A DNA stretch of 64,000 nt from assembly GCA_037447655.1 (NCBI GenBank), contig JBBHKE010002482.1:37489-101488 (forward strand), in the 5' to 3' direction. The notes under the pieces are model-generated. The model was not told the origin of the DNA. It did not search any database and worked only from the letters and a program-made list of their open reading frames with translations. This stretch comes from Zygnema cylindricum. Lineage: Eukaryota; Streptophyta; Zygnematophyceae; Zygnematales; Zygnemataceae. The stretch's first letter is position 1. Each line of letters opens with the position of its first letter. Positions 1 to 64,000 of the stretch are shown here, in pieces. The position numbers and the translations under genes are program-made.

Positions 1-689
1 CCACGAGCCGAAGGCCAACTCACCCACGCCACTCCCTCATGCTCACATCCTCATTGCCTAAACCACTCTCGCATCGCACCCTTGAGAATCCCACCTCGTC
101 ACACATGCCCACACACCTCACTGCCCATACTCATCACCCTCTACTATCATGCCTGCCTGCATCTTCTCCTCCTCCTCCGCCCGACTGTCGGCGAGTAGCC
201 GACCCTTCTGTCCACTAACCCATTGGCTCACTCACTCGCTCACTCACCCACTCACACCTTCTTGGCGAGCAACAGGTTCTTCATTGACTGCCCGCCCGAC
301 CACTGCCCGTACATGCACCCGACAAGCCATCGTGCTAGCTGTGCCATCTCACAATCCCAGCGCGGTGTCCTAAGCGGGGCGAGACCGCGAGCGTGAGCGA
401 GCGGGCTCGGCCGCGCTGGCACAGATAGATCAACAACCATGCCATGCTTGATGATGTGAGTGTTCATCCTAATCTTCCGCTGTAACAATATGTTTATCCT
501 AAGCTGCGATCTTTAACACACGCGTGCTTGGCAATCTCCGATCACTTGTTGAACGAATTGTCGATGGTCAGCTCGATCGACACACTAAGTCTCCGACTTG
601 TTCCCAACTTCACATGTAACACAATCCTACTATTAGTTTCCAGTTTCCGCCTTACCTTCTACCTTTTCTGTTGTTCAATGGTCCGGAGT
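1..689. other. Unassigned flank without a recognisable gene
   Basis: No reading frame here resembles a known protein, and the short frames present are not supported by composition or homology. A C-rich stretch near 222-262 is a loose CTCA/ACTC simple repeat. A GC-rich patch near 372-420 contains several GCGAGC-type words, but I cannot assign it a function. The stretch may be diverged repeat DNA. Confidence 0.6.
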
Positions 690-1212
690 TCATTTTTGGA
701 GTGGTAAGGTCGTGTACCATTGGTACACGTTAAAAAGAAAAAAAATATCCAATTTAAACAAGCGATCACATGCCTACACGTCCTACAGGCCATGTGCCTA
801 TGTCCTACAGGCCATGTGTCCCCTGCCACGCTGGATGCAGTTGAGCTGAAAATATCCTCGCACTCTCCGTCTGACATCCACCGACATTCAAAGTATGCCG
901 CGAACTTCAAAGTTTGCCCCGTTTTTTTGCCATTCCGTTTTGAAATTTTGATTTCCATTTTCAAAATGAAAATCTCGCAACAAACTTTACGTACGAATCA
1001 TTAACTACCTCCGGTCGTACATATATTTCTTTTTGACTTTCCGTTTGTAGATTTTTTAAAGATCTTCTTAATCTCGACTCTAACCTTTGTGGCGCCGATC
1101 ATAATTGAGGAATGTTTGTTACTGTCCCAACAAAATGGAATAGTCTTCCAGTAAACCCTTCCGGTATAATATTCCGTATATTTACTGGGACCGCCTAAGG
1201 GAATTCTACCCT
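690..1212 (+). repeat. Dispersed repeat R1, copy 1
   Basis: About 500 bases align by eye, in the same orientation, with 13010-13507. Shared landmarks in order are a GTGTACCATT word, GATCACA, CTACACGTC, GGCCATGTGCCTA, a block reading TCTGACATCCACCGACATTC, CATAATTGAGGAA, ACAAAATGGAATAGTCTTC and GGAATTCTACCCTTAG. The copies differ by many substitutions and small indels, so the duplication is old. No coding capacity is evident. The two copies flank the copia-1/copia-2 nest closely; R1 could be the terminal repeat of an older element into which copia-1 inserted. Confidence 0.75.
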
Positions 1213-1223
1213 TAGGGTAGAAT
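1203..1223. repeat. Short perfect hairpin at the end of R1 copy 1
   Basis: ATTCTACCC and GGGTAGAAT form a 9-base-pair stem around a TTA loop. The second R1 copy stops at the first arm, so the second arm is specific to this copy and may mark an old insertion or inversion scar. Confidence 0.5.
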
Positions 1224-1451
1224 AGAATTCCATTAGAAGAAAAGTGTGGTTCGTTACTGGATGCCGTACAAGTTTGTACAGATTTGTACCACGCCGTACT
1301 TTATTTTTTTTTTTGTCAGACAAAAGACAAAATATCGTTACTGGAAATCTGTCGGGAAGTTCGAATGATATGGGCGTAATTCCAGGACGTTGGATATTCC
1401 ACTTTTTCAGATCCGCGAAGCAATCGCGCACATCATCCAGTGTGACAATAC
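1213..1451. other. Unassigned spacer before copia-1
   Basis: Apart from the hairpin arm at its start, this stretch holds a poly-T run near 1302-1314 and no gene. The last five bases (1447-1451, AATAC) are the probable left target-site duplication of copia-1; the right flank at 12990-12994 reads GATAC, one base different. Confidence 0.5.
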
Positions 1452-2509
1452 TGTTGAAATTAATGGTCCATTTTTAAGTATTTTCTAGGTCTAAATAGAA
1501 ATATAGAAAGAAGCCGAGGCAGGTCTACCTCTAACTTCTCTCTCCAACTCTCAAACTTGTCGCAGTCACTGAGAAATTGGAGAGGGAGCTAGAGCCATGG
1601 CTACCTAGGCTATCCAGAGGTTTACGGGAAATTTATATTAGTTAGGGGTCTATTTACTAAAATGTATGTGCCGGCCACAGGATTTGATCCTAGTACCTAC
1701 CGGCCGGCAAACAACAGGTAGTCGGTAGCCTTAGCCGTTAAGTCTAGAACTAGTGTTACGTACTATATGGTTTGATATTTATTTAAACATCAATACGTAG
1801 GATAATTCATTTAACTCTAATTGTTTACGGGATACATAGATCCGGTAATGTATAAGTACGGATTACGGTACGAACAAGAAATCAAAACCACGCATTTATT
1901 TCTTTAATGAAACGAATACCGCGCATGTATTTATTATGGCTACGATTAAATTCGAATTTAATCAGACGGCCGGAATTAGAGCCAAGATCGCGGAAGAAGA
2001 TTTCAGCGGTTTTGTGGCCATCGCCACATCGGATGACACGTGGCGAAATTACATTGGATCGTGGAATCTCCGGAGATTAAGGCACCGAATCCGGATATGA
2101 CATGTGTCGACATTTGGGCCATGTCCTACAATGTCCGTACATAAAGTACACTGGCAGCTGTACTTTTACGTACGGAACTGTAATCTGATTGGTTCCGTAC
2201 ATCAGTAGATAGAGTCTGTGAGAGAGATAGGACTTAGAAAAATTAGAAGATAGGACCCTCTCTTCCAGAGAGCTTCTTTACAAAAGGTCAACTTTGACCC
2301 TCCATAACTTACTACTCAAAGGAGCAAATTCAGAGATTCTTTTTGCTATCGACTCAGGGGAGTCTTGCCTTCACAAGGGTGCAGGTGGTTAGAGTTTTTG
2401 TATGCCAGGGTGGCAGTTGTTCTTGCTGAAACACAAAGGGGTCAAAGTTATCTTAGAGACTTCTTGGAAGCTGTCCACTTTGAGGCATTATGGAGGTCTC
2501 AGAGTTTCA
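1452..2509 (+). repeat. 5' LTR of copia-1
   Basis: It begins TGTTGAAATTAATGG and ends GTCTCAGAGTTTCA. It aligns along its whole length with 5468-6065 plus 12533-12989 and with the copia-2 LTRs. It is about 1.06 kb and rich in GTAC-containing words. The U3, R and U5 borders cannot be placed with certainty. Confidence 0.92.
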
Positions 2510-2523
2510 GGTTATGGCCCACC
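2510..2523 (+). promoter_or_regulatory. Degraded half-tRNA primer-binding site of copia-1
   Basis: Directly after the LTR the sequence is GGTTATGGCCCACC. It equals the copia-2 site GGTTATGGGCCCACC minus one G. The intact form is complementary to the anticodon arm of plant initiator tRNA-Met. The lost base also takes the embedded ATG out of frame with gag. Confidence 0.75.
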
Positions 2524-3575
2524 CTCTAGGGTACCAATCTTTAATGGAACTGGCTTCATATACTGGGAAAGTATGATGATAGGAGCTCTATGCGAAAAAG
2601 GCTTTTGGGGGATAGTGAGTGGACAGTTGGGGCGTCCATCAAGTCTTCGAATCCCTCTAGGGTTTGAAGGAAGCACATTCACCAGGAAAGAGGATCCACC
2701 TTCAACTGAGGAAATAAAGGAAGGAGAAGTGGTGGACAAAGGAAAGGAGAAGGAGGCGACCACACCAATAGCAACTGTTTCGGCAATCATGTCACCTATT
2801 CCGATGAACGAGGAGAATGATACTGAAACCTGGGACTTCAACAATATGGCGGCAAAGCACTCCATCCTACGACATCTCACTCAAGGACTTGCATGTCCTC
2901 ATTTGCAGGTAGAAAGGGCATCCGATCTTTGGATGGCTCTCATAGAGATGTACCGAAGTGGTACGATTCAGCAACAACGGTTGGTTGATCAAAAAGTTAA
3001 GGAGTATGTATACAAAGGGGGGAAGATGTTGGATTTTTGCAATGAGCTTGCTACACTCTTCATGGAGCTAGGGAGTGCGGGAAAATATTTTAGTGAAAAA
3101 GAAAAGGTTGATGAAGTTACCCGATGAGTTCGAGAACATATTCAACCATGTGCAAGACTTGCCGGACTCAAGGTGGATATGGAACTCAGTGGTAGGGATG
3201 ATTCTCGTTTGGGAGAATACGATTGAGATCCGAAGGGGAGGAAAGAGTGGCCAAGCCTTAGCAGCTGCGACCGATTGGAGGAATAAGGATTCACGAAAAC
3301 CGGTCGGAAACTATGGGGGGAAGGAGCAAAAAAATCAGACAGACGAGTTTGGACCAAAGGCTTCCAAAGGTTTATGTCATTTTTGTAAGAAACTTGGGCA
3401 CTATATGGCAGAGTGCACTAAGCTAACCGAGCTTCGTTTAAAGGAGGGGCAGATCGGTGGTACCGCGAGAGGAAAGAAAAAGGCCCTTGTGACACAGATA
3501 CATAACGCAGAATCCGAGGACGAGGACGATAAGCTCCTTTTAGATGAGGAGTTGGAGGCGAAAAAACGAGGTCGA
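2511..3575 (+). pseudogene. copia-1 gag, frameshifted
   Basis: This is the copia capsid/nucleocapsid protein that forms the virus-like particle. The frame matches copia-2 Gag from the PIFNGTGFIYWESMM block onward. Compared with copia-2, an 11-base deletion near 3107 (before ATGAAGTTACCCGATGAG) shifts the frame. The second part carries one CCHC zinc knuckle, CHFCKKLGHYMAEC, at about 3375-3416, preceded by a basic stretch. Another shift near 3560 breaks the link to protease. Because the primer-site ATG is also out of frame, no intact product is possible. Confidence 0.88.
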
Positions 3576-4620
3576 AATTCCACGAAGGCAGAAATGTGCT
3601 TACGGTGGATTGAAAGGTGAAGCAGGCTGGATTGTAGATTCAGGTGCCTCCATGCACATGTGTAAGGATAGACACCTGTTCACTAAGATAAGAAATATTC
3701 CCACCGTAGAGATAGAGTACGGGGATGGGAGGATAGTGACCACTACTCTTGTAGGATCGGTAGATCTAAAAGTGTTAGTAGAAGGAAAGACATCCATAGT
3801 AACATTCTCCAATGTATTATTTATTCCGGAGCTGAACAAAAACCTCATCTCTACATCTGTATTAGATGATAAGGGTTTTTTTACTAGCACTAGGGAAGGA
3901 GTCTTTACTGCTAGTTTTGAGGAGGATGTCTATTTCATTGCTGAGAAAGGTAGCCATGGGATGTTTAGGCTGATCTTAAGTAATGAAAAGAAGAAACTTT
4001 ATTATGCTGGTGTTCATGATATTATGATGTGGCATAAGAGGCTTGGGCATGTGAATCTAGACAAGTTAAGAGAGATGAAAAAGATGGGAGTGGTGGAAGG
4101 GATTAAGTTCAGTGAGAATGATAATATAAGTGATTGTAGTGGATGTGCTCAAGGTAAAACACACAGATTACCCTTTCCTAAAACAGCCACCTATAAGGGA
4201 GAAAAAATTCTAGATCTAGTACACACATATATATGGGGACCGGCTAAAGTGCCCTCACCGGGGAGGGAAGAGATTTATGATGACTATCACTGATGATAGG
4301 TCTCGGTATTCCCGAGTGTATATTTTGAAAAACAAAACCGAAGCTCAGGATTGTTTTAGGCAATATAAAGCATGGTGCGAAAAACTCCATGAAACTCCAA
4401 TCAAGGGAATACGGAGTGACAATGGTGGAGAGTATACTTTTTACAAGTTTGAGGATTTTATGAGGGAAGATGGGGTCCAACACCAAAAGACAGTTCCAGA
4501 AAAACCCGGAACAGAATGGGGTAGCTGAAAGGTTAAATAGAACACTAAGTGATACTGCAAGAATTATGTTGTCAGATAAGAAGATAGGAAAAAGGTTTTG
4601 GCAGAAGCAATGAACTGTGC
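3576..4620 (+). pseudogene. copia-1 protease and integrase N-terminal half
   Basis: The aspartic protease active site is visible as IVDSGASMHMC. It is followed by the GAG-pre-integrase zinc region (WHKRLGHV followed by CSGCAQGK) and then the integrase core. The first catalytic Asp of the integrase (HTDIWGP in copia-2) is Tyr here (HTYIWGP), so the DDE triad is lost even before the frame breaks near 4270 and 4500. The second Asp (RSDNGGEY) remains. The coding sequence stops where a deletion of about 1.4 kb, relative to copia-2, begins. Confidence 0.9.
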
Positions 4621-5454
4621 TAATTGACTCAAAAGGAAGCAATGCTTGAAAATTTTCAAATGGATAAAGCTAATAGTTGTACAACTCCAATGGAGTTGAA
4701 GAAGGGAAGTGATGGGAGTGAGGAAGAAGGAGTCATAGTCTTAGACAAGGAATTATCTCCTTAAGAACAGAAGTTTATGCAGACTATTCCTTACAGGCAA
4801 GTAGTGCAAAGTCTAATCTATTTTATGAATTGTACCCTGCTCGATTTTGCTGCAGCTGTAGGAGTGTTGAGTAGAATTCTAAATGCACCCACTAAGAAGG
4901 ATTGGGAGGCAGCTAAGAGAGTCCTTAGATATTTGGTAGGAACTAGAGATCTATGGTTGCATTTGGGTGGGGAGAATACTGACATCACTACTTGGAGTGA
5001 TGCCAGTTATGGTGATGCTCCGATGAGGAGATGTACTTCTGGATATGTATTATATGTGGGTGATGGGGCTTGCTGTTGGAGTAGCAAACAACAAAAGGTT
5101 ATTGCTCAGTCCACCATGGAGGCTGAGTATATGGCCTCTTGCTCTCCTGTAAAAGAATTGATGTGGGTCAAGTCTTTGCTTGGTGAGCTTGGTCACCTTA
5201 AGAGTGGTGTGCATAAATTTTTTTGTGATAATCAGGCAGCAATCGCTATTTCTGCCAATCCTAAACATCATTTTAAAGCCAAACACATGGATATCAGACT
5301 CAGTTTTGTTAGAGAGAAAGAAGAAAACAAAATAATCAGTTTAGAGTACAAACCAGATAGTGAGATGGTAGCAAATATGTTGACCAAACCTGTGCCTTCC
5401 CCTAAGCTAATGTTCTGCTGGGAGAAGTGTGGTTTGAAATTAAAGATTGACTAG
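4621..5454 (+). pseudogene. copia-1 C-terminal reverse transcriptase and RNase H
   Basis: The deletion joins integrase directly to the LTQKEA block of reverse transcriptase, so the YVDD catalytic motif is missing. From 4777 a long open stretch holds the copia connection region and RNase H: a WSDASYGD segment, the STMEAEYM segment with its Glu, and FCDNQAAI. It ends LKID followed by TAG at 5452-5454, the same stop as in copia-2 and copia-3. A TAA at about 4762 separates it from the upstream frame. Confidence 0.9.
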
Positions 5455-5459
5455 AAAAT

Positions 5460-5467
5460 AAGGGGAG
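5460..5467 (+). promoter_or_regulatory. Polypurine tract of copia-1
   Basis: AAGGGGAG lies directly against the TG of the 3' LTR and is identical in copia-2 at 11470-11477. It is the expected primer for plus-strand DNA synthesis. Confidence 0.8.
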
Positions 5468-6065
5468 TGTAGAAATTAATGGTCCAGTTTTAAGTATTTT
5501 CTAGGTCTAAATAGAAATATAGAAAGAAGCCGAGGCAGTCTACCTCTAACTTCTCTCTCCAACTCTCAAACTTGTTGCAGTCACTGAGAAATTGGAGAGG
5601 GAGCTAGAACCATGGCTACCTAGGCTATCCAGAGGTTTACGCGAAATTTATATTAGTTAGGGGTTTATTTACTAAAAGGTATGTGTTGGCCACAGGATTT
5701 GATCTTGGTACCTACCGGCCTGCAGACAGCAGCTAGTCGCTAGCCTTAGCCGTTAAGTCTTGAACTAGTGTTACGTACTATATGGTTTGATATTTATTTA
5801 AACATCAATACGTAGGATAATTCATTTAACTGTAATTGTTTTTGGATACATAGATCTAGTAATATATAATGTACGAATTACGGTACGGAAAAAATCAATA
5901 CCGCGCATTTGTTTCGTAAGTGAAACAAATACCGCGCATGTATTTATTACGGCTACGATAAAATTCGAATTTAATCGGACGGCCGGAATTAGCGCCGAGA
6001 TCGCGGAAGACGATTTCGGAGGTTTTGTGGCCATCGCCACATATGATGATACGTGGCGAAATTAC
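5468..6065 (+). repeat. 3' LTR of copia-1, first part
   Basis: This part starts TGTAGAAATTAATGG and aligns with 1452 onward. It is cut at 6065, where copia-2 begins. The remainder continues at 12533. The last five bases, ATTAC (6061-6065), are one copy of the copia-2 target duplication. Confidence 0.93.
6061..6065 (+). repeat. Target-site duplication of copia-2 (left copy)
   Basis: ATTAC here and at 12528-12532 flank copia-2 exactly. Pre-insertion copia-1 LTR sequence near 2049-2053 has a single ATTAC at the same place, which proves insertion. Confidence 0.95.
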
Positions 6066-7107
6066 TGTAGAAACTAATGGTTTTATTAGTATTTTCTAGG
6101 TTTGAAAAGAAATATAGAAGTCGAGGCAGTCTATCTCTAACTTCTCTCTCCAACTCTCAAACTTGTCGCAGTCACTGAGAAATTGGAGAGGAAGCTAGAG
6201 CCATGGCTACCTTGGCTATCCTGAGGTTTACGGGAATTTTATATTAGGGTTTATTTATTTATTTAAAAGGTATGTGTCCCGGCAAGATTTGATCCTTGTA
6301 CCTACCGGCTGGCTGACAGGAAATAGCCGGTAGCCTTAGCCGTTAGCAATAGTGTTACATACTATATAGTTTGATATTTATTTGAATAGGTATACGTACG
6401 ATAAATCATTTAACTGTTATGGATTACGGGATACATTGATCCAGTAATATATAATGTACGAATTACGGTACGGACAAAAATCAATACCGCGCATTTGTTT
6501 CGTAAGTGAAACAAATACCGCGCATGTATTTATTACGGCTACGATTAAATCCGAATTTAATCGGACGGCCGGGATTAGCGCCGAGATCGCGGAGGAAGAT
6601 TTTAACGGTTTGTGGCCATCGTCACATCGGATGACGCGTGGCGAAATTCCGTTGGATTGTGGAATCTCCGGAGATTATGGCACCGAATCCGGATTTGACA
6701 TGTGTCGACATTTTGGCCATATCGTACAATATCCGTACATAAAGTACACCAGCAGCTGTACTTTTGCGTACGGAACTCAATTCTGATTGGTTCCGTACAT
6801 CAGTAGATAGAGTCTATGAGAGAGATAGGACTTAGAAAAATTAGAAGATAGGACCCCCCCTCCCAGAGAGCTTCTGAACAAAAGGTCAACTTTGACCCTC
6901 CATAACTTACTGCTCAGGGGAGCAAATTAAGAGATTCTTTTTGCTACCGACTCAGGGGAGTCTTGCCTTTACATGGGTGCAGGTGGTCAGGGTTTTTGTC
7001 TGCCAAGGTGACAGTTATTTTTGCTGGAACACAAAGGGGTCAGGATTATCCTAGAGGCTTCTTGGGAGCTGTATACTCTGAGGACTTATGGATGTCTCAG
7101 AGTTTCA
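6066..7107 (+). repeat. 5' LTR of copia-2
   Basis: It starts TGTAGAAACTAATGG and ends GTCTCAGAGTTTCA. It matches 11478-12527 along its whole length. It contains the hairpin motif at 6483-6527 that recurs in all relatives. Confidence 0.95.
6483..6527 (+). promoter_or_regulatory. Conserved LTR hairpin framed by ACCGCGCAT repeats
   Basis: ATTTGTTTC and GAAACAAAT form a 9-base-pair stem around GTAAGT. Both sides carry the direct repeat AATACCGCGCAT. The same arrangement recurs near 5903-5940, 11906-11950, on the other strand near 15615-15660, and in diverged form near 41817-41860. Conservation in LTRs that have otherwise drifted suggests a protein- or RNA-level control site, but no function is known to me. 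Confidence 0.5.
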
Positions 7108-7122
7108 GGTTATGGGCCCACC
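7108..7122 (+). promoter_or_regulatory. Half-tRNA (initiator Met) primer-binding site containing the gag ATG
   Basis: GGTTATGGGCCCACC follows the LTR without a gap. It is the exact complement of the anticodon stem-loop region of plant-type initiator tRNA-Met (GGTGGGCCCATAACC). It does not match a tRNA 3' end. Drosophila copia is known to prime from such an internal, cleaved tRNA half. The ATG at 7112-7114 opens the gag frame. Confidence 0.85.
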
Positions 7123-8497
7123 CTCTACGGTACCAATCTTTAATGGAACTGGCTTCATATACTGGGAAAGTATGATGATAGGAGCTCTATGCGAAAAGAG
7201 GTTTTGGGGGATAGTGAGTGGACGGTTGGGGCGTCCATCAAGTCTTGGAATTCCTCCAGGGTTTGGAGGAACCAGATTCACCAGGAAAGAGGACCCACCT
7301 TCAACGGAGGAAACAAAAGAAGGAGAGGTGGTGGACAAAGGAAAGGAGAAGGAGACGACCACACCAATAGCAACTGGTTCGACATTCATGTCACCTATTC
7401 CGAGGAATGAGGAGAATGATACTGAAACCTGGGACTTCAACAATATGGCGGCAAAGCACTTCATCCTACGCCATCTCACTCAAGGACTTGCATGTCCTCA
7501 TTTGCAGGTAGAAAGATCATCGGATCTTTGGATGGCTCTCATAGAGATGTACCGAAGTTGTACGATTCAGCAACAACAGTTGGCTGATCAGAAAGTTAAG
7601 GAGTATGTATACAAAGGGAGAAATATGTTGGATTTTTGCAATGAGCTTGCTACACTCTTCATGGAGCTACAGAGTGCGGGAAAAGATTTTAGTGAAAAAG
7701 AAAAGGTTAACTGTTTACTGATGAAGTTACCTAATGAGTTCGTGAACATAGTTTACCGTGTGCAGGACTTGCCTGACTCAAGGTGGATATGGAACTCAGT
7801 GGTAGGGATGATTCTCGTTCAAGAGAATACAATTGAGATCCGAAGGGGAGGAAAGAGTGGCCAAGCCTTGGCAACAGCGACCGATTGGAGGAACAAGGAT
7901 TCCCGAAAACCGGACGGAAACTATCGGGGTAGGGAGCAGAAAAAACAGGCCGACGAGTTCGAACCAAGGGCTCCCAAAGGTTTATGTCATTTTTGTAAGA
8001 AACCGGGGCACTATATGGCAGAGTGCACTAAGCTAACCGAGCTTCGGTTAAAGGAGGGGCAGACCGATGGTACCCCGAGAGGAAAGAAAAAGGCCCTTGT
8101 CACACAGGTACTTGAGGCTGAATCCGAGGACGAGGACGATGAGCTCCTTTTGGATGAGGAGTTGGAGGCGAAAAATGAGGTCGAAATTCCACGAAGGCAG
8201 AAATGTGCTTACGGTGGATTGAAAGGTGAAGCAGGCTTGATTATAGATTCAAATGCCTCCATGCACATGTGTAAGGATAGACACCTGTTCACTAAGATAA
8301 GAAAGATTCCCACCGTAGAGATAGAGTACGGGGATGGGAGGATAGTCACCACTACTCTTGTAGGATCGGTAGATCTAAAAGTGTTAGTAGAAGGAAAGAC
8401 ATCCATATTAACATTCTCCGATGTATTGTTTATTCCGGAGCTGAACAAAAATCTTATCTCTACATCAGTATTAGATGATAAGGGTTTTTTTTACTAG
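7112..8497 (+). pseudogene. copia-2 gag and protease (frame ends at a poly-T shift)
   Basis: The likely start is the ATG inside the primer site (7112), giving MGPPSTVPIFNGTG; the frame is also open back to an ATG at 7088 in the LTR. Gag has a helical capsid-like part, a basic linker and one CCHC knuckle (CHFCKKPGHYMAEC, about 7985-8026). The protease active site reads IIDSNASMH: the usual Gly of D-S/T-G is Asn, which should impair catalysis. A run of eight T at 8484-8491 (seven in copia-1) shifts the frame to a stop at 8497. Confidence 0.92.
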
Positions 8498-9821
8498 CAC
8501 TAGGGAAGGAGTCTTTACTGCTAGTTTTGAGGATGATGTCTATTTTATTGCTGAGAAAGGTAGCCATGGGATGTTTAGGCTGATCTTAAGTAATGAAAAG
8601 AAGAAACTTTATTATGCTGGTGTTCATGATATTATGATGTGGCATAAGAGGCTTAGGCATGTGAATCTAGATAAGTTAAGAGAGATGAAAAAGATGGGAG
8701 TGGTGGAAGGGATTCAGTTCAGTGAAAGTGATGATATAAGTGATTGTAGTGGATGTGCTCAAGGTAAAGCACACAGATTACCCTTTCCTAAGTCAGCCAC
8801 CTATAAGGGAGAAAAAATTCTAGATCTAGTACACACAGATATTTGGGGACCGGCTAAAGTGCCCTCACCGGGGGGGGAGAGATTTATGATGACTATAACT
8901 GATGATTGGTCTCGGTATTCCCGGGTATATTTTTTGAAAAACAAGTCCGAAGCTGAGGATTGTTTTAGACAATATAAAGCATGGAGCGAAAAACTCCATG
9001 AAACTCCAATCAAGAGAGTAAGGAGTGACAATGGTGGAGAGTATACTTCTAACCAGTTTGAGGATTTTCTGAGGGAAGATAGGGTTCAACACCAAAAGAC
9101 AGTTCCAGAAAATCCGGAACAGAATGGGGTAGCTGAAAGGTTAAATAGAACACTAAGTGATAGTGCTAGAAGTATGTTGTCAGATAAAAAGATAGGGAAA
9201 AGGTTTTGTGCAGAAGCAATGAACTGTGCTTATAACATCAAGAATAGAGTTCTTACTTCAGCTATAAGAGATCAAACATCTTATGAGAGATGGACAGGCC
9301 GGAAGAGATGGACAGGCCGGAAACCAGACATATCTCACTTAAAGGTTTTCGACAGTCAAGTGTTCAGTCTAGACACTGATCGGTCCAATTGGAAGCTAGA
9401 TCCTAAAGGAAAACCGGGATACTTATTAGGATATGATGAAGATGTTAAAGGATATAGAGTTTATGATCTAAAAAGGGAAGATATAATCTTAGTAAAGCAT
9501 CTAGTAGTTACGGATGAAGGAAAGTCTGTGGATCCATTCAAATATACGAAGTCAGTAAAAATCAGATTTGAGTCAGAAAATTCGGATGACTTTGAGCTTC
9601 CTAACTATCCAGGTTTTAGAGAAGATGACATTCTTGCAGGAACAAATCAGATAGAAAAGGACTCGGCTGTGGAAACTCTAGTGACAACTCTACTCGAAGC
9701 GGAAGACATGGTGGAAATTGATTCGGAATCAAGGGATAGGGGAGAAGCCGAGTTTGTTCGAAAGAATCCACGAGAACCATCTATTCCGTTCTCAGATTTT
9801 GAGGGGGGGGAGGAGAAGTAG
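8475..9821 (+). pseudogene. copia-2 integrase
   Basis: After the poly-T shift the frame holds the GAG-pre-integrase zinc region (HDIMMWHKRL, CSGCAQGK) and an integrase core with all three acidic residues: HTDIWGP, RSDNGGEY and QNGVAERLNR. An in-frame tandem copy of 18 bases at about 9287-9322 repeats the RWTGRK block. The C-terminal part (DPKGKPGYLLGYDE) is the copia integrase tail. A run of eight G at 9802-9809 shifts the frame and ends it at 9821. Confidence 0.93.
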
Positions 9822-10454
9822 CAAAAGACTGCAAGAAAAACAGGTTAATAACAAGGTAACTAAACTATCTCATCAAGATGAACCTCAAACTTATGGAGAG
9901 GCGATGATTTGTCCAGAAAGAAACCGGTGGAAGACAGCCATCAATGAGGAGATGGCTTCAATCATGGCAGGCGATACTTGAAGCTGGTGGACTGCCCACC
10001 TAACCGAAAACCAATCGGTTGTAAGTGGGTTTTCAAATTAAAACTGAACCCAGATAACACAATCGAACGCTACAAGGCCAGATTAGTGGCAAAGGGATTT
10101 ACACAAAAGGAAGGAATTGACTACGAGGAAACCTTTGCCCCGGTGGTCAGATTTCCCTCCGTCCGCATACTTCTCAGTTTAGCAGCGGCGGAAGACATGG
10201 AAGTGCATCAGATGGACATCAAGACAGCTTTTTTGCATGGAGAATTGGAAGAGGAGATCTTCATGCGAGAACCCGAAGGTTTTGTGGAGGAAGGAGAGGA
10301 GAGTAAGGTATGCCGGCTGATTAAATCTCTTTATGGTTTGAAACAGGCACCTCGACAATGGAATAAGAAGCTTGATGAGTTTCTTACCGGTCTGGGATAT
10401 ATTCGGATCAGCTCAGATCACTCAATCTATGTTTTCGAGATGAGGAAGGTTTGA
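9822..10454 (+). pseudogene. copia-2 reverse transcriptase, N-terminal part
   Basis: This part continues in other frames. The first piece has TYGEAMICPERNRWKTAINEE and ends at TGA (9979-9981), where one G seems to be missing from GATACTTGGAAG. The second piece carries CKWVFKLKLNPD, RYKARLVAKGFTQKEGIDY, HQMDIKTAFLHGELEE and [17 protein letters not shown], the fingers and palm signatures of copia reverse transcriptase. It stops at 10454 after another shift. Confidence 0.93.
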
Positions 10455-11464
10455 TATTTATTGCAATTTATGTTGATGATTTGCTTGTATTAAGTAAATC
10501 AATGGAAAAAATTAACAAACTGAAAACCGATCTTAAGGGGAGATTTGAAATGAAGGATATGGGAGAAGCAAGATATATTTTGGGAATTCAAGTAGAGAGA
10601 GACCGAAAAAGGAAAATTATAAGATTGACTCAAAAGGAAGCAATAGGGAACATGCTTGAAAAATTTCAAATGGATAAAGCTAATAGTTGTACAACTCCAA
10701 TGGAGTTGAAGAAGGGAAGTGAGGGGAGTGAGGAAGAAGGAGTCATAGTCTTAGACGAGGATTTATCTCCTGATGAACAGAAGTTCATGCAGACTATTCC
10801 TTACAGGCAAGTAGTGGGAAGTCTAATCTATTTTATGAATTGTACCCGGCCGGATTTAGCTGCAGCTGTAGGAGTGCTGAGTAGAAGTCTAAATGCTCCC
10901 ACTAAGAAGGATTGGGAGGCAGCTAAGAGAGTCCTTAGATATTTGGTAGGAACTAGAGATCTATGGTTGCATTTGGGTGGGGAGAATACTGACATCACTA
11001 CTTGGAGTGATGCCAGTTATGGTGATGCTCCGATGAGGAGATGTACTTCTGGATATGTATTATATGTGGGTGATGGGGCTTGCTGTTGGAGTAGCAAACA
11101 GCAAAAGGTTATTGCTCAGTCCACCATGGAGGCTGAGTATATGGCCTCTTGCTTTGCTGTAAAAAAATTGATGTGGGTCAAGTCTTTGCTTGGTGAGCTT
11201 GGTCACCTTAAGAGTGGTGTGCAAAAAATATTTTGTGATAATCAGGCAGCAATCGCAATTTCTGCCAATCCTAAACACCATTTTAAAGCCAAACACATGG
11301 ACATCAGACTCAGCTTTGTTAGAGAGAAAGTAGAAAACAAAATAATCAGTTTAGAGTACAGACCAGATAATGAGATGGTAGCAGATATGATGACCAAACC
11401 TGTGCCTTCCCCTAAGCTAATTTTTCGCAGGGAGAAGTGTGGTTTGAAATTAAAGATTGACTAG
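10451..11464 (+). pseudogene. copia-2 reverse transcriptase C-terminus and RNase H
   Basis: The catalytic YVDD is at 10469-10480. It is followed by KDMGEARYILGIQV, the TTPMEL thumb region, and RNase H with WSDASYGD, STMEAEYM and FCDNQAAI. The end is LKID plus TAG (11462-11464), six bases before the purine tract. This last open frame of 337 residues is the best preserved part of the element and about 97% like its copia-1 and copia-3 counterparts by eye. Confidence 0.93.
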
Positions 11465-11469
11465 AAAAT

Positions 11470-11477
11470 AAGGGGAG
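11470..11477 (+). promoter_or_regulatory. Polypurine tract of copia-2
   Basis: AAGGGGAG directly precedes the 3' LTR start TGTAGAAAC, as in copia-1. Confidence 0.82.
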
Positions 11478-12527
11478 TGTAGAAACTAATGGTTTTATTA
11501 GTATTTTCTAGGTCTGAAAAGAAATATAGAAGTCGAGGCAGTCTATCTCTAACTTCTCTCTCCAACTCTCAAACTTGTCGCAGTCACTGAGAAATTGGAG
11601 AGGAAGCTAGAGCCATGGCTACCTTGGCTATCTTGAGGTTTACGGGAATTTTATATTAGGGTTTATTTATTTATTTAAAAGGTATGTGCCGGCGGCAGGA
11701 TTTGGTCCTTGTACCTACCGGCCGGCAGACAGGAAATAGCCGGTATCCTTAGCCGTTAAGTCAAGCCGTAGTGTTACGTAGCATATAGTTTGATATTTAT
11801 TTAAATGATTATACGAGCGATAAATCATTTAACAGGAAATGAATTACGGGATACATAGATCCAGTAATATATAATGTACGAATTACGGTACGGACACAAA
11901 TCATTACCGCGCATTTGTTTCGTAAGTGAAACAAATACCGCGCATGTATTTATTACGGCTACGATTAAATCCGAATTTAATCGGACGGCCAGGATTAGCG
12001 CCGAGATCGCTGAGGAAGATTTCGACGGTTTGTGGCCATCGCCACATCGGATGACGCGTGGCAAAATTCCGTTGGATTGTGGAATCTCCAGAGATTATGG
12101 CACCGAATCCGGATTTGACATGTGTCGACATTTTGGCCATGTCGTACAATGTCCGTACATAAAGTACACCGGCAGCTGTACTTTTGCGTACGGAACTCAA
12201 TTCTGATTGGTTCCGTACATCAGTAGATAGAGTCTGTGAGAGAGATAGGACTTAGAAAAATTAGAAGATAGGACCCCCTCTCCTAGAGAGCTTCTGTACA
12301 AAAGGTCAACTTTGACCCTCCATAACTTACTGCTCAGGGGAGCAAATTAAGAGATTCTTTTTGCTACCGACTCAGGGGAGTCTTGCCTTTACAGGGGTGC
12401 AGGTGGTCAAGGTTTTTGTCTGCTAGGGTGGCAGTTATTTTTGCTGGAACACAAAGGGGTCACGATTATCCTAGAGGCTTCTTGGAAGCTGTATACTTTG
12501 AGGACTTATGGATGTCTCAGAGTTTCA
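11478..12527 (+). repeat. 3' LTR of copia-2
   Basis: It runs from TGTAGAAACTAATGG to GTCTCAGAGTTTCA and is followed by the second ATTAC (12528-12532). It differs from the 5' LTR by scattered substitutions and small indels, for example near 11760 and 11825, so insertion was not very recent. Confidence 0.95.
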
Positions 12528-12532
12528 ATTAC

Positions 12533-12989
12533 ATAGGATCGTGGTATCTCCGAAGATTATGGCACCGAATCTGGATATGACATGTGTCGACATTTAGGCC
12601 ATGTCGTACAATGTCCGTACATAAAGTACACCGGCAGCTGTACTTTTGCGTACAGAATTATAATCTGATTGTTTCCGTACATCAGTAGATAGAGTCTGTG
12701 AGAGAGATAGGACTTAGAAAAATTAGAAGATAGGACCCTCTCTTCCAGAGAGCTTCTTTACAAAAGGTCAACTTTGACCCTCCATAACTTACTGCTCAGG
12801 GGAACAAATTCAGGGATACTTTTTGCTATCGACTCACGCGAGTCTTGCCTTCACAAGGGTGTAGGTGGTCAGAGTTTTTGTATGCCAGGGTGGTTGTTGT
12901 TCTTGCTGAAACACAAAGGGGTCAGAGTTATCCTAGAGGCTTCTTGGAAGCTGTCCACTCTGAGGACTTATGGAGGTCTCAGAGTTTCA
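12533..12989 (+). repeat. 3' LTR of copia-1, second part
   Basis: It resumes the LTR at ATAGGATCGTGG, matching 5' LTR positions just after GTGGCGAAATTAC near 2040-2053. It ends AGAGTTTCA at 12989. The next five bases, GATAC, are the probable right-hand copia-1 target duplication. Confidence 0.92.
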
Positions 12990-13009
12990 GATACTCTCCT
13001 CGCGAGGAG

Positions 13010-13507
13010 AGTTGTACGATACTGGACGTGTACCATTTGTATAGGTGAAAAAACAAAAAAATATCAGCTTTGAACAAACGATCACAAGTCTACACGTCGT
13101 ATAGGCCATGTGCCTACGTCGTACGGTCCATGTGCTACCTGCAATGCTAAATGCAGGTGAGCCGAAAATATTTTGGCACGCTCCGTCTGACATCCACCGA
13201 CATTCAAAGTTTGCCGCGACCTTGAAAGTTTGTCGCGTCTTTTTGCAATTCTGTTTCCGAATTTTGATTTTCGATTTCAAAATCAAAAATCAGGCTGTAA
13301 ATTTTACGATAGAATCATTCGTTCTGGCTTTCCGTTTGAAGATTTTCTTTAAGATTTTCAAATCTGGACTCTAACCTACGTGGTGCCAATCATAATTGAG
13401 GAAGGTTTGTTACTTGCCCGACAAAATGGAATAGTCTTCTAGTAAACGTTGCCAGTAAAATTCTCCGTACATTTAATAAGACCGCCTAATGGAATTCTAC
13501 CCTTAGT
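13010..13507 (+). repeat. Dispersed repeat R1, copy 2
   Basis: It aligns with 690-1212 in the same orientation and ends at the same GGAATTCTACCCTTAG word. It starts almost directly after the copia-1 right flank, so the copia nest lies between two R1 copies. No protein is encoded. Confidence 0.75.
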
Positions 13508-13634
13508 CAGAAAGTGTCGTCAAAGTCGGATGCCAAAAATCACAATCGCTGACAATCGCGGAGTTCAAATAAACAGGGGCACACTCTCGGCTGCCCTCAC
13601 GGTCGTGGATAATATGGCCCACATTTCGTCCTTT

Positions 13635-14825
13635 TTGTAAAGTACACGCGAATCGTAATTAGAGTAATGAAAAAATTATAGTACAAAAACTAAAATAAAA
13701 AAATAGAGTAATTAACGCTCTTTTATGTGATAAAGCTTTTTCAACTATGAAGTTTACTCTAATTTATTTAAGTACTCTGATTTGGCAAGCTAATATCCTC
13801 TACTGTAAATAAGGTGTTCGTAAGAATTTGGCAAAACGTACAGTTTATCGTCACTATGACGTTTACACTACATTGTTTGTTAAAACACAGTTACATGATA
13901 ACGGTCTGTATTAAATCATTATTTGTACTTTTTTACTTGATAAAGTACAATTTTGCACGGTCTGACAACGTTTGTACTCCACACTATTTAAAACGAACGT
14001 TTATTATAATTAAAAACGTTAATTAAACTTTACCTTAAATATAATAATGAAAAAATTATAATCGTTTACCCTATTTCATGTGATAGAGTCGAAATTTGGA
14101 GCGACCGAATTAGAGTAATTTACTCTAATTACATTTCGTGGTGTACAATATACCGCGAATTGTAATTTGAGTAAAAAAAGATAAAAAAATAATTAGAGTT
14201 ACGAACTCTAATTTGTGTGATAAAATTTTTTCAAAAAGGAATTTACTCTATTTAAGTTAAGTATTTTATTTTGAAGCGATGAATATCTCTACTGTAAACT
14301 AGGTATTCGGGGTGTACTGTACTGTATTTTACAGTCCATTATGAATCCCATCACTTTAAATAGAGTAAATGATTGTAAATTTTTCATTATACTATTTAAG
14401 GTACTTTTTGAATGAGCGTTAACAACTATAGTACAGTGTCGTTTTAAATATTGTGGCATACGGTCTGTGTCTGACCGTGCAAAATTGTACTTTATTAAGT
14501 AAAAAAGTACAAATAATGATTTAATACAAATTGTAATTAATTAAGTTAAAAAATACAAATAATGATTGAATACATGTCGTTATTATGTAACTGCGTTTTA
14601 ACAAACGGCGCAGTGCAAACGTCATAGTGACGATAAACTGTACGTTTTGTCAAATTCTGTATAAATACCTAAGTTACAATAGAGATATTCAGCACGTCAA
14701 ATTAGAATACTTAAATAAATTACTAAATTAGAGTAAATTCATTTTTGGAAAAGTTACATCACGCAAATTAGAGTTCATAACTATAGTTATTTTTTTATCT
14801 TTCTTTACTCTAACTACTAGTGTTG
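13635..14825. repeat. Large imperfect inverted repeat (foldback or MITE-like)
   Basis: The left arm (about 13635-14000) is the reverse complement of the right arm (about 14460-14825). Shared landmarks are TTTATCGTCACTATGACG, AAAGTACAATTTTGCACGG, GTTTACTCTAATTT and an outer TTAGAGTAA word. A further diverged copy of the outer part lies in direct orientation at about 14140-14320. There is no transposase. The whole is AT-rich and built from few motifs, so it could be a non-autonomous DNA transposon into which a relative inserted, or a foldback element. Confidence 0.75.
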
Positions 14826-14907
14826 TGTATCTGTAAGGATTTGTCGATAACCGATATGGGTCTTTTTTCCGAGTAACTGATAATCGATATATTGGTACGA
14901 CTTATCG

Positions 14908-14972
14908 TTATCGGTGTTATCGCTGATAAATACCCGATATTTATCGGTTTTTATCGGCAATAACACCGATAA
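14908..14972. repeat. TTATCGGTGTTAT hairpin
   Basis: Arms 14908-14934 and 14946-14972 are complementary over 27 bases with about three mismatches, centred on TTATCGGTGTTAT and its complement. Further ATCGGT-type words extend to about 14990. No coding capacity. Confidence 0.6.
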
Positions 14973-15036
14973 AGATAACTATCGGTAATATTTGGACGGA
15001 CCATACAGATAAGTGTACGGCCAGTACACTAAACTA

Positions 15037-16085
15037 TGAAACTCTGAGACCTCTATAAGTCCTCTGAGTAGACAGCTTCCAAGAAGCCTCTAGGATAATC
15101 CTGACCCCTTTGTGTTTCAGCAAAAATAACTGCCACCCTGGCAGACAAAAACCCTGACCACCTACACCCCTTTGAAGGCAAGACTCCCCTGAGTCAGTAG
15201 CAAAAAAAATCTCTGAATTTGCTCCCCTGAGCAGTAAGTTATGGAGGGTCAAAGTTGACCTTTTGTACAGAAGCTCTCTGGGAGAGAGGGTCCTATCTTC
15301 TAATTTTTCTAAGTCCTATCTCTCTCACAGACTCTATCTACTGATGTACGGAACCAATCAAAATTGAGTTCCGTACGCAAAAGTACAGCTGCCGGTGTAC
15401 TTTAGGTACGGACATTGTACGACATGGCCTAAATGTCGACACATGTCATATCCGGATTCGGTGCCATAATCTCCGGAGATTCCACGATCCAACGTAATTT
15501 CGCCACGCGTCATCCAATGTGGCGATGGCCACAAACCGCCGAAATCTTCCTCCGCGATCTCGGGCTAATTGCGGCCGTCCGATTAGAATCTAATTTAATC
15601 GTAGCCGTAATAAATACATGTGCGGTATTTTTTTCACTTACGTAACAAATGCGCGGTATTGATTTTTAGTCTGTACCGTAATCCGTACTTTATATATTAC
15701 CGGATCTATGTATCCCGTAATCTATTATAGTTAAATGAATAATCGTACGTATACATATTTAATTAATTATCAAACTATATACTACGTAACATGAATCCTA
15801 GACTTAACGGCTAAGGCTACCGGCTATTTCCTGTCTGCCGGCCGGTAGGTACAAGGATCAATTCCTGTCGCCGGCACATACCTTTTAAATAAATAAACCC
15901 TAACTAATATAAATTTCCCGTAAACCTCAGGATAGCCAAGGTAGCCATGGCTCTAGCTTCCTCTCCAATTTCTCAGTGACTGCGACAAGTTTGAGAGTTG
16001 GAGAGAGAAGTTAGAGATAGACTGCCTCGGCTTCTTTAATTCTTTTCAGACCTAGAAAATATTTCAAAAACCATTAGTTTCTACA
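15037..16085 (-). repeat. 3' LTR of copia-3
   Basis: Read on the minus strand it starts TGTAGAAACTAATGG and ends GTCTCAGAGTTTCA, like the copia-2 LTRs. It keeps the conserved hairpin region near 15615-15660. Confidence 0.93.
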
Positions 16086-16098
16086 CTCCCATTATTTT

Positions 16099-16612
16099 CT
16101 AGTCAATCTTTAATTTCATACCACACTTCTCCCTGCAAAAAATTAGCTTAGGGGGAGGGACAGGTTTGGTCATCATATCTGCTACCATCTCACTATCTGG
16201 TCTGTACTCTAAACTGATTATTTTATTTTCTACTTTTTCTCTAACAAAGCTGAGTCTGATGTCCATTTGTTTGGCTTTAAAATGATGTTTAGGATTGGCA
16301 GAAATAGCGATTGCTGCCTGATTATCACAAAATATTTTCTGCACACCACTCTTAAGGTGACTAAGCTCACGAAGCAAAGACTTGACCCACATCAATTCTT
16401 TTACAGCAGAACAAGAGGCCATATACTCAGCCTCCATGGTGGACTGAGCAATAACCTTTTGTTGTTTGCTACTCCAACAGCAAGCCCCATCACCCACATA
16501 TAATACATATCCAAAAGTGCACCTCCTCATCGGAGCATCACCATAACTGGTATCACTCCAAGTAGTGATGTCAGTATTCTCCCCACCCAAATGCAACCAT
16601 AGATCCCTAGTT
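16099..16612 (-). pseudogene. copia-3 RNase H fragment
   Basis: The open frame holds the last ~170 residues of copia pol: GTRDLWLHLGGEN, WSDTSYGD, STMEAEYM, FCDNQAAI and the terminal KLKID plus TAG. This is the RNase H domain that removes the RNA template during reverse transcription. Its first residues upstream of GTRDLW come from the gypsy-1 terminal repeat and are not copia, so the fragment has no start and no catalytic partner. Confidence 0.92.
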
Positions 16613-16615
16613 CCT

Positions 16616-16815
16616 TGTCGAGCGTGCCTGGGAACCAGGAGGTTCAGGTAAGATGTCCAAAGGAGGTGTGCATGAGAAACCTGCAATCCACCCCAAATGC
16701 TGATGCTTCCCCGGATCCGTGACCATGCCCATCTCTGTTACCCCCCCAGGGATATGCATAGATAGTTAGGAGGAATGGAGTGGAAAAGAAAAGTATCCAG
16801 TACCCCCCCTGATTT
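16616..16815 (-). repeat. gypsy-1 terminal repeat B2
   Basis: About 200 bases, nearly identical to B1 at 18003-18203 (about five differences by eye). Its outer end, GCTCGACA on the minus strand, is the 3' end of the integrated element. The same word ends gypsy-3 at 40575. Confidence 0.9.
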
Positions 16816-18000
16816 TGTGCTACTCCGCTGGAAGCTCACTAAATGCCACACTCCTAGCTACTCTCCAAAGAATAGGAAGGAAATGAGAGTCGTCCGATCT
16901 GTTCCGCAAAAACTCCGACAAACCCAAGGAGGACCACAAGAGTGTGCAAATAACTTCCACGCAGAAATAGATAAATAACAAATATCGGCTTTTCAGATTA
17001 AACAATATCACCTTGCCCCAGAGAATGGAATTAAAGATAGAAATAAATGATTATGGTGAAGCGAATTCACATACCCCGGAGTACAACGATGACCAAACTC
17101 AGCAGAAGAAAACCTCTCCCAATGGCCCCGATGACAGGTATGAGTCTCCCTCACCCTCCCGGTTCCCCCGCAAGGATCTGACAATACTCTTCTTAGTTTC
17201 AAACAGCGGAAGTCCAAACCGCCCAAATAGGAGATAGTGCCAACTACCCACCCATGCTACTGTCTCCACAAAAGACAATCCAAAACAAAGATGGCAATAG
17301 AGTCAACGACACAATGCAACCGTTCTCCAACAGAAAGATTGATTCACTTCTCTGAGGGTTTTCTCAGGAGACAGTACTGAAAAGCCACCTGTCTCCTTCG
17401 GCCCCAAGTGCCTTATACAACCAGAGTTTGTCCTACTGCAAGTTCAAAAGTCAAAGCAATTTAACAAGCCAATCAGCGGCCAGCAATTGTTATCGTCCTG
17501 ACATAAGACAAAACAGACTGTACTACACTCAGGTCTAAAATATAGACGACTGGTTTCGGCTGGATTGGCGGCCGAAGGTCCTTCTATATTACACAAAATG
17601 GAAACAAAGTTTTGACTCGACGTGAAACCGCCTAACTTTGTCCCAATGTCATAAATGCTTGGCCCGGTTATGGGGCCTGAACTAACATCCTATTGACAGC
17701 TAACAGTAAGATCTACGGGATAATCCCAAAGGTTACGTGTCGTTCTCTAATGTATCCCTCTACTAGAGCTACATAGAACACACAATATAATAGAGCATGC
17801 ACTTTGCACCAGACTAACTCCTCAGTTCGACCTCCGTTTAAGGTGAACTAAATTGCGTAGGGCTCCAGGGTGAAAATATAAAGATCTGATCCGGCTGATT
17901 GTCCTTTTCCTCCTCCGTACGCTAGAGTTCGTACAAAGTAGAAGCAAGCCTCGGAAATCCTGGGAGTGCAAATGTGCCGAAGATGCACACAAGCTTGACA
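16816..18000 (-). repeat. gypsy-1 terminal repeat A2
   Basis: This 1.18-kb repeat matches A1 (27863-29044). On the minus strand it starts TGTCAAGC and ends GTAGCACA. It contains the TATA box (17412-17417) and the transcript-start region (17374-17396) also seen in A1. It is followed directly by B2, not by flanking DNA. Confidence 0.9.
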
Positions 18001-18002
18001 GC

Positions 18003-18203
18003 TGTCGAGCGTGCCTGGGAACCGGGAGGTTCAGGTAAGATGTCCAAAGAAGGTGTGCATGAGAAACCTGCAATCCACCCCAAATGCTGATGCTTGCCCG
18101 GATCCTTGACCATGCCCATCTCTGTTACCCCCCCCAGGGATATGCATAGATAGTTAGGAGGAATGGAGTGGAAAAGAAAAGTATCCAGTACCCCCCCTGA
18201 TTT
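18003..18203 (-). repeat. gypsy-1 terminal repeat B1
   Basis: B1 lies between the purine tract and A2. The joint to A2 reads GCTCGACAGCTGTCAAGC on the minus strand, an almost perfect palindrome around CAGCTG. A1 on the other side of the element has no B copy, so A1 - genes - B1 A2 B2 is a split direct repeat. Confidence 0.9.
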
Positions 18204-18215
18204 CCCCCCCCTCTT
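18204..18215 (-). promoter_or_regulatory. Polypurine tract of gypsy-1
   Basis: AAGAGGGGGGGG on the minus strand, just 5' of B1. Gypsy-3 has AAGAGGGGGG at the same place (38854-38863). If used as plus-strand primer, the reverse-transcribed terminal repeat would be B plus A, not A plus B. Confidence 0.75.
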
Positions 18216-18245
18216 AGTCCCACGTGACTAAAAGGATTTGACAGA

Positions 18246-18800
18246 TTAACCGCCAAACTCGCAGTCCCCACAGAACCACGGATTTGCCGGTTGAGAGCGG
18301 GGCTCCCAATTCAGAGGTAAGCAGCAGTCATGCCACCCTTGGTGACAGCGGTTACACACCAACAGGAGGTCGGGTAAGGATGACATATGGCAGGCAGAGG
18401 AACAGGCTGGGGGGTCTGCAAAGTAAGTGAGGTGGAAAGTGGGTTCATCCTCTAACCCTCGAAGATAGCAAGGAGCCACATTGATCTGATTTTCTTTAAT
18501 TTTGCGGCCATCCTTCCCTTCCAAGGTAAGAAACCCTTTGTTGGAGACCTCCACAACTTTCAGAATCACCCGTCCGGCCGAAATGTCCAAAGTATCCTGC
18601 TTCTGTTGCATGCAATACACAAAATCCCCTGGCACAAATCGCCGTTGCCGTGGGACATAATTGGCGCTCCGTCGTTGGGAATACCAGAGTTGATCCATGT
18701 GCTGAGCAGCCTGTAAATTGCCCATGGCCAGAGGTATTTCCCGCTCAAATACCTTCGCCCTGTTGGCAATCAGTTTCTCGACCGTCCCCCGATTGTCCAT
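18246..18800 (-). CDS. gypsy-1 Pol C-terminus: integrase tail and PHD-like zinc finger
   Basis: The open stretch of 184 residues continues the integrase frame after a TAG near 18828. Residues 1-115 resemble the basic, SH3-like C-terminal part of gypsy integrases (RFVPGDFVYCMQQ, then VILKVVEVSNKG). Residues 130-181 form a PHD-like C4HC3 pattern: CSSAC, VCNRCHQGWHDCC and WFCGDC, including the aromatic residue before the last CxxC. PHD fingers commonly read histone H3 tails, so the domain may guide integration, as chromodomains do in chromoviruses; that is inference. The stop is TAA at 18246-18248. Gypsy-3 keeps all the zinc ligands. Confidence 0.82.
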   Translation of the reverse strand: MDNRGTVEKLIANRAKVFEREIPLAMGNLQAAQHMDQLWYSQRRSANYVPRQRRFVPGDFVYCMQQKQDTLDISAGRVILKVVEVSNKGFLTLEGKDGRKIKENQINVAPCYLRGLEDEPTFHLTYFADPPACSSACHMSSLPDLLLVCNRCHQGWHDCCLPLNWEPRSQPANPWFCGDCEFGG

Positions 18801-19436
18801 CTCCGGTAGAACAACCGCCTAAGCTGATGCAGCCCTTGGTAGGATGGGATGTCGGCCGAAGAGAATGAAGTAAGGGCTATAGGAGTGGAGAGATGCCTGC
18901 CTGCTGAACCTGTATCCCATTGCAATCCAAGGCACCCGTGTGTCCCATTCCCCCTAATCCTCTTCCATCGCATATTTTCGTAGTGACCGCTTCACTGTCT
19001 GTATGCACCTCTCGGCCAATCCGTCGGCTTGGGGGTGGTCTCGGCTGGTCAATCTGTGGTCAATGAGGCACTTCTCCAGAAGGTTAGAAAATTCTCCGGC
19101 AAACTCTGACCCCTGATCCGTCAGAACTTCGGTCGGGGCTCCAAATTGAGACAACACTCTCTGCAAAAATGCGTCCGCGATAGCTTTGGACTCCTTTCGG
19201 GGAAGAACCACCAATTCAATCCATTTAGAGAAGTGTTCTATCATGACCAGAACAAAACGGTTCCCCCTCCGGCTAGTGGGAAGTGGTCCTAGCAGATCCA
19301 GGGACCATCTGTAAAACATCCCCCGGATGGGGAGGGAATGAAGCTCAGTCCCACCCTTTTTTTCAAAAGCTGCTTTTACCCCGTCGCTTGAAGGGCACGT
19401 TTGCACCACACGATTGACCTGGGCCCCGCAACCCAT
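18801..19436 (-). pseudogene. gypsy-1 integrase core
   Basis: This is the DDE integrase that inserts the DNA copy. The three acidic residues are present: YRWSLDLLGPLP, VLTDQGSEF and DGLAERCIQT. The frame stops at TAG (18954-18956), where gypsy-3 has Leu (EEDLGEWD), and again just before AVVLPEM near 18822. The zinc-binding N-terminal part is reached only through a frame change near 19400, where VNRVVQTCP links to the upstream piece. Confidence 0.9.
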
Positions 19437-20100
19437 GCCACCAATACGACCCTGTGACTAGCGAGGTGGTTCGTTTCTGTCCGAAATGCCTGCATTGTTG
19501 TTGAAGCCGAACAATGAGCGTTTCCCGATCTGCCGGAGGAGGAACCACTTTCCTCGTCCCATTGGCCCATTTTCGGAGAAAAATGCCTCGGTCCCATTCA
19601 TAAGCCGCCATTCGGTTCTGAACACGGGATAATTGACTTCCGGCAAGGTGGGGTAGAGGAGAGCCCTTCTGGATAGATTGGAGGGAATCGTTGTCATTCC
19701 ATATATCTTTCCGGCCGACTCCAATGGGGGCCTGCCCCTCTACATCTGCAGCAAAAGTTGACAGTTCTCCTTCGGCCCGAGGCAGCCAGATAAAAGCAGA
19801 GGAAGCCCGGATAAGTCCCAGGTTGAGCTCAGGGTCCTCGTCATGTCGCGCCCTAGTAGAGTCTCTGGTGGAAGGGTCCGAATTCCGGCTGAGTCCGTCG
19901 GTATTCCCATGAATCTCCCCGACTCTATGGATGATGCTGAAATCATATTCCTGCAGGATGAGAACCCATCTGGCCAGCTTTCCAGTCAACTTACTGTTCT
20001 CCATGATCCATTTGAGGGGCTGGTGATCCGTAATAAGGGTAAAGTGTACTCCATAGAGGTAAGGCCTGAAGTGTTGGATGGCCCAAACCGCGGCCAGTAA
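19437..20100 (-). pseudogene. gypsy-1 RNase H C-terminus and integrase zinc region
   Basis: The frame continues from the RNase H start after a TAA at 20101-20103, where a GAA or GAG codon is expected. It shows the end of gypsy RNase H (ITDHQPLKW, LARWVLILQEYDFSIIHR, GNTDGLSR). A linker and a degenerate integrase zinc region (CRHFGQKRTT, WWHGLRGP) follow. The first His of the HHCC motif seems changed, so zinc binding is doubtful. The frame breaks near 19400. Confidence 0.85.
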
Positions 20101-20604
20101 TTACCCATAGTAACTGTTGTAATTCCCCTCGGCTCTGTTATCACTCCGGCTTGCGTAGGCTACTACATACTCAGCCCCTGCGTCGTCCAATTGAGCCAAA
20201 ACTGCTCCTAATCCAAACCTGCTCCAATCTGTATAAAGGAGAAAAGGCCGCTGGTGATCGGGCATCCGAAGCACAGGATGCTGTTTGAGGGAATCTTTCA
20301 GGAATTGGAACGCTATCTGCTGTTCTTCCTTCCACTGCCACTCCTGGTCCTTTCGCAACAATTGGTTCAATGGCTGAGCGTGACTACTGAATTCAGGAAT
20401 AAACCGCCGGTAATAGTTGGCAAGGCCCAGGAAAGTACGCAGAGCAGAAATGTCTTGCGGGGGTGGAAGAGCGTCTAGGGCTGCCACCTTAACCATGTGG
20501 GGACCCACTGTCCCGGGAGTCACCTCATGACCCAGATAAACAATTTTCTGCACCCCAAAGATGCCCTTCCCCGGGTGACATTTCAAACCCGTTGCTTGGA
20601 GTGC
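20101..20604 (-). pseudogene. gypsy-1 reverse transcriptase thumb and RNase H N-terminus
   Basis: After a TAG at 20605-20607 (probably a former CAG, in VLQALQ), the frame holds KCHPGKGIFGVQKIVYLGH, the thumb block LRTFLGLANYYRRFIPEFS, and the start of RNase H (LLYTDWSRFGLGAVLAQ, with the first Asp). These are standard Ty3/gypsy signatures. It ends at TAA 20101-20103. Confidence 0.92.
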
Positions 20605-21204
20605 CTAGAGAACGATCTGTATGTGCTCCAAGTGTTCTTTGAATGTCTTGGAGAAAATGATAACATCGTCGATATAACACCATGCGAAATCAATTCCCCG
20701 GAGAGCCTCGTCCATGGCCCTTTGGAATTTGGCAGGTGCATTCTTGAGGCCAAACGGCATATACAGCCATTCATATAGCCTGGATCCGACCCAAAAAGCA
20801 GTCCTCTCTCGGTGTTTCGGCTCCATTGCAATCTGGTGGAATCCATTTTTCATATCCAAAGTGGAGTAGATAGTGGCCCCAGCAAGAGAGTCGAAGATCT
20901 CTTCCGGGGTAGGCATAGGATAACGGTCGGAGACAGTTGCCGCGTTGAGCATCCGATAGTCCCCACACATCCGGAAATCTGCAGTTTTTCCGGAGGAGTC
21001 TTTCTTTGGCGGGAGCACGGTTGGTGAGGCAAACCCATGTAGTCCTGTACTCTCCTGAACCAGCCTTGCTTCCACCAAAGTCTGCACCTTTGAAGTGATG
21101 AACTCCTTCTCCTTGAAACTGATAGGGTACTGTTTCTGCCAAACAGTAGCTGTCTCATCGATCAGGTCATAGATCCCTACATCTGTGTCAGACCAGGCGA
21201 ACAC
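20605..21204 (-). pseudogene. gypsy-1 reverse transcriptase
   Basis: The 199-residue open stretch has the conserved gypsy blocks: HGFASPTVLPPKKDSS, FRMCGDYRMLNAATV, YSTLDMKNGFHQIAM, YMPFGLKNAPAKFQRAMDE and the catalytic CYIDDV. All three catalytic Asp are present (LDMKNG and YIDD). Upstream, a TAG at 21205-21207 stands where gypsy-2 has a Gln codon before VF. The sequence after MDE (about 20705) is what gypsy-2 lacks. Confidence 0.95.
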
Positions 21205-22793
21205 CTACCAGTTCTCTTCTAACAGCTTGGAGAGCCGGGCCTTCTGCTGTGGGTCTAGCTGTTCACCTAGAGTCCAGTCCATCTTCTCAAGTTCCACTGC
21301 CGCCAATGCTTCCGGTGGTCTACCCAAGAGAGAGATGTCGAAGTTCAGCTCTACATGTGGGTTTGTCCCTTGTTTGGCTGTTAAAACGCTGCTGCTAACA
21401 ACTTCCTCTAAGCTGTCCTGTTCTAAGACCCCGTTCCCCCCCACTAAAGAAACTCTTGGGTCCAGTGTGCCATTGCTCCCCCCCACTGAGGAAGTTCTTG
21501 GGAATTTGGTGAATGTGAATTTTTTCCGCCTTGTCTCTCTCCCCCTCTCAAGCTTTAGAGTTGCTTGCATGGCCAACAACTGTGGAGCTTGAAGGTACGT
21601 TGTCCGTGATTGTGGAGACTGAAGGCTTGAGAATGCAAGAGAATGTTTTAGCACCCAGGAGATTGCATTTAAATCCATACTTTGTCCGATTAAACTGCAC
21701 CTTTTTGAGGCCGATACCCCCGGCGCCGCTGTGGTTCCCTGTTGAAACCCCATTGCTTGTTCCCGTTCTGTAATATTCGGCGCTGTCCACGTGGCGGTTG
21801 TACTGTCAAAGATCATTCCTGGTGCGCCCTTCCGGTAAGCGTGGCTGTTTGGAAAAGATACCAGAGTTGGTAGGGCCCTCCGTGGATACCCAGGCTTATT
21901 ACAACAGAAGAAGGGTGCTTTGTCGGATGTGATCACCGGGTGGCCATTCGCCCCGGTCCGAGGATCTGTTGGACCGTGATGTTGGGATCCGTAACCTGTG
22001 TTCTTAACAGCTGTTGGAGGATTGGAAGAGGAACCAAGTTGGTCCAATATGCCCGAACTCTGTGGGCTCTTGATCCGATCTGAGCTGCATCAAAAACTAT
22101 GGGAGTTCCTAGAACCTTGGTCACTTGGTTCCAGCTGTTGACCACCTGTTTTCTCTTATCATCTATGGGGTGTACGTTTTCCAAGACGTACCCCATTGGT
22201 GTGTCCTAGCGTTCCTGTAACCTTGTTATTAGTCTGGTCATTTGAAAGAAAATTATGCTACGGACGTCCTGGTGTCCTCGGCCCTGTCCAGCTAACGAAT
22301 ACCCCTGGCATGGCCATCCAGCGACCACCTGGTCTACCCTTCCGAGCTTTTCCAAATGGGAATTTGTGATATTATCCACATTCTGGGGAAGCGTGCGATG
22401 AGAGTTAGACATGGCGGACACCGGGAGTTGCTGTGGGTAAAGTTGGTGCAGCTGTTGCAGGCGGTACTCACTGACTGCACGGGCGTCCGGGTCAATCTCG
22501 ACTGCCGAGTAAGTTTCTATTTGATATCCGGCTTTCAAGACGGCTTCCAGATCGGAACTAATGCCAGAAAATAGAGATAGAATCCTAAGTCCTGAAAGCG
22601 GGATTTGTAGTGACACCACTTGTCGATTAAAGTCTTTCCCTTTGTTAGGAACCGTTGGAAGTTCCGACCGGGGGACTTTTGCTGCTCCGGGTGATATTGC
22701 AGCCAAGCTCCTGTCCACTTCCCGCCGAAGTGTGGCCATCTGTACCAATCGGTTCTGATACTCCCTTTCCCACCGCTTGGAAATAGGGAATTG
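21205..22793 (-). pseudogene. gypsy-1 DNMT3-like cytosine-C5 DNA methyltransferase domain
   Basis: The domain lies between protease and reverse transcriptase. Motif I is LRILSLFSGI (about 22560-22574), motif II AVEIDP (about 22488-22502), motif IV VVAGWPCQGYS with the catalytic Cys at 22308-22310, motif VI YVLENVHP (about 22173-22181), and motif VIII SRAHRVRAYWTNL (about 22037-22073). The C-terminal part has TEREQAMGFQQG and RCSLIGQSM. The order and the AHR motif resemble the DNMT3 family. It is broken by TAG at 22206-22208 and a shift near 22000. A methyltransferase could act on the element's own DNA or on host silencing; its role is unknown. Gypsy-2 and the unrelated gypsy-4 carry it at the same place. 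Confidence 0.9.
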
Positions 22794-23450
22794 CTAGATA
22801 GAATCAACGATATCGTTAGAGTATTTGAACAACTCTGAGGGGGTTGAAGCAGAGTAGACGGGATAGCATCCAGACACCAGAACAGTCTTTTTTCCCCGGT
22901 TCCACAAATCCAAGGGGACCACCACTTTTGTTCCTTCAGGATCCTCAGGGTTTAAGACTGTAACTTGTTCCTTCCATATGCTCAACTCCATGTTCAATCT
23001 TGTCCACGTAGCCATACCCAGCAAAATTTCAAATTGCTTACCTTCCATCACTAGGAAGGGGAGCCAAATCTGCACATGTTGGCGTGCGTCGTTAGCAAAT
23101 TCGATTTCCATGGCTTTTATGATCCCATATACTGGTTGGCTGCCACTGCTGACCATGCTCAAGCACATGTCACTTGGACTGATTTTTGGCCGGAGTTCCT
23201 CGGGCATTTGTTGTAACGCTGATGTAGTTATTAGGTTTGGAAGAGCTCCCGTATCCACTACTACATCTTGGTACCCGCCGTATCCATTAAGTTTAAAATT
23301 TCCCGTCCTGTTGAGAATAAGGGTCACCGAAAGGGCCTTATAATCCCTATCTGCCATAGAGGTTTTTGGTTGTGACGACATGAAGACTGTCTTGGGCGAT
23401 GCTGCCAACGCGACGCTCTTCCTCATAATGTGAATTTCTTCCCCTAATGC
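22794..23450 (-). pseudogene. gypsy-1 aspartic protease
   Basis: The region has the retropepsin active site VVVDTGALPNLI and, later, the FEILLGMATW flap and second signature region. It is in frame with gag across a TAG at 23451-23453, where gypsy-2 has CAG. It ends at TAG 22794-22796, and this stop is shared with gypsy-2 at 31131-31133. In both copies the next codons are CAA TTC and the methyltransferase frame continues without a shift. Upstream, MRKSVALAA follows a short linker. Confidence 0.9.
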
Positions 23451-26400
23451 CTAAATGAGGGCTTCTTCGGGCAGATTGTGGGAGGAGGCAAGTGTTTTGA
23501 CATGCGTCAAAGCGTAGGGCATCAATTGTCGTACTAGCATAACTGCCGGTTTGGAGGAAGGAGGGAGAGCTTTGGGCGATGAAATGGGTGAGTCCTCGTC
23601 TTCCGATTTCTCCTGTTCCCCCCCCCCTGCTTCCTCACTTTCTGCGTCAGAATTTCCCGTAGGAGGTGTAATTGGCGGATCTGTGAACGGTCTCTCAGCC
23701 ATGTATCTGTCGAACCACTCCTGATCTGTTTCAGTGGTTGAAGTATTTCCTTTCGGCTGTGTCTTCTTGTAATCTTCAAAATCGGGAGGAAGTTTCTTCG
23801 GAGGCGGAGGAGGCGGGTTTGTCGGCTTGATTCCCAGTCCAATGTTACTGTTCAGAAGGACTGCTCGCGGGGCAAAGGATAAGGGGCCTGTGGCTTTGCG
23901 ACTGTGGTCCTTTTGTTCCATCGATTGCTTGTCTTTCCTTTGGGAGGACGTGGTAAAGCGCAGTTGCCTGCGACTGTCCCCTACACCAACGTTCCATGCT
24001 CCGGACAGAAATGTCCTAGCATGTTGAGCCTTTGGAGGCTCCAAATCCCAACCCATCAGGTCATCATCATCTCCACCCAATGTGGTCTGCTGCTCCAGCT
24101 CCGCTAGCTGTTGTAGCAGTTCTTGTTTTTGTTTCTGCAGTTTCTGAGCCGGCGTAAGAGGTTGAGGAGTGCGGGCAGTGGATCTCAGTCGTAGAGCGGC
24201 CAGTTCCGTTGCCAAAGCGGCCAACTGAGTGCTTTGTTGCTGAATGATTCGTTCCGGTGTCAGTCTGCTGGGGCCCGGTTCATTTGGAGATCGTCCCCAG
24301 GGATACAAAAGTTGCAGTGGCAGAGGATTAACGGCAGTTTCCCCTTCGCCTGTAAACAATGCATACTGCATCATCTCCTTAGGAACCCCATTTTTCCGAA
24401 AGCATTGCCCCTCTTTGTGGCCCATGAACCCACAAGCTTCACATTTTGATCCTTCAGTGGTATACTTCCCCCTTAGCTCATTCGAGATTTGAGCGTCATC
24501 AAATTTTGGAAGTCGGATTTGTCTCAACTGGGATTGAGACATTTTGGCGGTTTCAGAGCGTGGAGTAGGTTTATAGGTTTCTTTAGTGACCGGGGTTCGG
24601 TCTCCTCCTCCGCTTCCTTGCTTGCGTTCTTGCTGTTTCCTTGTCCTTTCCGCACGCTCCCTCTCAAACTCCTTCTGCTTGATGGCGAGTTCTGGTTTGA
24701 GCTTTCGGGGGCACCTCTTCCATCCGTGACCGGGCTGGTTACAGTTCAGGCAGTCGTAAAGAAATACTTTTTCATCCCCCCCCATTGCAGGTTCTGGTCG
24801 GGCAACCGCTTCCTGTTTCCCTTTAAGCTTCCGCAAAGCTTGCAGTTCTGTCTGTTCGTCGTGGCTGAGCGTTGTTTCCCCGGCGAAACCTGCAAAGTTG
24901 GCTCTGGATTTTCCGGTGACAGCCTTTTCTCGTGCCTCGCTATTAACAAAATGATCATACAATTTCATTGCAGCCAATGAAATTTCTTGAGCTGTGGGAT
25001 TTCGATCGTGTATGGCCTGACTGGCACTCCAATTGTCTAGAGCAGCCTGCCCCGTTGGCCCGAAGGAATTTCGAACAGCGACATAATATTTGGTAGCCAT
25101 AGCCGGTGTATCGATGGTGGACAGTTTGGTCTTCTGGCAGAGGCTGGAGAGTCGGTTGAACAGCGTCTGGGGAGTTTCATTCTTCAAACAGCGGAAGTCT
25201 GTGAACTCCTTGATGGCAGTTTCATTCCTTTCTGTGTAAAGGAGTCTCCAAGCGTCCAGAAGAGTGGTACAGGGATTGGGATTGGCAACCATCCGGGTTG
25301 CCGCTTCAGCTGCTTGTACTGCCTGAAGGTGGTTGACGTAGGCCCTGCCTTGGGCCTGAAGTTTCATATCCATGGTGAAAGTGGGGGTGAGAGGAGCTGC
25401 GGCTGCGGCGGCCAGGTCGGCTGCTGCTTGAAGAGCCTCGGCGTCCAGATCCGGATCCGATATTTTGATACTGGGGGCCATCAACAGAGGTTGACGTTCC
25501 TTGTAATCGGCCAAAGCTCCTCCGGCTAGATAATTGACCATCATCGGAAACAGGGTTGTTTCAAAATCTGCAGGAATGGCCCCTCCCCTGTATTTGTTGA
25601 TTTCAGATTGGGTGAACGACTTCCACAACAATTCGAAATCAGAGAAAGCGATTCCCGAGCTATCTCCTGTGAAGATCCTTACGTCCCCCATTTTTTTTCC
25701 CTCCTCTGCAAGGTTGGTGAACTGTGAAGAGGAGGTTCCGGTTGGGCTAACAAACTGAACCGGTGAGATTACCCCTGGATCTGCGTTGTCTGGTTCGGGC
25801 CCGACTCCTTCTTCGGTAGAGGGAGCGGTCTGACGAGAGATAGTACTTCCCCCCACTGAGAAAGTTACGGTTACTGGTGGGATAGTGAGATGACCAGTAT
25901 CTCCCTGGAGTTGGCCCTTGGGAAACGAGGAGCTTATCACCTTGGGAAAAGCTGCCCGAAGTCCTGCCCCTCTATACCCAGGAGATGCCTGTTCCCCCCG
26001 GCGAACTGTTTCCACCGAGGGAATGTTGAGAATAGGTTTAGTCACCGGTGGTTCTTGAGGGATTGGTGGAGAAGGGGATGGAGATGGCCGAGGACTACGA
26101 GGGAAAGGGGTCTGTCTCCGTGTACGCCTACTGGAGGTTTCTGGTGGCGGAGTTCCTTCGCTAGAACCGGGAGAACGTCGGTGAGGAGGAGAGTAGGCAG
26201 GAACGTCGTACTTGTAGGGTAAGACAGGTGGTCCCGGTGACCCACGAACCGCAGCGGCCGGAGAAACAGGAGGCGAAGGAGAGGATGCCTGAGGTGGCGA
26301 TGGAGGAGGAGTGGTAAGTCCGAGGGAAATGTGTAGTCTCTGGTCGGGTTGTAGCTGCACCACGGCTTCCACGGTAGAAGATCCCTTGACCGAGACAGCT

Positions 26401-26744
26401 GTAGGGAGACCTGTAGCTGCGGCTACCGGACTTTTCGGCAAATCTGCACCCACCCCACTTTTGTTAGGCCCTGTTGTTTCCTCCCCTTCCCGCTGAAGAG
26501 GAGATTCTGGTCTCGGTTCTGGTGAAGTCCGGGGATCTCGCGTGACAGGAGGAGTTGCCTGATCCAGAGGTTGTACTTCCGTCGCAGGACCTGTTCTACG
26601 AGGAGGTGCTACCTGTCCACTAAGGATTCCCCCAGATCTCCGTCTAGCCTCCCGTATCAGGATCAGCTCCTGTTCCAATGCTCTCTTCCTTTCCTCTTCA
26701 AGGGCATCCCAATCTATTGCGACGGGTCCGGCCCCCGGCCGTAG
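23451..26744 (-). CDS. gypsy-1 Gag, central and C-terminal part
   Basis: About 1,100 residues are open. A Pro/Ser-rich N-terminal third is followed by a helical capsid-like region (SDFELLWKSFTQSEINKYRG; AWRLLYTERNETAIKEFTDF; TLFNRLSSLCQKTK). Two zinc knuckles follow: CLNCNQPGHGWKRC (about 24711-24752) and CEACGFMGHKEGQC (about 24403-24444). A Gln/Leu coiled-coil-like stretch (LQKQKQELLQQLAELEQQ) and a Pro-rich tail complete it. At about 1,400 residues with the N-terminal piece, this Gag is several times the usual gypsy size. The frame is joined to the N-terminal part by one shift near 26745, since gypsy-2 is continuous there. Confidence 0.88.
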   Translation of the reverse strand, partial: LRPGAGPVAIDWDALEEERKRALEQELILIREARRRSGGILSGQVAPPRRTGPATEVQPLDQATPPVTRDPRTSPEPRPESPLQREGEETTGPNKSGVGADLPKSPVAAATGLPTAVSVKGSSTVEAVVQLQPDQRLHISLGLTTPPPSPPQASSPSPPVSPAAAVRGSPGPPVLPYKYDVPAYSPPHRRSPGSSEGTPPPETSSRRTRRQTPFPRSPRPSPSPSPPIPQEPPVTKPILNIPSVETVRRGEQASPGYRGAGLRAAFPKVISSSFPKGQLQGDTGHLTIPPVTVTFSVGGSTISRQTAPSTEEGVGPEPDNADPGVISPVQFVSPTGTSSSQFTNLAEEGKKMGDVRIFTGDSSGIAFSDFELLWKSFTQSEINKYRGGAIPADFETTLFPMMVNYLAGGALADYKERQPLLMAPSIKISDPDLDAEALQAAADLAAAAAAPLTPTFTMDMKLQAQGRAYVNHLQAVQAAEAATRMVANPNPCTTLLDAWRLLYTERNETAIKEFTDFRCLKNETPQTLFNRLSSLCQKTKLSTIDTPAMATKYYVAVRNSFGPTGQAALDNWSASQAIHDRNPTAQEISLAAMKLYDHFVNSEAREKAVTGKSRANFAGFAGETTLSHDEQTELQALRKLKGKQEAVARPEPAMGGDEKVFLYDCLNCNQPGHGWKRCPRKLKPELAIKQKEFERERAERTRKQQERKQGSGGGDRTPVTKETYKPTPRSETAKMSQSQLRQIRLPKFDDAQISNELRGKYTTEGSKCEACGFMGHKEGQCFRKNGVPKEMMQYALFTGEGETAVNPLPLQLLYPWGRSPNEPGPSRLTPERIIQQQSTQLAALATELAALRLRSTARTPQPLTPAQKLQKQKQELLQQLAELEQQTTLGGDDDDLMGWDLEPPKAQHARTFLSGAWNVGVGDSRRQLRFTTSSQRKDKQSMEQKDHSRKATGPLSFAPRAVLLNSNIGLGIKPTNPPPPPPKKLPPDFEDYKKTQPKGNTSTTETDQEWFDRYMAERPFTDPPITPPTGNSDAESEEAGGGEQEKSEDEDSPISSPKALPPSSKPAVMLVRQLMPYALTHVKTLASSHNLPEEALI

Positions 26745-27765
26745 CCTTATCCTGCGATCGCAGAATCTCAACCAATTTCTGGGTGCTGCTCACCACACCC
26801 GAGAGATCCGCAATCCCCAAACCGGGTACCTCAGGGTCCGTAGGCCTGGAACGCCATAGTCCTTCGGATGGTCGGACAACTGGGCCCGAAGGAGGCATAG
26901 AACTCTGGGAAACTGAGGCAGAAGGAAAGAACGGCTCGTCTTTGACCAGGGGAGCGAATCGACCTTTGCTGTCCCGATGGCTGAACCGGAAATCTTTCTT
27001 AGGCTCAGGTACCTTTCGCTTGCTACTCCCTTCCCTGGTCCGGCCCCGAGAAGTTGCTATGCCCCTAGAAGGTCTACTAGTAGCAGTTTCCTGAGATATG
27101 GTGGGCTGTGGTCGTGAAGTGGACGGCATCTCCGGTTGCTCTCGGGCTGAGATGGGAGAGCCACTCTCGGACGAGCTACTCAGAATCTCCACTACTCCTC
27201 CCACAGGGCGTATGATCCGGGCTCGGTCACTTCTGGCAACCCGCTGCACCAGCTCCTTCTTAACCTTCAACTCATGGATATTGTGAAGGGCTAGAATCTC
27301 CTTACGACCGGGTCGGTTAGGGTCCGACAAGAGTTCAGGATCCATGTATGTCTCCACTATTGGAGCCTTAGATCTGGTATAACGTACCACCTCGGGAGGG
27401 TGGCCTGGGACCGCTTCCTTGTGAGCCAAACCCTTTCTACGAGATCGGGGAGATAAAGGTTGTTTTTCTACCTTCCCCGTGGCCCTAGCCCTGGCGGCCT
27501 CGGACAACGTCGGAAAGTTTTCAGGGGAAAAGACTGGAGGAGGTGGAGGTGAGGGTTGCCTCTCTGTCGGCCTTGGAGGAGTCTCGACGACAACCGGAGG
27601 GGGCATCATCCCCTTAAGAAACTGTTCAATGTTCAAAGCAGAGGTGAAAGGGACCGATCCCTCAGGCACCTGGGACTCTTCCTCTCGTGCCACCCCTTCT
27701 TGTCTTTCCTGTTCTTCCGGACTAACACCGGAAGGATCCCTATCCGGAGATTCTCCTCCGCCCAT
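26698..27765 (-). CDS. gypsy-1 Gag, N-terminal part
   Basis: The ATG at 27763-27765 is the first after the primer site and starts MGGGESPDRDPSG; gypsy-2 has a matching start, MRRGEVHDNDLPG, at 36388. The 355-residue piece is rich in Pro, Ser, Arg and Glu and has no recognised domain. Blocks shared with gypsy-2 include ILALHNIHELKVKKELVQR, VVEILSSSSES and VVSSTQKLV. The last ~20 residues are out of frame after the shift near 26745. Its function is unknown; a matrix- or chaperone-like role in particle assembly is possible. Confidence 0.82.
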   Translation of the reverse strand: MGGGESPDRDPSGVSPEEQERQEGVAREEESQVPEGSVPFTSALNIEQFLKGMMPPPVVVETPPRPTERQPSPPPPPVFSPENFPTLSEAARARATGKVEKQPLSPRSRRKGLAHKEAVPGHPPEVVRYTRSKAPIVETYMDPELLSDPNRPGRKEILALHNIHELKVKKELVQRVARSDRARIIRPVGGVVEILSSSSESGSPISAREQPEMPSTSRPQPTISQETATSRPSRGIATSRGRTREGSSKRKVPEPKKDFRFSHRDSKGRFAPLVKDEPFFPSASVSQSSMPPSGPVVRPSEGLWRSRPTDPEVPGLGIADLSGVVSSTQKLVEILRSQDKATAGGRTRRNRLGCP

Positions 27766-27839
27766 GACTTACACAAGCAGATGAGCTAGATTTCTCGGAT
27801 AAAATACACCACCCTAAGCAGCTATCCTCTTAAACAAAA

Positions 27840-27862
27840 GGGGACAGGTGGCTTTTCAGTAC
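27840..27862 (-). promoter_or_regulatory. Self-complementary primer-binding site of gypsy-1
   Basis: These 23 bases follow A1 directly. They are complementary to the predicted 5' end of the element's own transcript: 21 of 23 bases pair with 28417-28439 in A1 and 22 of 23 with 17374-17396 in A2. No tRNA 3' end is recognisable. This is the layout of self-primed elements such as Tf1. Confidence 0.8.
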
Positions 27863-29044
27863 TGTGCTACTCCGCTGGAAGCCCACTAAATGCCACACTC
27901 CCAGCTACTCTCCAAAGAATAGGAAGGAAATGAGAGTCGTCCGATCCTTTCCGCGAAAACTCCGGACAAACCCAAAGATGACCACAAGAGTGTGCAAATA
28001 ACTCCCACGCAGAAATATAGAAATAATAAGCTTTTCAGATTAAACAATATCACCTTGCCCCAGAGAATGAAATTAAAGATAGAAATGAATGATAACGGCG
28101 AAGCAAATTCACATACCCCGGAGTGCAACGATGGCCAAACTCAGCAGAAGAAACCTCTCCCAATGGCCCCGAAGACCGGTATGAGTCTCCCTCAACCCTC
28201 CCGGTTCCACCGCAAGGATCCGACAAGACTCTTCTTAGTTTCAAACAACGAAAGTCCAAACCGCCCAAAGAGAGAATAGTGCCAACTACCCACCCGTGCT
28301 ACGGTCTCCACAAAAGACAATCCAAAACAAAGATGGCAATAGAGTCCATGACAAAATGCAACCGTTCTCCAATAGAAAGATTGATTTAAATTCTCTGGGG
28401 GTTTTCTCAGGAGACAGTACTGAAAAGCAACCTGTCTCCTTCGACCCCTAGTTCCTTATACAATTTGAGTTTGTCCTACTGCAAGTTCTAAAGTCAAAGC
28501 AATTTAGCAAGCCAATCAGCGGCCAGCAATTGTTATCGTCCTGACATAAGACAAAACAGACTGTACTACACTCAAGGCTAAAATATAGACGACTGGATTC
28601 GGTTGAATTGGCGGCCGAAGGTCCTTCTATAATACACAAAATGGAAACAAAGTTCTGACTCGACGTGAAACCGCCTAACTTTGTCCCTACGTCATAAATG
28701 CTTTGCCCGGTAGTTGGGCCTGAACTAACATCATACTGACAGCTAACAGTAAGATCTACGGGATAATCCCAAATGTGACGTGTCGTTTTCTAAGGTATCC
28801 CTCTACTAGAGCTACATAGAACATACACTATAATGGATCAGACACTTTGCACCGGACTAACTCCTCAGGTCGACCTCCGTTTAAGGTGAACTAAAGTGCG
28901 TAGTGTTCCAGGATGAAAATAGAAAAGATCTGATCCGGCTGATTGTCCTCTTCCTTCTCAGTACGCTAGAGTCCGTACAAAGTGGAATGAAGCCCCGGAA
29001 CTCCTGGGAGTGCAAATGTGCCGAAGATGCACACGCGCTTGACA
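27863..29044 (-). repeat. gypsy-1 terminal repeat A1
   Basis: On the minus strand it starts TGTCAAGCGCG at 29044 and ends GTAGCACA at 27863. It matches A2 along its length; over the outermost ~185 bases about one in ten positions differs. Its start abuts gypsy-2 reverse transcriptase directly. It has no B segment at either side. Confidence 0.9.
28431..28460 (-). promoter_or_regulatory. gypsy-1 core promoter (TATA box and predicted transcript start)
   Basis: TATAAG on the minus strand lies at 28455-28460. The GGAGACAGG word that begins the self-complementary block starts 21 bases downstream, so initiation about 25-30 bases from TATA would fall inside it. A2 (17412-17417) and gypsy-3 (39711-39716) keep the same 21-base spacing. 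Confidence 0.65.
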
Positions 29045-29600
29045 CCTCGTCCATGGCACGTTGGAATTTGGCTGGCGCATTCTTCAGCCCGAATGGCATG
29101 TAGAGCCATTCGTACAACCTGGACCCTGCCCAAAAAGCTGTCCTTTCCTGGTGCTTTGGCTCCATCGTGATCTAGTGGAATCCATTCTTGATGTCTAGGG
29201 TGGAGTAAATGGTGGCCCCGACCAGCGAGTCAAAAATCTCTTCCGGGGTAGGCATTGGGTATCCGTCAGGTACAGTTGCTGTGTTAAGCATCCAGTAGTC
29301 TCCACACATCCGAAAGTTTACCGTTTTCCTAGAAGAGTCCTTCTTGGGTGGGAGAACGGTAGGGGACGCAAATCCATGGAGTCCGGTACTTTCCTGCACC
29401 AATCCTGCTTCCACCTAAGTTTGTACCTTTGCAGTGATGAATTCCTTTTCCTTGAAACTGAGAGAGTACTGCTTCTACCAAACAGTAGACGTCTCGTCTA
29501 CTAAATTGATTTGAAAGGGGGTCCCATTGTAGATGCCTACGTTGATATCTGACGAGGAGAACACTTGTTTGTTCTTCTCCAACACGTCAAAGAGCCGGGC
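29045..29600 (-). pseudogene. gypsy-2 reverse transcriptase, N-terminal part
   Basis: Blocks HGFASPTVLPPKKDSS, FRMCGDYWMLNTATV, YSTLDIKNGFH, YMPFGLKNAPAKFQRAMDE are recognisable, as in gypsy-1, but YIDD is absent because the sequence ends at 29045. A TAG near 29172 and another near 29415 interrupt the frame, and Q-V-F before the polymerase start is intact, which shows what the gypsy-1 stop at 21205 replaced. Confidence 0.92.
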
Positions 29601-29639
29601 CTTTTGCTGAGGGTCCAACTGCTCCCATAAAGTCGAATC

Positions 29640-31130
29640 CATCTTCCCGGGTTTAACCGCTTCCCATGCCTCCGGAGGTCTACCCTAACGGGAGATATCA
29701 AATTTTGACCCTACCTGTGGGTCTACCTCCCCTCCTTTGTCAAAATGGTGCTGCTAACAACTTCCGCTAAGTTGTCCCCTTCCGAGCCTCCTCTCCCCCC
29801 CACAGAGGAATCCCTTAATTTCGGTAAAATTTTGGGACTGGAAAATTTTGATGATAAAAACTGTTTTCTTGCCTCCCCCCCCCCCTCAAGCTTCAAGTGT
29901 GCCTGCATTGCTAACAACTTTGGAGCTTGAAGGTAGCTAGCCCTTGATTGCGGAGACTCTAGGCTAGAGAAGGCCAGAGAGTGTTTTATCACCCATGTTA
30001 TTGCATTTAGATCCATGCTCTGTCCGAGTAGGTTGCACCGCTGGAGGTCTAAAATACCTGGTGCCGCCGTGCTGGCAGGTTGGAATCCTATGGCTTGTTC
30101 TTATTCTTCCATCGTTGGCGTTATCCAAACTCCACTTCCGCTGTCAAATATCATTTCGGCTGCTCCCTTGCGTTACGCATTGCTATTGGGGAAGGAAACC
30201 GACGTTGGTAGTGCTCGCCGTGGTGCTCTTGGTTGGTTGCACTGGAAGAACAAAGGACGGATCAGCCTTAGTTACAGGAGTGGCCATCCGCCTTGGCCCT
30301 ATAATTTGTTGCAGGGTAATCTGGGTATCTCTTTTGTGGTTCTGTAATAGCTTGTTCAGGACTGACAGAGGTATCAAATTGGTCCAGTACGCCGGAACTC
30401 TGTGAGCCCTGGATCGTAGTTGCGCCGCATCGAAAACAAGTGGAGCTCCTAGAATTTGCTTGACTTTATTCCAGCTATTTGCGACTTGTTTTCTCTTATC
30501 ATCTTTCGGGTGGACATTCTCCAAAACGTACCCCACTGGTTGGTCTTCGGACTGCTAAAGCCAAGAAAGTAATTTGATCATCTGAAAGAAGGTTCGACTT
30601 CTGCTGTCCTGATGTCCCTCGCCTTTCCCAGCTAGAGAGTATCTTTGAGATGGCCATTCTGCAATCACCAAATCTACTCGCTCCAGCATAACGAGATGTG
30701 GCTTCAGGATATTGTCTATATTTTGCGGGACACTTCGGTGAGATCTGCAGATGGCGGATATTGGAAGTTGTTGGGGATACAATTGGTGGAGTTGTTGTAG
30801 TCGGTGGTCACTGATGGCCCAAGCATCCGGTGAAATTTCCACGGCCACATATGACTCCACTTTATATCCAGCTTTTAAGACAGCTTCCAAGTCTAAGCTA
30901 ATTCCAGAAAATAGGGATAACATCCGGAGTCCTGAATCCGGGATAGATAATGACACCACTTGTCGATTGAATTTTTGATTGTCGGGCGGAACTTCCGAAG
31001 ATTCCGACCAAGGTTCTTTTTCCTTAGAAAAAACAGTTGTCAAGGATTTGTCCACTTCCCGCCGCAGTGTTGTTATCTGTAATAATCTGTTTTGATATTC
31101 CTCTTCCCACCGCTTAGAAATAGGGAATTG
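29640..31130 (-). pseudogene. gypsy-2 DNMT3-like methyltransferase domain
   Basis: The layout is as in gypsy-1: LRMLSLFSGI (motif I), AVEISPDA (motif II, with Asp changed to Ser), motif IV AEWPSQRYS, YVLENVHP (motif VI) and SRAHRVPAYWTNL (motif VIII). The catalytic Cys of PCQ is Ser and the next residues also differ, so this copy should be inactive. The frame breaks at a TAG near 30555 (Gln in gypsy-1) and at later shifts near 30180 and 30016. The C-terminal part (MDLNAITWVIKHS) is present. Confidence 0.88.
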
Positions 31131-31916
31131 CTATATTATATCTGCGATATCGGTGGCGTTGGCGAGCAGTTCTGTTGGTGTGTGGGCGACATAGACGGGA
31201 AAACATCCAACTACGGGAGCATTCTTTTTCCCCTTATTCCATAGATCTAGGGGAACCACCATCTTGACCCCTTTCAGATCCTCAGGATCTCGAACAATAA
31301 ACTGCTCCTTCCACACACTCAATCCCATATTCATCGTTGTCCTTGTGGCCTTTCCCAATAAAATTTCAAACTGCTTACCTTCCACCACCAAGAAAGGAAG
31401 TTGAATTCGGACCTTTTGACCTGCGTCATCGGCGAACTCGATTAACATAGCTTTGATTATTCCATGTATCGGTTGACTCCCACTGCTAAAAGTACATAGG
31501 CAGATGTCACTAGGGAAGAGTTTCGGTCGAAGTTCTTTAGGCATTCGCTGCAGAGCGGATGTAGTGATTAGATTTAGGAGTGCTCCTGTATTGACAATTG
31601 CGCCTTGATATCCGCCGTATCCGTTAAGTTTGAAATTTCCCGTCCGGTTGAGGATTAACGCCACAGATAACGTTTTGTAGTCCCTATCGATCATAGGTGT
31701 CTTTGGGTCGGCTGACCAAAAAACGGATCTGGCCTGATCGGCCCGGTGTTTCTCCCCTCCTGAATGGATTTCCTCTCCGAGGGCTTGGATGAGAACTTCC
31801 TCCGGCAAATTATGGGAAGAGGCCAGTGTTTTCACATGGGTGAGGGCGTAGGGCATTAGATGCCTTACTAACATCACTGCTGGTTTGGAGGAAGGAGGTT
31901 GAATTTTTGGCGACAA
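31131..31916 (-). CDS. gypsy-2 Gag C-terminal end and protease
   Basis: The frame runs without a stop from the Gag tail (LVRHLMPYALTHVKTL) into protease (IVNTGALLNLI). The sequence EEVLIQALGEE has CAG where gypsy-1 has TAG. The active-site triplet reads NTG, not DTG, so the protease is probably dead. The end is TAG at 31131-31133 followed by CAA TTC, the same as in gypsy-1. Confidence 0.85.
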   Translation of the reverse strand: MSPKIQPPSSKPAVMLVRHLMPYALTHVKTLASSHNLPEEVLIQALGEEIHSGGEKHRADQARSVFWSADPKTPMIDRDYKTLSVALILNRTGNFKLNGYGGYQGAIVNTGALLNLITTSALQRMPKELRPKLFPSDICLCTFSSGSQPIHGIIKAMLIEFADDAGQKVRIQLPFLVVEGKQFEILLGKATRTTMNMGLSVWKEQFIVRDPEDLKGVKMVVPLDLWNKGKKNAPVVGCFPVYVAHTPTELLANATDIADII

Positions 31917-34900
31917 AATGGGAGAATCTGCTGGTTCCTCCGGTTGTTTTTCGTTCTCCTCCCCCTTGCTTCCTCACTTTTGTGGTCGGATTCCGGCGCA
32001 GGCGGCGTTTCTGGTGTGTTATCCTCCGGGCGTTCCGCCAAATATTTTTCGAACCAGTCTTGGTTGTCACGCTTTTCTTCCTCCTTTGCTTGTTCCTCAA
32101 TCTCCCTCATTTTAGTTGTTCGTAATTTTCGAATCTGGGAGGCAGTTTCTTTGGGGCTGGTGGAGGTGGGTTTGTAGATTTTATCCCAAGACCTATTTTG
32201 TCGTTCAGGATGAAGGCCCTGGGAATGAAGACAAAAGTCTAGTAGCGTTCTTATTGTGGTCTCCTGGAGCTAGTTTTTGCCTGTCTCTTCTTTGCGCCGA
32301 GGTTGAGTTATGGAGCTGCCTGCGATTGTCCCCCACACCGACATTCTAGGCTCCAGAAAGGGATGTCTGGACGTGATGTGCTTTAAGAGGTTCCATGTCC
32401 CACCGCATCACCTCGTCATCGTCTTCGCCCGCTGTTGTTTCTTGTTCAAAGCTCCACCAACTTCTGTAATAATTCCTATTTTCGCCAGTGGAGTTTCTGG
32501 GCGGCCGTCACAGCAGGAGTCTTAGAGGCTAGTTTTTGCCCATCTCTTCTCTGCACTGAGGTTGAGTTACGGAGCTGCTTGCGATTGTCCCCCGCACCGA
32601 CATTCTAGGCTCCAGAAAGAAAGGTCTAGGCGTGATGTGCTTTAAAAGGTTCCATGTCCCACCCCATCACCTCGTCATTGTCTTCGCCCGCTGCGGTTTC
32701 CTGTTCAAGCTCCGCCAGCTTCAGTAATAACTCTTGTTTTTGCCGGTGGAGTTTTTGGGCGGCTGTAAGAGCTGGAGTCTTGGAGGGCGATCCTAATCGC
32801 AGTGCTGCCAATTCTGCAGCCATGGCAGCCATCTGCTGGCTCTGCTGTTGAATGATAACCTTCGAGGTTAGTCGTGCTTGACTTGTTGGCAGTCGTTCCG
32901 GGTTTTTCGGGGTGCGGCATCCCCAAGGGTAAAGAAGCTGCAGCGGGGGAGGATTCACGGCCATTTCACCTTTGCCGTTGAACAGGGCATATTGCATCAT
33001 CTCTTTAAGAACTCCATTCTTCCGGAAACACTGCCCTTCCTTGTGACCCATGAAACCGCAAGCCTCACACTTGGAGCCCTCAGTAGTATATTTGCCCCAT
33101 AATTCATAGGAGATTTGCGCGTCATCGAATTTTAGAAGTTTTATCTGTCGCAACTGGGCTTGCAACATTTTTGCAGTCTCGCATCGTGGAGTCGGACGGA
33201 AATTATCTTTGTTAACCGAAGTTTTGTCGTCTGACCCTCCTCTTTGTTTCCTTTCTTGCTGCCTCTTGGTCCTTTCAACTCTCTCCTTTTCCCATTCCTT
33301 CTACTTCAGAGCTAATTCCGGTTTGAGCATCCGGGGGCAGCGCTTCCATCCATGACGTGTTTGTTCACATTACAAACTGTTATATAAGAAGACTCGGTCA
33401 TTGGCCCCCATGGCGGGTTCGGATCAGCTATCCACCACCTCTTTCCCCTTGAGCTTCCGCAAAGCTAAGAGTTCGGCTGACTCCTCATTGTCAGGAGGCA
33501 TTTCTCTGGCAAATCGTGCAAAGTTCCCTTTGGTTTTTCCTGTTACCGCCTTTTTTTTGGCCTCTCTATTGACAAAGTGGTCATAAAGATTCATCGCGGC
33601 CACCAAGATTTCTTTGGCGGCCGGATTGACGTCCTGGATGGCTTATCTCGCAATCCAATTATCGAGGGCAGTTTTCCCCGTGGGTCTGAACGAATTTTGG
33701 ACCACGATGAAGTATTTGGTGGCCATCGTCGGAAGGTCAATTGTTGATAGTTTGGTCTTTTAACAGAGGCTGGACAATCTGTTAAAAAGAGTCTGGGGAG
33801 TTTCACTCTTTTGGCAACAGAATTCCGTAAATTCTTTGATAGCAGATTCATTTCTTTTAGTGTAAAGGAGTCTCCAAGCATTCAAAAGAGTTGTACAGGA
33901 GGTTGGGTCTGCAACCATCCGAGTGGCTGCTCTAGCACCCTGGATGGCCTGAAGCTGAACAGCATAGGCTCGTCCTTGTGCTTGTAGTTTCATGTCCTCT
34001 GAGAAGAGGGCACTGACAGGAGCGGCTGCAGCAGCAGCCAAGTCGGCTTCTTCCTGCAAGACTACCTCATCAAGGATAGGGTCTGAAATTTTGATGTTGG
34101 GAGCCATTAGGAGAGGTTGTCGCTCCTTGTAGTCTGCCAACGCGCCACCAGCAAGATAATTTACCATCATGGGGAAACGCGTATTTTCGAAGTCATCCGG
34201 AATGGCTTTGCCCCTATATTTGTTGATTTCGGACTGAGTGAAAGATTTCCACAGCAATTCAAAATCCGAGAAAGCGATTTCGAAACTATCTTCCGTAAAG
34301 ATCCATAAGTCACCCATTTTTTTTTCCTCTTCTGCAACGTTGGTGAACTGAGAAGAGGATGGTCTAGTGGAGCTGACAAACTGAACCGGTGAAATTACCC
34401 CTTGATCTGCGTCGTATAGCTTGGGGCCGCCTCCTTCTCCGGTAGAATGAGCTGCCTGAAAAGGAATGGGTTCCCCCTTGCTGAGGAAGTTCCAGCTACT
34501 GGTGATTTAGCGAACAGACCTGTATATCCCTTGGGTTTGCCTCTGGGAAAAGATGAGACTATTAGCCTGGGAAAAGATGTCCGAAATTCTACTCCTCTAT
34601 ACCGAGAAGAGGGGCGTTCCTCCCCGAGAACAGTTTCCACCGAGGGGATGTGGAGAAGAGGGTTAATCACAAGTGGTCCTTGAGGGATTGGTGGAGAAGG
34701 GGATGGAGATGACTGAGGGCTAAGAGGAAAAGGTGTCTCTCTCTGTGTAAACCTTTTGGAGGTTTATGGTGGAGGAGTTCTTTCGCTGGAAGCGGGAGAA
34801 CACCGGTGAGGAGGTGAGTAGGCAGGGACGTCGTATTTGTATGGTAAGATAGGTGGGTAGGGTGACCCACGGACTGCAGCAGCAGGAGAAACGGATCCCG

Positions 34901-36388
34901 AAGGAGAGGATGCCTGAGGTGGTGATGGTGGAGGAGTGGAAAGTCCGAGGGAAATGTGTTGTCTCCGGTCAGGTTGTAATAACACCACGGCCTCAGCAGT
35001 TGAAGACCCAGCCACTGAGACAAAAGTAGGACGCTCAGTGAGGGCAACTGCAAAGTTATTTGGTGGATTTGCACCCATCCCCTATTTGTTAGGTCTTTTT
35101 ATTTCCCCCCCTTCTCGCTGAAGAGGAGGCTCTGGTCTAAGTTCCGAGGAGGTCTTGGCAGCTTGCGTCTCCGTAGGGGTTATCAGCCCTGTAGGTTGTC
35201 TCTCAGCAAGGGGACCTGTCTCTCTAGGAGGAGTTACCTATCCACTAAAGATCCCTCTTGATATTCGCCTAGCCTCTTTTATAAGGAACAATTCCTGTTC
35301 TAGGGCCCTCTTCATTTCTTCTTCAAAGGCCTCCCAATCTATGGTGATGGGTCCCGCCCCCGCCGCAGCCTGACTCTGGGATCGCAGGATATCAACCAGT
35401 TTTTGTGTGCTGCTCACTACCCGTGACAGATCCGTATTCCCCAACCCCGGTACCTCGGGATCGGTGGGTCTAAAACGCCATAATCCCTCAGATGGTCGAA
35501 CCGCCGGTGCAAATAGAGACATTGAGCTCGGAGAGGGGAAGTCGGAAACGAAGAGCAGCTCCGCTTTAGGTCGGGGAGCAAACCTGCCCTTGCGGTCTCG
35601 ATGACCGAACAGGTACCCCTTCTTGGGCTCGAGTAACCCTCCCTTACTAGTTCCTTCCCTGGCCCATGTTCGAGGGTTCACCCTGCTTTGAGATGGCCTG
35701 CTGGTTACGGTGTCTTGAGATGCTATGGGCTGCTAGTATGAAGTTGATGGCCCCACCAATTGCTCCGGTACTAAGGTTGAGGAGTCGCTCTTTGAAGAAC
35801 TACTCAGTATCTCCACCACACCTCCCACTGGGCGTACTACCCTGGCTCGGTCTGACCTAGCGACCCGCTGCACCAACTCTTTCTTAACCTTCAACTCATG
35901 GAGATTATGAAGGGCTAAGATTTCTTTGCGACCTTGCCGGTAATGATCAGCCAGGATCTCTGGATCCATGTACATCTCTGCTATCTGTGCCTTTGACTAG
36001 TATAGCAACCGATCTCGGGAAGGTGACCAGGTACCGCTTCCTTGTGGGCCAACCCCTTTCTACGGGCTTTAGGGGATAAGGGCAGCCTCTCCGCCTTCTC
36101 CGCAGCCTAAGCTCTGGCTGACTCGGAAAAAGTTGGAAAATACTCATAGGAAAAGACAGATGGAGGAGGAGGAGAGGGTTGCCTCTCTAGCTGCATTGGA
36201 GGAGTGTGAACTGCAACCTTCGGAGGCATCTCCTCTTTAAGAAACCGCTCAATATGTAAAGGTGAGCCAAAGGGGGGTACTTCGTCGAGCACCTGTGACT
36301 CTTCCTCTTGGGCCACCACTTCCTGCCTTTGTAGCTCTTCCAATCTGACACCCGGAAGATCATTATCATGAACTTCTCCTCTCCTCAT
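31917..36388 (-). pseudogene. gypsy-2 gag, fragmented
   Basis: Pieces in several frames match gypsy-1 Gag in order: start MRRGEVHDND (36388), ILALHNLHELKVKKELVQR, VVSSTQKLVDILRSQ, the capsid-like SDFELLWKSFTQSEINKYRG, and the second knuckle CEACGFMGHKEGQC near 33020-33065. The first knuckle region near 33330-33370 has lost residues. At 35340 the frame VDILRSQSQAAAGAGP is continuous, so the matching gypsy-1 shift is secondary. A 259-base tandem duplication adds extra sequence. Confidence 0.85.
32269..32786 (-). repeat. Tandem duplication of 259 bases in gypsy-2 gag
   Basis: Two copies start GCTAGTTTTTGCC at 32269 and 32528. They differ at several positions, so the duplication is not recent. 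Gypsy-1 has a single copy. Confidence 0.85.
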
Positions 36389-36460
36389 AGCTGACTGGAG
36401 AAGAAGATCTAAATCCCCTTATAAAAGTACTCCGCCCTGAGCACCTATCCTCTTTAACCT

Positions 36461-36486
36461 AAAGAGACAAGAAGCTGTTTGAGTAC
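36461..36486 (-). promoter_or_regulatory. gypsy-2 self-complementary primer-binding site
   Basis: It lies directly after A1. About 20 of 26 bases are complementary to 37056-37081 in the transcript-start region of its own A1. The pairing is weaker than in gypsy-1, as expected for an old copy. Confidence 0.6.
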
Positions 36487-37719
36487 TGTCACGGTTTGTT
36501 GAAAGTCTAACAAGAATCCTCTCAAAATCCAATATTCTGGTACAAAAGATTCTGGTAATTGACCCTGGAAAAAACCCAACCGAAGCCCGAAAAAGGACTA
36601 TCAAAGAGAGAACCAAGATACTTCCACTCAGAATAATGAAAGGATTGAAATATAAAAAATGATGTCTCAAATTTAACAATATCACCTTGCCCTTAGAAAA
36701 ATAGAGAATAAAGATAGAATATTGAATAATAGCAAGCGAGCTCAACCTACCCCCATAACGTAACAGGGACAACAAAAGGAGACGAAATCTCCCCCCGAAA
36801 ACCCCGGAACAGGTAAGGCCTCCTTAACTCCTCGGTTTCCGCGACCCGGAACCGGCAAGATCCTTCTTGGTTTCCAACAAACACTAGTCCCCAAATCGCC
36901 CAAACAGGAAATACAGTGCCAACCACCAAACCGGACTACGATTTTCATAAAGGACGGATGAAAACCAAGATGGCAGTATGGTCACAATCATATACAAAAC
37001 AAAATTTCTCCACAAAAAAGTTTGTTGGAATTTCTAGGGTTTTTGTCAGAAGACAGTATTGAAATAGCAACCTGTCTCTTTTGGCCCCAAGCAAAGTTTG
37101 TCCTACCGATAGTACCAAAGTCAAAGCAATACCAAGAGCTAGTCAACGGCCGGGAATTGTTATCGTCCAAACATAAGACAAAAGAGGGCAAAAATTACAC
37201 TCAGGGCAAAAAGTTAGGCGACTATCTCCATTTAGATTAGAAGTCACTCAGGGCAAAAAGTTAGGCGACTATCTCCGGTTAGATTAGAAGCCACTTGTTT
37301 CTCTATGACACAATCCTGAGCACCAAATTTCTAAATTGACGTGAAACGCCTAACTTTGACTCTCATTAATAAATTCTCTACCCGGCTGATGGACCTGAAC
37401 TAACATCCTGTAGATAGCCAACAGCAAAATCTACTAGACTATCCGAAAAAGTAACGTGGTGTTCCACACTGTAGCCCCCGAAGGGAAAGGTGGCAACTGG
37501 TTCTATGTAACAAGAGGATAATCTTTGGAACAGAATAACTCCGTTGTCCGGCCCCCGTTAAGCGCGAAATAAAGTGCGTTCCGCTCAGTTAAGATAATAG
37601 AAGAATCTTGTCCGGCTAAGTGCAGTTCTTCCCCAGTACTTGAATGGTCGTACAGAGGAAGAAGGCCCAAAAATCCTTGGTAAGATAAAAGGGCGCTTGT
37701 GAAGCACACGAGCTTGAAA
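36487..37719 (-). repeat. gypsy-2 terminal repeat A1
   Basis: It aligns with gypsy-1 A1 and gypsy-3 A2. On the minus strand the start reads TTTCAAGC and the end GTGACA. The TATA box is missing: 13 bases (TTGTATAAGTCAC in gypsy-3) between two TTG words are absent. A 47-base tandem duplication lies at 37198-37291. Confidence 0.85.
37198..37291 (-). repeat. 47-base tandem duplication in gypsy-2 A1
   Basis: Two copies begin CACTCAGGGCAAAAAG at 37198 and 37245, with two or three differences. Confidence 0.85.
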
Positions 37720-38255
37720 GAACTGAGCTTGAATCTTTTCCTATCCGTGGGATGTTTTATCGGTGGTCTTTAGATCTTCTGGGATCTGTTGCAACCAGCA
37801 GACAGGGGAATTGTTTTGTGTTGGTCATGATTGAACATTTTTCAAAATAGATATAGTTGGTGGTTTTGTTCCGCAAGGAGTCCAAGTCAATTGTAGATAC
37901 TTTCTCCCAGTGGGTGCTGTCGCAGTTTGGGGCCCCAGCAGAGGTTCTAACAGACCAAGGGTCCAATTTTTTTGGAGAATTTACCAATCTTTTAGAGAAA
38001 TGCCTCATCGATCATTGACTGACAAGCCGCGACCACCCCTAAGCCGACGGTTTGGCTGAATGGTGCGTACATACAATGAAGCTGTCACTACGGAAATATG
38101 CACTGGAAGAAGATTTGGGAGAGTGGGACCGAAGGGTGCCTTGGATCGCCATGGGATACAGATTCAACAGATAGGCCCCTCTCCACTCCTATAGCCTTTA
38201 CTTCAATTTTTTTCGGACAACATCCCATCCTGCCTGTGCTGCCTTAGCCTAAGCG
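37720..38255 (+). pseudogene. gypsy-3 integrase core, decayed
   Basis: Recognisable blocks are RGMFYRWSLDLLG, SQFGAPAEVLTDQGSNF, EKCLIDH, ADGLAEW and RRVPWIAMGYRFNR. Several nonsense codons stand where gypsy-1 has sense codons (Trp and Glu after HFSK, Arg in IDHR, Gln in HPQA), and most of these are C-to-T or G-to-A changes. The three acidic residues remain, but the frame is unusable. Confidence 0.9.
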
Positions 38256-38823
38256 GTGGTCCTCCCAAAGATGGATGACAAGGGAACGGTTGAAAAACTG
38301 ATCGCCGATAGAGCCAAGATCTTCCACCGGGAGATGCCTCTCGCCATGGGGAATTTAGAGGCGGCTCAACACCGCGATCAGTTGTGCTATTCTCAACGCC
38401 GGAGCGGATATTATGTACTCGGCAGCGACGATTTATGCCGGAAGACTTTATATACCGTATGCAACAGATGAAAGACACGCTTGATATTTATGCAGGGTGG
38501 GTGATTTTGAAAGTTATAAAGGTTTCCAACGAAAGAGTTTTTACACAAGAGGGGAAGGATGGTCAAAAACTTAAAGAGATTCAGATCAATGTGGCCCTTT
38601 GCCACCTTCATGGATTGAAGGATGAACCCATTTTCCACTTAACTTTCTATGCAGATCCTCCTTCGTGTTCATCAGCATGCACCCTGTCATCTCCACGGGG
38701 CCATGTCTTGATTTGCCATCATTGCGGTCATTGTTGGCATTCAGCATGTCTCCCCTTCTCGCAGGAGCCACGCACTCTACCCTCTAGCACGTGTATCTGC
38801 GGGACCTGCGAATTGAGCTGGTA
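38256..38823 (+). pseudogene. gypsy-3 integrase tail and PHD-like zinc finger
   Basis: The first piece, from AVVLPKMDDKGTVEKL, matches gypsy-1; a shift near 38420 leads to the second piece. The finger at the end has CSSAC, LICHHCGHCWHSAC and CICGTC, so all zinc ligands are kept although the residues between them differ from gypsy-1. The stop is TAA at 38822-38824. Retention in two diverged copies argues that the finger was under selection. Confidence 0.82.
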
Positions 38824-38853
38824 ATTGTTTTTATTTGTTAGTCATGGTTGACT

Positions 38854-38863
38854 AAGAGGGGGG
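38854..38863 (+). promoter_or_regulatory. Polypurine tract of gypsy-3
   Basis: AAGAGGGGGG directly precedes B1, equivalent to 18204-18215 in gypsy-1. Confidence 0.75.
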
Positions 38864-39126
38864 TAATTGGGACACCAGCTCAATTTTCGAGAACCTAATC
38901 CCTTTCTTCGGCCTGGTGGGGAAAGGAAGGGGGGAGGGGATCCCGTTTCGCCCTTCGATGCACTCATTCGCATTTTGCATGCATGTCTATGGGAGGGATG
39001 AGTGCTGCAGTGGGCATACTCATTCTTATGGGAAACCTTTGTGATTTGGGGGTTATTTGCAGGACTCCAATGGCCACTATTCTGGGCAGTGGGCCCTTCT
39101 CCCATGTTTCTCAGTCACGCTCGACA
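38864..39126 (+). repeat. gypsy-3 terminal repeat B1
   Basis: It begins TAATTGGGACA after the purine tract and ends GCTCGACA. It aligns with B2 at 40315-40575; shared words include GGGGAAAGGAAGGGGGG-like purine tracts, GCATGCAT and GGGTTATT-like segments. It is diverged from the gypsy-1 B sequence except near the end. Confidence 0.85.
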
Positions 39127-39128
39127 GC

Positions 39129-40314
39129 TGCCCAGCTTGTGTGCTTCACAGGCACCCTATTATTTAACCAAGGATTTTTGGGTATTTTTCCTTTGTATGG
39201 TCATCGTAGTACGGCAAAATGATTATACCCAGCAAAACAAGATCCTTTTATTTTCCAAACTGAGCGGAATGCACTTTATTTTGCGCCTAACGGAGACCGA
39301 AAGACTGAGTTATTTCGTTTTAAAGATTACAATTCTGTAACGTGCGACCAATTGCCACCTATCTCTTTGGGGGCTACATTGTGGAACGCCACGTAACTTT
39401 TGGGATAGTCTTGTAGATTTTACTGTTGGCTGTCTGTAGGATGTTAGTTCAGGTCCTCCAAACAGGTAGAGCATTTATTACTTTGAGTCAAAGTTAGGCG
39501 TTTCATGTCAATTCAAAACTTTGTGCTCTGGAGTGCATCATAAAAGGACAATTGGCTTCAAATCTAGCCGGAGCTTTTCGCCTAACTTTTTTCCCTGAGT
39601 GTAGTACAACCAGTTTTGTCTTATGTCCGTACAATAAAAATTTATGGCCTCTGATTGGCTCCTGGTATTGCTTTGACTTAGGTACTTTCAGTAGGACAAA
39701 CTTTGCTTGTATAAGTCACTTGGGGCCAAAGGAGACAGGTTGTTGTTTGAGAACTGTCTCATGAGAAAAACCCTAGAAACTCCAACAAACTTTCTTTTGG
39801 AGAAATTTTGTTTTATATGTGATTGTGACCTTTTTGTCATCTTGGTTTGCATCTGTCATTTGTGGAAGTCGTAGTCCGGTTGGGTGGTTGGCACTGTCTT
39901 TTATGTTTGGGCGATTTGGGACGGGTGTCTGTTGGAAACCGAGAAGGGTCTTGCGGTAAGGGGTTGCGGAAACCAAGGATTTAAGGAGAATTTACCTGTT
40001 TCGATTTCTTTGGGATAGATTTTTTCTCCTCTTATTGTCAGCGTGACGTTTTGGGGGTATGTTGGGCTTGCTTGGTATCATTCCAATTTCAACCTTTATC
40101 CTCTATTTTTCTTTCTAGGGCAATGTGATCTTGTTAAATCTAAAACAACCAATTCTTTTTATTTTTATTATTTCTGCGTGGAAGTTTATTTTGTCCTCCT
40201 TGTTAGTTCATTGTTCTTCGGCGGCGGTCTTGCCGGAACAGACTGCTACAATCTTTCGTGCCAAAACAGTGGGTTTTTGACGACATATTTGGTCGGCTTC
40301 CAACCGATCAGCAC
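39129..40314 (+). repeat. gypsy-3 terminal repeat A2
   Basis: It begins TGCCCAGCTTGTGTGC after the 2-base GC joint and ends near CAGCAC. It aligns with the A repeats of gypsy-1 and -2. TATAAG at 39711-39716 is followed 21 bases later by GGAGACAGG, as in gypsy-1. Confidence 0.85.
39711..39741 (+). promoter_or_regulatory. gypsy-3 core promoter
   Basis: TATAAG (39711-39716) and GGAGACAGG (39732-39740) keep the family spacing. Being in the 3' repeat of a broken element, it could drive transcription into 40576 and beyond. Confidence 0.55.
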
Positions 40315-40575
40315 TAATTGAGACAACGATTCACTTTCCAAGAACCCAATCCCTTCCCCCGGCCAGGTGGGGAAAAGAAGGGGGGAGGGGATCTCTTTTC
40401 GCCCTCCCTTGCAGTCATTCCCATTCTGCATGCATATTTATGGGAGGGATGAAGGCATTAGGCATAATATTTATTATGGGAAGCCTTTGCATTCTGGGGG
40501 TTATTCGCACGACTCCGATACCGACTACTTCGGGGCAGTGGGCCATTCTCCCATGTTTCTCATGCACGCTCGACA
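40315..40575 (+). repeat. gypsy-3 terminal repeat B2
   Basis: It follows A2 directly (CAGCAC then TAATTGAGACA) and ends GCTCGACA at 40575, where unrelated copia sequence begins. It is the second direct copy of 38864-39126. Confidence 0.88.
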
Positions 40576-41236
40576 TGAAGGAAATATATGAAAGCGAGGT
40601 ACTTGAGGGAGTTAGACATGATAAGGATATCAAGGAGTGTAGAAAGTATGAGTTAGAAATGAGAAAGTCAGATATAGGATCCATAATTGAAAAAGAGAGA
40701 AATAAAAATAATGAGGATAATTCTATAGAAATTTTGGAAACAGAAAACTGGTCGGAAAAAGGGACTTTATCGGATTCCGACGGAAGGGGAGAAGTAAATC
40801 TAGAGGGGGTTTTAAAGAATAGGGGAGAATAGGAATATTTAATGAAAGGTTAGGGGAGAAATATATTTTGGGAATAAAAATATAAAATGATTGTGAAAAG
40901 AATTCCATAGGAGAGAGTGAGGAAAGTTTAGTAAATGGGGTAATTTTCATGGATAATCATATGAGTTTGAAAGACGTAGATCTTATGAGGAACTTAGTTG
41001 GGACTCCTGATTTAACGATAAACTTGGGGGGTAATGGTTTTGACATCACTAATGGGAGTGATGCCATCTATGAAAGTGTGCTTGTAAAAGGGTTAGCATC
41101 TGGGTGTGTGTTGCAGATTGGAGATGGGGTTGGCTATTTAAATTGCAAGAGGAAAATTGGATTTTGTGTGTATCGAAAAGAGATGAGGTGGATAAAATTT
41201 TTGTGTGGATTTATGAAAATTGGGGTGAAAAATTAA
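40576..41236 (+). pseudogene. copia-4 pol remnant
   Basis: From about 40576 to 40832 an acidic, low-complexity frame resembles the variable linker after copia integrase. From 40949 the frame reads LVGTPDLTINLGGNGFDIT and GCVLQIGDGVGYLN, matching the RNase H start of copia-2 (GTRDLWLHLGGENTDIT). The catalytic segments are lost. No stop codon or start of a functional protein can be assigned. Confidence 0.75.
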
Positions 41237-41402
41237 ATGTGTAATCAAAAAGATGCAATATTTGTTTCAGCTTATCTAATAGACCTTTTTGAATATGAGG
41301 TTATTTCTTTAAAGATTTATGAGAAGAAAAGAAAGAAGAAAAAGAAAAGAAAAATGTATTTGGTGGGAGTTTAAAAGAACGTAGACTAAACAATAAAGGG
41401 AG

Positions 41403-42571
41403 TGTTGAAATTGTTGTATTTTTTAGGTCTTAATAAAGGAAAATGAATAAGACTAAGTCAGCAAAGGCAGCCTGCCTCTCTCACCACTCTCTAAACCCCC
41501 ACACTTGTCGCAGTCACTGAAGATTGGAGAGGAAGCTAGAGCCATGGCTACCCATGCTGCCGAGAGAGAGAGACAGGCTGTAGTATTTGGTAGGTTTACG
41601 AAAAGTGTGTTGAGGGACCTAGGTGTTGATCCTGGTACCTGCCGTCCGTCAAGAATTTAGTAGCCGGTACCTTTATCCTGCAGTCTAGGACTAGTGCTAG
41701 ATCATGTAAGGTACGATAAATGTATATACACGAACATTTAGACTAATTCATTTAACAAGATAGTAAAACATAGATACAGTTTGTATTGTACGAACTACGG
41801 ATTGTCTCGAGACGGATATCGCACATTTGTTGCAAATGTGAAACAAATACCGCACAATTATCTAGATGGTCAATTTTATATGTCGGTCTTCATCGAACGG
41901 CCGTGGTGCAAGCCGAGATTCCGAAGTGGGCGACTTGGCTTTTTCCGGATGACACGTGGCAAGATTCGAGAGGATCGCGGGATCTCTGCAACGGGAGATG
42001 ACAATTCTAAATGTGACAAATGTCACATTATAGCGATGTCGTACATGGACCGTACAGAAAGTACGCCGGTACCTGTACTTTCTTGTACAATACAATCTTA
42101 CGATTGGTCTGTACATTAGTACTAGGGGGCTTAGAGAAGGATTTTGGGACTTAGAATAATTTTGGTAGGTAATCGCCTTTCTCCAGAGAGCACCTATGTA
42201 AATAGGCAAACTTTGCCATTTTATTACAACTCACTCAGTGGACCATTTTCAGTGATTATTTTTGCTGCGAACTCACCAAAGTCCAGGCTACACAAGCGTA
42301 TATTCGGTCAAAGTTTTTGCTAGCCAAGGTGGCTGCATTTCTAATGGAAAGTCAAAGTGGGTGAATGTGTCCAAAACTCATATTCTAACTTTGCATTCTG
42401 TGGTGGAATTGAGCACACCGAAAGTCTTATTTCATAGGGGTGAAGTTGTCGCGTGGTTTTGATTGTGAAAGGGTCAATCATTTGGGATTGTATCAACTGG
42501 AGTCGGCACTATCTAGATAAGCTTCTTGTGAGCTGCCTACTTTGAGGACCAATAAAGGTCTTAGAGTTACA
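41403..42571 (+). repeat. 3' LTR of copia-4
   Basis: It starts TGTTGAAATTGTTG and ends CTTAGAGTTACA. Conserved words shared with copia-1 are CACTTGTCGCAGTCACTGA, GAGCCATGGCTACC and the hairpin region near 41817-41860. It is 1.17 kb. Confidence 0.88.
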
Positions 42572-43090
42572 AGTAGCGGAGGCAATGATGAGTTCATCGA
42601 TATAACACCTAGCAAACTTACAACCTCCAAAAATCGAGTCCATGAATTTTTGAAGTATAGCTAGAGCATTTTTCAATTCGAACGACATTACGACCCATTC
42701 CTATCGGCCGTCTATCCCCAAAAGGCAATTTTATGCCGGTCTTTTTCCTCTATCTGAATTTGATTGAATCGTCTACAGAGGTCAAGGGTACTTAAAACTT
42801 TTGTCCCGCCTACGTGGTCAATTATTTCCTCGAGGAGGGGCATAAGATGACAATCTTGAACGGTCGTAGCATTTAGTTTACGATAATTACGCCACATTTA
42901 ACTTTCAGTAAAATTCCCTTGGAAACCTTTTTCTGAGGCATGACGGTTAGAGCTGGAAAGGTGGAGTCTGATCGATAAATTGGGCCAACTTCCTCTAGCT
43001 CAACACATCGTTTGTCGACCGTTTCCCATTCGGTTTATGAAAAACAATGTTTTGGTTTAAATATTAGGAGGTCATCTGCGAGATCTATCG
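42572..43090 (-). pseudogene. gypsy-4 reverse transcriptase fragment
   Basis: Pieces in three frames show NYRKLNATTVQD, VLSTLDLCRRFNQIQI, FELKNALAILQKFMDSIF and CYIDELI. The gypsy order is right but YIDD is YIDE and several stops intervene. It ends at the copia-4 LTR border (42571/42572). Confidence 0.88.
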
Positions 43091-43553
43091 ACATCTTATA
43101 AGCGGTGTGTCGACCCAAATCGTTCATTGAAAAAGCAAAGGCATCGACATTCCATAAAACTACATCGATCAGTATTTCTTGTTCAACCTTTGTTAAATTG
43201 GTGCCAAATTTCTATTTTGGAGCATCGAGATTCTCAGTTTTCATGGCCTCTATGGCTTGTTCAAAGGCCATCTACAATAAGTGTTTGTCCTAACTCGTAA
43301 GCCATAGGTGTCTATTTAAGGCAGTTAACCAAATGATTTCAGCTGCGTGTTGAAAAAGAAGCAGTCCAATGAGGAGTCGGTGGATTATGCTTGGAACATG
43401 CAGACTGGACAGCCGTGTATGCAAGGATAAACCATGACATATGTCTAGGATTGAGGAAATCGTAGATAGAGATTTCCAGAACTGGTGGAATTGGAGAAGG
43501 AAAGAGGAAAAATTGAAATGTGGTCCCTTTGAGAGTGGGACGGAATGATTTAC
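43091..43553. other. gypsy-4 spacer between methyltransferase and polymerase
   Basis: About 460 bases. The minus-strand frames are broken, and I see no recognisable domain. By position it should encode the linker and the start of reverse transcriptase. Confidence 0.5.
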
Positions 43554-44590
43554 TTAGTGATGCATTCCCCCCCTTGCTGGTTGAGACGAATGTGCCAAAG
43601 AGTCGAGACCAGCTGCAAACCCAACACCTAAAACAAAAGACAAAGACTGCACGTCTATAACACGACCTAATAAAGTGCATCTTTGACGTTCTGTAAGACC
43701 AAGAGCGGTTGTACTTCCAAGGATGAAATGCAGGTGGTGTTCTTGCTCTGTAGAGGTAGGCTCTTCGAGCTCACCGGTATGAATGTTTCGGAGCATGCCA
43801 GGACCGTCATTAGAGAATGCATGCGAATGTGGGTAAAAAACTAAGGTAGGAAAAACCTTGAGAGGTTGACCCGCGACAATGATATTGAAATTAGGGGGAC
43901 AGTCTTTTTGAATGCAAGGTTGCACCTTATGGAAAGGAAGAAGGGCAACCTGAATATCTGTAGGAGGAGAATAAACTGACACGTTAGCCTCACGGAGTCG
44001 ACCAATATCAATCAAGTTCGTCCATTTAGAGCGAACTCGGTCCGCTAGTGAACCATAACGAGCAGCGTCAATAATAAGGTGACAACTAACTAATTGTTCA
44101 ATCCGTTGATAATCAGCCAAGACCGTGGGTCTTGGATCGTGATAGAGCGCGACATTTTCCATGATATATCCCGTAGGATGTTCTAAAGTTTGTAGGAAAT
44201 GCAGGATGCGAACCAATTCAAAAAATAATTTGGTGCGGGGATTGACCAAACCGAGACCTTTCCCAACCCGCAACATTCCCTGGCACTCCTGTCCGCCAAA
44301 AACTAGATAGATTGGACCAATATCTAATAAGTGATGGTTGCCCACAATCTGGATGTCTTGTGGGAGGGCAGTATGCATATGCTCGTACGCGGATTTGGTA
44401 ACAAATGCGGGTATTGGGAATGCAACATATTAGAATGATGTACTTCTGCTTTCCGTGATAAAGGATCAATCTCGACAGAATAATAAAATTAGATTAATAA
44501 TAAATTTCGCAGACAATAAATGAGGGAAGTGCCAATTCCAGCGAAGAGGTCCAAAATCACTAATCCATTTGGATAAGGTCTTAATTGGAA
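43554..44590 (-). pseudogene. gypsy-4 DNMT3-like methyltransferase domain
   Basis: Motif I ILDLFAGIGTSL is on the minus strand near 44530-44560, and SVEIDP (motif II) near 44465. Both lie before a frame change near 44390. The long open piece has motif IV FGGQECQGM with the catalytic Cys at 44283-44285 but Glu in place of the usual Pro before it. RTKLFFELVRIL follows, then MENV (motif VI, about 44151-44159) and SLADRVRSKWTNL (motif VIII, with Asp in place of His). RQRCTLLGRVIDV represents the C-terminal motif. The LFFE-(F/L)VRIL segment is typical of the DNMT3 family. One stop and one shift disable this copy. Confidence 0.88.
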
Positions 44591-44596
44591 CGAATT

Positions 44597-44999
44597 CTAA
44601 TTAATGGGAAGAAACTCAGACAAGTCTGTAGGGATTACGTTTGGAGGCGAGACTGGAGAAAGTGGAATTGACGAGGTTTGGTTATAGATGCGATCATAAT
44701 CCCTGGTATCTATAAGAAATCTTGGGTCACTAAAAATTTCTGGCAAGTAAGAACTATCGGGCATAATTTCTTCTGCTGACAATGAATAAAGTATTTCGGC
44801 CCCTATAAAATTCCATGAAAATGAAGGTATAAAAGTGGTCGAATGCGCCATAACACGCATGGGTTTACTAGCGGAAATTCGCAAAATGCAGATATATTGT
44901 TCTAGAAAGTTAGTGGGCTTATAACATAATGTCTGATCATGCATGTCAGCTCCACTCCCTACACGAAATATAACGTCCTGTCCCACTAGGCACTCATAG
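44597..44999 (-). CDS. gypsy-4 linker of unknown function
   Basis: An open frame of 129 residues (44597-44986) begins MGQDVIFRVGSGADMHD and contains DPRFLIDTRDYDRIYN. I do not recognise the fold. It follows the protease frame closely (gap of 13 bases), so it is probably the C-terminal part of protease or a spacer before the methyltransferase. Confidence 0.5.
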
Positions 45000-45584
45000 T
45001 CAGTACATTATTTTAGTGACTAGAGCGTGAAACGAGATCTCTACAAAATCCGTGTCTGTTCCATTCTGAAACCGAAAAACAAGCGGTTCCTTAGTGATTC
45101 CTAAGACTGGCTCGGTTGAACACGCGGATGTTAACATGCGAGTCGTAGTAGGTTTAAGCTTGTCCGAAGTTAGACCAAGCTTGAGTGCAAAGTTAGAGCC
45201 CAATATCACCAGCTTTGCACCCGTATCCATGAGGGGCAGAGAAGGGGTTATACCATTGATCAACAAAGAACCCTTCGCGTTATCCAAAAAACTGATTTGA
45301 GGATCGATGAAATTTTCCTCCTCCACGGAAATAGGCTGAATAGCAGCAAGATTTTCGTGCAGTTCCAGTGCTTGTAAAGCGGCAACTACAGCTGAGCTAT
45401 CGGAGGTAGAAGAGAGTTTTTGAGTGTCAAAAATTATAGTGGATAGAATGCACAAGAGTTCTTTCACGCGATGTGTTTCATGTATGGTTTGATCCACTAT
45501 GTTGAAAGCTTCAGCCGCGATGGCTGAAGCGGTTTCGTGCATGGTTTGAGAAGGTTCTTTAGTAATAGATAACGGAATACGCAT
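45000..45584 (-). CDS. gypsy-4 aspartic protease region
   Basis: In the 194-residue frame, SLPLMDTGAKLVILG is the retropepsin active site (DTGA). The preceding ~110 residues are a helical linker after Gag. Gag and this frame are separated by a stop near 45620. It is placed between nucleocapsid and methyltransferase, as in gypsy-1. Confidence 0.8.
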   Translation of the reverse strand: MRIPLSITKEPSQTMHETASAIAAEAFNIVDQTIHETHRVKELLCILSTIIFDTQKLSSTSDSSAVVAALQALELHENLAAIQPISVEEENFIDPQISFLDNAKGSLLINGITPSLPLMDTGAKLVILGSNFALKLGLTSDKLKPTTTRMLTSACSTEPVLGITKEPLVFRFQNGTDTDFVEISFHALVTKIMY

Positions 45585-45589
45585 GTTAG

Positions 45590-47134
45590 GATTTTTACCG
45601 TTATGGTTGTGATCGGTTTAACCTTTATCGAACGTAGCCTCTCGTTGTTGGACGATGGAATCTCGTAAGATTTGACCTGCCAACGTGGGCATGTGTACAA
45701 CGATGCGAGCCATGCCTCTAAATTGTGCCTTTATTTGAGCCATTAAGGCTGCAAACTGCTTTTTTATCATGACCGCCATTTGCTCTTGCATTTCCAAAAG
45801 TTCTCTATCTCTTCCAGATACCTTAGGGGAGTGGTGTCTTTTTCAGGTTATTTAACCGTTTCAACTGGTCTTGCGGATCGAACGGAAATACTGCCACTCC
45901 TAATTCGGTAATGATAAAAAAATTGGGGGTTCTTTATATGACAACGTTGGACATAATGTCTTGTTTGCTTGCAATGTGTACATGTATCTGTTTTGTCTGG
46001 ACACATACGGGCATCATGCCCCGTTTTCCCACATGAAAAACATGATTTTTTTTCGGGAGGAATTGGTGGGGTTCCCATGGCCGAGACCTTAAGAGGTCGG
46101 TTGTCAGGACAAGGATTGTTCCATGGTGGAACAATCAATTTTTTTGGGACTGTTTTAGAATGGTCATGGGCTTCCCACCAACAATTTTGCATTTCATATT
46201 CCACAGCATGCTGGACGGCTTGATCGAAAGTGAACTTCAAGCCGTAGATTTGAGTCAAGTGACTCAAGATAAATTTATTAACCTAACTTGGAAACTGTCC
46301 TACAAATTCTTGGATTGCTTCAGCATCCGACATCAAGTTCGGCAATGCTTCACGAAGAGCTTCCATACAAGCACGCATTGCAGGGGAGGTCTCTTGTGAT
46401 TGCCGTTCAAAGTTTGTCAACTCACGAACTTGGTCAGGGTTTTACATACAGTATTTGGCTTACAACATTTCAAACATGACAAAGAGCGGATCTAGTATAG
46501 GGATTGTCATCGCTGGTCGTGTCGGGATTCTAGCACGTGCGGCTATGGCAAACTGTTGACCTATATTCGCAACTATTGTTGTAATAACATCGCCGTTGAG
46601 ATCAAGGACTGCCGAGATAGCCGGTCGATAAAGAGTTTATGGTTGTCCTATAATAGCAAGACTCCTAGTGAAAGTTGGAGAAAACGACGTCATCGCAAGT
46701 ACGAAATCACACTTGCAAGAATAAAGAGTAAGGGCCGAACCGCGAAGGTAACGACCTAAAAGAGAAAAAGCAAAAACTAGGTCAAATTGATCTTGGAATT
46801 GCAATGCAAGATCGCGCATTTCGGTATCAAATAACATATGGAAATGAGATAGGGTCATTGTGTCCTTCATTCATGAAAAACAAAAATGAAGCCGAACCCT
46901 TCCCTCGGATGTGAAAGCCATTTCCACTAATGGAACGAGTGGGTCTAGTAATGAATTTGTAAGTTGCGGAAACCTAAAAGATAATAAATTGGAATCCGAA
47001 TTGTCAAGGGAATTGTGGTCAGATTCTTCCTCAAAAAGTGTGGAAAAGATTGATGATAAAGAAGATACTAAAGTGAGAGACGATCGGATAGAAGGGGAAA
47101 TTTGACCTGAGATATCCTGGGAAGGATGGTCCAA
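45590..47134 (-). pseudogene. gypsy-4 gag, fragmented
   Basis: Starting at ATG 47134 (MDHPSQDISG), pieces in different frames cover a Ser-rich N-terminus, a capsid-like stretch (FQDQFDLVFAFSLLGRYLRG; about 46660-46830) and a nucleocapsid with two knuckles, CFSCGKTGHDARMC and CTHCKQTRHYVQRC (about 45960-46050). The usual capsid core lies between, but stops break it. The start is the first ATG of the series and is uncertain. Confidence 0.78.
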
Positions 47135-47990
47135 AATACTAGGTAAGTCAGATGGTCTTGATTCTGTAGGCCTAAAAAAGGCTGACGATCAGGTAGTTCC
47201 GAAAAGATAATCGAGATTATCCCAATCGGTGGGCATAAAATATGATAAAACTAAATGACGACCAAAGAGCAATATCGATCTATACGAGATGCTTTAAATG
47301 CCAAGCCACACCACTCTCTTGTCTAATCAGCCAATCAATCTCTAACTGGGCCTCGATGGCCAAATCTATCATGAAGCCGAATTACCAAAACTTGTGACCC
47401 TGCAAACAAAGGGACAAGGCCGAAGGGCTAGATCTATAAAGGTAAAAAAACTTACGATCAAAGCACTCACAAGTGCAGATCTACAGCAAAACACATTGCA
47501 CAAAAAGAACTAACCAATGCCACCAACGGCAAGATATAAGAAATAAATCCAACACCAAGGAAAACAGACTCAGCCAATGCCACTTAGGGCCAGATAGCAA
47601 GCATAGAAAGCTGGAAAAATGCAATGCTCAACGTGAGTGGATTTGAGCAAATCCTCTCTTATCTCGTTCCCTCTAACGATGAACCAACTATCATAAGATG
47701 CTCTTTTACGCGCAAAATATTGTGATACTTACATAACACTTTTAACAATCTGGTGATTGTCAAAAGTGAACTGCAAGTGATTGCTACAGCTGGAGATTTA
47801 CAAAACTATTAATTGAATTTGCTTCATTTTTTTCGCTCCCCGCGAAATACGGAAGTCAATCGGCCACCTCGTATATAAATTTGGGTACGGGAGAAAAATG
47901 CAGCACACACAAACAGAAGAAAAGTTAGGGTGGAAAATAGTACACCAAAACAACGCAATATCCAAGAATTTGGCAACAATCTTAAGCAAT
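47135..47990. other. Unassigned stretch, possible gypsy-4 leader
   Basis: No gene is visible. By position it should hold the gypsy-4 leader and LTR, but no second copy exists in the window to confirm this. It includes an AT-rich part and the hairpin at 47737-47768. Confidence 0.4.
47737..47768. repeat. 14-base-pair hairpin
   Basis: CACTTTTAACAATC and GATTGTCAAAAGTG pair at 13 of 14 positions around a TGGT loop. It may be part of a leader or terminal structure. Confidence 0.6.
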
Positions 47991-48345
47991 GTTAAAAATT
48001 GATTGGACAAGTGTGAAATTGAAAAAAGTGTTTGTAAATAGGAATAAATGTGTTACAATTTCGACTAAATGTGCACAAATTGGAAGTAGTGTGCAGCAAC
48101 TTGCTCGAAATGTGCAGAAATTTCAGAATTTATGCAGTAATGTGCACAAATGTGCAAAAATTGCAATAAATGTGTAGAATTTTTCTAATGTTATACAATG
48201 ATTGCAAGTATGACCAAACGTCTAACAATGTATGATCAAACTGACACAATGTTAGTAAATATAGATGAAAATGTGAAGAAATGTTTAAAAAATTGCATCA
48301 ATTGCGCAAAATGTTCGACAATGTTGACCAATGTCGAGAAAATGT
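47990..48345. repeat. Degenerate AATGTGCA-type repeat
   Basis: Words such as AATGTGCA, AATGTG, ACAATGTT recur every 10-25 bases without a fixed period. The composition resembles the NAATG hexamer array at 60787-63828, but the period is lost. Confidence 0.5.
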
Positions 48346-49544
48346 GATTATTACATATATATATTTTTTCTTTTTAAACAAAAACAAGAGAGAGGATAAA
48401 AGACAATTTTCAAGTGCATGAATACTAAGCCGATGGATGGCCACTAGGCGCCACGATCTATTTATATTCTTTGCGAAGTAATCCTATCGAAGACAATCTG
48501 AATTTAGACTTATAGACAATAAATCAAAATAGAAACAACTTAGACGGAAGAAAAAACAGAAAATGATAAATGCAAAACAGTTATGAGGTTTGAGACAACC
48601 AAACTCAAAAGATACGCATAAGCCAAATAGAAATAAATACATTATCACAAGCAATAAAAACAACAAAACGATATTCCCAACATGCATCTTCCACACTAAT
48701 TCAAGTATAGCCACAGTCGAGGAAAAAAGTTTGTGTTATAAGGACCCAATTAAAATCCACTCAAACGGACGAAAAGAGTTGAAAGGAAACCGTGTTAAGC
48801 TGTCCGAACAATTTTACAAAAAAAAAGATGGCTGGAAAAAATCTTCAATATTGAAAATATAATTCTTTCACTTGAAAATTGTGTACAAGAAATCATCTAA
48901 AATCAACTAAGTATCAAGGCCTACGCCTAGCAAAACTAAGCCAATAAGATCACAGCGTGCTATGTAAGTATTTGCGTCTAGTTTGGATTCAGCCAATATG
49001 TGGTCGGAATCCTATGTTCTGCGTTACAGAATCTATAACCTACGGATTAAAACCCATCATATCTATATGTGAATGCGTGAACCTCCAAATAGTTCACGAC
49101 TTAACTTTGTCCAATCACGTCGCTTTGTCATAACTGACAGTCGGCTCGTCTGTACGGCGCGTCGACGGTCAGGATGTTACGTTTCGAACTAACTATATTC
49201 CGCATCGACGGCCGAGATGCTCCCTCACGCGAAACAATCGAATTTGTCGTCAACAAAAATTCCAGAGATGCAGGTACGGTAAGATTACATGTACGGACGC
49301 GAACGCAAAAATAAGTCGTCGGCGAAAATTTCGGGCAACCTAATTAGGTACGGTCCAACTCGTTGTCGGCGGAAATTACGGGCAACATAAGTATGTACGG
49401 TCGTCGCAAACACGAAATGTAAGTATGTACAGTCCTGCGAAACCCACAAAATATATAAACAGAAATTAGTGTGGCGGTCGCCCATCCTAATACTTAAATA
49501 TACCAAGAAAAATGCCCGACAAGATGCGACATGACAGAGGGTAG
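48346..49544. other. Unassigned AT-rich DNA
   Basis: There is no convincing gene; open frames here have no similarity that I can recognise. GTACGG-type words at 49270-49440 recall copia LTR composition and may be the remains of the 3' LTR of copia-6, but the ends cannot be set. Confidence 0.45.
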
Positions 49545-50445
49545 AACTTGTTGCCATATATTCTGACTCCATCGTTGACTGGGCCATGAACATTTGATGT
49601 TTGTTGCTCTAGCAGCAAGTTCCATTTCCAATATGTAAAACAAATCTGATAATTGATTTCCTGGTAGGCATGTCGCCATAGCTAACATCGCCCCAAGTCT
49701 GCAGCTTGACTTCTCCTCTTTCAACGACAATATTGAGATTCCTATTTCCTGCCAGGTATCTCATAACTTTTTTTGCAGCTTCCCAGTCTGCCTTTTTCTG
49801 ATTCTGCGGACTTCTACTTAAAGCGCCAACAGTAGCTGCAATATCGGGCAATGTACAGTTGATAAAATAAATAAGGCTTCCTACCACCTGTCTGTATGGT
49901 TTTGAAGCCATAAATCCTCCTCCCCTGACTCTAGACTCTCACTAATAATAATACTTGAATCACAATCACTTCTTTCTAAGTTTTGACTGAATTCTATGGG
50001 AGTTATACATCCTTTAACTTCTTTTATTTTAAACTTTTCCAACATGTAACCTATTGAAATTCTGTGGTCTCCATTGACCCACAGAATGAGCAGCCTATGT
50101 AAAGCCTCTAGGATAATATTTGCCCTTTCTACTTTCCCGCTGAATAAGCGCCACCCAGGCACACAAATATTCTGACCACTCTCAAATCTAGATTTTAAGG
50201 CTTCCTTAATACGGTTTATTTCATTCATGGATTTGCTGATAAGCAGCAAATCATCTACATATGCAGCAATATAGATTATTCCATCTTCGCCCTACATAAC
50301 ATAATTAGAATGATCATAACTAATTTTTTTTAAAACCTAGTCCAGTTAGGAATTCATCCAACTTCAGGTTCCATTGTCTAGGGGCTTGTTTCAGTCCATA
50401 CAAAGATTTCATCAATTTACATACTAGTTTCTTCTTCCCTTTCTT
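49545..50445 (-). pseudogene. copia-6 reverse transcriptase C-terminal half and start of RNase H
   Basis: Recognisable blocks are [13 protein letters not shown] (about 50345-50400), AAYVDDLLLISKSM (YVDD near 50253), MLEKFKIKEVKGCITPIEF, YRQVVGSLIYFINCTLPDIAA and STMESEYMATSS. The segment between KSRFE and YMLEKF (about 50055-50190) is replaced by sequence resembling the end of a copia LTR, which keeps the frame open. RNase H is cut after the EYMA motif near 49545. Confidence 0.85.
50055..50190 (-). other. LTR-derived segment inside copia-6 reverse transcriptase
   Basis: Read in frame it gives NICVPGWRLF and ANIILEALH, matching translations of the copia LTR ends (for example CMPGWLLFLL and VILEASW near 12880-12960). 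It stands where the KDMGEARYILGIQ block should be. Confidence 0.6.
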
Positions 50446-51186
50446 TGTTGAGAAAGTAATCCTAAGTTAGTTCAGAAGATAGCGCATTAAAGGGAGAGAG
50501 CGCAGTGGCGCAATGGAGAAGCACAGTGCAGAAGTGCAAAGTGGAATAACTTTCTTGTTAAATAGTTAAATCGAGAACGCGACCAGACGATCTTTATCTA
50601 CAGAGAAAGAGCTTTCGAACGAGCTATAGAGAGCAAGATTTGGATACGTAGATCAAACGTTACAGGCGTGCAAAGCAGAAGCTTCTAGAAGGTTCCACAG
50701 GAAACGGTATGGACTTTTCCGAGGTGGTTCCTAAGTGTTTCCTTGGAGTTTCGGGGACACGTCTAGTAGGTTCTTGTGACGTGGAGAGCCACGAGAAGGA
50801 CACTTGTCAATAAGTTAGAGCTAGAAATGTCTAGAATGTCTAGAAGGGTAGAGTAGAAAATAGTATATATGAAGTAGGAGAAGTAGACAAATCAATACAA
50901 TTGGAGAATTGGTTGTGACCATAGTTGAAGAGATAGTAAGAGTCCCTATAGTGAGAAAGCATTGTAACTCTGTGTGAGTTGAGATACAAAGATAAGTGAA
51001 GCCTTGTAAAGAGAACTTGGAGATAATAAAGTGATTCTTCTCGGAGAGGAAAAGTTGAGCAAGTGTGCTTTTACTTTGTGAGTGAATTCTTTGTGACTTC
51101 AAAAGATTCCTGAGTGACCTGTGAGAGAGTTTTTGCTTTGTGAAGCTAGATTGTTGCAACATGAGTGAGGCCCACAAAATTCAACA
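50446..51186 (+). repeat. 5' LTR of copia-5
   Basis: Starts TGTTGAGAAAGTAATCC and ends AAAATTCAACA. A gag ATG lies 26 bases before its end. It is unrelated to the copia-2 LTRs. Confidence 0.95.
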
Positions 51187-51463
51187 TGGTATCGGAGCAA
51201 ACGAAGCCATGAAGTTCTCCAAGTTTGCTGGAGCAAATTTCCACATATGGAAAGCGAAAATTAAGCAAGTGCTCAAGATGAAGAAACTATGGGGACACGT
51301 TGATGGAACCAACCCGGCACCGGCGGCACAAGACGAGCTTGTGGTGTGGCAAGGAAAGGAGGAAGAGGCCAAAGGTTACATTTTGTTGAGTCTTGACGAC
51401 ACTCAAGTATCCCACATTTTAGGATGCGATTCGGCAAAGGGGATGTGGGACACCTTGCTCTAG
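51161..51463 (+). pseudogene. copia-5 gag, N-terminal part
   Basis: The likely start is ATG 51161 inside the LTR (MSEAHKIQHGIGANEAMKF); a farther ATG at 51140 is also in frame. The domain resembles the copia Gag N-terminus (FSKFAGANFHIWKAKIKQVL, WDTLL). It stops at TAG 51461-51463. The same frame reopens immediately as VYEDSGTANVLQLKEKL, so a single nonsense codon divides gag. Confidence 0.9.
51187..51198 (+). promoter_or_regulatory. Initiator-Met primer-binding site of copia-5
   Basis: TGGTATCGGAGC, directly after the LTR, is one base from the plant consensus TGGTATCAGAGC complementary to the 3' end of initiator tRNA-Met. It is translated as part of gag. Confidence 0.9.
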
Positions 51464-52492
51464 GTGTATGAAGATAGTGGAACGGCAAATGTGTTGCAAT
51501 TAAAGGAGAAACTTGCCACCTTTAAGATGAAGGAGACGGACTCGATTCAAACACACGTGAATCGACTTAAGGAGCTTGCGGAGCAACTAACGGCGGTCGG
51601 AAAGAAACAAGACGAAGAAGACCTCGTGCTTACGTTATTGAGGAGCCTCCCAAGTGAATATAAAATGCTCGTGACGGCGTTAAAATCACAAGAGAAGTTA
51701 AAGTTGGAGTACGTCGTAAATCGGCTACTACAAGAGGAGCTCGACCTCAAGCATGGAGAAAGTGAGGAGTCGGGAGATTCGGCGCTTTTCACAAAAGGAC
51801 GCAAGAGCACTACTATGAGGAAGTGCTACAATTGCGGCAAAGCGGGTCACATGGCGAAGAATTGCCGACTATCGAAGAAGGCAAATGAGAGGCCGAAGGG
51901 AGGGAGCTCAACGGCATGCTACAATTGCGGAAAGGAGGGTCATCGAGCGTGTGAGTGCAAACACAAGAAAGGCAACGCGATGACCGTGGAACTTCAACAA
52001 GCAAATCTCGTGGAGAAGAAGGGAAGTTCAAGTGATTGGATTGTAGACTCGGGAGCAACGCATCATATGTGTAGTGAAAAGTCGTTGTTTGTAACTCTCA
52101 CTAAATTGGATACACCAAAAAGAATTATTGTTGCTAATAATGAGTCTTTAGAGGTAAATATGGAGGGTGATGTGAGAGTAGATTTACCCACGGGTAGAGG
52201 TATAAACCGAGTCACTTTGAAAAATGTGTTTTATACTCCGCAATTAAAGAAGAATTTATTTAGTGTGATCCATGCCGTGAAGTTTGGACATAAAGTTGTA
52301 TTTAAAGAGAAGTATAAGTGTGAGATTATTGAAGAGAGCACGGGTAGAGTAAAAGGTGAAGGAATAGCGGAAGGGAATTTATTTAAGTTAAGAGCAAGGA
52401 TACCAAGAGTGAGAGGGGGATCATTTATTGCCGAGGGAAATTCAAGTGAGTTAAAGTCCTTTAGTTATGGCATAAAAGGTTTGCGCATTTAG
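51464..52492 (+). pseudogene. copia-5 gag C-terminus, protease and start of integrase
   Basis: The frame continues Gag (UBN2-like helical part) and has two CCHC knuckles, CYNCGKAGHMAKNC (51824-51865) and CYNCGKEGHRACEC (51917-51958). The protease site WIVDSGATHHMC is near 52037-52075. It runs out of frame near 52460, where the expected WHKRFAHLGE of the pre-integrase region is found in another frame, followed by a TAG near 52503. Confidence 0.92.
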
Positions 52493-52527
52493 GAGAGGCC
52501 AACTTATAGAAGTTAATTGAGAAGAAA

Positions 52528-55155
52528 ATGGTGAAGGGGCTTGAAGGAGTTAGTAGAACTCTATCGGGGATGTGTGACGGTTGTTTGGAGGGGAAACAAC
52601 ATAGAGAGCCGTTTAAACGCACGGAGGAGAGAAGAACTCGCGAGAAGCTTGAGCTTGTCCACACGGACATAAGTGGACCGCACCCGAGGAGTCTTGGAGG
52701 GAGTAAATATTTCATCACTTTCACGGACGATTGTACGAGGAAAGTGTGGATTTACTTCATGAGGGAGAAACGGGAAGCTCTCGAGAAGTTTAAGGAGTTT
52801 AAGGCCGAAGCCGAGAAATATTCCGAAAAGAAGGTGAAGGCGCTACGATCCGACAACGGCGGAGAATACACCTCAAGAGCTTTTAAGTCGTTTTGTAACA
52901 AGGAGGGAATTCGGCAAGAATTTACTACCCCTTATAGCCCGCAACAAAACGGAGTGGCCGAAAGATTAAACCGAACGTTGGTGGAGGGTGCACGAGCTAT
53001 GGTCCACTCGGCGGACCTCGACAAGTCATTTTGGGCCGAGGCGATTTATTGCACCGTGCATGTTAAGAATCGGTCACCAAGCGCAAACTTAGAAGACGTT
53101 ACCCCCGAGGAGGCATGGAGTGGCTACAAGCCGAGTGTGCAACACTTGCGAGTGTTCGGATGCAAAGCGAGTGTATTTATTCCTTCACAAAAGCGAAAGA
53201 AGTTTGATAAGAAAAGTTGGACGGGAGTTTTCGTTGGATATGATGCGGCGAGAAAGGCGTATCGCGTTTGGGATACGAAAAAGCAAAAGGTCGTATCAAG
53301 CCGAGATGTTATTGTCCATGAAAAACAAGAGGCTAAAGAGGAGTCATTTGAGGATATGGAAATTAAGGAGCATGAAGAGGAGGTGGAGGTGGAAGAAGAA
53401 GCAAGTCCTTCGAGTTCGACTAGCACTCCACCCGAGACGGATGAGGCAAATTCAACTCCGGAAACAAGCCCGCAGGCACCGAGGAGATCCGGAAGAGTGA
53501 GAACAACACCAAAGAGATTAACCGCTACGAGACTTGGTGGTGTGAATGAGGAATTTGCCGGATTTGCATATTGTTTTCTTACGGAAGAGGAGGAGCCGCA
53601 GAGTTTTCAAGAGGCGATTACGTGTGCCGAAGCACAAAAATGGAGGGCGGCTATGGACGACGAAATGAGGAGTCTCTATGACAATGACACGTGGGAACTC
53701 GTCCCAAGACCGGAGGGGAAAAATATTGTCGGTTGCAAATGGGTCTACAAAATTAAGAGGAAGGCGGACGGGACCGTGGAGCGTTACAAAGCCCGTTTAG
53801 TCGCGAAGGGATATTCCCAAAAGGAGGGGATTGACTACAATGAAACTTTTGCACCGGTTGTGAAATTTTCAAGCTTAAGGAGTTTGGTCGCGATTGCCGC
53901 ATTGGAGGGCATGAAGATGCATCAAATGGACGTGAAGACGGCGTTCCTCAATGGAGAGCTTGACGAGGAAATTTATATGGAGCAACCGGAAGGCATGGTG
54001 AAGAAGGGAGAGGAGGACCTTGTGTGCAAGTTAAAGAAGCCTCTCTATGGTCTTAAACAAGGACCACGGTGTTGGAATCACCGTATCGACGGTGAAATGA
54101 AAAAGGAAGGCTTTGAGAGATTTGAGACGGATAGAGCGGTGTATAAGCGTGGAGTAGGAAAATCTCTCACAATTGTGTCTATCTATGTGGATGATGTGAA
54201 CATCTTTGGTTATCTCGATGATGAAATTTTGAAAGTTAAAAGGTTTCTCAAAAGTAAGTTTGAAATGAGTGATTTAGGAGAAACTAATTATTTGTTGGGA
54301 ATTAAAGTGGATATTGATAAAGAGAAAGGCGAGGTGACCATGCACCAAGAGAAGTACGCGAGAGAAGTCCTCAAGCGATTTAATATGGAGAATTGCAAGC
54401 CGGTGAGCACACCAATGGACACGGGGCTGAAGCTCACGAAAAATATGTGTCCAACGAACGAGGACGAAAGGGAGCAAATGAAGGAAGTACCGTATCGAGA
54501 AGCGGTCGGGAGCTTGATGTATTTGATGGTAGCAACGAGACCGGATTTGGCTGCGGCGGTTGGGAGTGTTTCCCAATTCATGGAGAATCCGGGAATTATA
54601 CATTGGCAAGCCGTGAAAAGAATTTTGCGTTACCTCAAAGGAACGGTGAATTTCGGTTTAAAATTCAAGAGAGGAGAATCCGTAGAATTCACCGGATATG
54701 TCGACTCAGATTGGGGAGGCGACGAAGACACACGGCGAAGCACGACCGGATATGTTTTTACATGCGGAGGCGCAGCAATAAGTTGGAGCTCCCGAAGACA
54801 AAGGACGGTTGCCCTATCGAGCACGGAAGCCGAATATATGGCAGCAACACACGCTACGAAGGAAGCCATATGGTTAAGGGCGTTCTTTAAAGAGGCGGGA
54901 TTCGAGCAAGGAACAACGGTGATATACTCGGATAATCAAGGAAGTATTGCTCTCATGAAAAATCCCGTTTATCATGCTCGCACAAAGCATATTGACATTC
55001 AATTTCATTTTGTTAGAGAATATGTTGAAAGTAAAGAGATAAAATTTGAGTATGTGCATACGAGCATGCAAGCGGCGGATAGTTTGACAAAGGCAATCTC
55101 AAGAGAGAAAGTAAATTTGTGTAATGAGTTATTTGGACTTGTAAGTCATCATTGA
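52528..55155 (+). CDS. copia-5 integrase, reverse transcriptase and RNase H
   Basis: This 875-residue frame is intact. Integrase has CDGCLEGKQ, HTDISGPHP (first Asp), RSDNGGEY and QNGVAERLNR (Glu). Reverse transcriptase has CKWVYKIKRKADG, HQMDVKTAFLNGELDE, LYGLKQGPRCW and SIYVDDVN, with YVDD at 54184-54195. RNase H has DSDWGGDEDTRRSTTGY, SSTEAEYM and YSDNQGSI. The end is LVSHH plus TGA. The start ATG is not necessarily used; the protein would come from the Gag-Pol precursor. The frame upstream is closed by the lesions near 52460-52505. Confidence 0.93.
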   Translation: MVKGLEGVSRTLSGMCDGCLEGKQHREPFKRTEERRTREKLELVHTDISGPHPRSLGGSKYFITFTDDCTRKVWIYFMREKREALEKFKEFKAEAEKYSEKKVKALRSDNGGEYTSRAFKSFCNKEGIRQEFTTPYSPQQNGVAERLNRTLVEGARAMVHSADLDKSFWAEAIYCTVHVKNRSPSANLEDVTPEEAWSGYKPSVQHLRVFGCKASVFIPSQKRKKFDKKSWTGVFVGYDAARKAYRVWDTKKQKVVSSRDVIVHEKQEAKEESFEDMEIKEHEEEVEVEEEASPSSSTSTPPETDEANSTPETSPQAPRRSGRVRTTPKRLTATRLGGVNEEFAGFAYCFLTEEEEPQSFQEAITCAEAQKWRAAMDDEMRSLYDNDTWELVPRPEGKNIVGCKWVYKIKRKADGTVERYKARLVAKGYSQKEGIDYNETFAPVVKFSSLRSLVAIAALEGMKMHQMDVKTAFLNGELDEEIYMEQPEGMVKKGEEDLVCKLKKPLYGLKQGPRCWNHRIDGEMKKEGFERFETDRAVYKRGVGKSLTIVSIYVDDVNIFGYLDDEILKVKRFLKSKFEMSDLGETNYLLGIKVDIDKEKGEVTMHQEKYAREVLKRFNMENCKPVSTPMDTGLKLTKNMCPTNEDEREQMKEVPYREAVGSLMYLMVATRPDLAAAVGSVSQFMENPGIIHWQAVKRILRYLKGTVNFGLKFKRGESVEFTGYVDSDWGGDEDTRRSTTGYVFTCGGAAISWSSRRQRTVALSSTEAEYMAATHATKEAIWLRAFFKEAGFEQGTTVIYSDNQGSIALMKNPVYHARTKHIDIQFHFVREYVESKEIKFEYVHTSMQAADSLTKAISREKVNLCNELFGLVSHH

Positions 55156-55169
55156 ACTAACTAATGATT

Positions 55170-55178
55170 AAGAGGGGG
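55170..55178 (+). promoter_or_regulatory. Polypurine tract of copia-5
   Basis: AAGAGGGGG directly precedes the 3' LTR TG. Confidence 0.85.
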
Positions 55179-55965
55179 TGTTGAGAAAGTAATCCTAAGT
55201 TAGTTCAGAAGATAGTGCATTAAAGGGAGAGAGCGCAGTGGCGCAATGGAGAAGCACAGTGCAGAAGTGCAAAGTGGAATAACTTTCTTGTTAAATGGTT
55301 AAATCGAGCACGCGACCAGACGATCTTTATCTACAGAGAAAGAGCTTTCGAACGAGCTATAGAGAGAAGATTTGGATACGTAGATCAAAAGTTACAGGCG
55401 TGCAAAGCAGAAGCTTCTAGAAGGTTCCACAGGAAACGGTATGGACTTTTCCGAGGTGGTTCCTAAGTGTTTCCTTGGAGTTTCGGGGACATGTCTAGTA
55501 GGTTCTTGTGACGTGGAGAGCCACGAGTTTCGGGGACATGTCTAGTAGGTTCTTGTGACGTGGAGAGCCACGAGAAGGACACTTGTCAATAAGTTAGAGC
55601 TAGAAATGTCTAGAATGTCTAGAAGGGTAGAGTAGAAAATAGTATATATGAAGTAGGAGAAGTAGACAAATCAATACAATTGGAGAATTGGTTGTGACCA
55701 TAGTTGAAGAGATAGTAAGAGTCCCTATAGTGAGAAAGCATTGTAACTCTGTGTGAGTTGAGATACAAAGATAAGTGAAGCCTTGTAAAGAGAACTTGGA
55801 GATAATAAAGTGATTCTTCTCGGAGAGGAAAATTTGAGCAAGTGTGCTTTTACTTTGTGAGTGAATTCTTTGTGACTTCGGAAGATTCCTGAGTGACCTG
55901 TGAGAGAGTTTTTGCTTTGTGAAGCTAGATTGTTGCAAGATGAGTGAGGCCCACAAAATTCAACA
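55179..55965 (+). repeat. 3' LTR of copia-5
   Basis: It matches the 5' LTR with few changes. A 47-base tandem copy (55481-55527 and 55528-55574) is absent from the 5' LTR and therefore arose after insertion. Confidence 0.95.
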
Positions 55966-56420
55966 TTCTCTACATACATTTCTGGATGTTGCATGTAGAT
56001 TTTTTTTTCAAGCTCTCTATGAAAGAAAGTTGTTTTAACATCCATTTGATGAACTTCCTTATCTTCAATTGCAGCGAGACTTAACACAATTGCGACAGTT
56101 GGAAACCTTACCTATGGAGAGAAGGTCTCCTCAAAGTCAATTCATTCTTTCTGATTGTATCCTTTGGCCACAAGTCTGGCCATGTATCTTTCAATAGTGC
56201 CATCTGGGTTCAAGTTAACCTTGAACACCCATTTTGTACCGATGGCTTTTATGTTCGTAGGAAGATCCACCAACTCCCACGTTTGAGCCTCTATAATAGA
56301 TTTCATTTCGTCATTAGCCTCCTCGATCCAATGAGTTTTTTCCGGTGATGAGATGGCCCTCCGAATGGTCAGATATTTCTTTGAGGTTGTAGAGAATGCA
56401 AATTGTGAACTTGATTGCAA
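55966..56420 (-). pseudogene. copia-6 reverse transcriptase N-terminus
   Basis: On the minus strand, IEEANDEMKSIIEAQTWEL, TKWVFKVNLNPDGTIERYM, ARLVAKGYNQKE and HQMDVKTTFFHRELEKK are the first blocks of copia reverse transcriptase. A stop separates the two pieces near 56140. The polymerase continues beyond copia-5 at 50445. Confidence 0.9.
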
Positions 56421-57917
56421 ACGGCTGCTAGATCTCCTTCCCTCAGAAATTATGAAGCGGAGACCGATGGATTCCTTGGGTTCCTTCTTTGTTGTGTAAC
56501 TTGTTCAGTGTGCTCCGGGATCGGTGGAGCATGCTCCAACCGAGTCGTAAGGGGAACTTGATGATCCGAGGAAACTGCCTCTGTAATAGGTAGCTGATCA
56601 ACTGGAAAATAAATCGTTCTCTTGGTATCAAAAATAACATATTCTTGTGGTTTTTCTTCTACTTGTTTTCCTATCATGGTGAAAAAATCTGTTGATTCCT
56701 CCTCATCTTTTATAATAATGTTTCTAGACACAACTATCTTTTTCTTTTCCATAACCTACACTCTATATCGCTTTGATTTACCATCATATCCCATTAAGAT
56801 ACATGATAAACTTTTCGGTTCCATCTTCCAAGTATGTTGAGATGTTTTTATTCAAAACATTTACTGCCAAAAACCTTCAAATGACTGACCTGAGGTTTTC
56901 TACCTGTCCATAGTTTAAAAGGTGTAGAGCTAACTGACCTGGACCAAATTCTTTTCTTAATATAAATTGCACAATTGAGGACCTCAGCCCATAATTTCAT
57001 ATCTACATTCTTATCAGCAAGCATAGATCTAGCACATTCTGTGATTGTTCTATTTAAACTTCCAAAACACCATTGTGTTAAGACGTGTAAAGAACAGTGA
57101 GCTGGCAACTTATACCCTCATCCAGAAGAAACTTTTAAAACTCATTTGACATATACTCACCTCTATTGTCCGATCTGAGTTCCAGAATTGGAACACCATG
57201 TAGTTTCTCCGCCCAAGTTTTGTAGTGTTTGAAGTTTTCGAAGACCTCACTTTTCTCTTTTATGAAATACATTTTAGTAAACCTAGAAAAGTCGTTAGTA
57301 ATATGACCATGAACCGAACCCTCCCAGCAGAGTGCACTTGAGCCGGTCCCAAAAAAATTAGAATGAATGAGCTGCAAGACTTTGGTCGACCTGTGCTCTA
57401 ACTCTTGTGGAAGAGGCAGCTTATGAAGCTTTCCTAATGAGCAGTCATGAGAAGTTTTTATTGAATTATTTGTTAGAGAATCACCCTCTATTTTTGTAGC
57501 ATTTACCATTTTCCTCAGGCTGTCATAATTAACATGGCCTAACCTTTTATGCCATAGTTCATTCTCAAATATTACACTTGAGTAGAGAACATCATTTTCC
57601 TTAGAATTAGCCATATCCATGTGATACATTTTTCTTTCATCTCTTCTTCTGGTGACTCCTACCTTTCTTAGCTTGTTGACAACTTGCCTACCCTCTTTGA
57701 GGGTGACCTCCAAACCTCTGGTGTCAACTAACGAAGTAGAAAACATATTCTTTTTTAATTCTGGAATATACAAAACATTTTGAAGTGTTCTCTCTACTGA
57801 TTTTGCTCCCACATCTACCAACAAAGAAACATCACCCTGAGCAAAAGTTTGGACACTCATTCCATAAGCATAGTAAATATTTCTTGCAGGTGTCGATATC
57901 AAATTCGAAGGAAGCAT
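56421..57917 (-). pseudogene. copia-6 integrase and pre-integrase region
   Basis: From 57917 down: ERTLQNVLYIPELKKNMFS, NELWHKRLGHVNYDSLR and the integrase core, where the first acidic segment is changed (LIHSNFFGTGS where HTDIWGP is expected). LRSDNRGEY keeps the second Asp. After a break near 57130, NRTITECARSML and VSHLKVFGSKCFE represent the integrase end. The linker frame 56450-56752 (KKIVVSRNIIIKDEEES) follows. Loss of the first Asp and several stops make it inactive. Confidence 0.88.
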
Positions 57918-58978
57918 TTTGTTCTAGCATTTGTCAGCCGATGCTCCCGTATCCATGATCTATCTGATATTCTTTAATCCTTCCATTGCTACAGCCATGG
58001 CGAATAACTCCGAATCATCCTATTAAGTGAAGCTCAACGACTCATCTTTCGAGTTATTGATGAAGAAAACAAAAAGTTGTTTTGTAACTCATTTCCAGAG
58101 AAGCCTTAAGTAAACTGACTCTCTTGCCAACCTGGCCTGTATAAACTTGTCTCATTTGCCTTTTTAAGTTTAGGACATTACCATTATCCATGACCTTTCT
58201 CTCAACAGTAAAAATATGTGGTAAAAGACTGTTTATTTTGACCTTGGTTAACCTGTTTAAACTGACTCTAATTTTTGTGAAACTGATTCTTTTGCTGGTT
58301 AAACTGATTTATTGACTGGTTGAACTGACTTTTTCTATCAAAATCTGTGTTAAAAGCCTCTACGTGTTTTTCTCCATCAACAGGTATTGATGTAGCTTCT
58401 TCTTCTATGATAATATTGATAGCTAACTAAAGATTCCAGCTAGCTTTATCATGTTTTTTAAATTCTACAGATGCATCTTTCATACTGCTTGGAAGACCTC
58501 TAATGACCAAAACAGCCTCCTAAAACTCACAAAAAGTGCCATTAGCATATGCATGAGCAACAATAAAAGTGCAAAAGTTATCAGTATATTCGGCCATTGT
58601 TCCCCCCAAATATTTGTAGTCCCAAATCTTCTCTGCTAGGAGAAGCTCCTCCTAAACATTCACCTTTTCATATGATGTTTTGAGCAATTTCGAAATATCA
58701 ATCGCCTTTTCTATCTTAATTTTTTGGCATAAACCAAGTTCTCCGAGAGACATAAGTTTAGAGTGTTTCAAGATTGTGAATTTGTATTCGCCCCTGTCGC
58801 ATCAGCCTCATCAAGTGATCCATCCAGAATCTCGAGCAAACCTGCGGTTTCAAAATATTACTCAACCATATCTGCCCAGCAAGCATATTTCTGCCTGTTA
58901 AAGATAGGAATCTTTGAAGGCAGGCCCATAACCTGTTGTTCTATGACAATAGGAATCCTTGAAGGCAGGCCCATAACC
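57918..58978 (-). pseudogene. copia-6 gag and protease
   Basis: The protease active site IMDTGASADKC is near 57940-57962 in a broken frame. Gag starts at the primer-site ATG or at an upstream ATG near 59036 (MSTSTTTDVV). QVMGLPSKIPIFN at the start matches QVMGPPSTVPIFN of copia-2. The remainder to 58870 is interrupted by stops and shifts. No zinc knuckle could be identified. Confidence 0.7.
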
Positions 58979-58990
58979 TGTTGTTCTATG
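58901..58990 (-). repeat. 45-base tandem duplication including the copia-6 primer site
   Basis: Two consecutive copies each contain GGTTATGGGCC on the minus strand (58923-58933 and 58968-58978). This equals the first 11 bases of the copia-2 half-tRNA site. The frame stays open through both copies. Confidence 0.8.
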
Positions 58991-59900
58991 ACAATTGGTG
59001 CAGGTCGAACTACATCAGTAGTTGTAGAAGTAGACATACCTAAGACAGAAGCTTAACACGAATCCCCCCACCAAAATACAATTTTTGATTCCCTACACAA
59101 TCTAACACACAGGTCGAATTAACACCAAAAAAAGGCACATAAATTAAATCACCATATAAGCTGTCAATTCCCAAGCTAATTGCACAATTGGTCAAGTAAA
59201 CCATAAGATATAGACTCATCAAGTTTCCCAAAACTGCCCTTACATTTTTATATTCCTAAAACTCGATATCGAAATATTTCTAAGTCCTAAACTTTATATA
59301 CTGAGTGAGTATCTACTGCTCATTGACCAATCAAGTGTATGTTACTGGAATTGTAGTACTGTACTGTAGTACGACAAAGTACCTTAACGTACTTCCAAAA
59401 ATCCTATTTGCAACTAGCCTAAAGCTGAGTAGTAAACATTATTTACTAATGCACTACACTACAAAAAGTTGTTACTTCAAGTATTCACAAATTGGGGCCG
59501 TACATATAATATTGTTGCTTAGTCAGCAAGAACCAAATAAGACCACCAAGCTGTGGTTAATCTTGTACAAATATTTGGAGTGCTTAAGTAACATCTCGTC
59601 ACCAGTGGTCCCAACTTGAATCTCAGCCGTTGGTATGGTAATAATCGGTGTTCGGTATTTGTCTTTTACAATTGTAGTCTCAAGATGTCTAGTTCACATT
59701 TTGTCCTATTGATCCGCCGAATTCACTCGTTCGATAAGTGACATTTGTCTAGGATCATTCCGTATTTCCTACGTTTTTTGTAATATTAACGCTTGTTAAT
59801 GTGACAGTACGATACTCTCTAGGGTCACTTTTTCATTGTCACACTATTTGAGGTAAGTATTACAATCACCTTAAACTAAAAATATTCTAAGTTATAAACC
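58979..59900 (-). repeat. Probable 5' LTR of copia-6
   Basis: On the minus strand, the stretch has GATTGGTC, AGTAGATAC and AGGACTTAGAAA in the same order as copia-2 LTRs (GATTGGTTCC, AGTAGATAG, AGGACTTAGAAA). TATATAAAG near 59295 may be its TATA box. The outer end is not defined. Confidence 0.5.
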
Positions 59901-59951
59901 TCCCCTCGCAACTTTATCTACTGAAGACAAAGCTTCAAAACCTACAATAAT

Positions 59952-60786
59952 GTTGTTAGCGCAAACACAAAGTTGTGCTACAAACATGATTTAGGGTTAT
60001 TTCTAACTCTCTTTGTGTGCGTTAACAATAAAATTTATTCGTTAATATTTTTGTTGTTAACGCAAACACAAATTTGTGTTACAAACTTAGTTGGGGGTTT
60101 TTTTTTAATGTTTTTTTTTAGGGTCATAATAAACGTTGTTCGTTGCAAGATATTATTTTTAGCGCAAACATCAATTTGCGTTACAAACATGGTTGAGAGT
60201 TTATTTGAACATTTTTTGTTAGCGGTAACAATATAAAGTGTTTGTTACCAATATTATTGTTAGCGCAAACACAAAGTTGTGTTACAACTATGGTTCAGAG
60301 TTTATTTTACCTCTTTTTGCAAGAGCTAACAATAAAAGTTGTTTGGTGCAAATATCTTTGTCATTGCAAACTCAAATTTGTGATAGGAATATGGTTTAGA
60401 GTTTCTTCTAACTCTCTTTGTGTGCGTTAACAATAAACTTTATTCGTTAATATTTTTGTTGTTAACGCAAACGCAAATTTGTGTTGTAAACATAGTTGAG
60501 GGTTTTTTTTTACTATTTTTGTGAAGGTAATAATAATCGTTGTTGGTTACAAGATATTATTGTTAGTGCAAACACAAAATTGAGTTAAAAACATGGTTGA
60601 GAGTTTTTTGAACATTTTTTGTAAGCGTTAACAGTATAAAACGTTTATTACCAATATAATTGATAGCTCAAACACAAAGTTGCGTTACAATCATGGTTCA
60701 GAGTTTATTTTACCTCTTTTTGTGACAACTAACAATTAACTTTGTTTGTTGCCAATATGTATGTTAGCGCAAACTCAAATTTGTGT
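59952..60786 (+). repeat. Satellite of ~102-base monomers with a four-monomer higher-order repeat
   Basis: Eight monomers start GCGCAAACACAAA or a variant about every 100-103 bases (about 59954, 60057, 60160, 60263, 60366, 60466, 60567, 60669). Monomers 1 and 5, 2 and 6, 3 and 7, and 4 and 8 resemble each other best. The unit of amplification was therefore about 410 bases. The array passes directly into the hexamer array within a ninth, truncated monomer. Confidence 0.85.
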
Positions 60787-63700
60787 GTCAATGCCAATGC
60801 CAATGTTAATGTCAATGTTAATGTCAACGACAATGTCAATGTCAATGTCAATGCCAATGCCAACATTAATACTAATATCAATGTCAATGTCAACGTCAAC
60901 GCCAATGTCAACGTCATTGACAATGCCTATACTAATACTAATGTCAAAGTCAATGCTATTGCCAATGCCTACATAAATGTTAATATTAATATCAATGCGA
61001 ATGTCATTCTCGATGTAAATGCCAATGCCAATGCCAATGTTTATGCGAATATCAATACAAATGTTAATGCGAATGACAATGTCAATGTCAATGTTAATGT
61101 CAATTTCAATGCCAATGCCAATACCAATATCAATGTCAATGCCAATGTAAATGTAAATGTCAATGCCAATGCGAGTGTCAATGTTAATGTCAATGCCAAT
61201 GCCAATGTCACTGTCAATGTCGATGCCAATGCCAATCTCAATGTTAATGCCAATATCAATCTCAATGCCAATATCAATGTCATTGCCAATGCCAATGCCA
61301 AAGCCAATACCAATATAAATCTCAATGTCAATGTCAATGCCAATGTCATAGTTAACGTCAATGCCAATGCCAATACTAATACTAATCTCAATGTCAATGT
61401 TAATATCAATGCCAATTCCAACACCTATTTCAATTTTAATGTTAATGTCAATGCGAATGCGAATGCCAATGCCAAATGTTTATGCAAACGTCAATACCAA
61501 TGTTAATGCGAATGGCAATGTCAATGTCAATGTTAATTCAATGCCAATCCAAATGTCAAGTCAATGCCAATGCCAATGTCAAGGTCAATGCCAATTTCAA
61601 TAACAATATCAATGTCAATGCCAATGTCAATGTCAATGCCAATGTCAATGTCAATGTCAATGCCAATGCGAATGTCAATGTTTATTTCAATGCCAATGCC
61701 AATGCCAATGTCAATGCCGATGCGAATGCCAATGTCAATATCAATGCCAATATCTATGTCATTGCCAATATCAATGTTATTACCAATGTCAATGTCAATG
61801 CCAATGTCAATGTTAATGTTAATGTCAATGTCAATGTCAATGCCAATATCAATGTTAATGTCAATGCAAATTTAATGCCAATGCCAATGTCAAGATCATT
61901 GACAATGTCAAAGCCAATGTTAATGTCAATACCAATGTCAATATCATTGACAATGTCAAAGCCAATGTTAATGTCAATGCCATTACCAATACCAATGTCA
62001 ATGCTAATGCTAAAGCTAATGCTAATGCCAATGTCATTACCGATGCCAACGCCAATATCAAAGTCATTGCCAATACAAATGCAATTGCCAATGTCAATGT
62101 CGTGTCAATACCAATCCCAATGTCAATGTCAATGTCAATGCCAATATCAATGTTAATGTCAATGCAAATTCAATGCCAATGCCATTGTCAATATCTATGC
62201 CAATGCCAATACTAATATCAATGCCAATGCGTATTCCAATGCCAATGCTAATATCATGTTATGTTAATACCAATCCCAATGTCAATGTCAATGTCAATGC
62301 CAATGTGAATGTCAATGACAATACACATACCAATGTCAATATGAATGCCAATGTCAATGTCAATGACAATGCTAATGTCCATGCCGATGCGAATATCAAT
62401 CTCATTGCGAATCTGAATGCCAATGCCAATGTCAATATCATGTCATGTCAATACCAATCCCAAAGTCAATGTAAATGTTAATGCCAATGTTAATGTCAAT
62501 GCCAAAACAAATACTAATGTCAATATCAATGCCAATGCCAATGCCAATGTCAATGTCTATGTCAATGCCAATGTCAATGTTAATGACAATATCAATGTCA
62601 ATGCCAATGTCAATGTCAATGCCAATGTACGTTAATCCCAATCCCAATGTCAATTCCAATGCCAATACAAATACCAATGTCAATATGAATGCCAATGTCA
62701 ATGTCAATGACAATGCTAATGTCAATGCCAATGCCAATATCAATGTCATTGCCATTGTCAATGTCAATCCCAATGCCAATACCAATATCAATTCCAATGC
62801 GAATGCCAATACCAATCCAAATTTCAATGTCAATGTTAATGCCAATGTCAATGTCAATGCCAATGCAAATACTAATGTCAATATCAATGCCAATGCCAAT
62901 GTCAATGTCTATGTCAATGCCAAAGTCAATGTTAATGACAATGTCAATGTCAATGCCAATATCAATATCAATGTTTATGTCAATGTTAATCCGAATACCA
63001 ACATCAATGCCAATGCCAATGCCTATGCCAATGCCAATGTCCATGTCGATGTGATTGTCAATGTTAATACCAATACCAATGTCAAGGCCAATGTCAATGC
63101 CAATATCTATGTCAATGTCAATTTCAATGCCAATGTCATTACCAATATCAATCTCAATGCCAATGTCAATGCAAATGCCAATGCCAATGTCAATTTTAAT
63201 ATCAAGGTCAATGCCAATGTCAATGTCAATGTTAATGAAAATGTCAATGTCAATGTCAATGTCAAAAGCAATGTCACTGTCAATTTTATTATGAAATTCA
63301 ATGCCAATGTCAATTTCAATATTAATTTAAATGTCAATGCTAATCTCAATCCAATGTTAATGCAAATGCCAATATCAGTATCAATGTCTATGTCGAAGCC
63401 AATGCCAATATCAAAGTCAAAATAAATGTCAATGTCAATGTCAGCGCCAAGGTCAATGTCAATGCAAATGCCAATTTCAATGTCAATGCCAATGTCAATG
63501 TCAATCTCAATGCCAATACCAATGCCTATGTTAATATCAATAACAATGTTAATGTTAATGTCAATGCTAATGTCAATACCTATGTCAATGTCAATGTAAA
63601 CGTCAATATCAATGCCAATACCAAAGCCAATGTCAATGTCAATATCAATGTCAATACCAATGTCTTTGTCCATGCCAATGTCTTTGTCAATGTCAATGGT

Positions 63701-63828
63701 AATACAAATGTCAGTGTCAATGCCAATGTTAATGTTAATGTCAATGTCAATGCCAATGTCAATGTCAATATCAATGCGAATGTCAATATCAATGTTAATG
63801 AAAATGTAAATTTCAATGTCAATCTTAA
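60787..63828 (+). repeat. Degenerate YYAATG hexamer array
   Basis: About 3 kb of TCAATG, CCAATG and TTAATG units in phase. Most variation is C/T at the first two positions. A longer period appears near 62098, 62262, 62447 and 62632, where a block containing AATACCAATCCCAA recurs roughly every 165-185 bases. Long open frames of Asn/Val/Ala or Leu/Thr arise only because the hexamer has no stop in these phases. Confidence 0.93.

Positions 63829-64000
<172 letters not shown>

Follow-up and report, generated by a model that had tools for sequence, protein, structure and literature searches.

Split direct repeats in a gypsy-type family of Zygnema cylindricum suggest integrase cleavage inside the repeat after cDNA end joining

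The window, the whole stretch of 64,000 nucleotides of Zygnema cylindricum DNA that was analysed, harbors gypsy-1, a minus-strand retroelement arranged as A1-genes-B1-GC-A2-B2, and parts of two related elements, as listed in Table 1; repeat comparison reproduced the borders of A1, B1, A2 and B2 given in a preliminary description of this DNA. The gypsy-1 integrase is of the DDE class, as described there, with matches to Pfam rve (2e-13) and to Ty3 integrase (7q5b, 9.6e-12). The methyltransferase piece of the element exhibits FSG and PCQ, which we take to be C5 cytosine methyltransferase motifs; a protein search queried with this piece gave no match, and an Rfam scan of the window gave none. In the assembly, a search for the RuBisCO large subunit likewise drew a blank, and an LHC protein indicates that the host is probably a streptophyte. 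The 5' flank of gypsy-1 is occupied by gypsy-2 and the 3' flank by a copia-like repeat. Both 3' ends previously assigned to B, at 16616 and 40575, indeed close with this repeat (B2 of gypsy-1 and of gypsy-3, respectively), while the assigned 5' end of gypsy-2 at 37719 does carry A1 but starts with TTTC instead of TGTC.

Table 1. Features of gypsy-1 and of the related elements gypsy-2 and gypsy-3 in the window.
Feature	Position	Strand	Remarks
A1, 5' end of integrated gypsy-1	27863-29044	-	start TGTCAAGC, end GCACA
TATA-like box within A1	about 28460	-	
Presumed RNA start within A1	about 28440	-	
Presumed primer-binding site (PBS)	27843-27862	-	GTACTGAAAAGCCACCTGTC; may pair with the RNA start within A, suggesting self-priming
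ORF, 356 aa between stops	26701-27768	-	likened to gag from its position alone; no family in Pfam
ORF, 1112 aa between stops	23454-26789	-	gag or unknown, judged from position alone; no credible family in Pfam
Aspartic protease, weak match	22797-23450	-	PF13650, E 0.0014, under cut-off
C5 cytosine methyltransferase, N-terminal part, Dnmt3-like	22209-22793	-	FSG and PCQ motifs
Reverse transcriptase, RVT_1	20608-21204	-	
RNase H and H2C2 zinc-binding pieces	19366-20604	-	two frames; H2C2 under cut-off
DDE integrase core (rve)	18957-19457	-	Ty3 integrase is nearest solved relative
Integrase C-terminal region and PHD-type zinc finger	18249-18818	-	E 0.0014, under Pfam cut-off; motif visible
Polypurine tract (PPT), G run after ACTAAGA	18204-18217	-	presumed plus-strand primer
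B1	18003-18203	-	end GCTCGACA
GC linking B1 to A2	18001-18002	-	two bases
B1-A2 joint, GCTCGACA-GC-TGTCAAGC	17993-18010	-	near-palindrome; proposed integrase cleavage site (in cDNA); as short duplex sequence, GACAGCTGTC
A2	16816-18000	-	
A2/B2 junction, GCACA/AAATC	16806-16825	-	canonical form here; proposed scar from joined cDNA ends
B2, 3' end of integrated gypsy-1	16616-16815	-	end GCTCGACA
gypsy-2, 5' part	29045-37719	-	A1 at its 5' end; RT interrupted where gypsy-1 begins
gypsy-3, 3' part	37720-40575	+	pol end, then B1, A2, B2; order as gypsy-1
gypsy-3 B1	38864-39126	+	
gypsy-3 A2	about 39127-40314	+	
gypsy-3 B2	40315-40575	+	

A tyrosine-recombinase element of the PAT/Ngaro kind, mistaken for gypsy, would have the identical repeat order, and DIRS elements of Symbiodinium also carry cytosine methyltransferases; this reading is contradicted by the rve integrase with its Ty3 affinity, by 4-bp target duplications in the family and by the lack of any Pfam match to a tyrosine recombinase in the 20 scanned of the 98 ORFs of at least 60 aa, and its probability is negligible.

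Within gypsy-1, B1 and B2 are 97.5% identical and A1 and A2 91.4%. The window copy looks recombinant, because its A2 is nearer to another locus (L030, 95.5%) than to its own A1, its flanks and subfamilies are mixed, and no target duplication surrounds it (GAGG versus AGGA). Such a copy would suit an assembly artefact or a one-off rearrangement, a concern that the preliminary description had raised for the B copies; yet dozens of loci, on separate contigs and from two sequence families, show the order A-internal-B-A-B together with duplications, which contradicts an artefact and leaves this explanation with next to no credibility.

The search of the assembly with A, in which the best 40 of 1372 candidates were scored and 41 matches were listed, provided 38 loci besides the window, all of which were fetched: 17 with A and internal sequence without an upstream B; nine with internal-B-A-...-B (eight and L015); nine solo A-B; and three truncated A. 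The search with B, in which the best 40 of 296 candidates were scored, led to 23 additional fetched loci, comprising 13 B-A-B, two solo A-B, one 5'-truncated A-B, four internal-B without a second A, and three with truncated internal sequence joined to B. Across these 38 A-centred and 23 B-centred loci the termini are TGTC at the A start and GACA at the B end, apart from a few single-base changes (such as TATC in L028 and L095), in line with the earlier claim that insertions start with A and end with B. Later searches for relatives, with 20 sampled from 41 listed matches and, of 40 listed, 17 already included, 20 sampled and three left, contributed further loci, where 17 of 18 A starts agree with A as the 5' end. 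Equal LTRs at both ends are not a property of the family, which has A at its 5' end and B-A-B at its 3' end. The mirror product ABA-internal-B was absent, as none of the 39 5' ends with A and internal sequence displays A-B-A-internal. For ten 5' ends, the places 12-14 kb away where a 3' end was predicted contain other repeats instead, and neither L059 nor L062 showed a 5' end at the expected position. In two of the four long copies A1 is slightly nearer to another locus than to its own A2, indicating that some copies may be recombinant, and the structure B-A-605 bp internal/A of L087/L116 falls outside the joined-ends model presented below.

Target duplications of Ty3/gypsy elements measure 4-6 bp, and those of the present family, at 4 bp, lie within this range. 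Exact 4-bp duplications were observed in 13 of the 19 insertions with both flanks known (6/8 long copies and 7/11 solo A-B), where long pairs were assigned by the distance and orientation of the two ends and the one-contig pairs without matching flanks (L017/L025, L001/L002, L006/L014 and L078/L022) were omitted from the 19. As a control on flank pairings, 13 of 468 pairs of 5' and 3' flanks match exactly, eight of these being, by our count, true pairs. The six insertions without an exact duplication include L063/L073, the sole A-internal-B copy with both flanks. The flanking duplications for which the preliminary description proposed a test are found in the family, but not at the window copy itself.

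Differential conservation was also observed for the junctions. The A2/B2 junction is non-canonical in 24 of 33 cases, whereas the B-A joint, which is near-palindromic around its 2-base spacer, shows indels in none of 23 (Fisher, 9e-9), and the A/PBS and PPT/B1 junctions are non-canonical in 1/20 and 3/24. Variants of A/B comprise nibbled ends; polypurine Gs left over ahead of B, as in L052, L053, L055 and L071; PBS letters, possibly the GTA of L064; and truncated internal sequence fused to the start of B, in L058, L066 (duplication AGGA), L067 and L105 (family 3), while in L015, which has the duplication ACGT, internal sequence extends 323 bp past A. Five of six breakpoints fall within the first 21 bases of B, in a post hoc test on loci picked by score to the whole of B, so that copies broken in B are under-represented. 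Because the junction letters match cDNA ends, the A2/B2 variation looks like a record of joined cDNA ends, part of which could be later mutation. This variation also bears on the reading as an ordinary element in which A-B is the LTR, B was lost from the 5' copy and an extra B lies ahead of the 3' LTR, all of it templated. The solo A-B copies resemble normal solo LTRs in their TG...CA-type ends and their 4-bp duplications, but the A/B junction inside a templated LTR should vary no more than the other junctions do. Its observed variability contradicts A-B as a conventional templated LTR; in addition, the PBS-like stretch directly follows A, and the polypurine tract lies ahead of B, not A. We consider such an ordinary element highly improbable.

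The comparison of these loci suggests that cleavage by the integrase of the family takes place within the repeat, once the ends of the DNA copy have been joined, and not at the cDNA ends. In the route that we favour and judge reasonably probable, reverse transcription would give BA-internal-BA, its ends would be joined, the integrase would cut at the left B-A joint, and the product would insert as A-internal-B-GC-A/B. The reverse-transcription repeat would be B-A, bounded by the polypurine tract and the primer site, and distinct from the repeat recognised by the integrase. The right cDNA end (the end of A, beside the PBS) would be joined to the left end (the start of B, beside the PPT), yielding the variable A2/B2 scar; the scars, from which the joining is deduced, are observed. 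The DDE integrase would recognise the palindrome GACA-GC-TGTC in the left repeat and cut 3' of CA on both strands, producing two-base 5' overhangs in a form like that of normal 3' processing, and insertion would follow with a 4-bp target duplication, the ends and the duplication being observed. As the cut would lie in the left repeat and A2/B2 would arise by end joining, B2 would be remade in every round with no copying from the parental B2.

The preliminary description had derived the genomic form from B A...B A cDNA by circular permutation, with the opening at the internal B/A joint. This idea survives the tests of copies, ends and duplications and is further supported by the variable A2/B2 junction; however, a plain circle with equal joints predicts two products, of which one is observed (0/39 for the other), and a symmetrical circle whose two joints are cut randomly is rejected in its simple form. 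The absence of the mirror product therefore calls for an ordering rule, or for no closed circle before cleavage. The left joint may be preferred because the left repeat would be double-stranded before plus-strand synthesis completes the right one. A possible but doubtful alternative is that the left B-A joint is cut in linear cDNA, with the freed B kept in the complex and joined to the right end, either via end joining or via a template jump of the reverse transcriptase, never passing through a closed circle. Cutting before joining would yield identical anatomy and account for the use of the left joint only and for B on unfinished right ends (L058, L066, L067), at the price of a 200-bp fragment that must be retained and joined in nearly every insertion; the same data fit this and the circle route.

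Over 14 nt within each locus, PBS and RNA start match at 13 or 14 positions in 11 of 19 gypsy-1-type loci and at 10-12 in the other eight, unrelated places reaching 10-11, and the match in gypsy-2 is 10; the gypsy-1 family may be self-primed.

Retroviral two-LTR circles are regarded as dead ends, though integrase cuts their palindromic junction in vitro, according to the part of the source consulted (PMC1905944). If joining before integration holds for the gypsy-1 family, a natural family would use joined-end cDNA as the working substrate of its DDE integrase; the scar of each insertion would preserve the state of the cDNA ends, including cleavage at the polypurine tract, removal of the primer and unfinished plus strands; and split direct repeats would need no tyrosine recombinase. 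LTR-finding programs requiring equal end repeats may misannotate such elements. We lean slightly towards a wider reading, in which the family represents a eukaryotic lineage with obligatory cDNA end joining before integration, a DDE integrase of retroviral type acting as a site-specific endonuclease on the left-repeat palindrome, and a B2 and A2/B2 joint never templated by the parental B2, making it a gypsy counterpart, reached independently, of split-repeat tyrosine-recombinase elements.

Among known systems, Tf1 is a self-primed LTR retrotransposon with normal LTRs whose primer site complements its own RNA 5' end; the presumed primer site of the gypsy-1 family may likewise complement its own RNA start, and the LTRs distinguish the two. 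The order of RT, RNase H and rve, the Ty3-like integrase and the short target duplication are shared with Ty3/gypsy elements, whereas the integrated ends of the gypsy-1 family are unlike each other and do not coincide with those of the repeat used in reverse transcription. PAT and Ngaro are not known to make a target duplication, in contrast to the 4 bp of the gypsy-1 family, and rely on a tyrosine recombinase where that family has a DDE integrase. They share the split direct repeats A1-internal-B1-A2-B2, in the passages of the source consulted (PMC4157794). The preliminary description knew of no gypsy DDE element with split direct repeats, but the A1-B1-A2-B2 order in a gypsy element is already published: KnitGypsy-Dnmt3 of Klebsormidium nitens unites gypsy domains with repeats of the DIRS type (de Mendoza et al. 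2018, PMC5890265, Fig. 4 legend). Likened by this published description and not by sequence, the two share gypsy domains, a Dnmt3-type methyltransferase in pol, the DIRS-type repeat order and a streptophyte host; the account in that legend gives the order alone, whereas the target duplications, the scars and the proposed mechanism come from the Zygnema loci, and the portions of the literature consulted contained no published mechanism for gypsy elements with A1-B1-A2-B2 repeats. A palindromic two-LTR junction cut by integrase is described in the consulted parts of the reports on HIV-1 (PMC1905944), in which only some 52-58% of two-LTR junctions are exact, and PFV (PMC1180852), resembling the cleavage proposed here; the palindrome of HIV-1 and PFV lies at the joined ends, whereas that of the gypsy-1 family lies inside the repeat, with the joined ends left as the insertion scar.

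Gypsy-1, on the minus strand of the window, has A1 alone in front of its genes and B1, GC, A2 and B2 behind them. This order of the two repeat parts A and B, which the preliminary description had claimed for the window element, recurs in many loci of the same assembly and in two sequence families, and is a real feature. The internal region contains two long ORFs, neither with a credible Pfam family, and its aspartic protease match is weak. The pol includes RVT_1, RNase H, a sub-threshold H2C2 match and a C5 cytosine methyltransferase piece, its frames being interrupted in the window copy, and the rve integrase is closest to the Ty3 integrase. No tyrosine recombinase was found among the 20 of 98 ORFs scanned with Pfam. 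Among 48 relatives of the RNase H piece, the liverwort Calypogeia fissa is the only named organism. Elsewhere in the window, the copia-type element is probably a recent insertion, and light-harvesting chlorophyll-binding gene matches lie in arrays clustered on a few contigs of the assembly (G000), namely C519, C2590, C1116, C610 and C1077. The host is probably a streptophyte: in a listing of the best 120 of 5371 matches, the named proteins nearest to an LHC protein of this assembly come from land plants (up to 85% identity), with 81% for an entry labelled Mesen1 (Mesotaenium) and 73-78% for green algae such as Chlamydomonas, Ulva and Acetabularia.

Features of gypsy-1 and its surroundings (window coordinates)
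Feature	Position	Strand	Remark
A1	29044-27863	minus	5' end of gypsy-1
C5 cytosine methyltransferase piece	22209-22793		in gypsy-1 pol; nearest solved structure DNMT3A
PHD-type finger	18249-18818		behind gypsy-1 integrase; score under Pfam cut-off
B1	18203-18003	minus	after internal region of gypsy-1
GC, two bases		minus	between B1 and A2 of gypsy-1
A2	18000-16816	minus	gypsy-1
B2	16815-16616	minus	3' end of gypsy-1
Copia-like repeat	1449-16615		one repeat in several nested or tandem copies
Copia-type element	50446-55966		gag/pol in two long ORFs; terminal repeats ~98.5% alike
Satellite-like tandem self-similarity	59945-64000		up to window end

The assembly (352.8 Mb, 2689 contigs) was searched with A, giving 38 loci outside the window, and with B, giving 23 additional loci, each search scoring its best 40 candidates only, so that the locus counts are samples. 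The A-centred loci comprise 17 with A and internal region and no B upstream, nine with internal-B-A-...-B (including L015, where 323 bp of internal sequence separate A2 from B2), nine solo A-B copies, which have no internal region, and three truncated A copies. The B-centred loci comprise 13 B-A-B, two solo A-B, one 5'-truncated A-B, four in which internal-B is followed at once by other DNA, and three with B joined to a truncated internal region. Among 20 extra 5' ends sampled in short windows, the A start was visible in 18, and 17 adjoin non-element DNA directly; L073 and L074 are two more A+internal 5' ends, the internal link of L074 resting on distance. The start of insertions at A was borne out, as 37 of 39 A+internal 5' ends, window included, have no B in front, and in the other two (L015, L087) the B is an internal copy. 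In L087 with L116 (C1673), B-A and 605 bp of internal sequence are fused to the central part of a second A; this is not the mirror isomer, and it falls outside the model as formulated, which does not explain it. For relatives of gypsy-3, 20 short loci were sampled from 41 matches, ~75-83% identical to the window copy; B ends in GACA in 15 and is changed or not found in five, the B^A joint (B1-GC-A2) is visible in three (L097, L099, L113), and the A|B junctions, or scars, are variable.

Copying of the entire structure from a parent element predicts the same constancy at every internal junction. With a few substitutions tolerated, the B1-GC-A2 joint was intact in 23/23 cases, the junction of A with the presumed primer-binding site (PBS) in 19/20 (in the remaining case, L029, one base is lost within A and the junction proper is intact), and that of the polypurine tract (PPT) with B1 in 21/24 (three substitutions, by eye), whereas A|B was canonical (GCACA|AAATC) in only 9/33, a set without L015, L024 and L038, in which A lacks its end or runs on into internal sequence (Fisher, 9e-9 vs B^A, 9e-7 vs A|PBS and 9e-6 vs PPT|B1). 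Within these 33, L031 is entered twice, once from a diverged family, L034 was scored non-canonical through substitutions alone, L060 was scored canonical though closer to two extra Gs, and L053 and L061, on different contigs, share one odd scar and a nearly identical 3' flank, probably through one event duplicated together with its flank; re-reading by eye with these recounts gave 22/31 non-canonical.

Various forms of the scar were observed, such as at least one PPT G retained before B (e.g. L052, L053, L055, L060, L071, L030), possibly three PBS letters retained after A in L064, a few bases missing from the A end (L011, L014, L023, L025), roughly 12-21 bases missing from B (L068, L015, L011), and internal sequence in place of the A end (L058, L066, L067, and L105 among the gypsy-3 relatives). 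These forms look like retroviral cDNA ends. Each of L066, L068 and L015 is flanked by a perfect target duplication and therefore resembles a single insertion. Later deletion could also have produced odd scars, and a target duplication can survive it, but breakpoints lie within the first 21 bases of B in 5/6 cases, more often than later deletions should end there, in a post hoc test in which B-broken copies are under-represented, as B-centred loci were picked by score to whole B.

Exact 4-bp target duplications were found in 13 of the 19 insertions with both flanks known, namely the long copies L004/L014 (TTTC), L008/L007 (AAAA), L021/L023 (AGTG), L010/L015 (ACGT), L066/L074 (AGGA) and L068/L089 (TGGA), their two ends paired by distance and orientation, and the solos L002, L011, L019, L031, L034, L060 and L064. 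No exact duplication was seen in window gypsy-1, L063/L073, L013 and L024, and three of four bases agree in L020 and L026; across 468 control pairings of flanks, 13 matched exactly, eight of them true pairs by our own count. The anticipated flanking duplications of 4-6 bases are thus present as 4 bp in most insertions but not exact at gypsy-1, whose flanks differ in origin (a copia-like repeat copy on the 3' side, gypsy-2 on the 5' side), so that the window copy looks recombinant. The empty sites sought were represented by one related unoccupied copy, L094 (C1981), which reads through the site without a break, its sides matching the L012 5' and L013 3' flanks, each of which has GAAC. As L012 and L013 share a contig (C544) but point in opposite directions, an inversion between copies must have come after insertion, and the pair was left out of the duplication count. 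A1 and A2 are 96.5-98.6% identical within four long copies, which are therefore not very young, and for two of these copies A1 is slightly more similar to some other locus than to the copy's own A2.

Beside the observed ends, the variable scars, the constant joint and the target duplications point to joined-end cDNA cut within the repeat. Given the PPT before B1, reverse transcription would have B-A as its repeat and would yield a BA-int-BA cDNA, whose joined ends would form the A|B junction. Directly behind A, a stretch can pair with the presumed RNA start within A at 13-14 of 14 bases in 11/19 loci and at 10-12 in the remaining eight, unrelated places reaching 10-11, so that self-priming of the minus strand is conceivable. 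The B^A joint, GCTCGACA-GC-TGTCAAGC, is almost palindromic; if integrase cut both strands 3' of CA, two-base 5' overhangs would remain, as in a 3'-processed retroviral end, and a cut at the left joint would give A-int-B-GC-A|B, B2 then being the left end of the cDNA itself, relocated to the right.

A finished circle would have two equal joints, and a cut at the right one would give A-B-A-int-B, yet the mirror arrangement A-B-A-int was seen at 0/39 A+internal 5' ends. In standard reverse transcription, the left repeat is double-stranded once the minus strand copies plus-strand strong-stop DNA. The right repeat becomes so only after the plus strand has passed through the whole element, and an integrase that acts on the first duplex joint to form would use the left one. 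L058, L066 and L067, with the right part apparently unfinished and B still terminal, would fit this left-first order. The order would equally suit a route in which B is cut off first and joined later with no closed circle at any time, which we consider the less likely one. Internal-B ends without A2 occur in 4/23 B-centred loci (L059, L062, L063, L069) and in the gypsy-3 relatives L103 and L108; A-int-B copies are predicted from a one-repeat circle opened at its sole joint and likewise from B1-B2 recombination, and L063/L073, the only one of them for which both flanks are known, lacks a target duplication.

Chromoviruses carry a chromodomain behind the integrase, where gypsy-1 differs in carrying a PHD-type finger. 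Palindromic two-LTR junctions are cut by HIV-1 and PFV integrases, and about 52-58% of HIV-1 two-LTR junctions are exact (PMC1905944; PMC1180852). No mechanism for a split-direct-repeat gypsy/DDE element was found in open-access titles and abstracts. The order itself, of which no gypsy DDE example had been thought known, has a precedent in KnitGypsy-Dnmt3 of the charophyte Klebsormidium nitens, its repeats being DIRS-like in arrangement and its domains gypsy according to the Fig. 4 legend (de Mendoza et al. 2018, PMC5890265), with the words 'circular' and 'target site' absent from the text of that paper. The repeat order is likewise common to gypsy-1, PAT and Ngaro (PMC4157794). Within the scope of open-access title and abstract searches, the features that point to joined-end cDNA, namely the variable scars, the constant B^A joint and the target duplications, are new.
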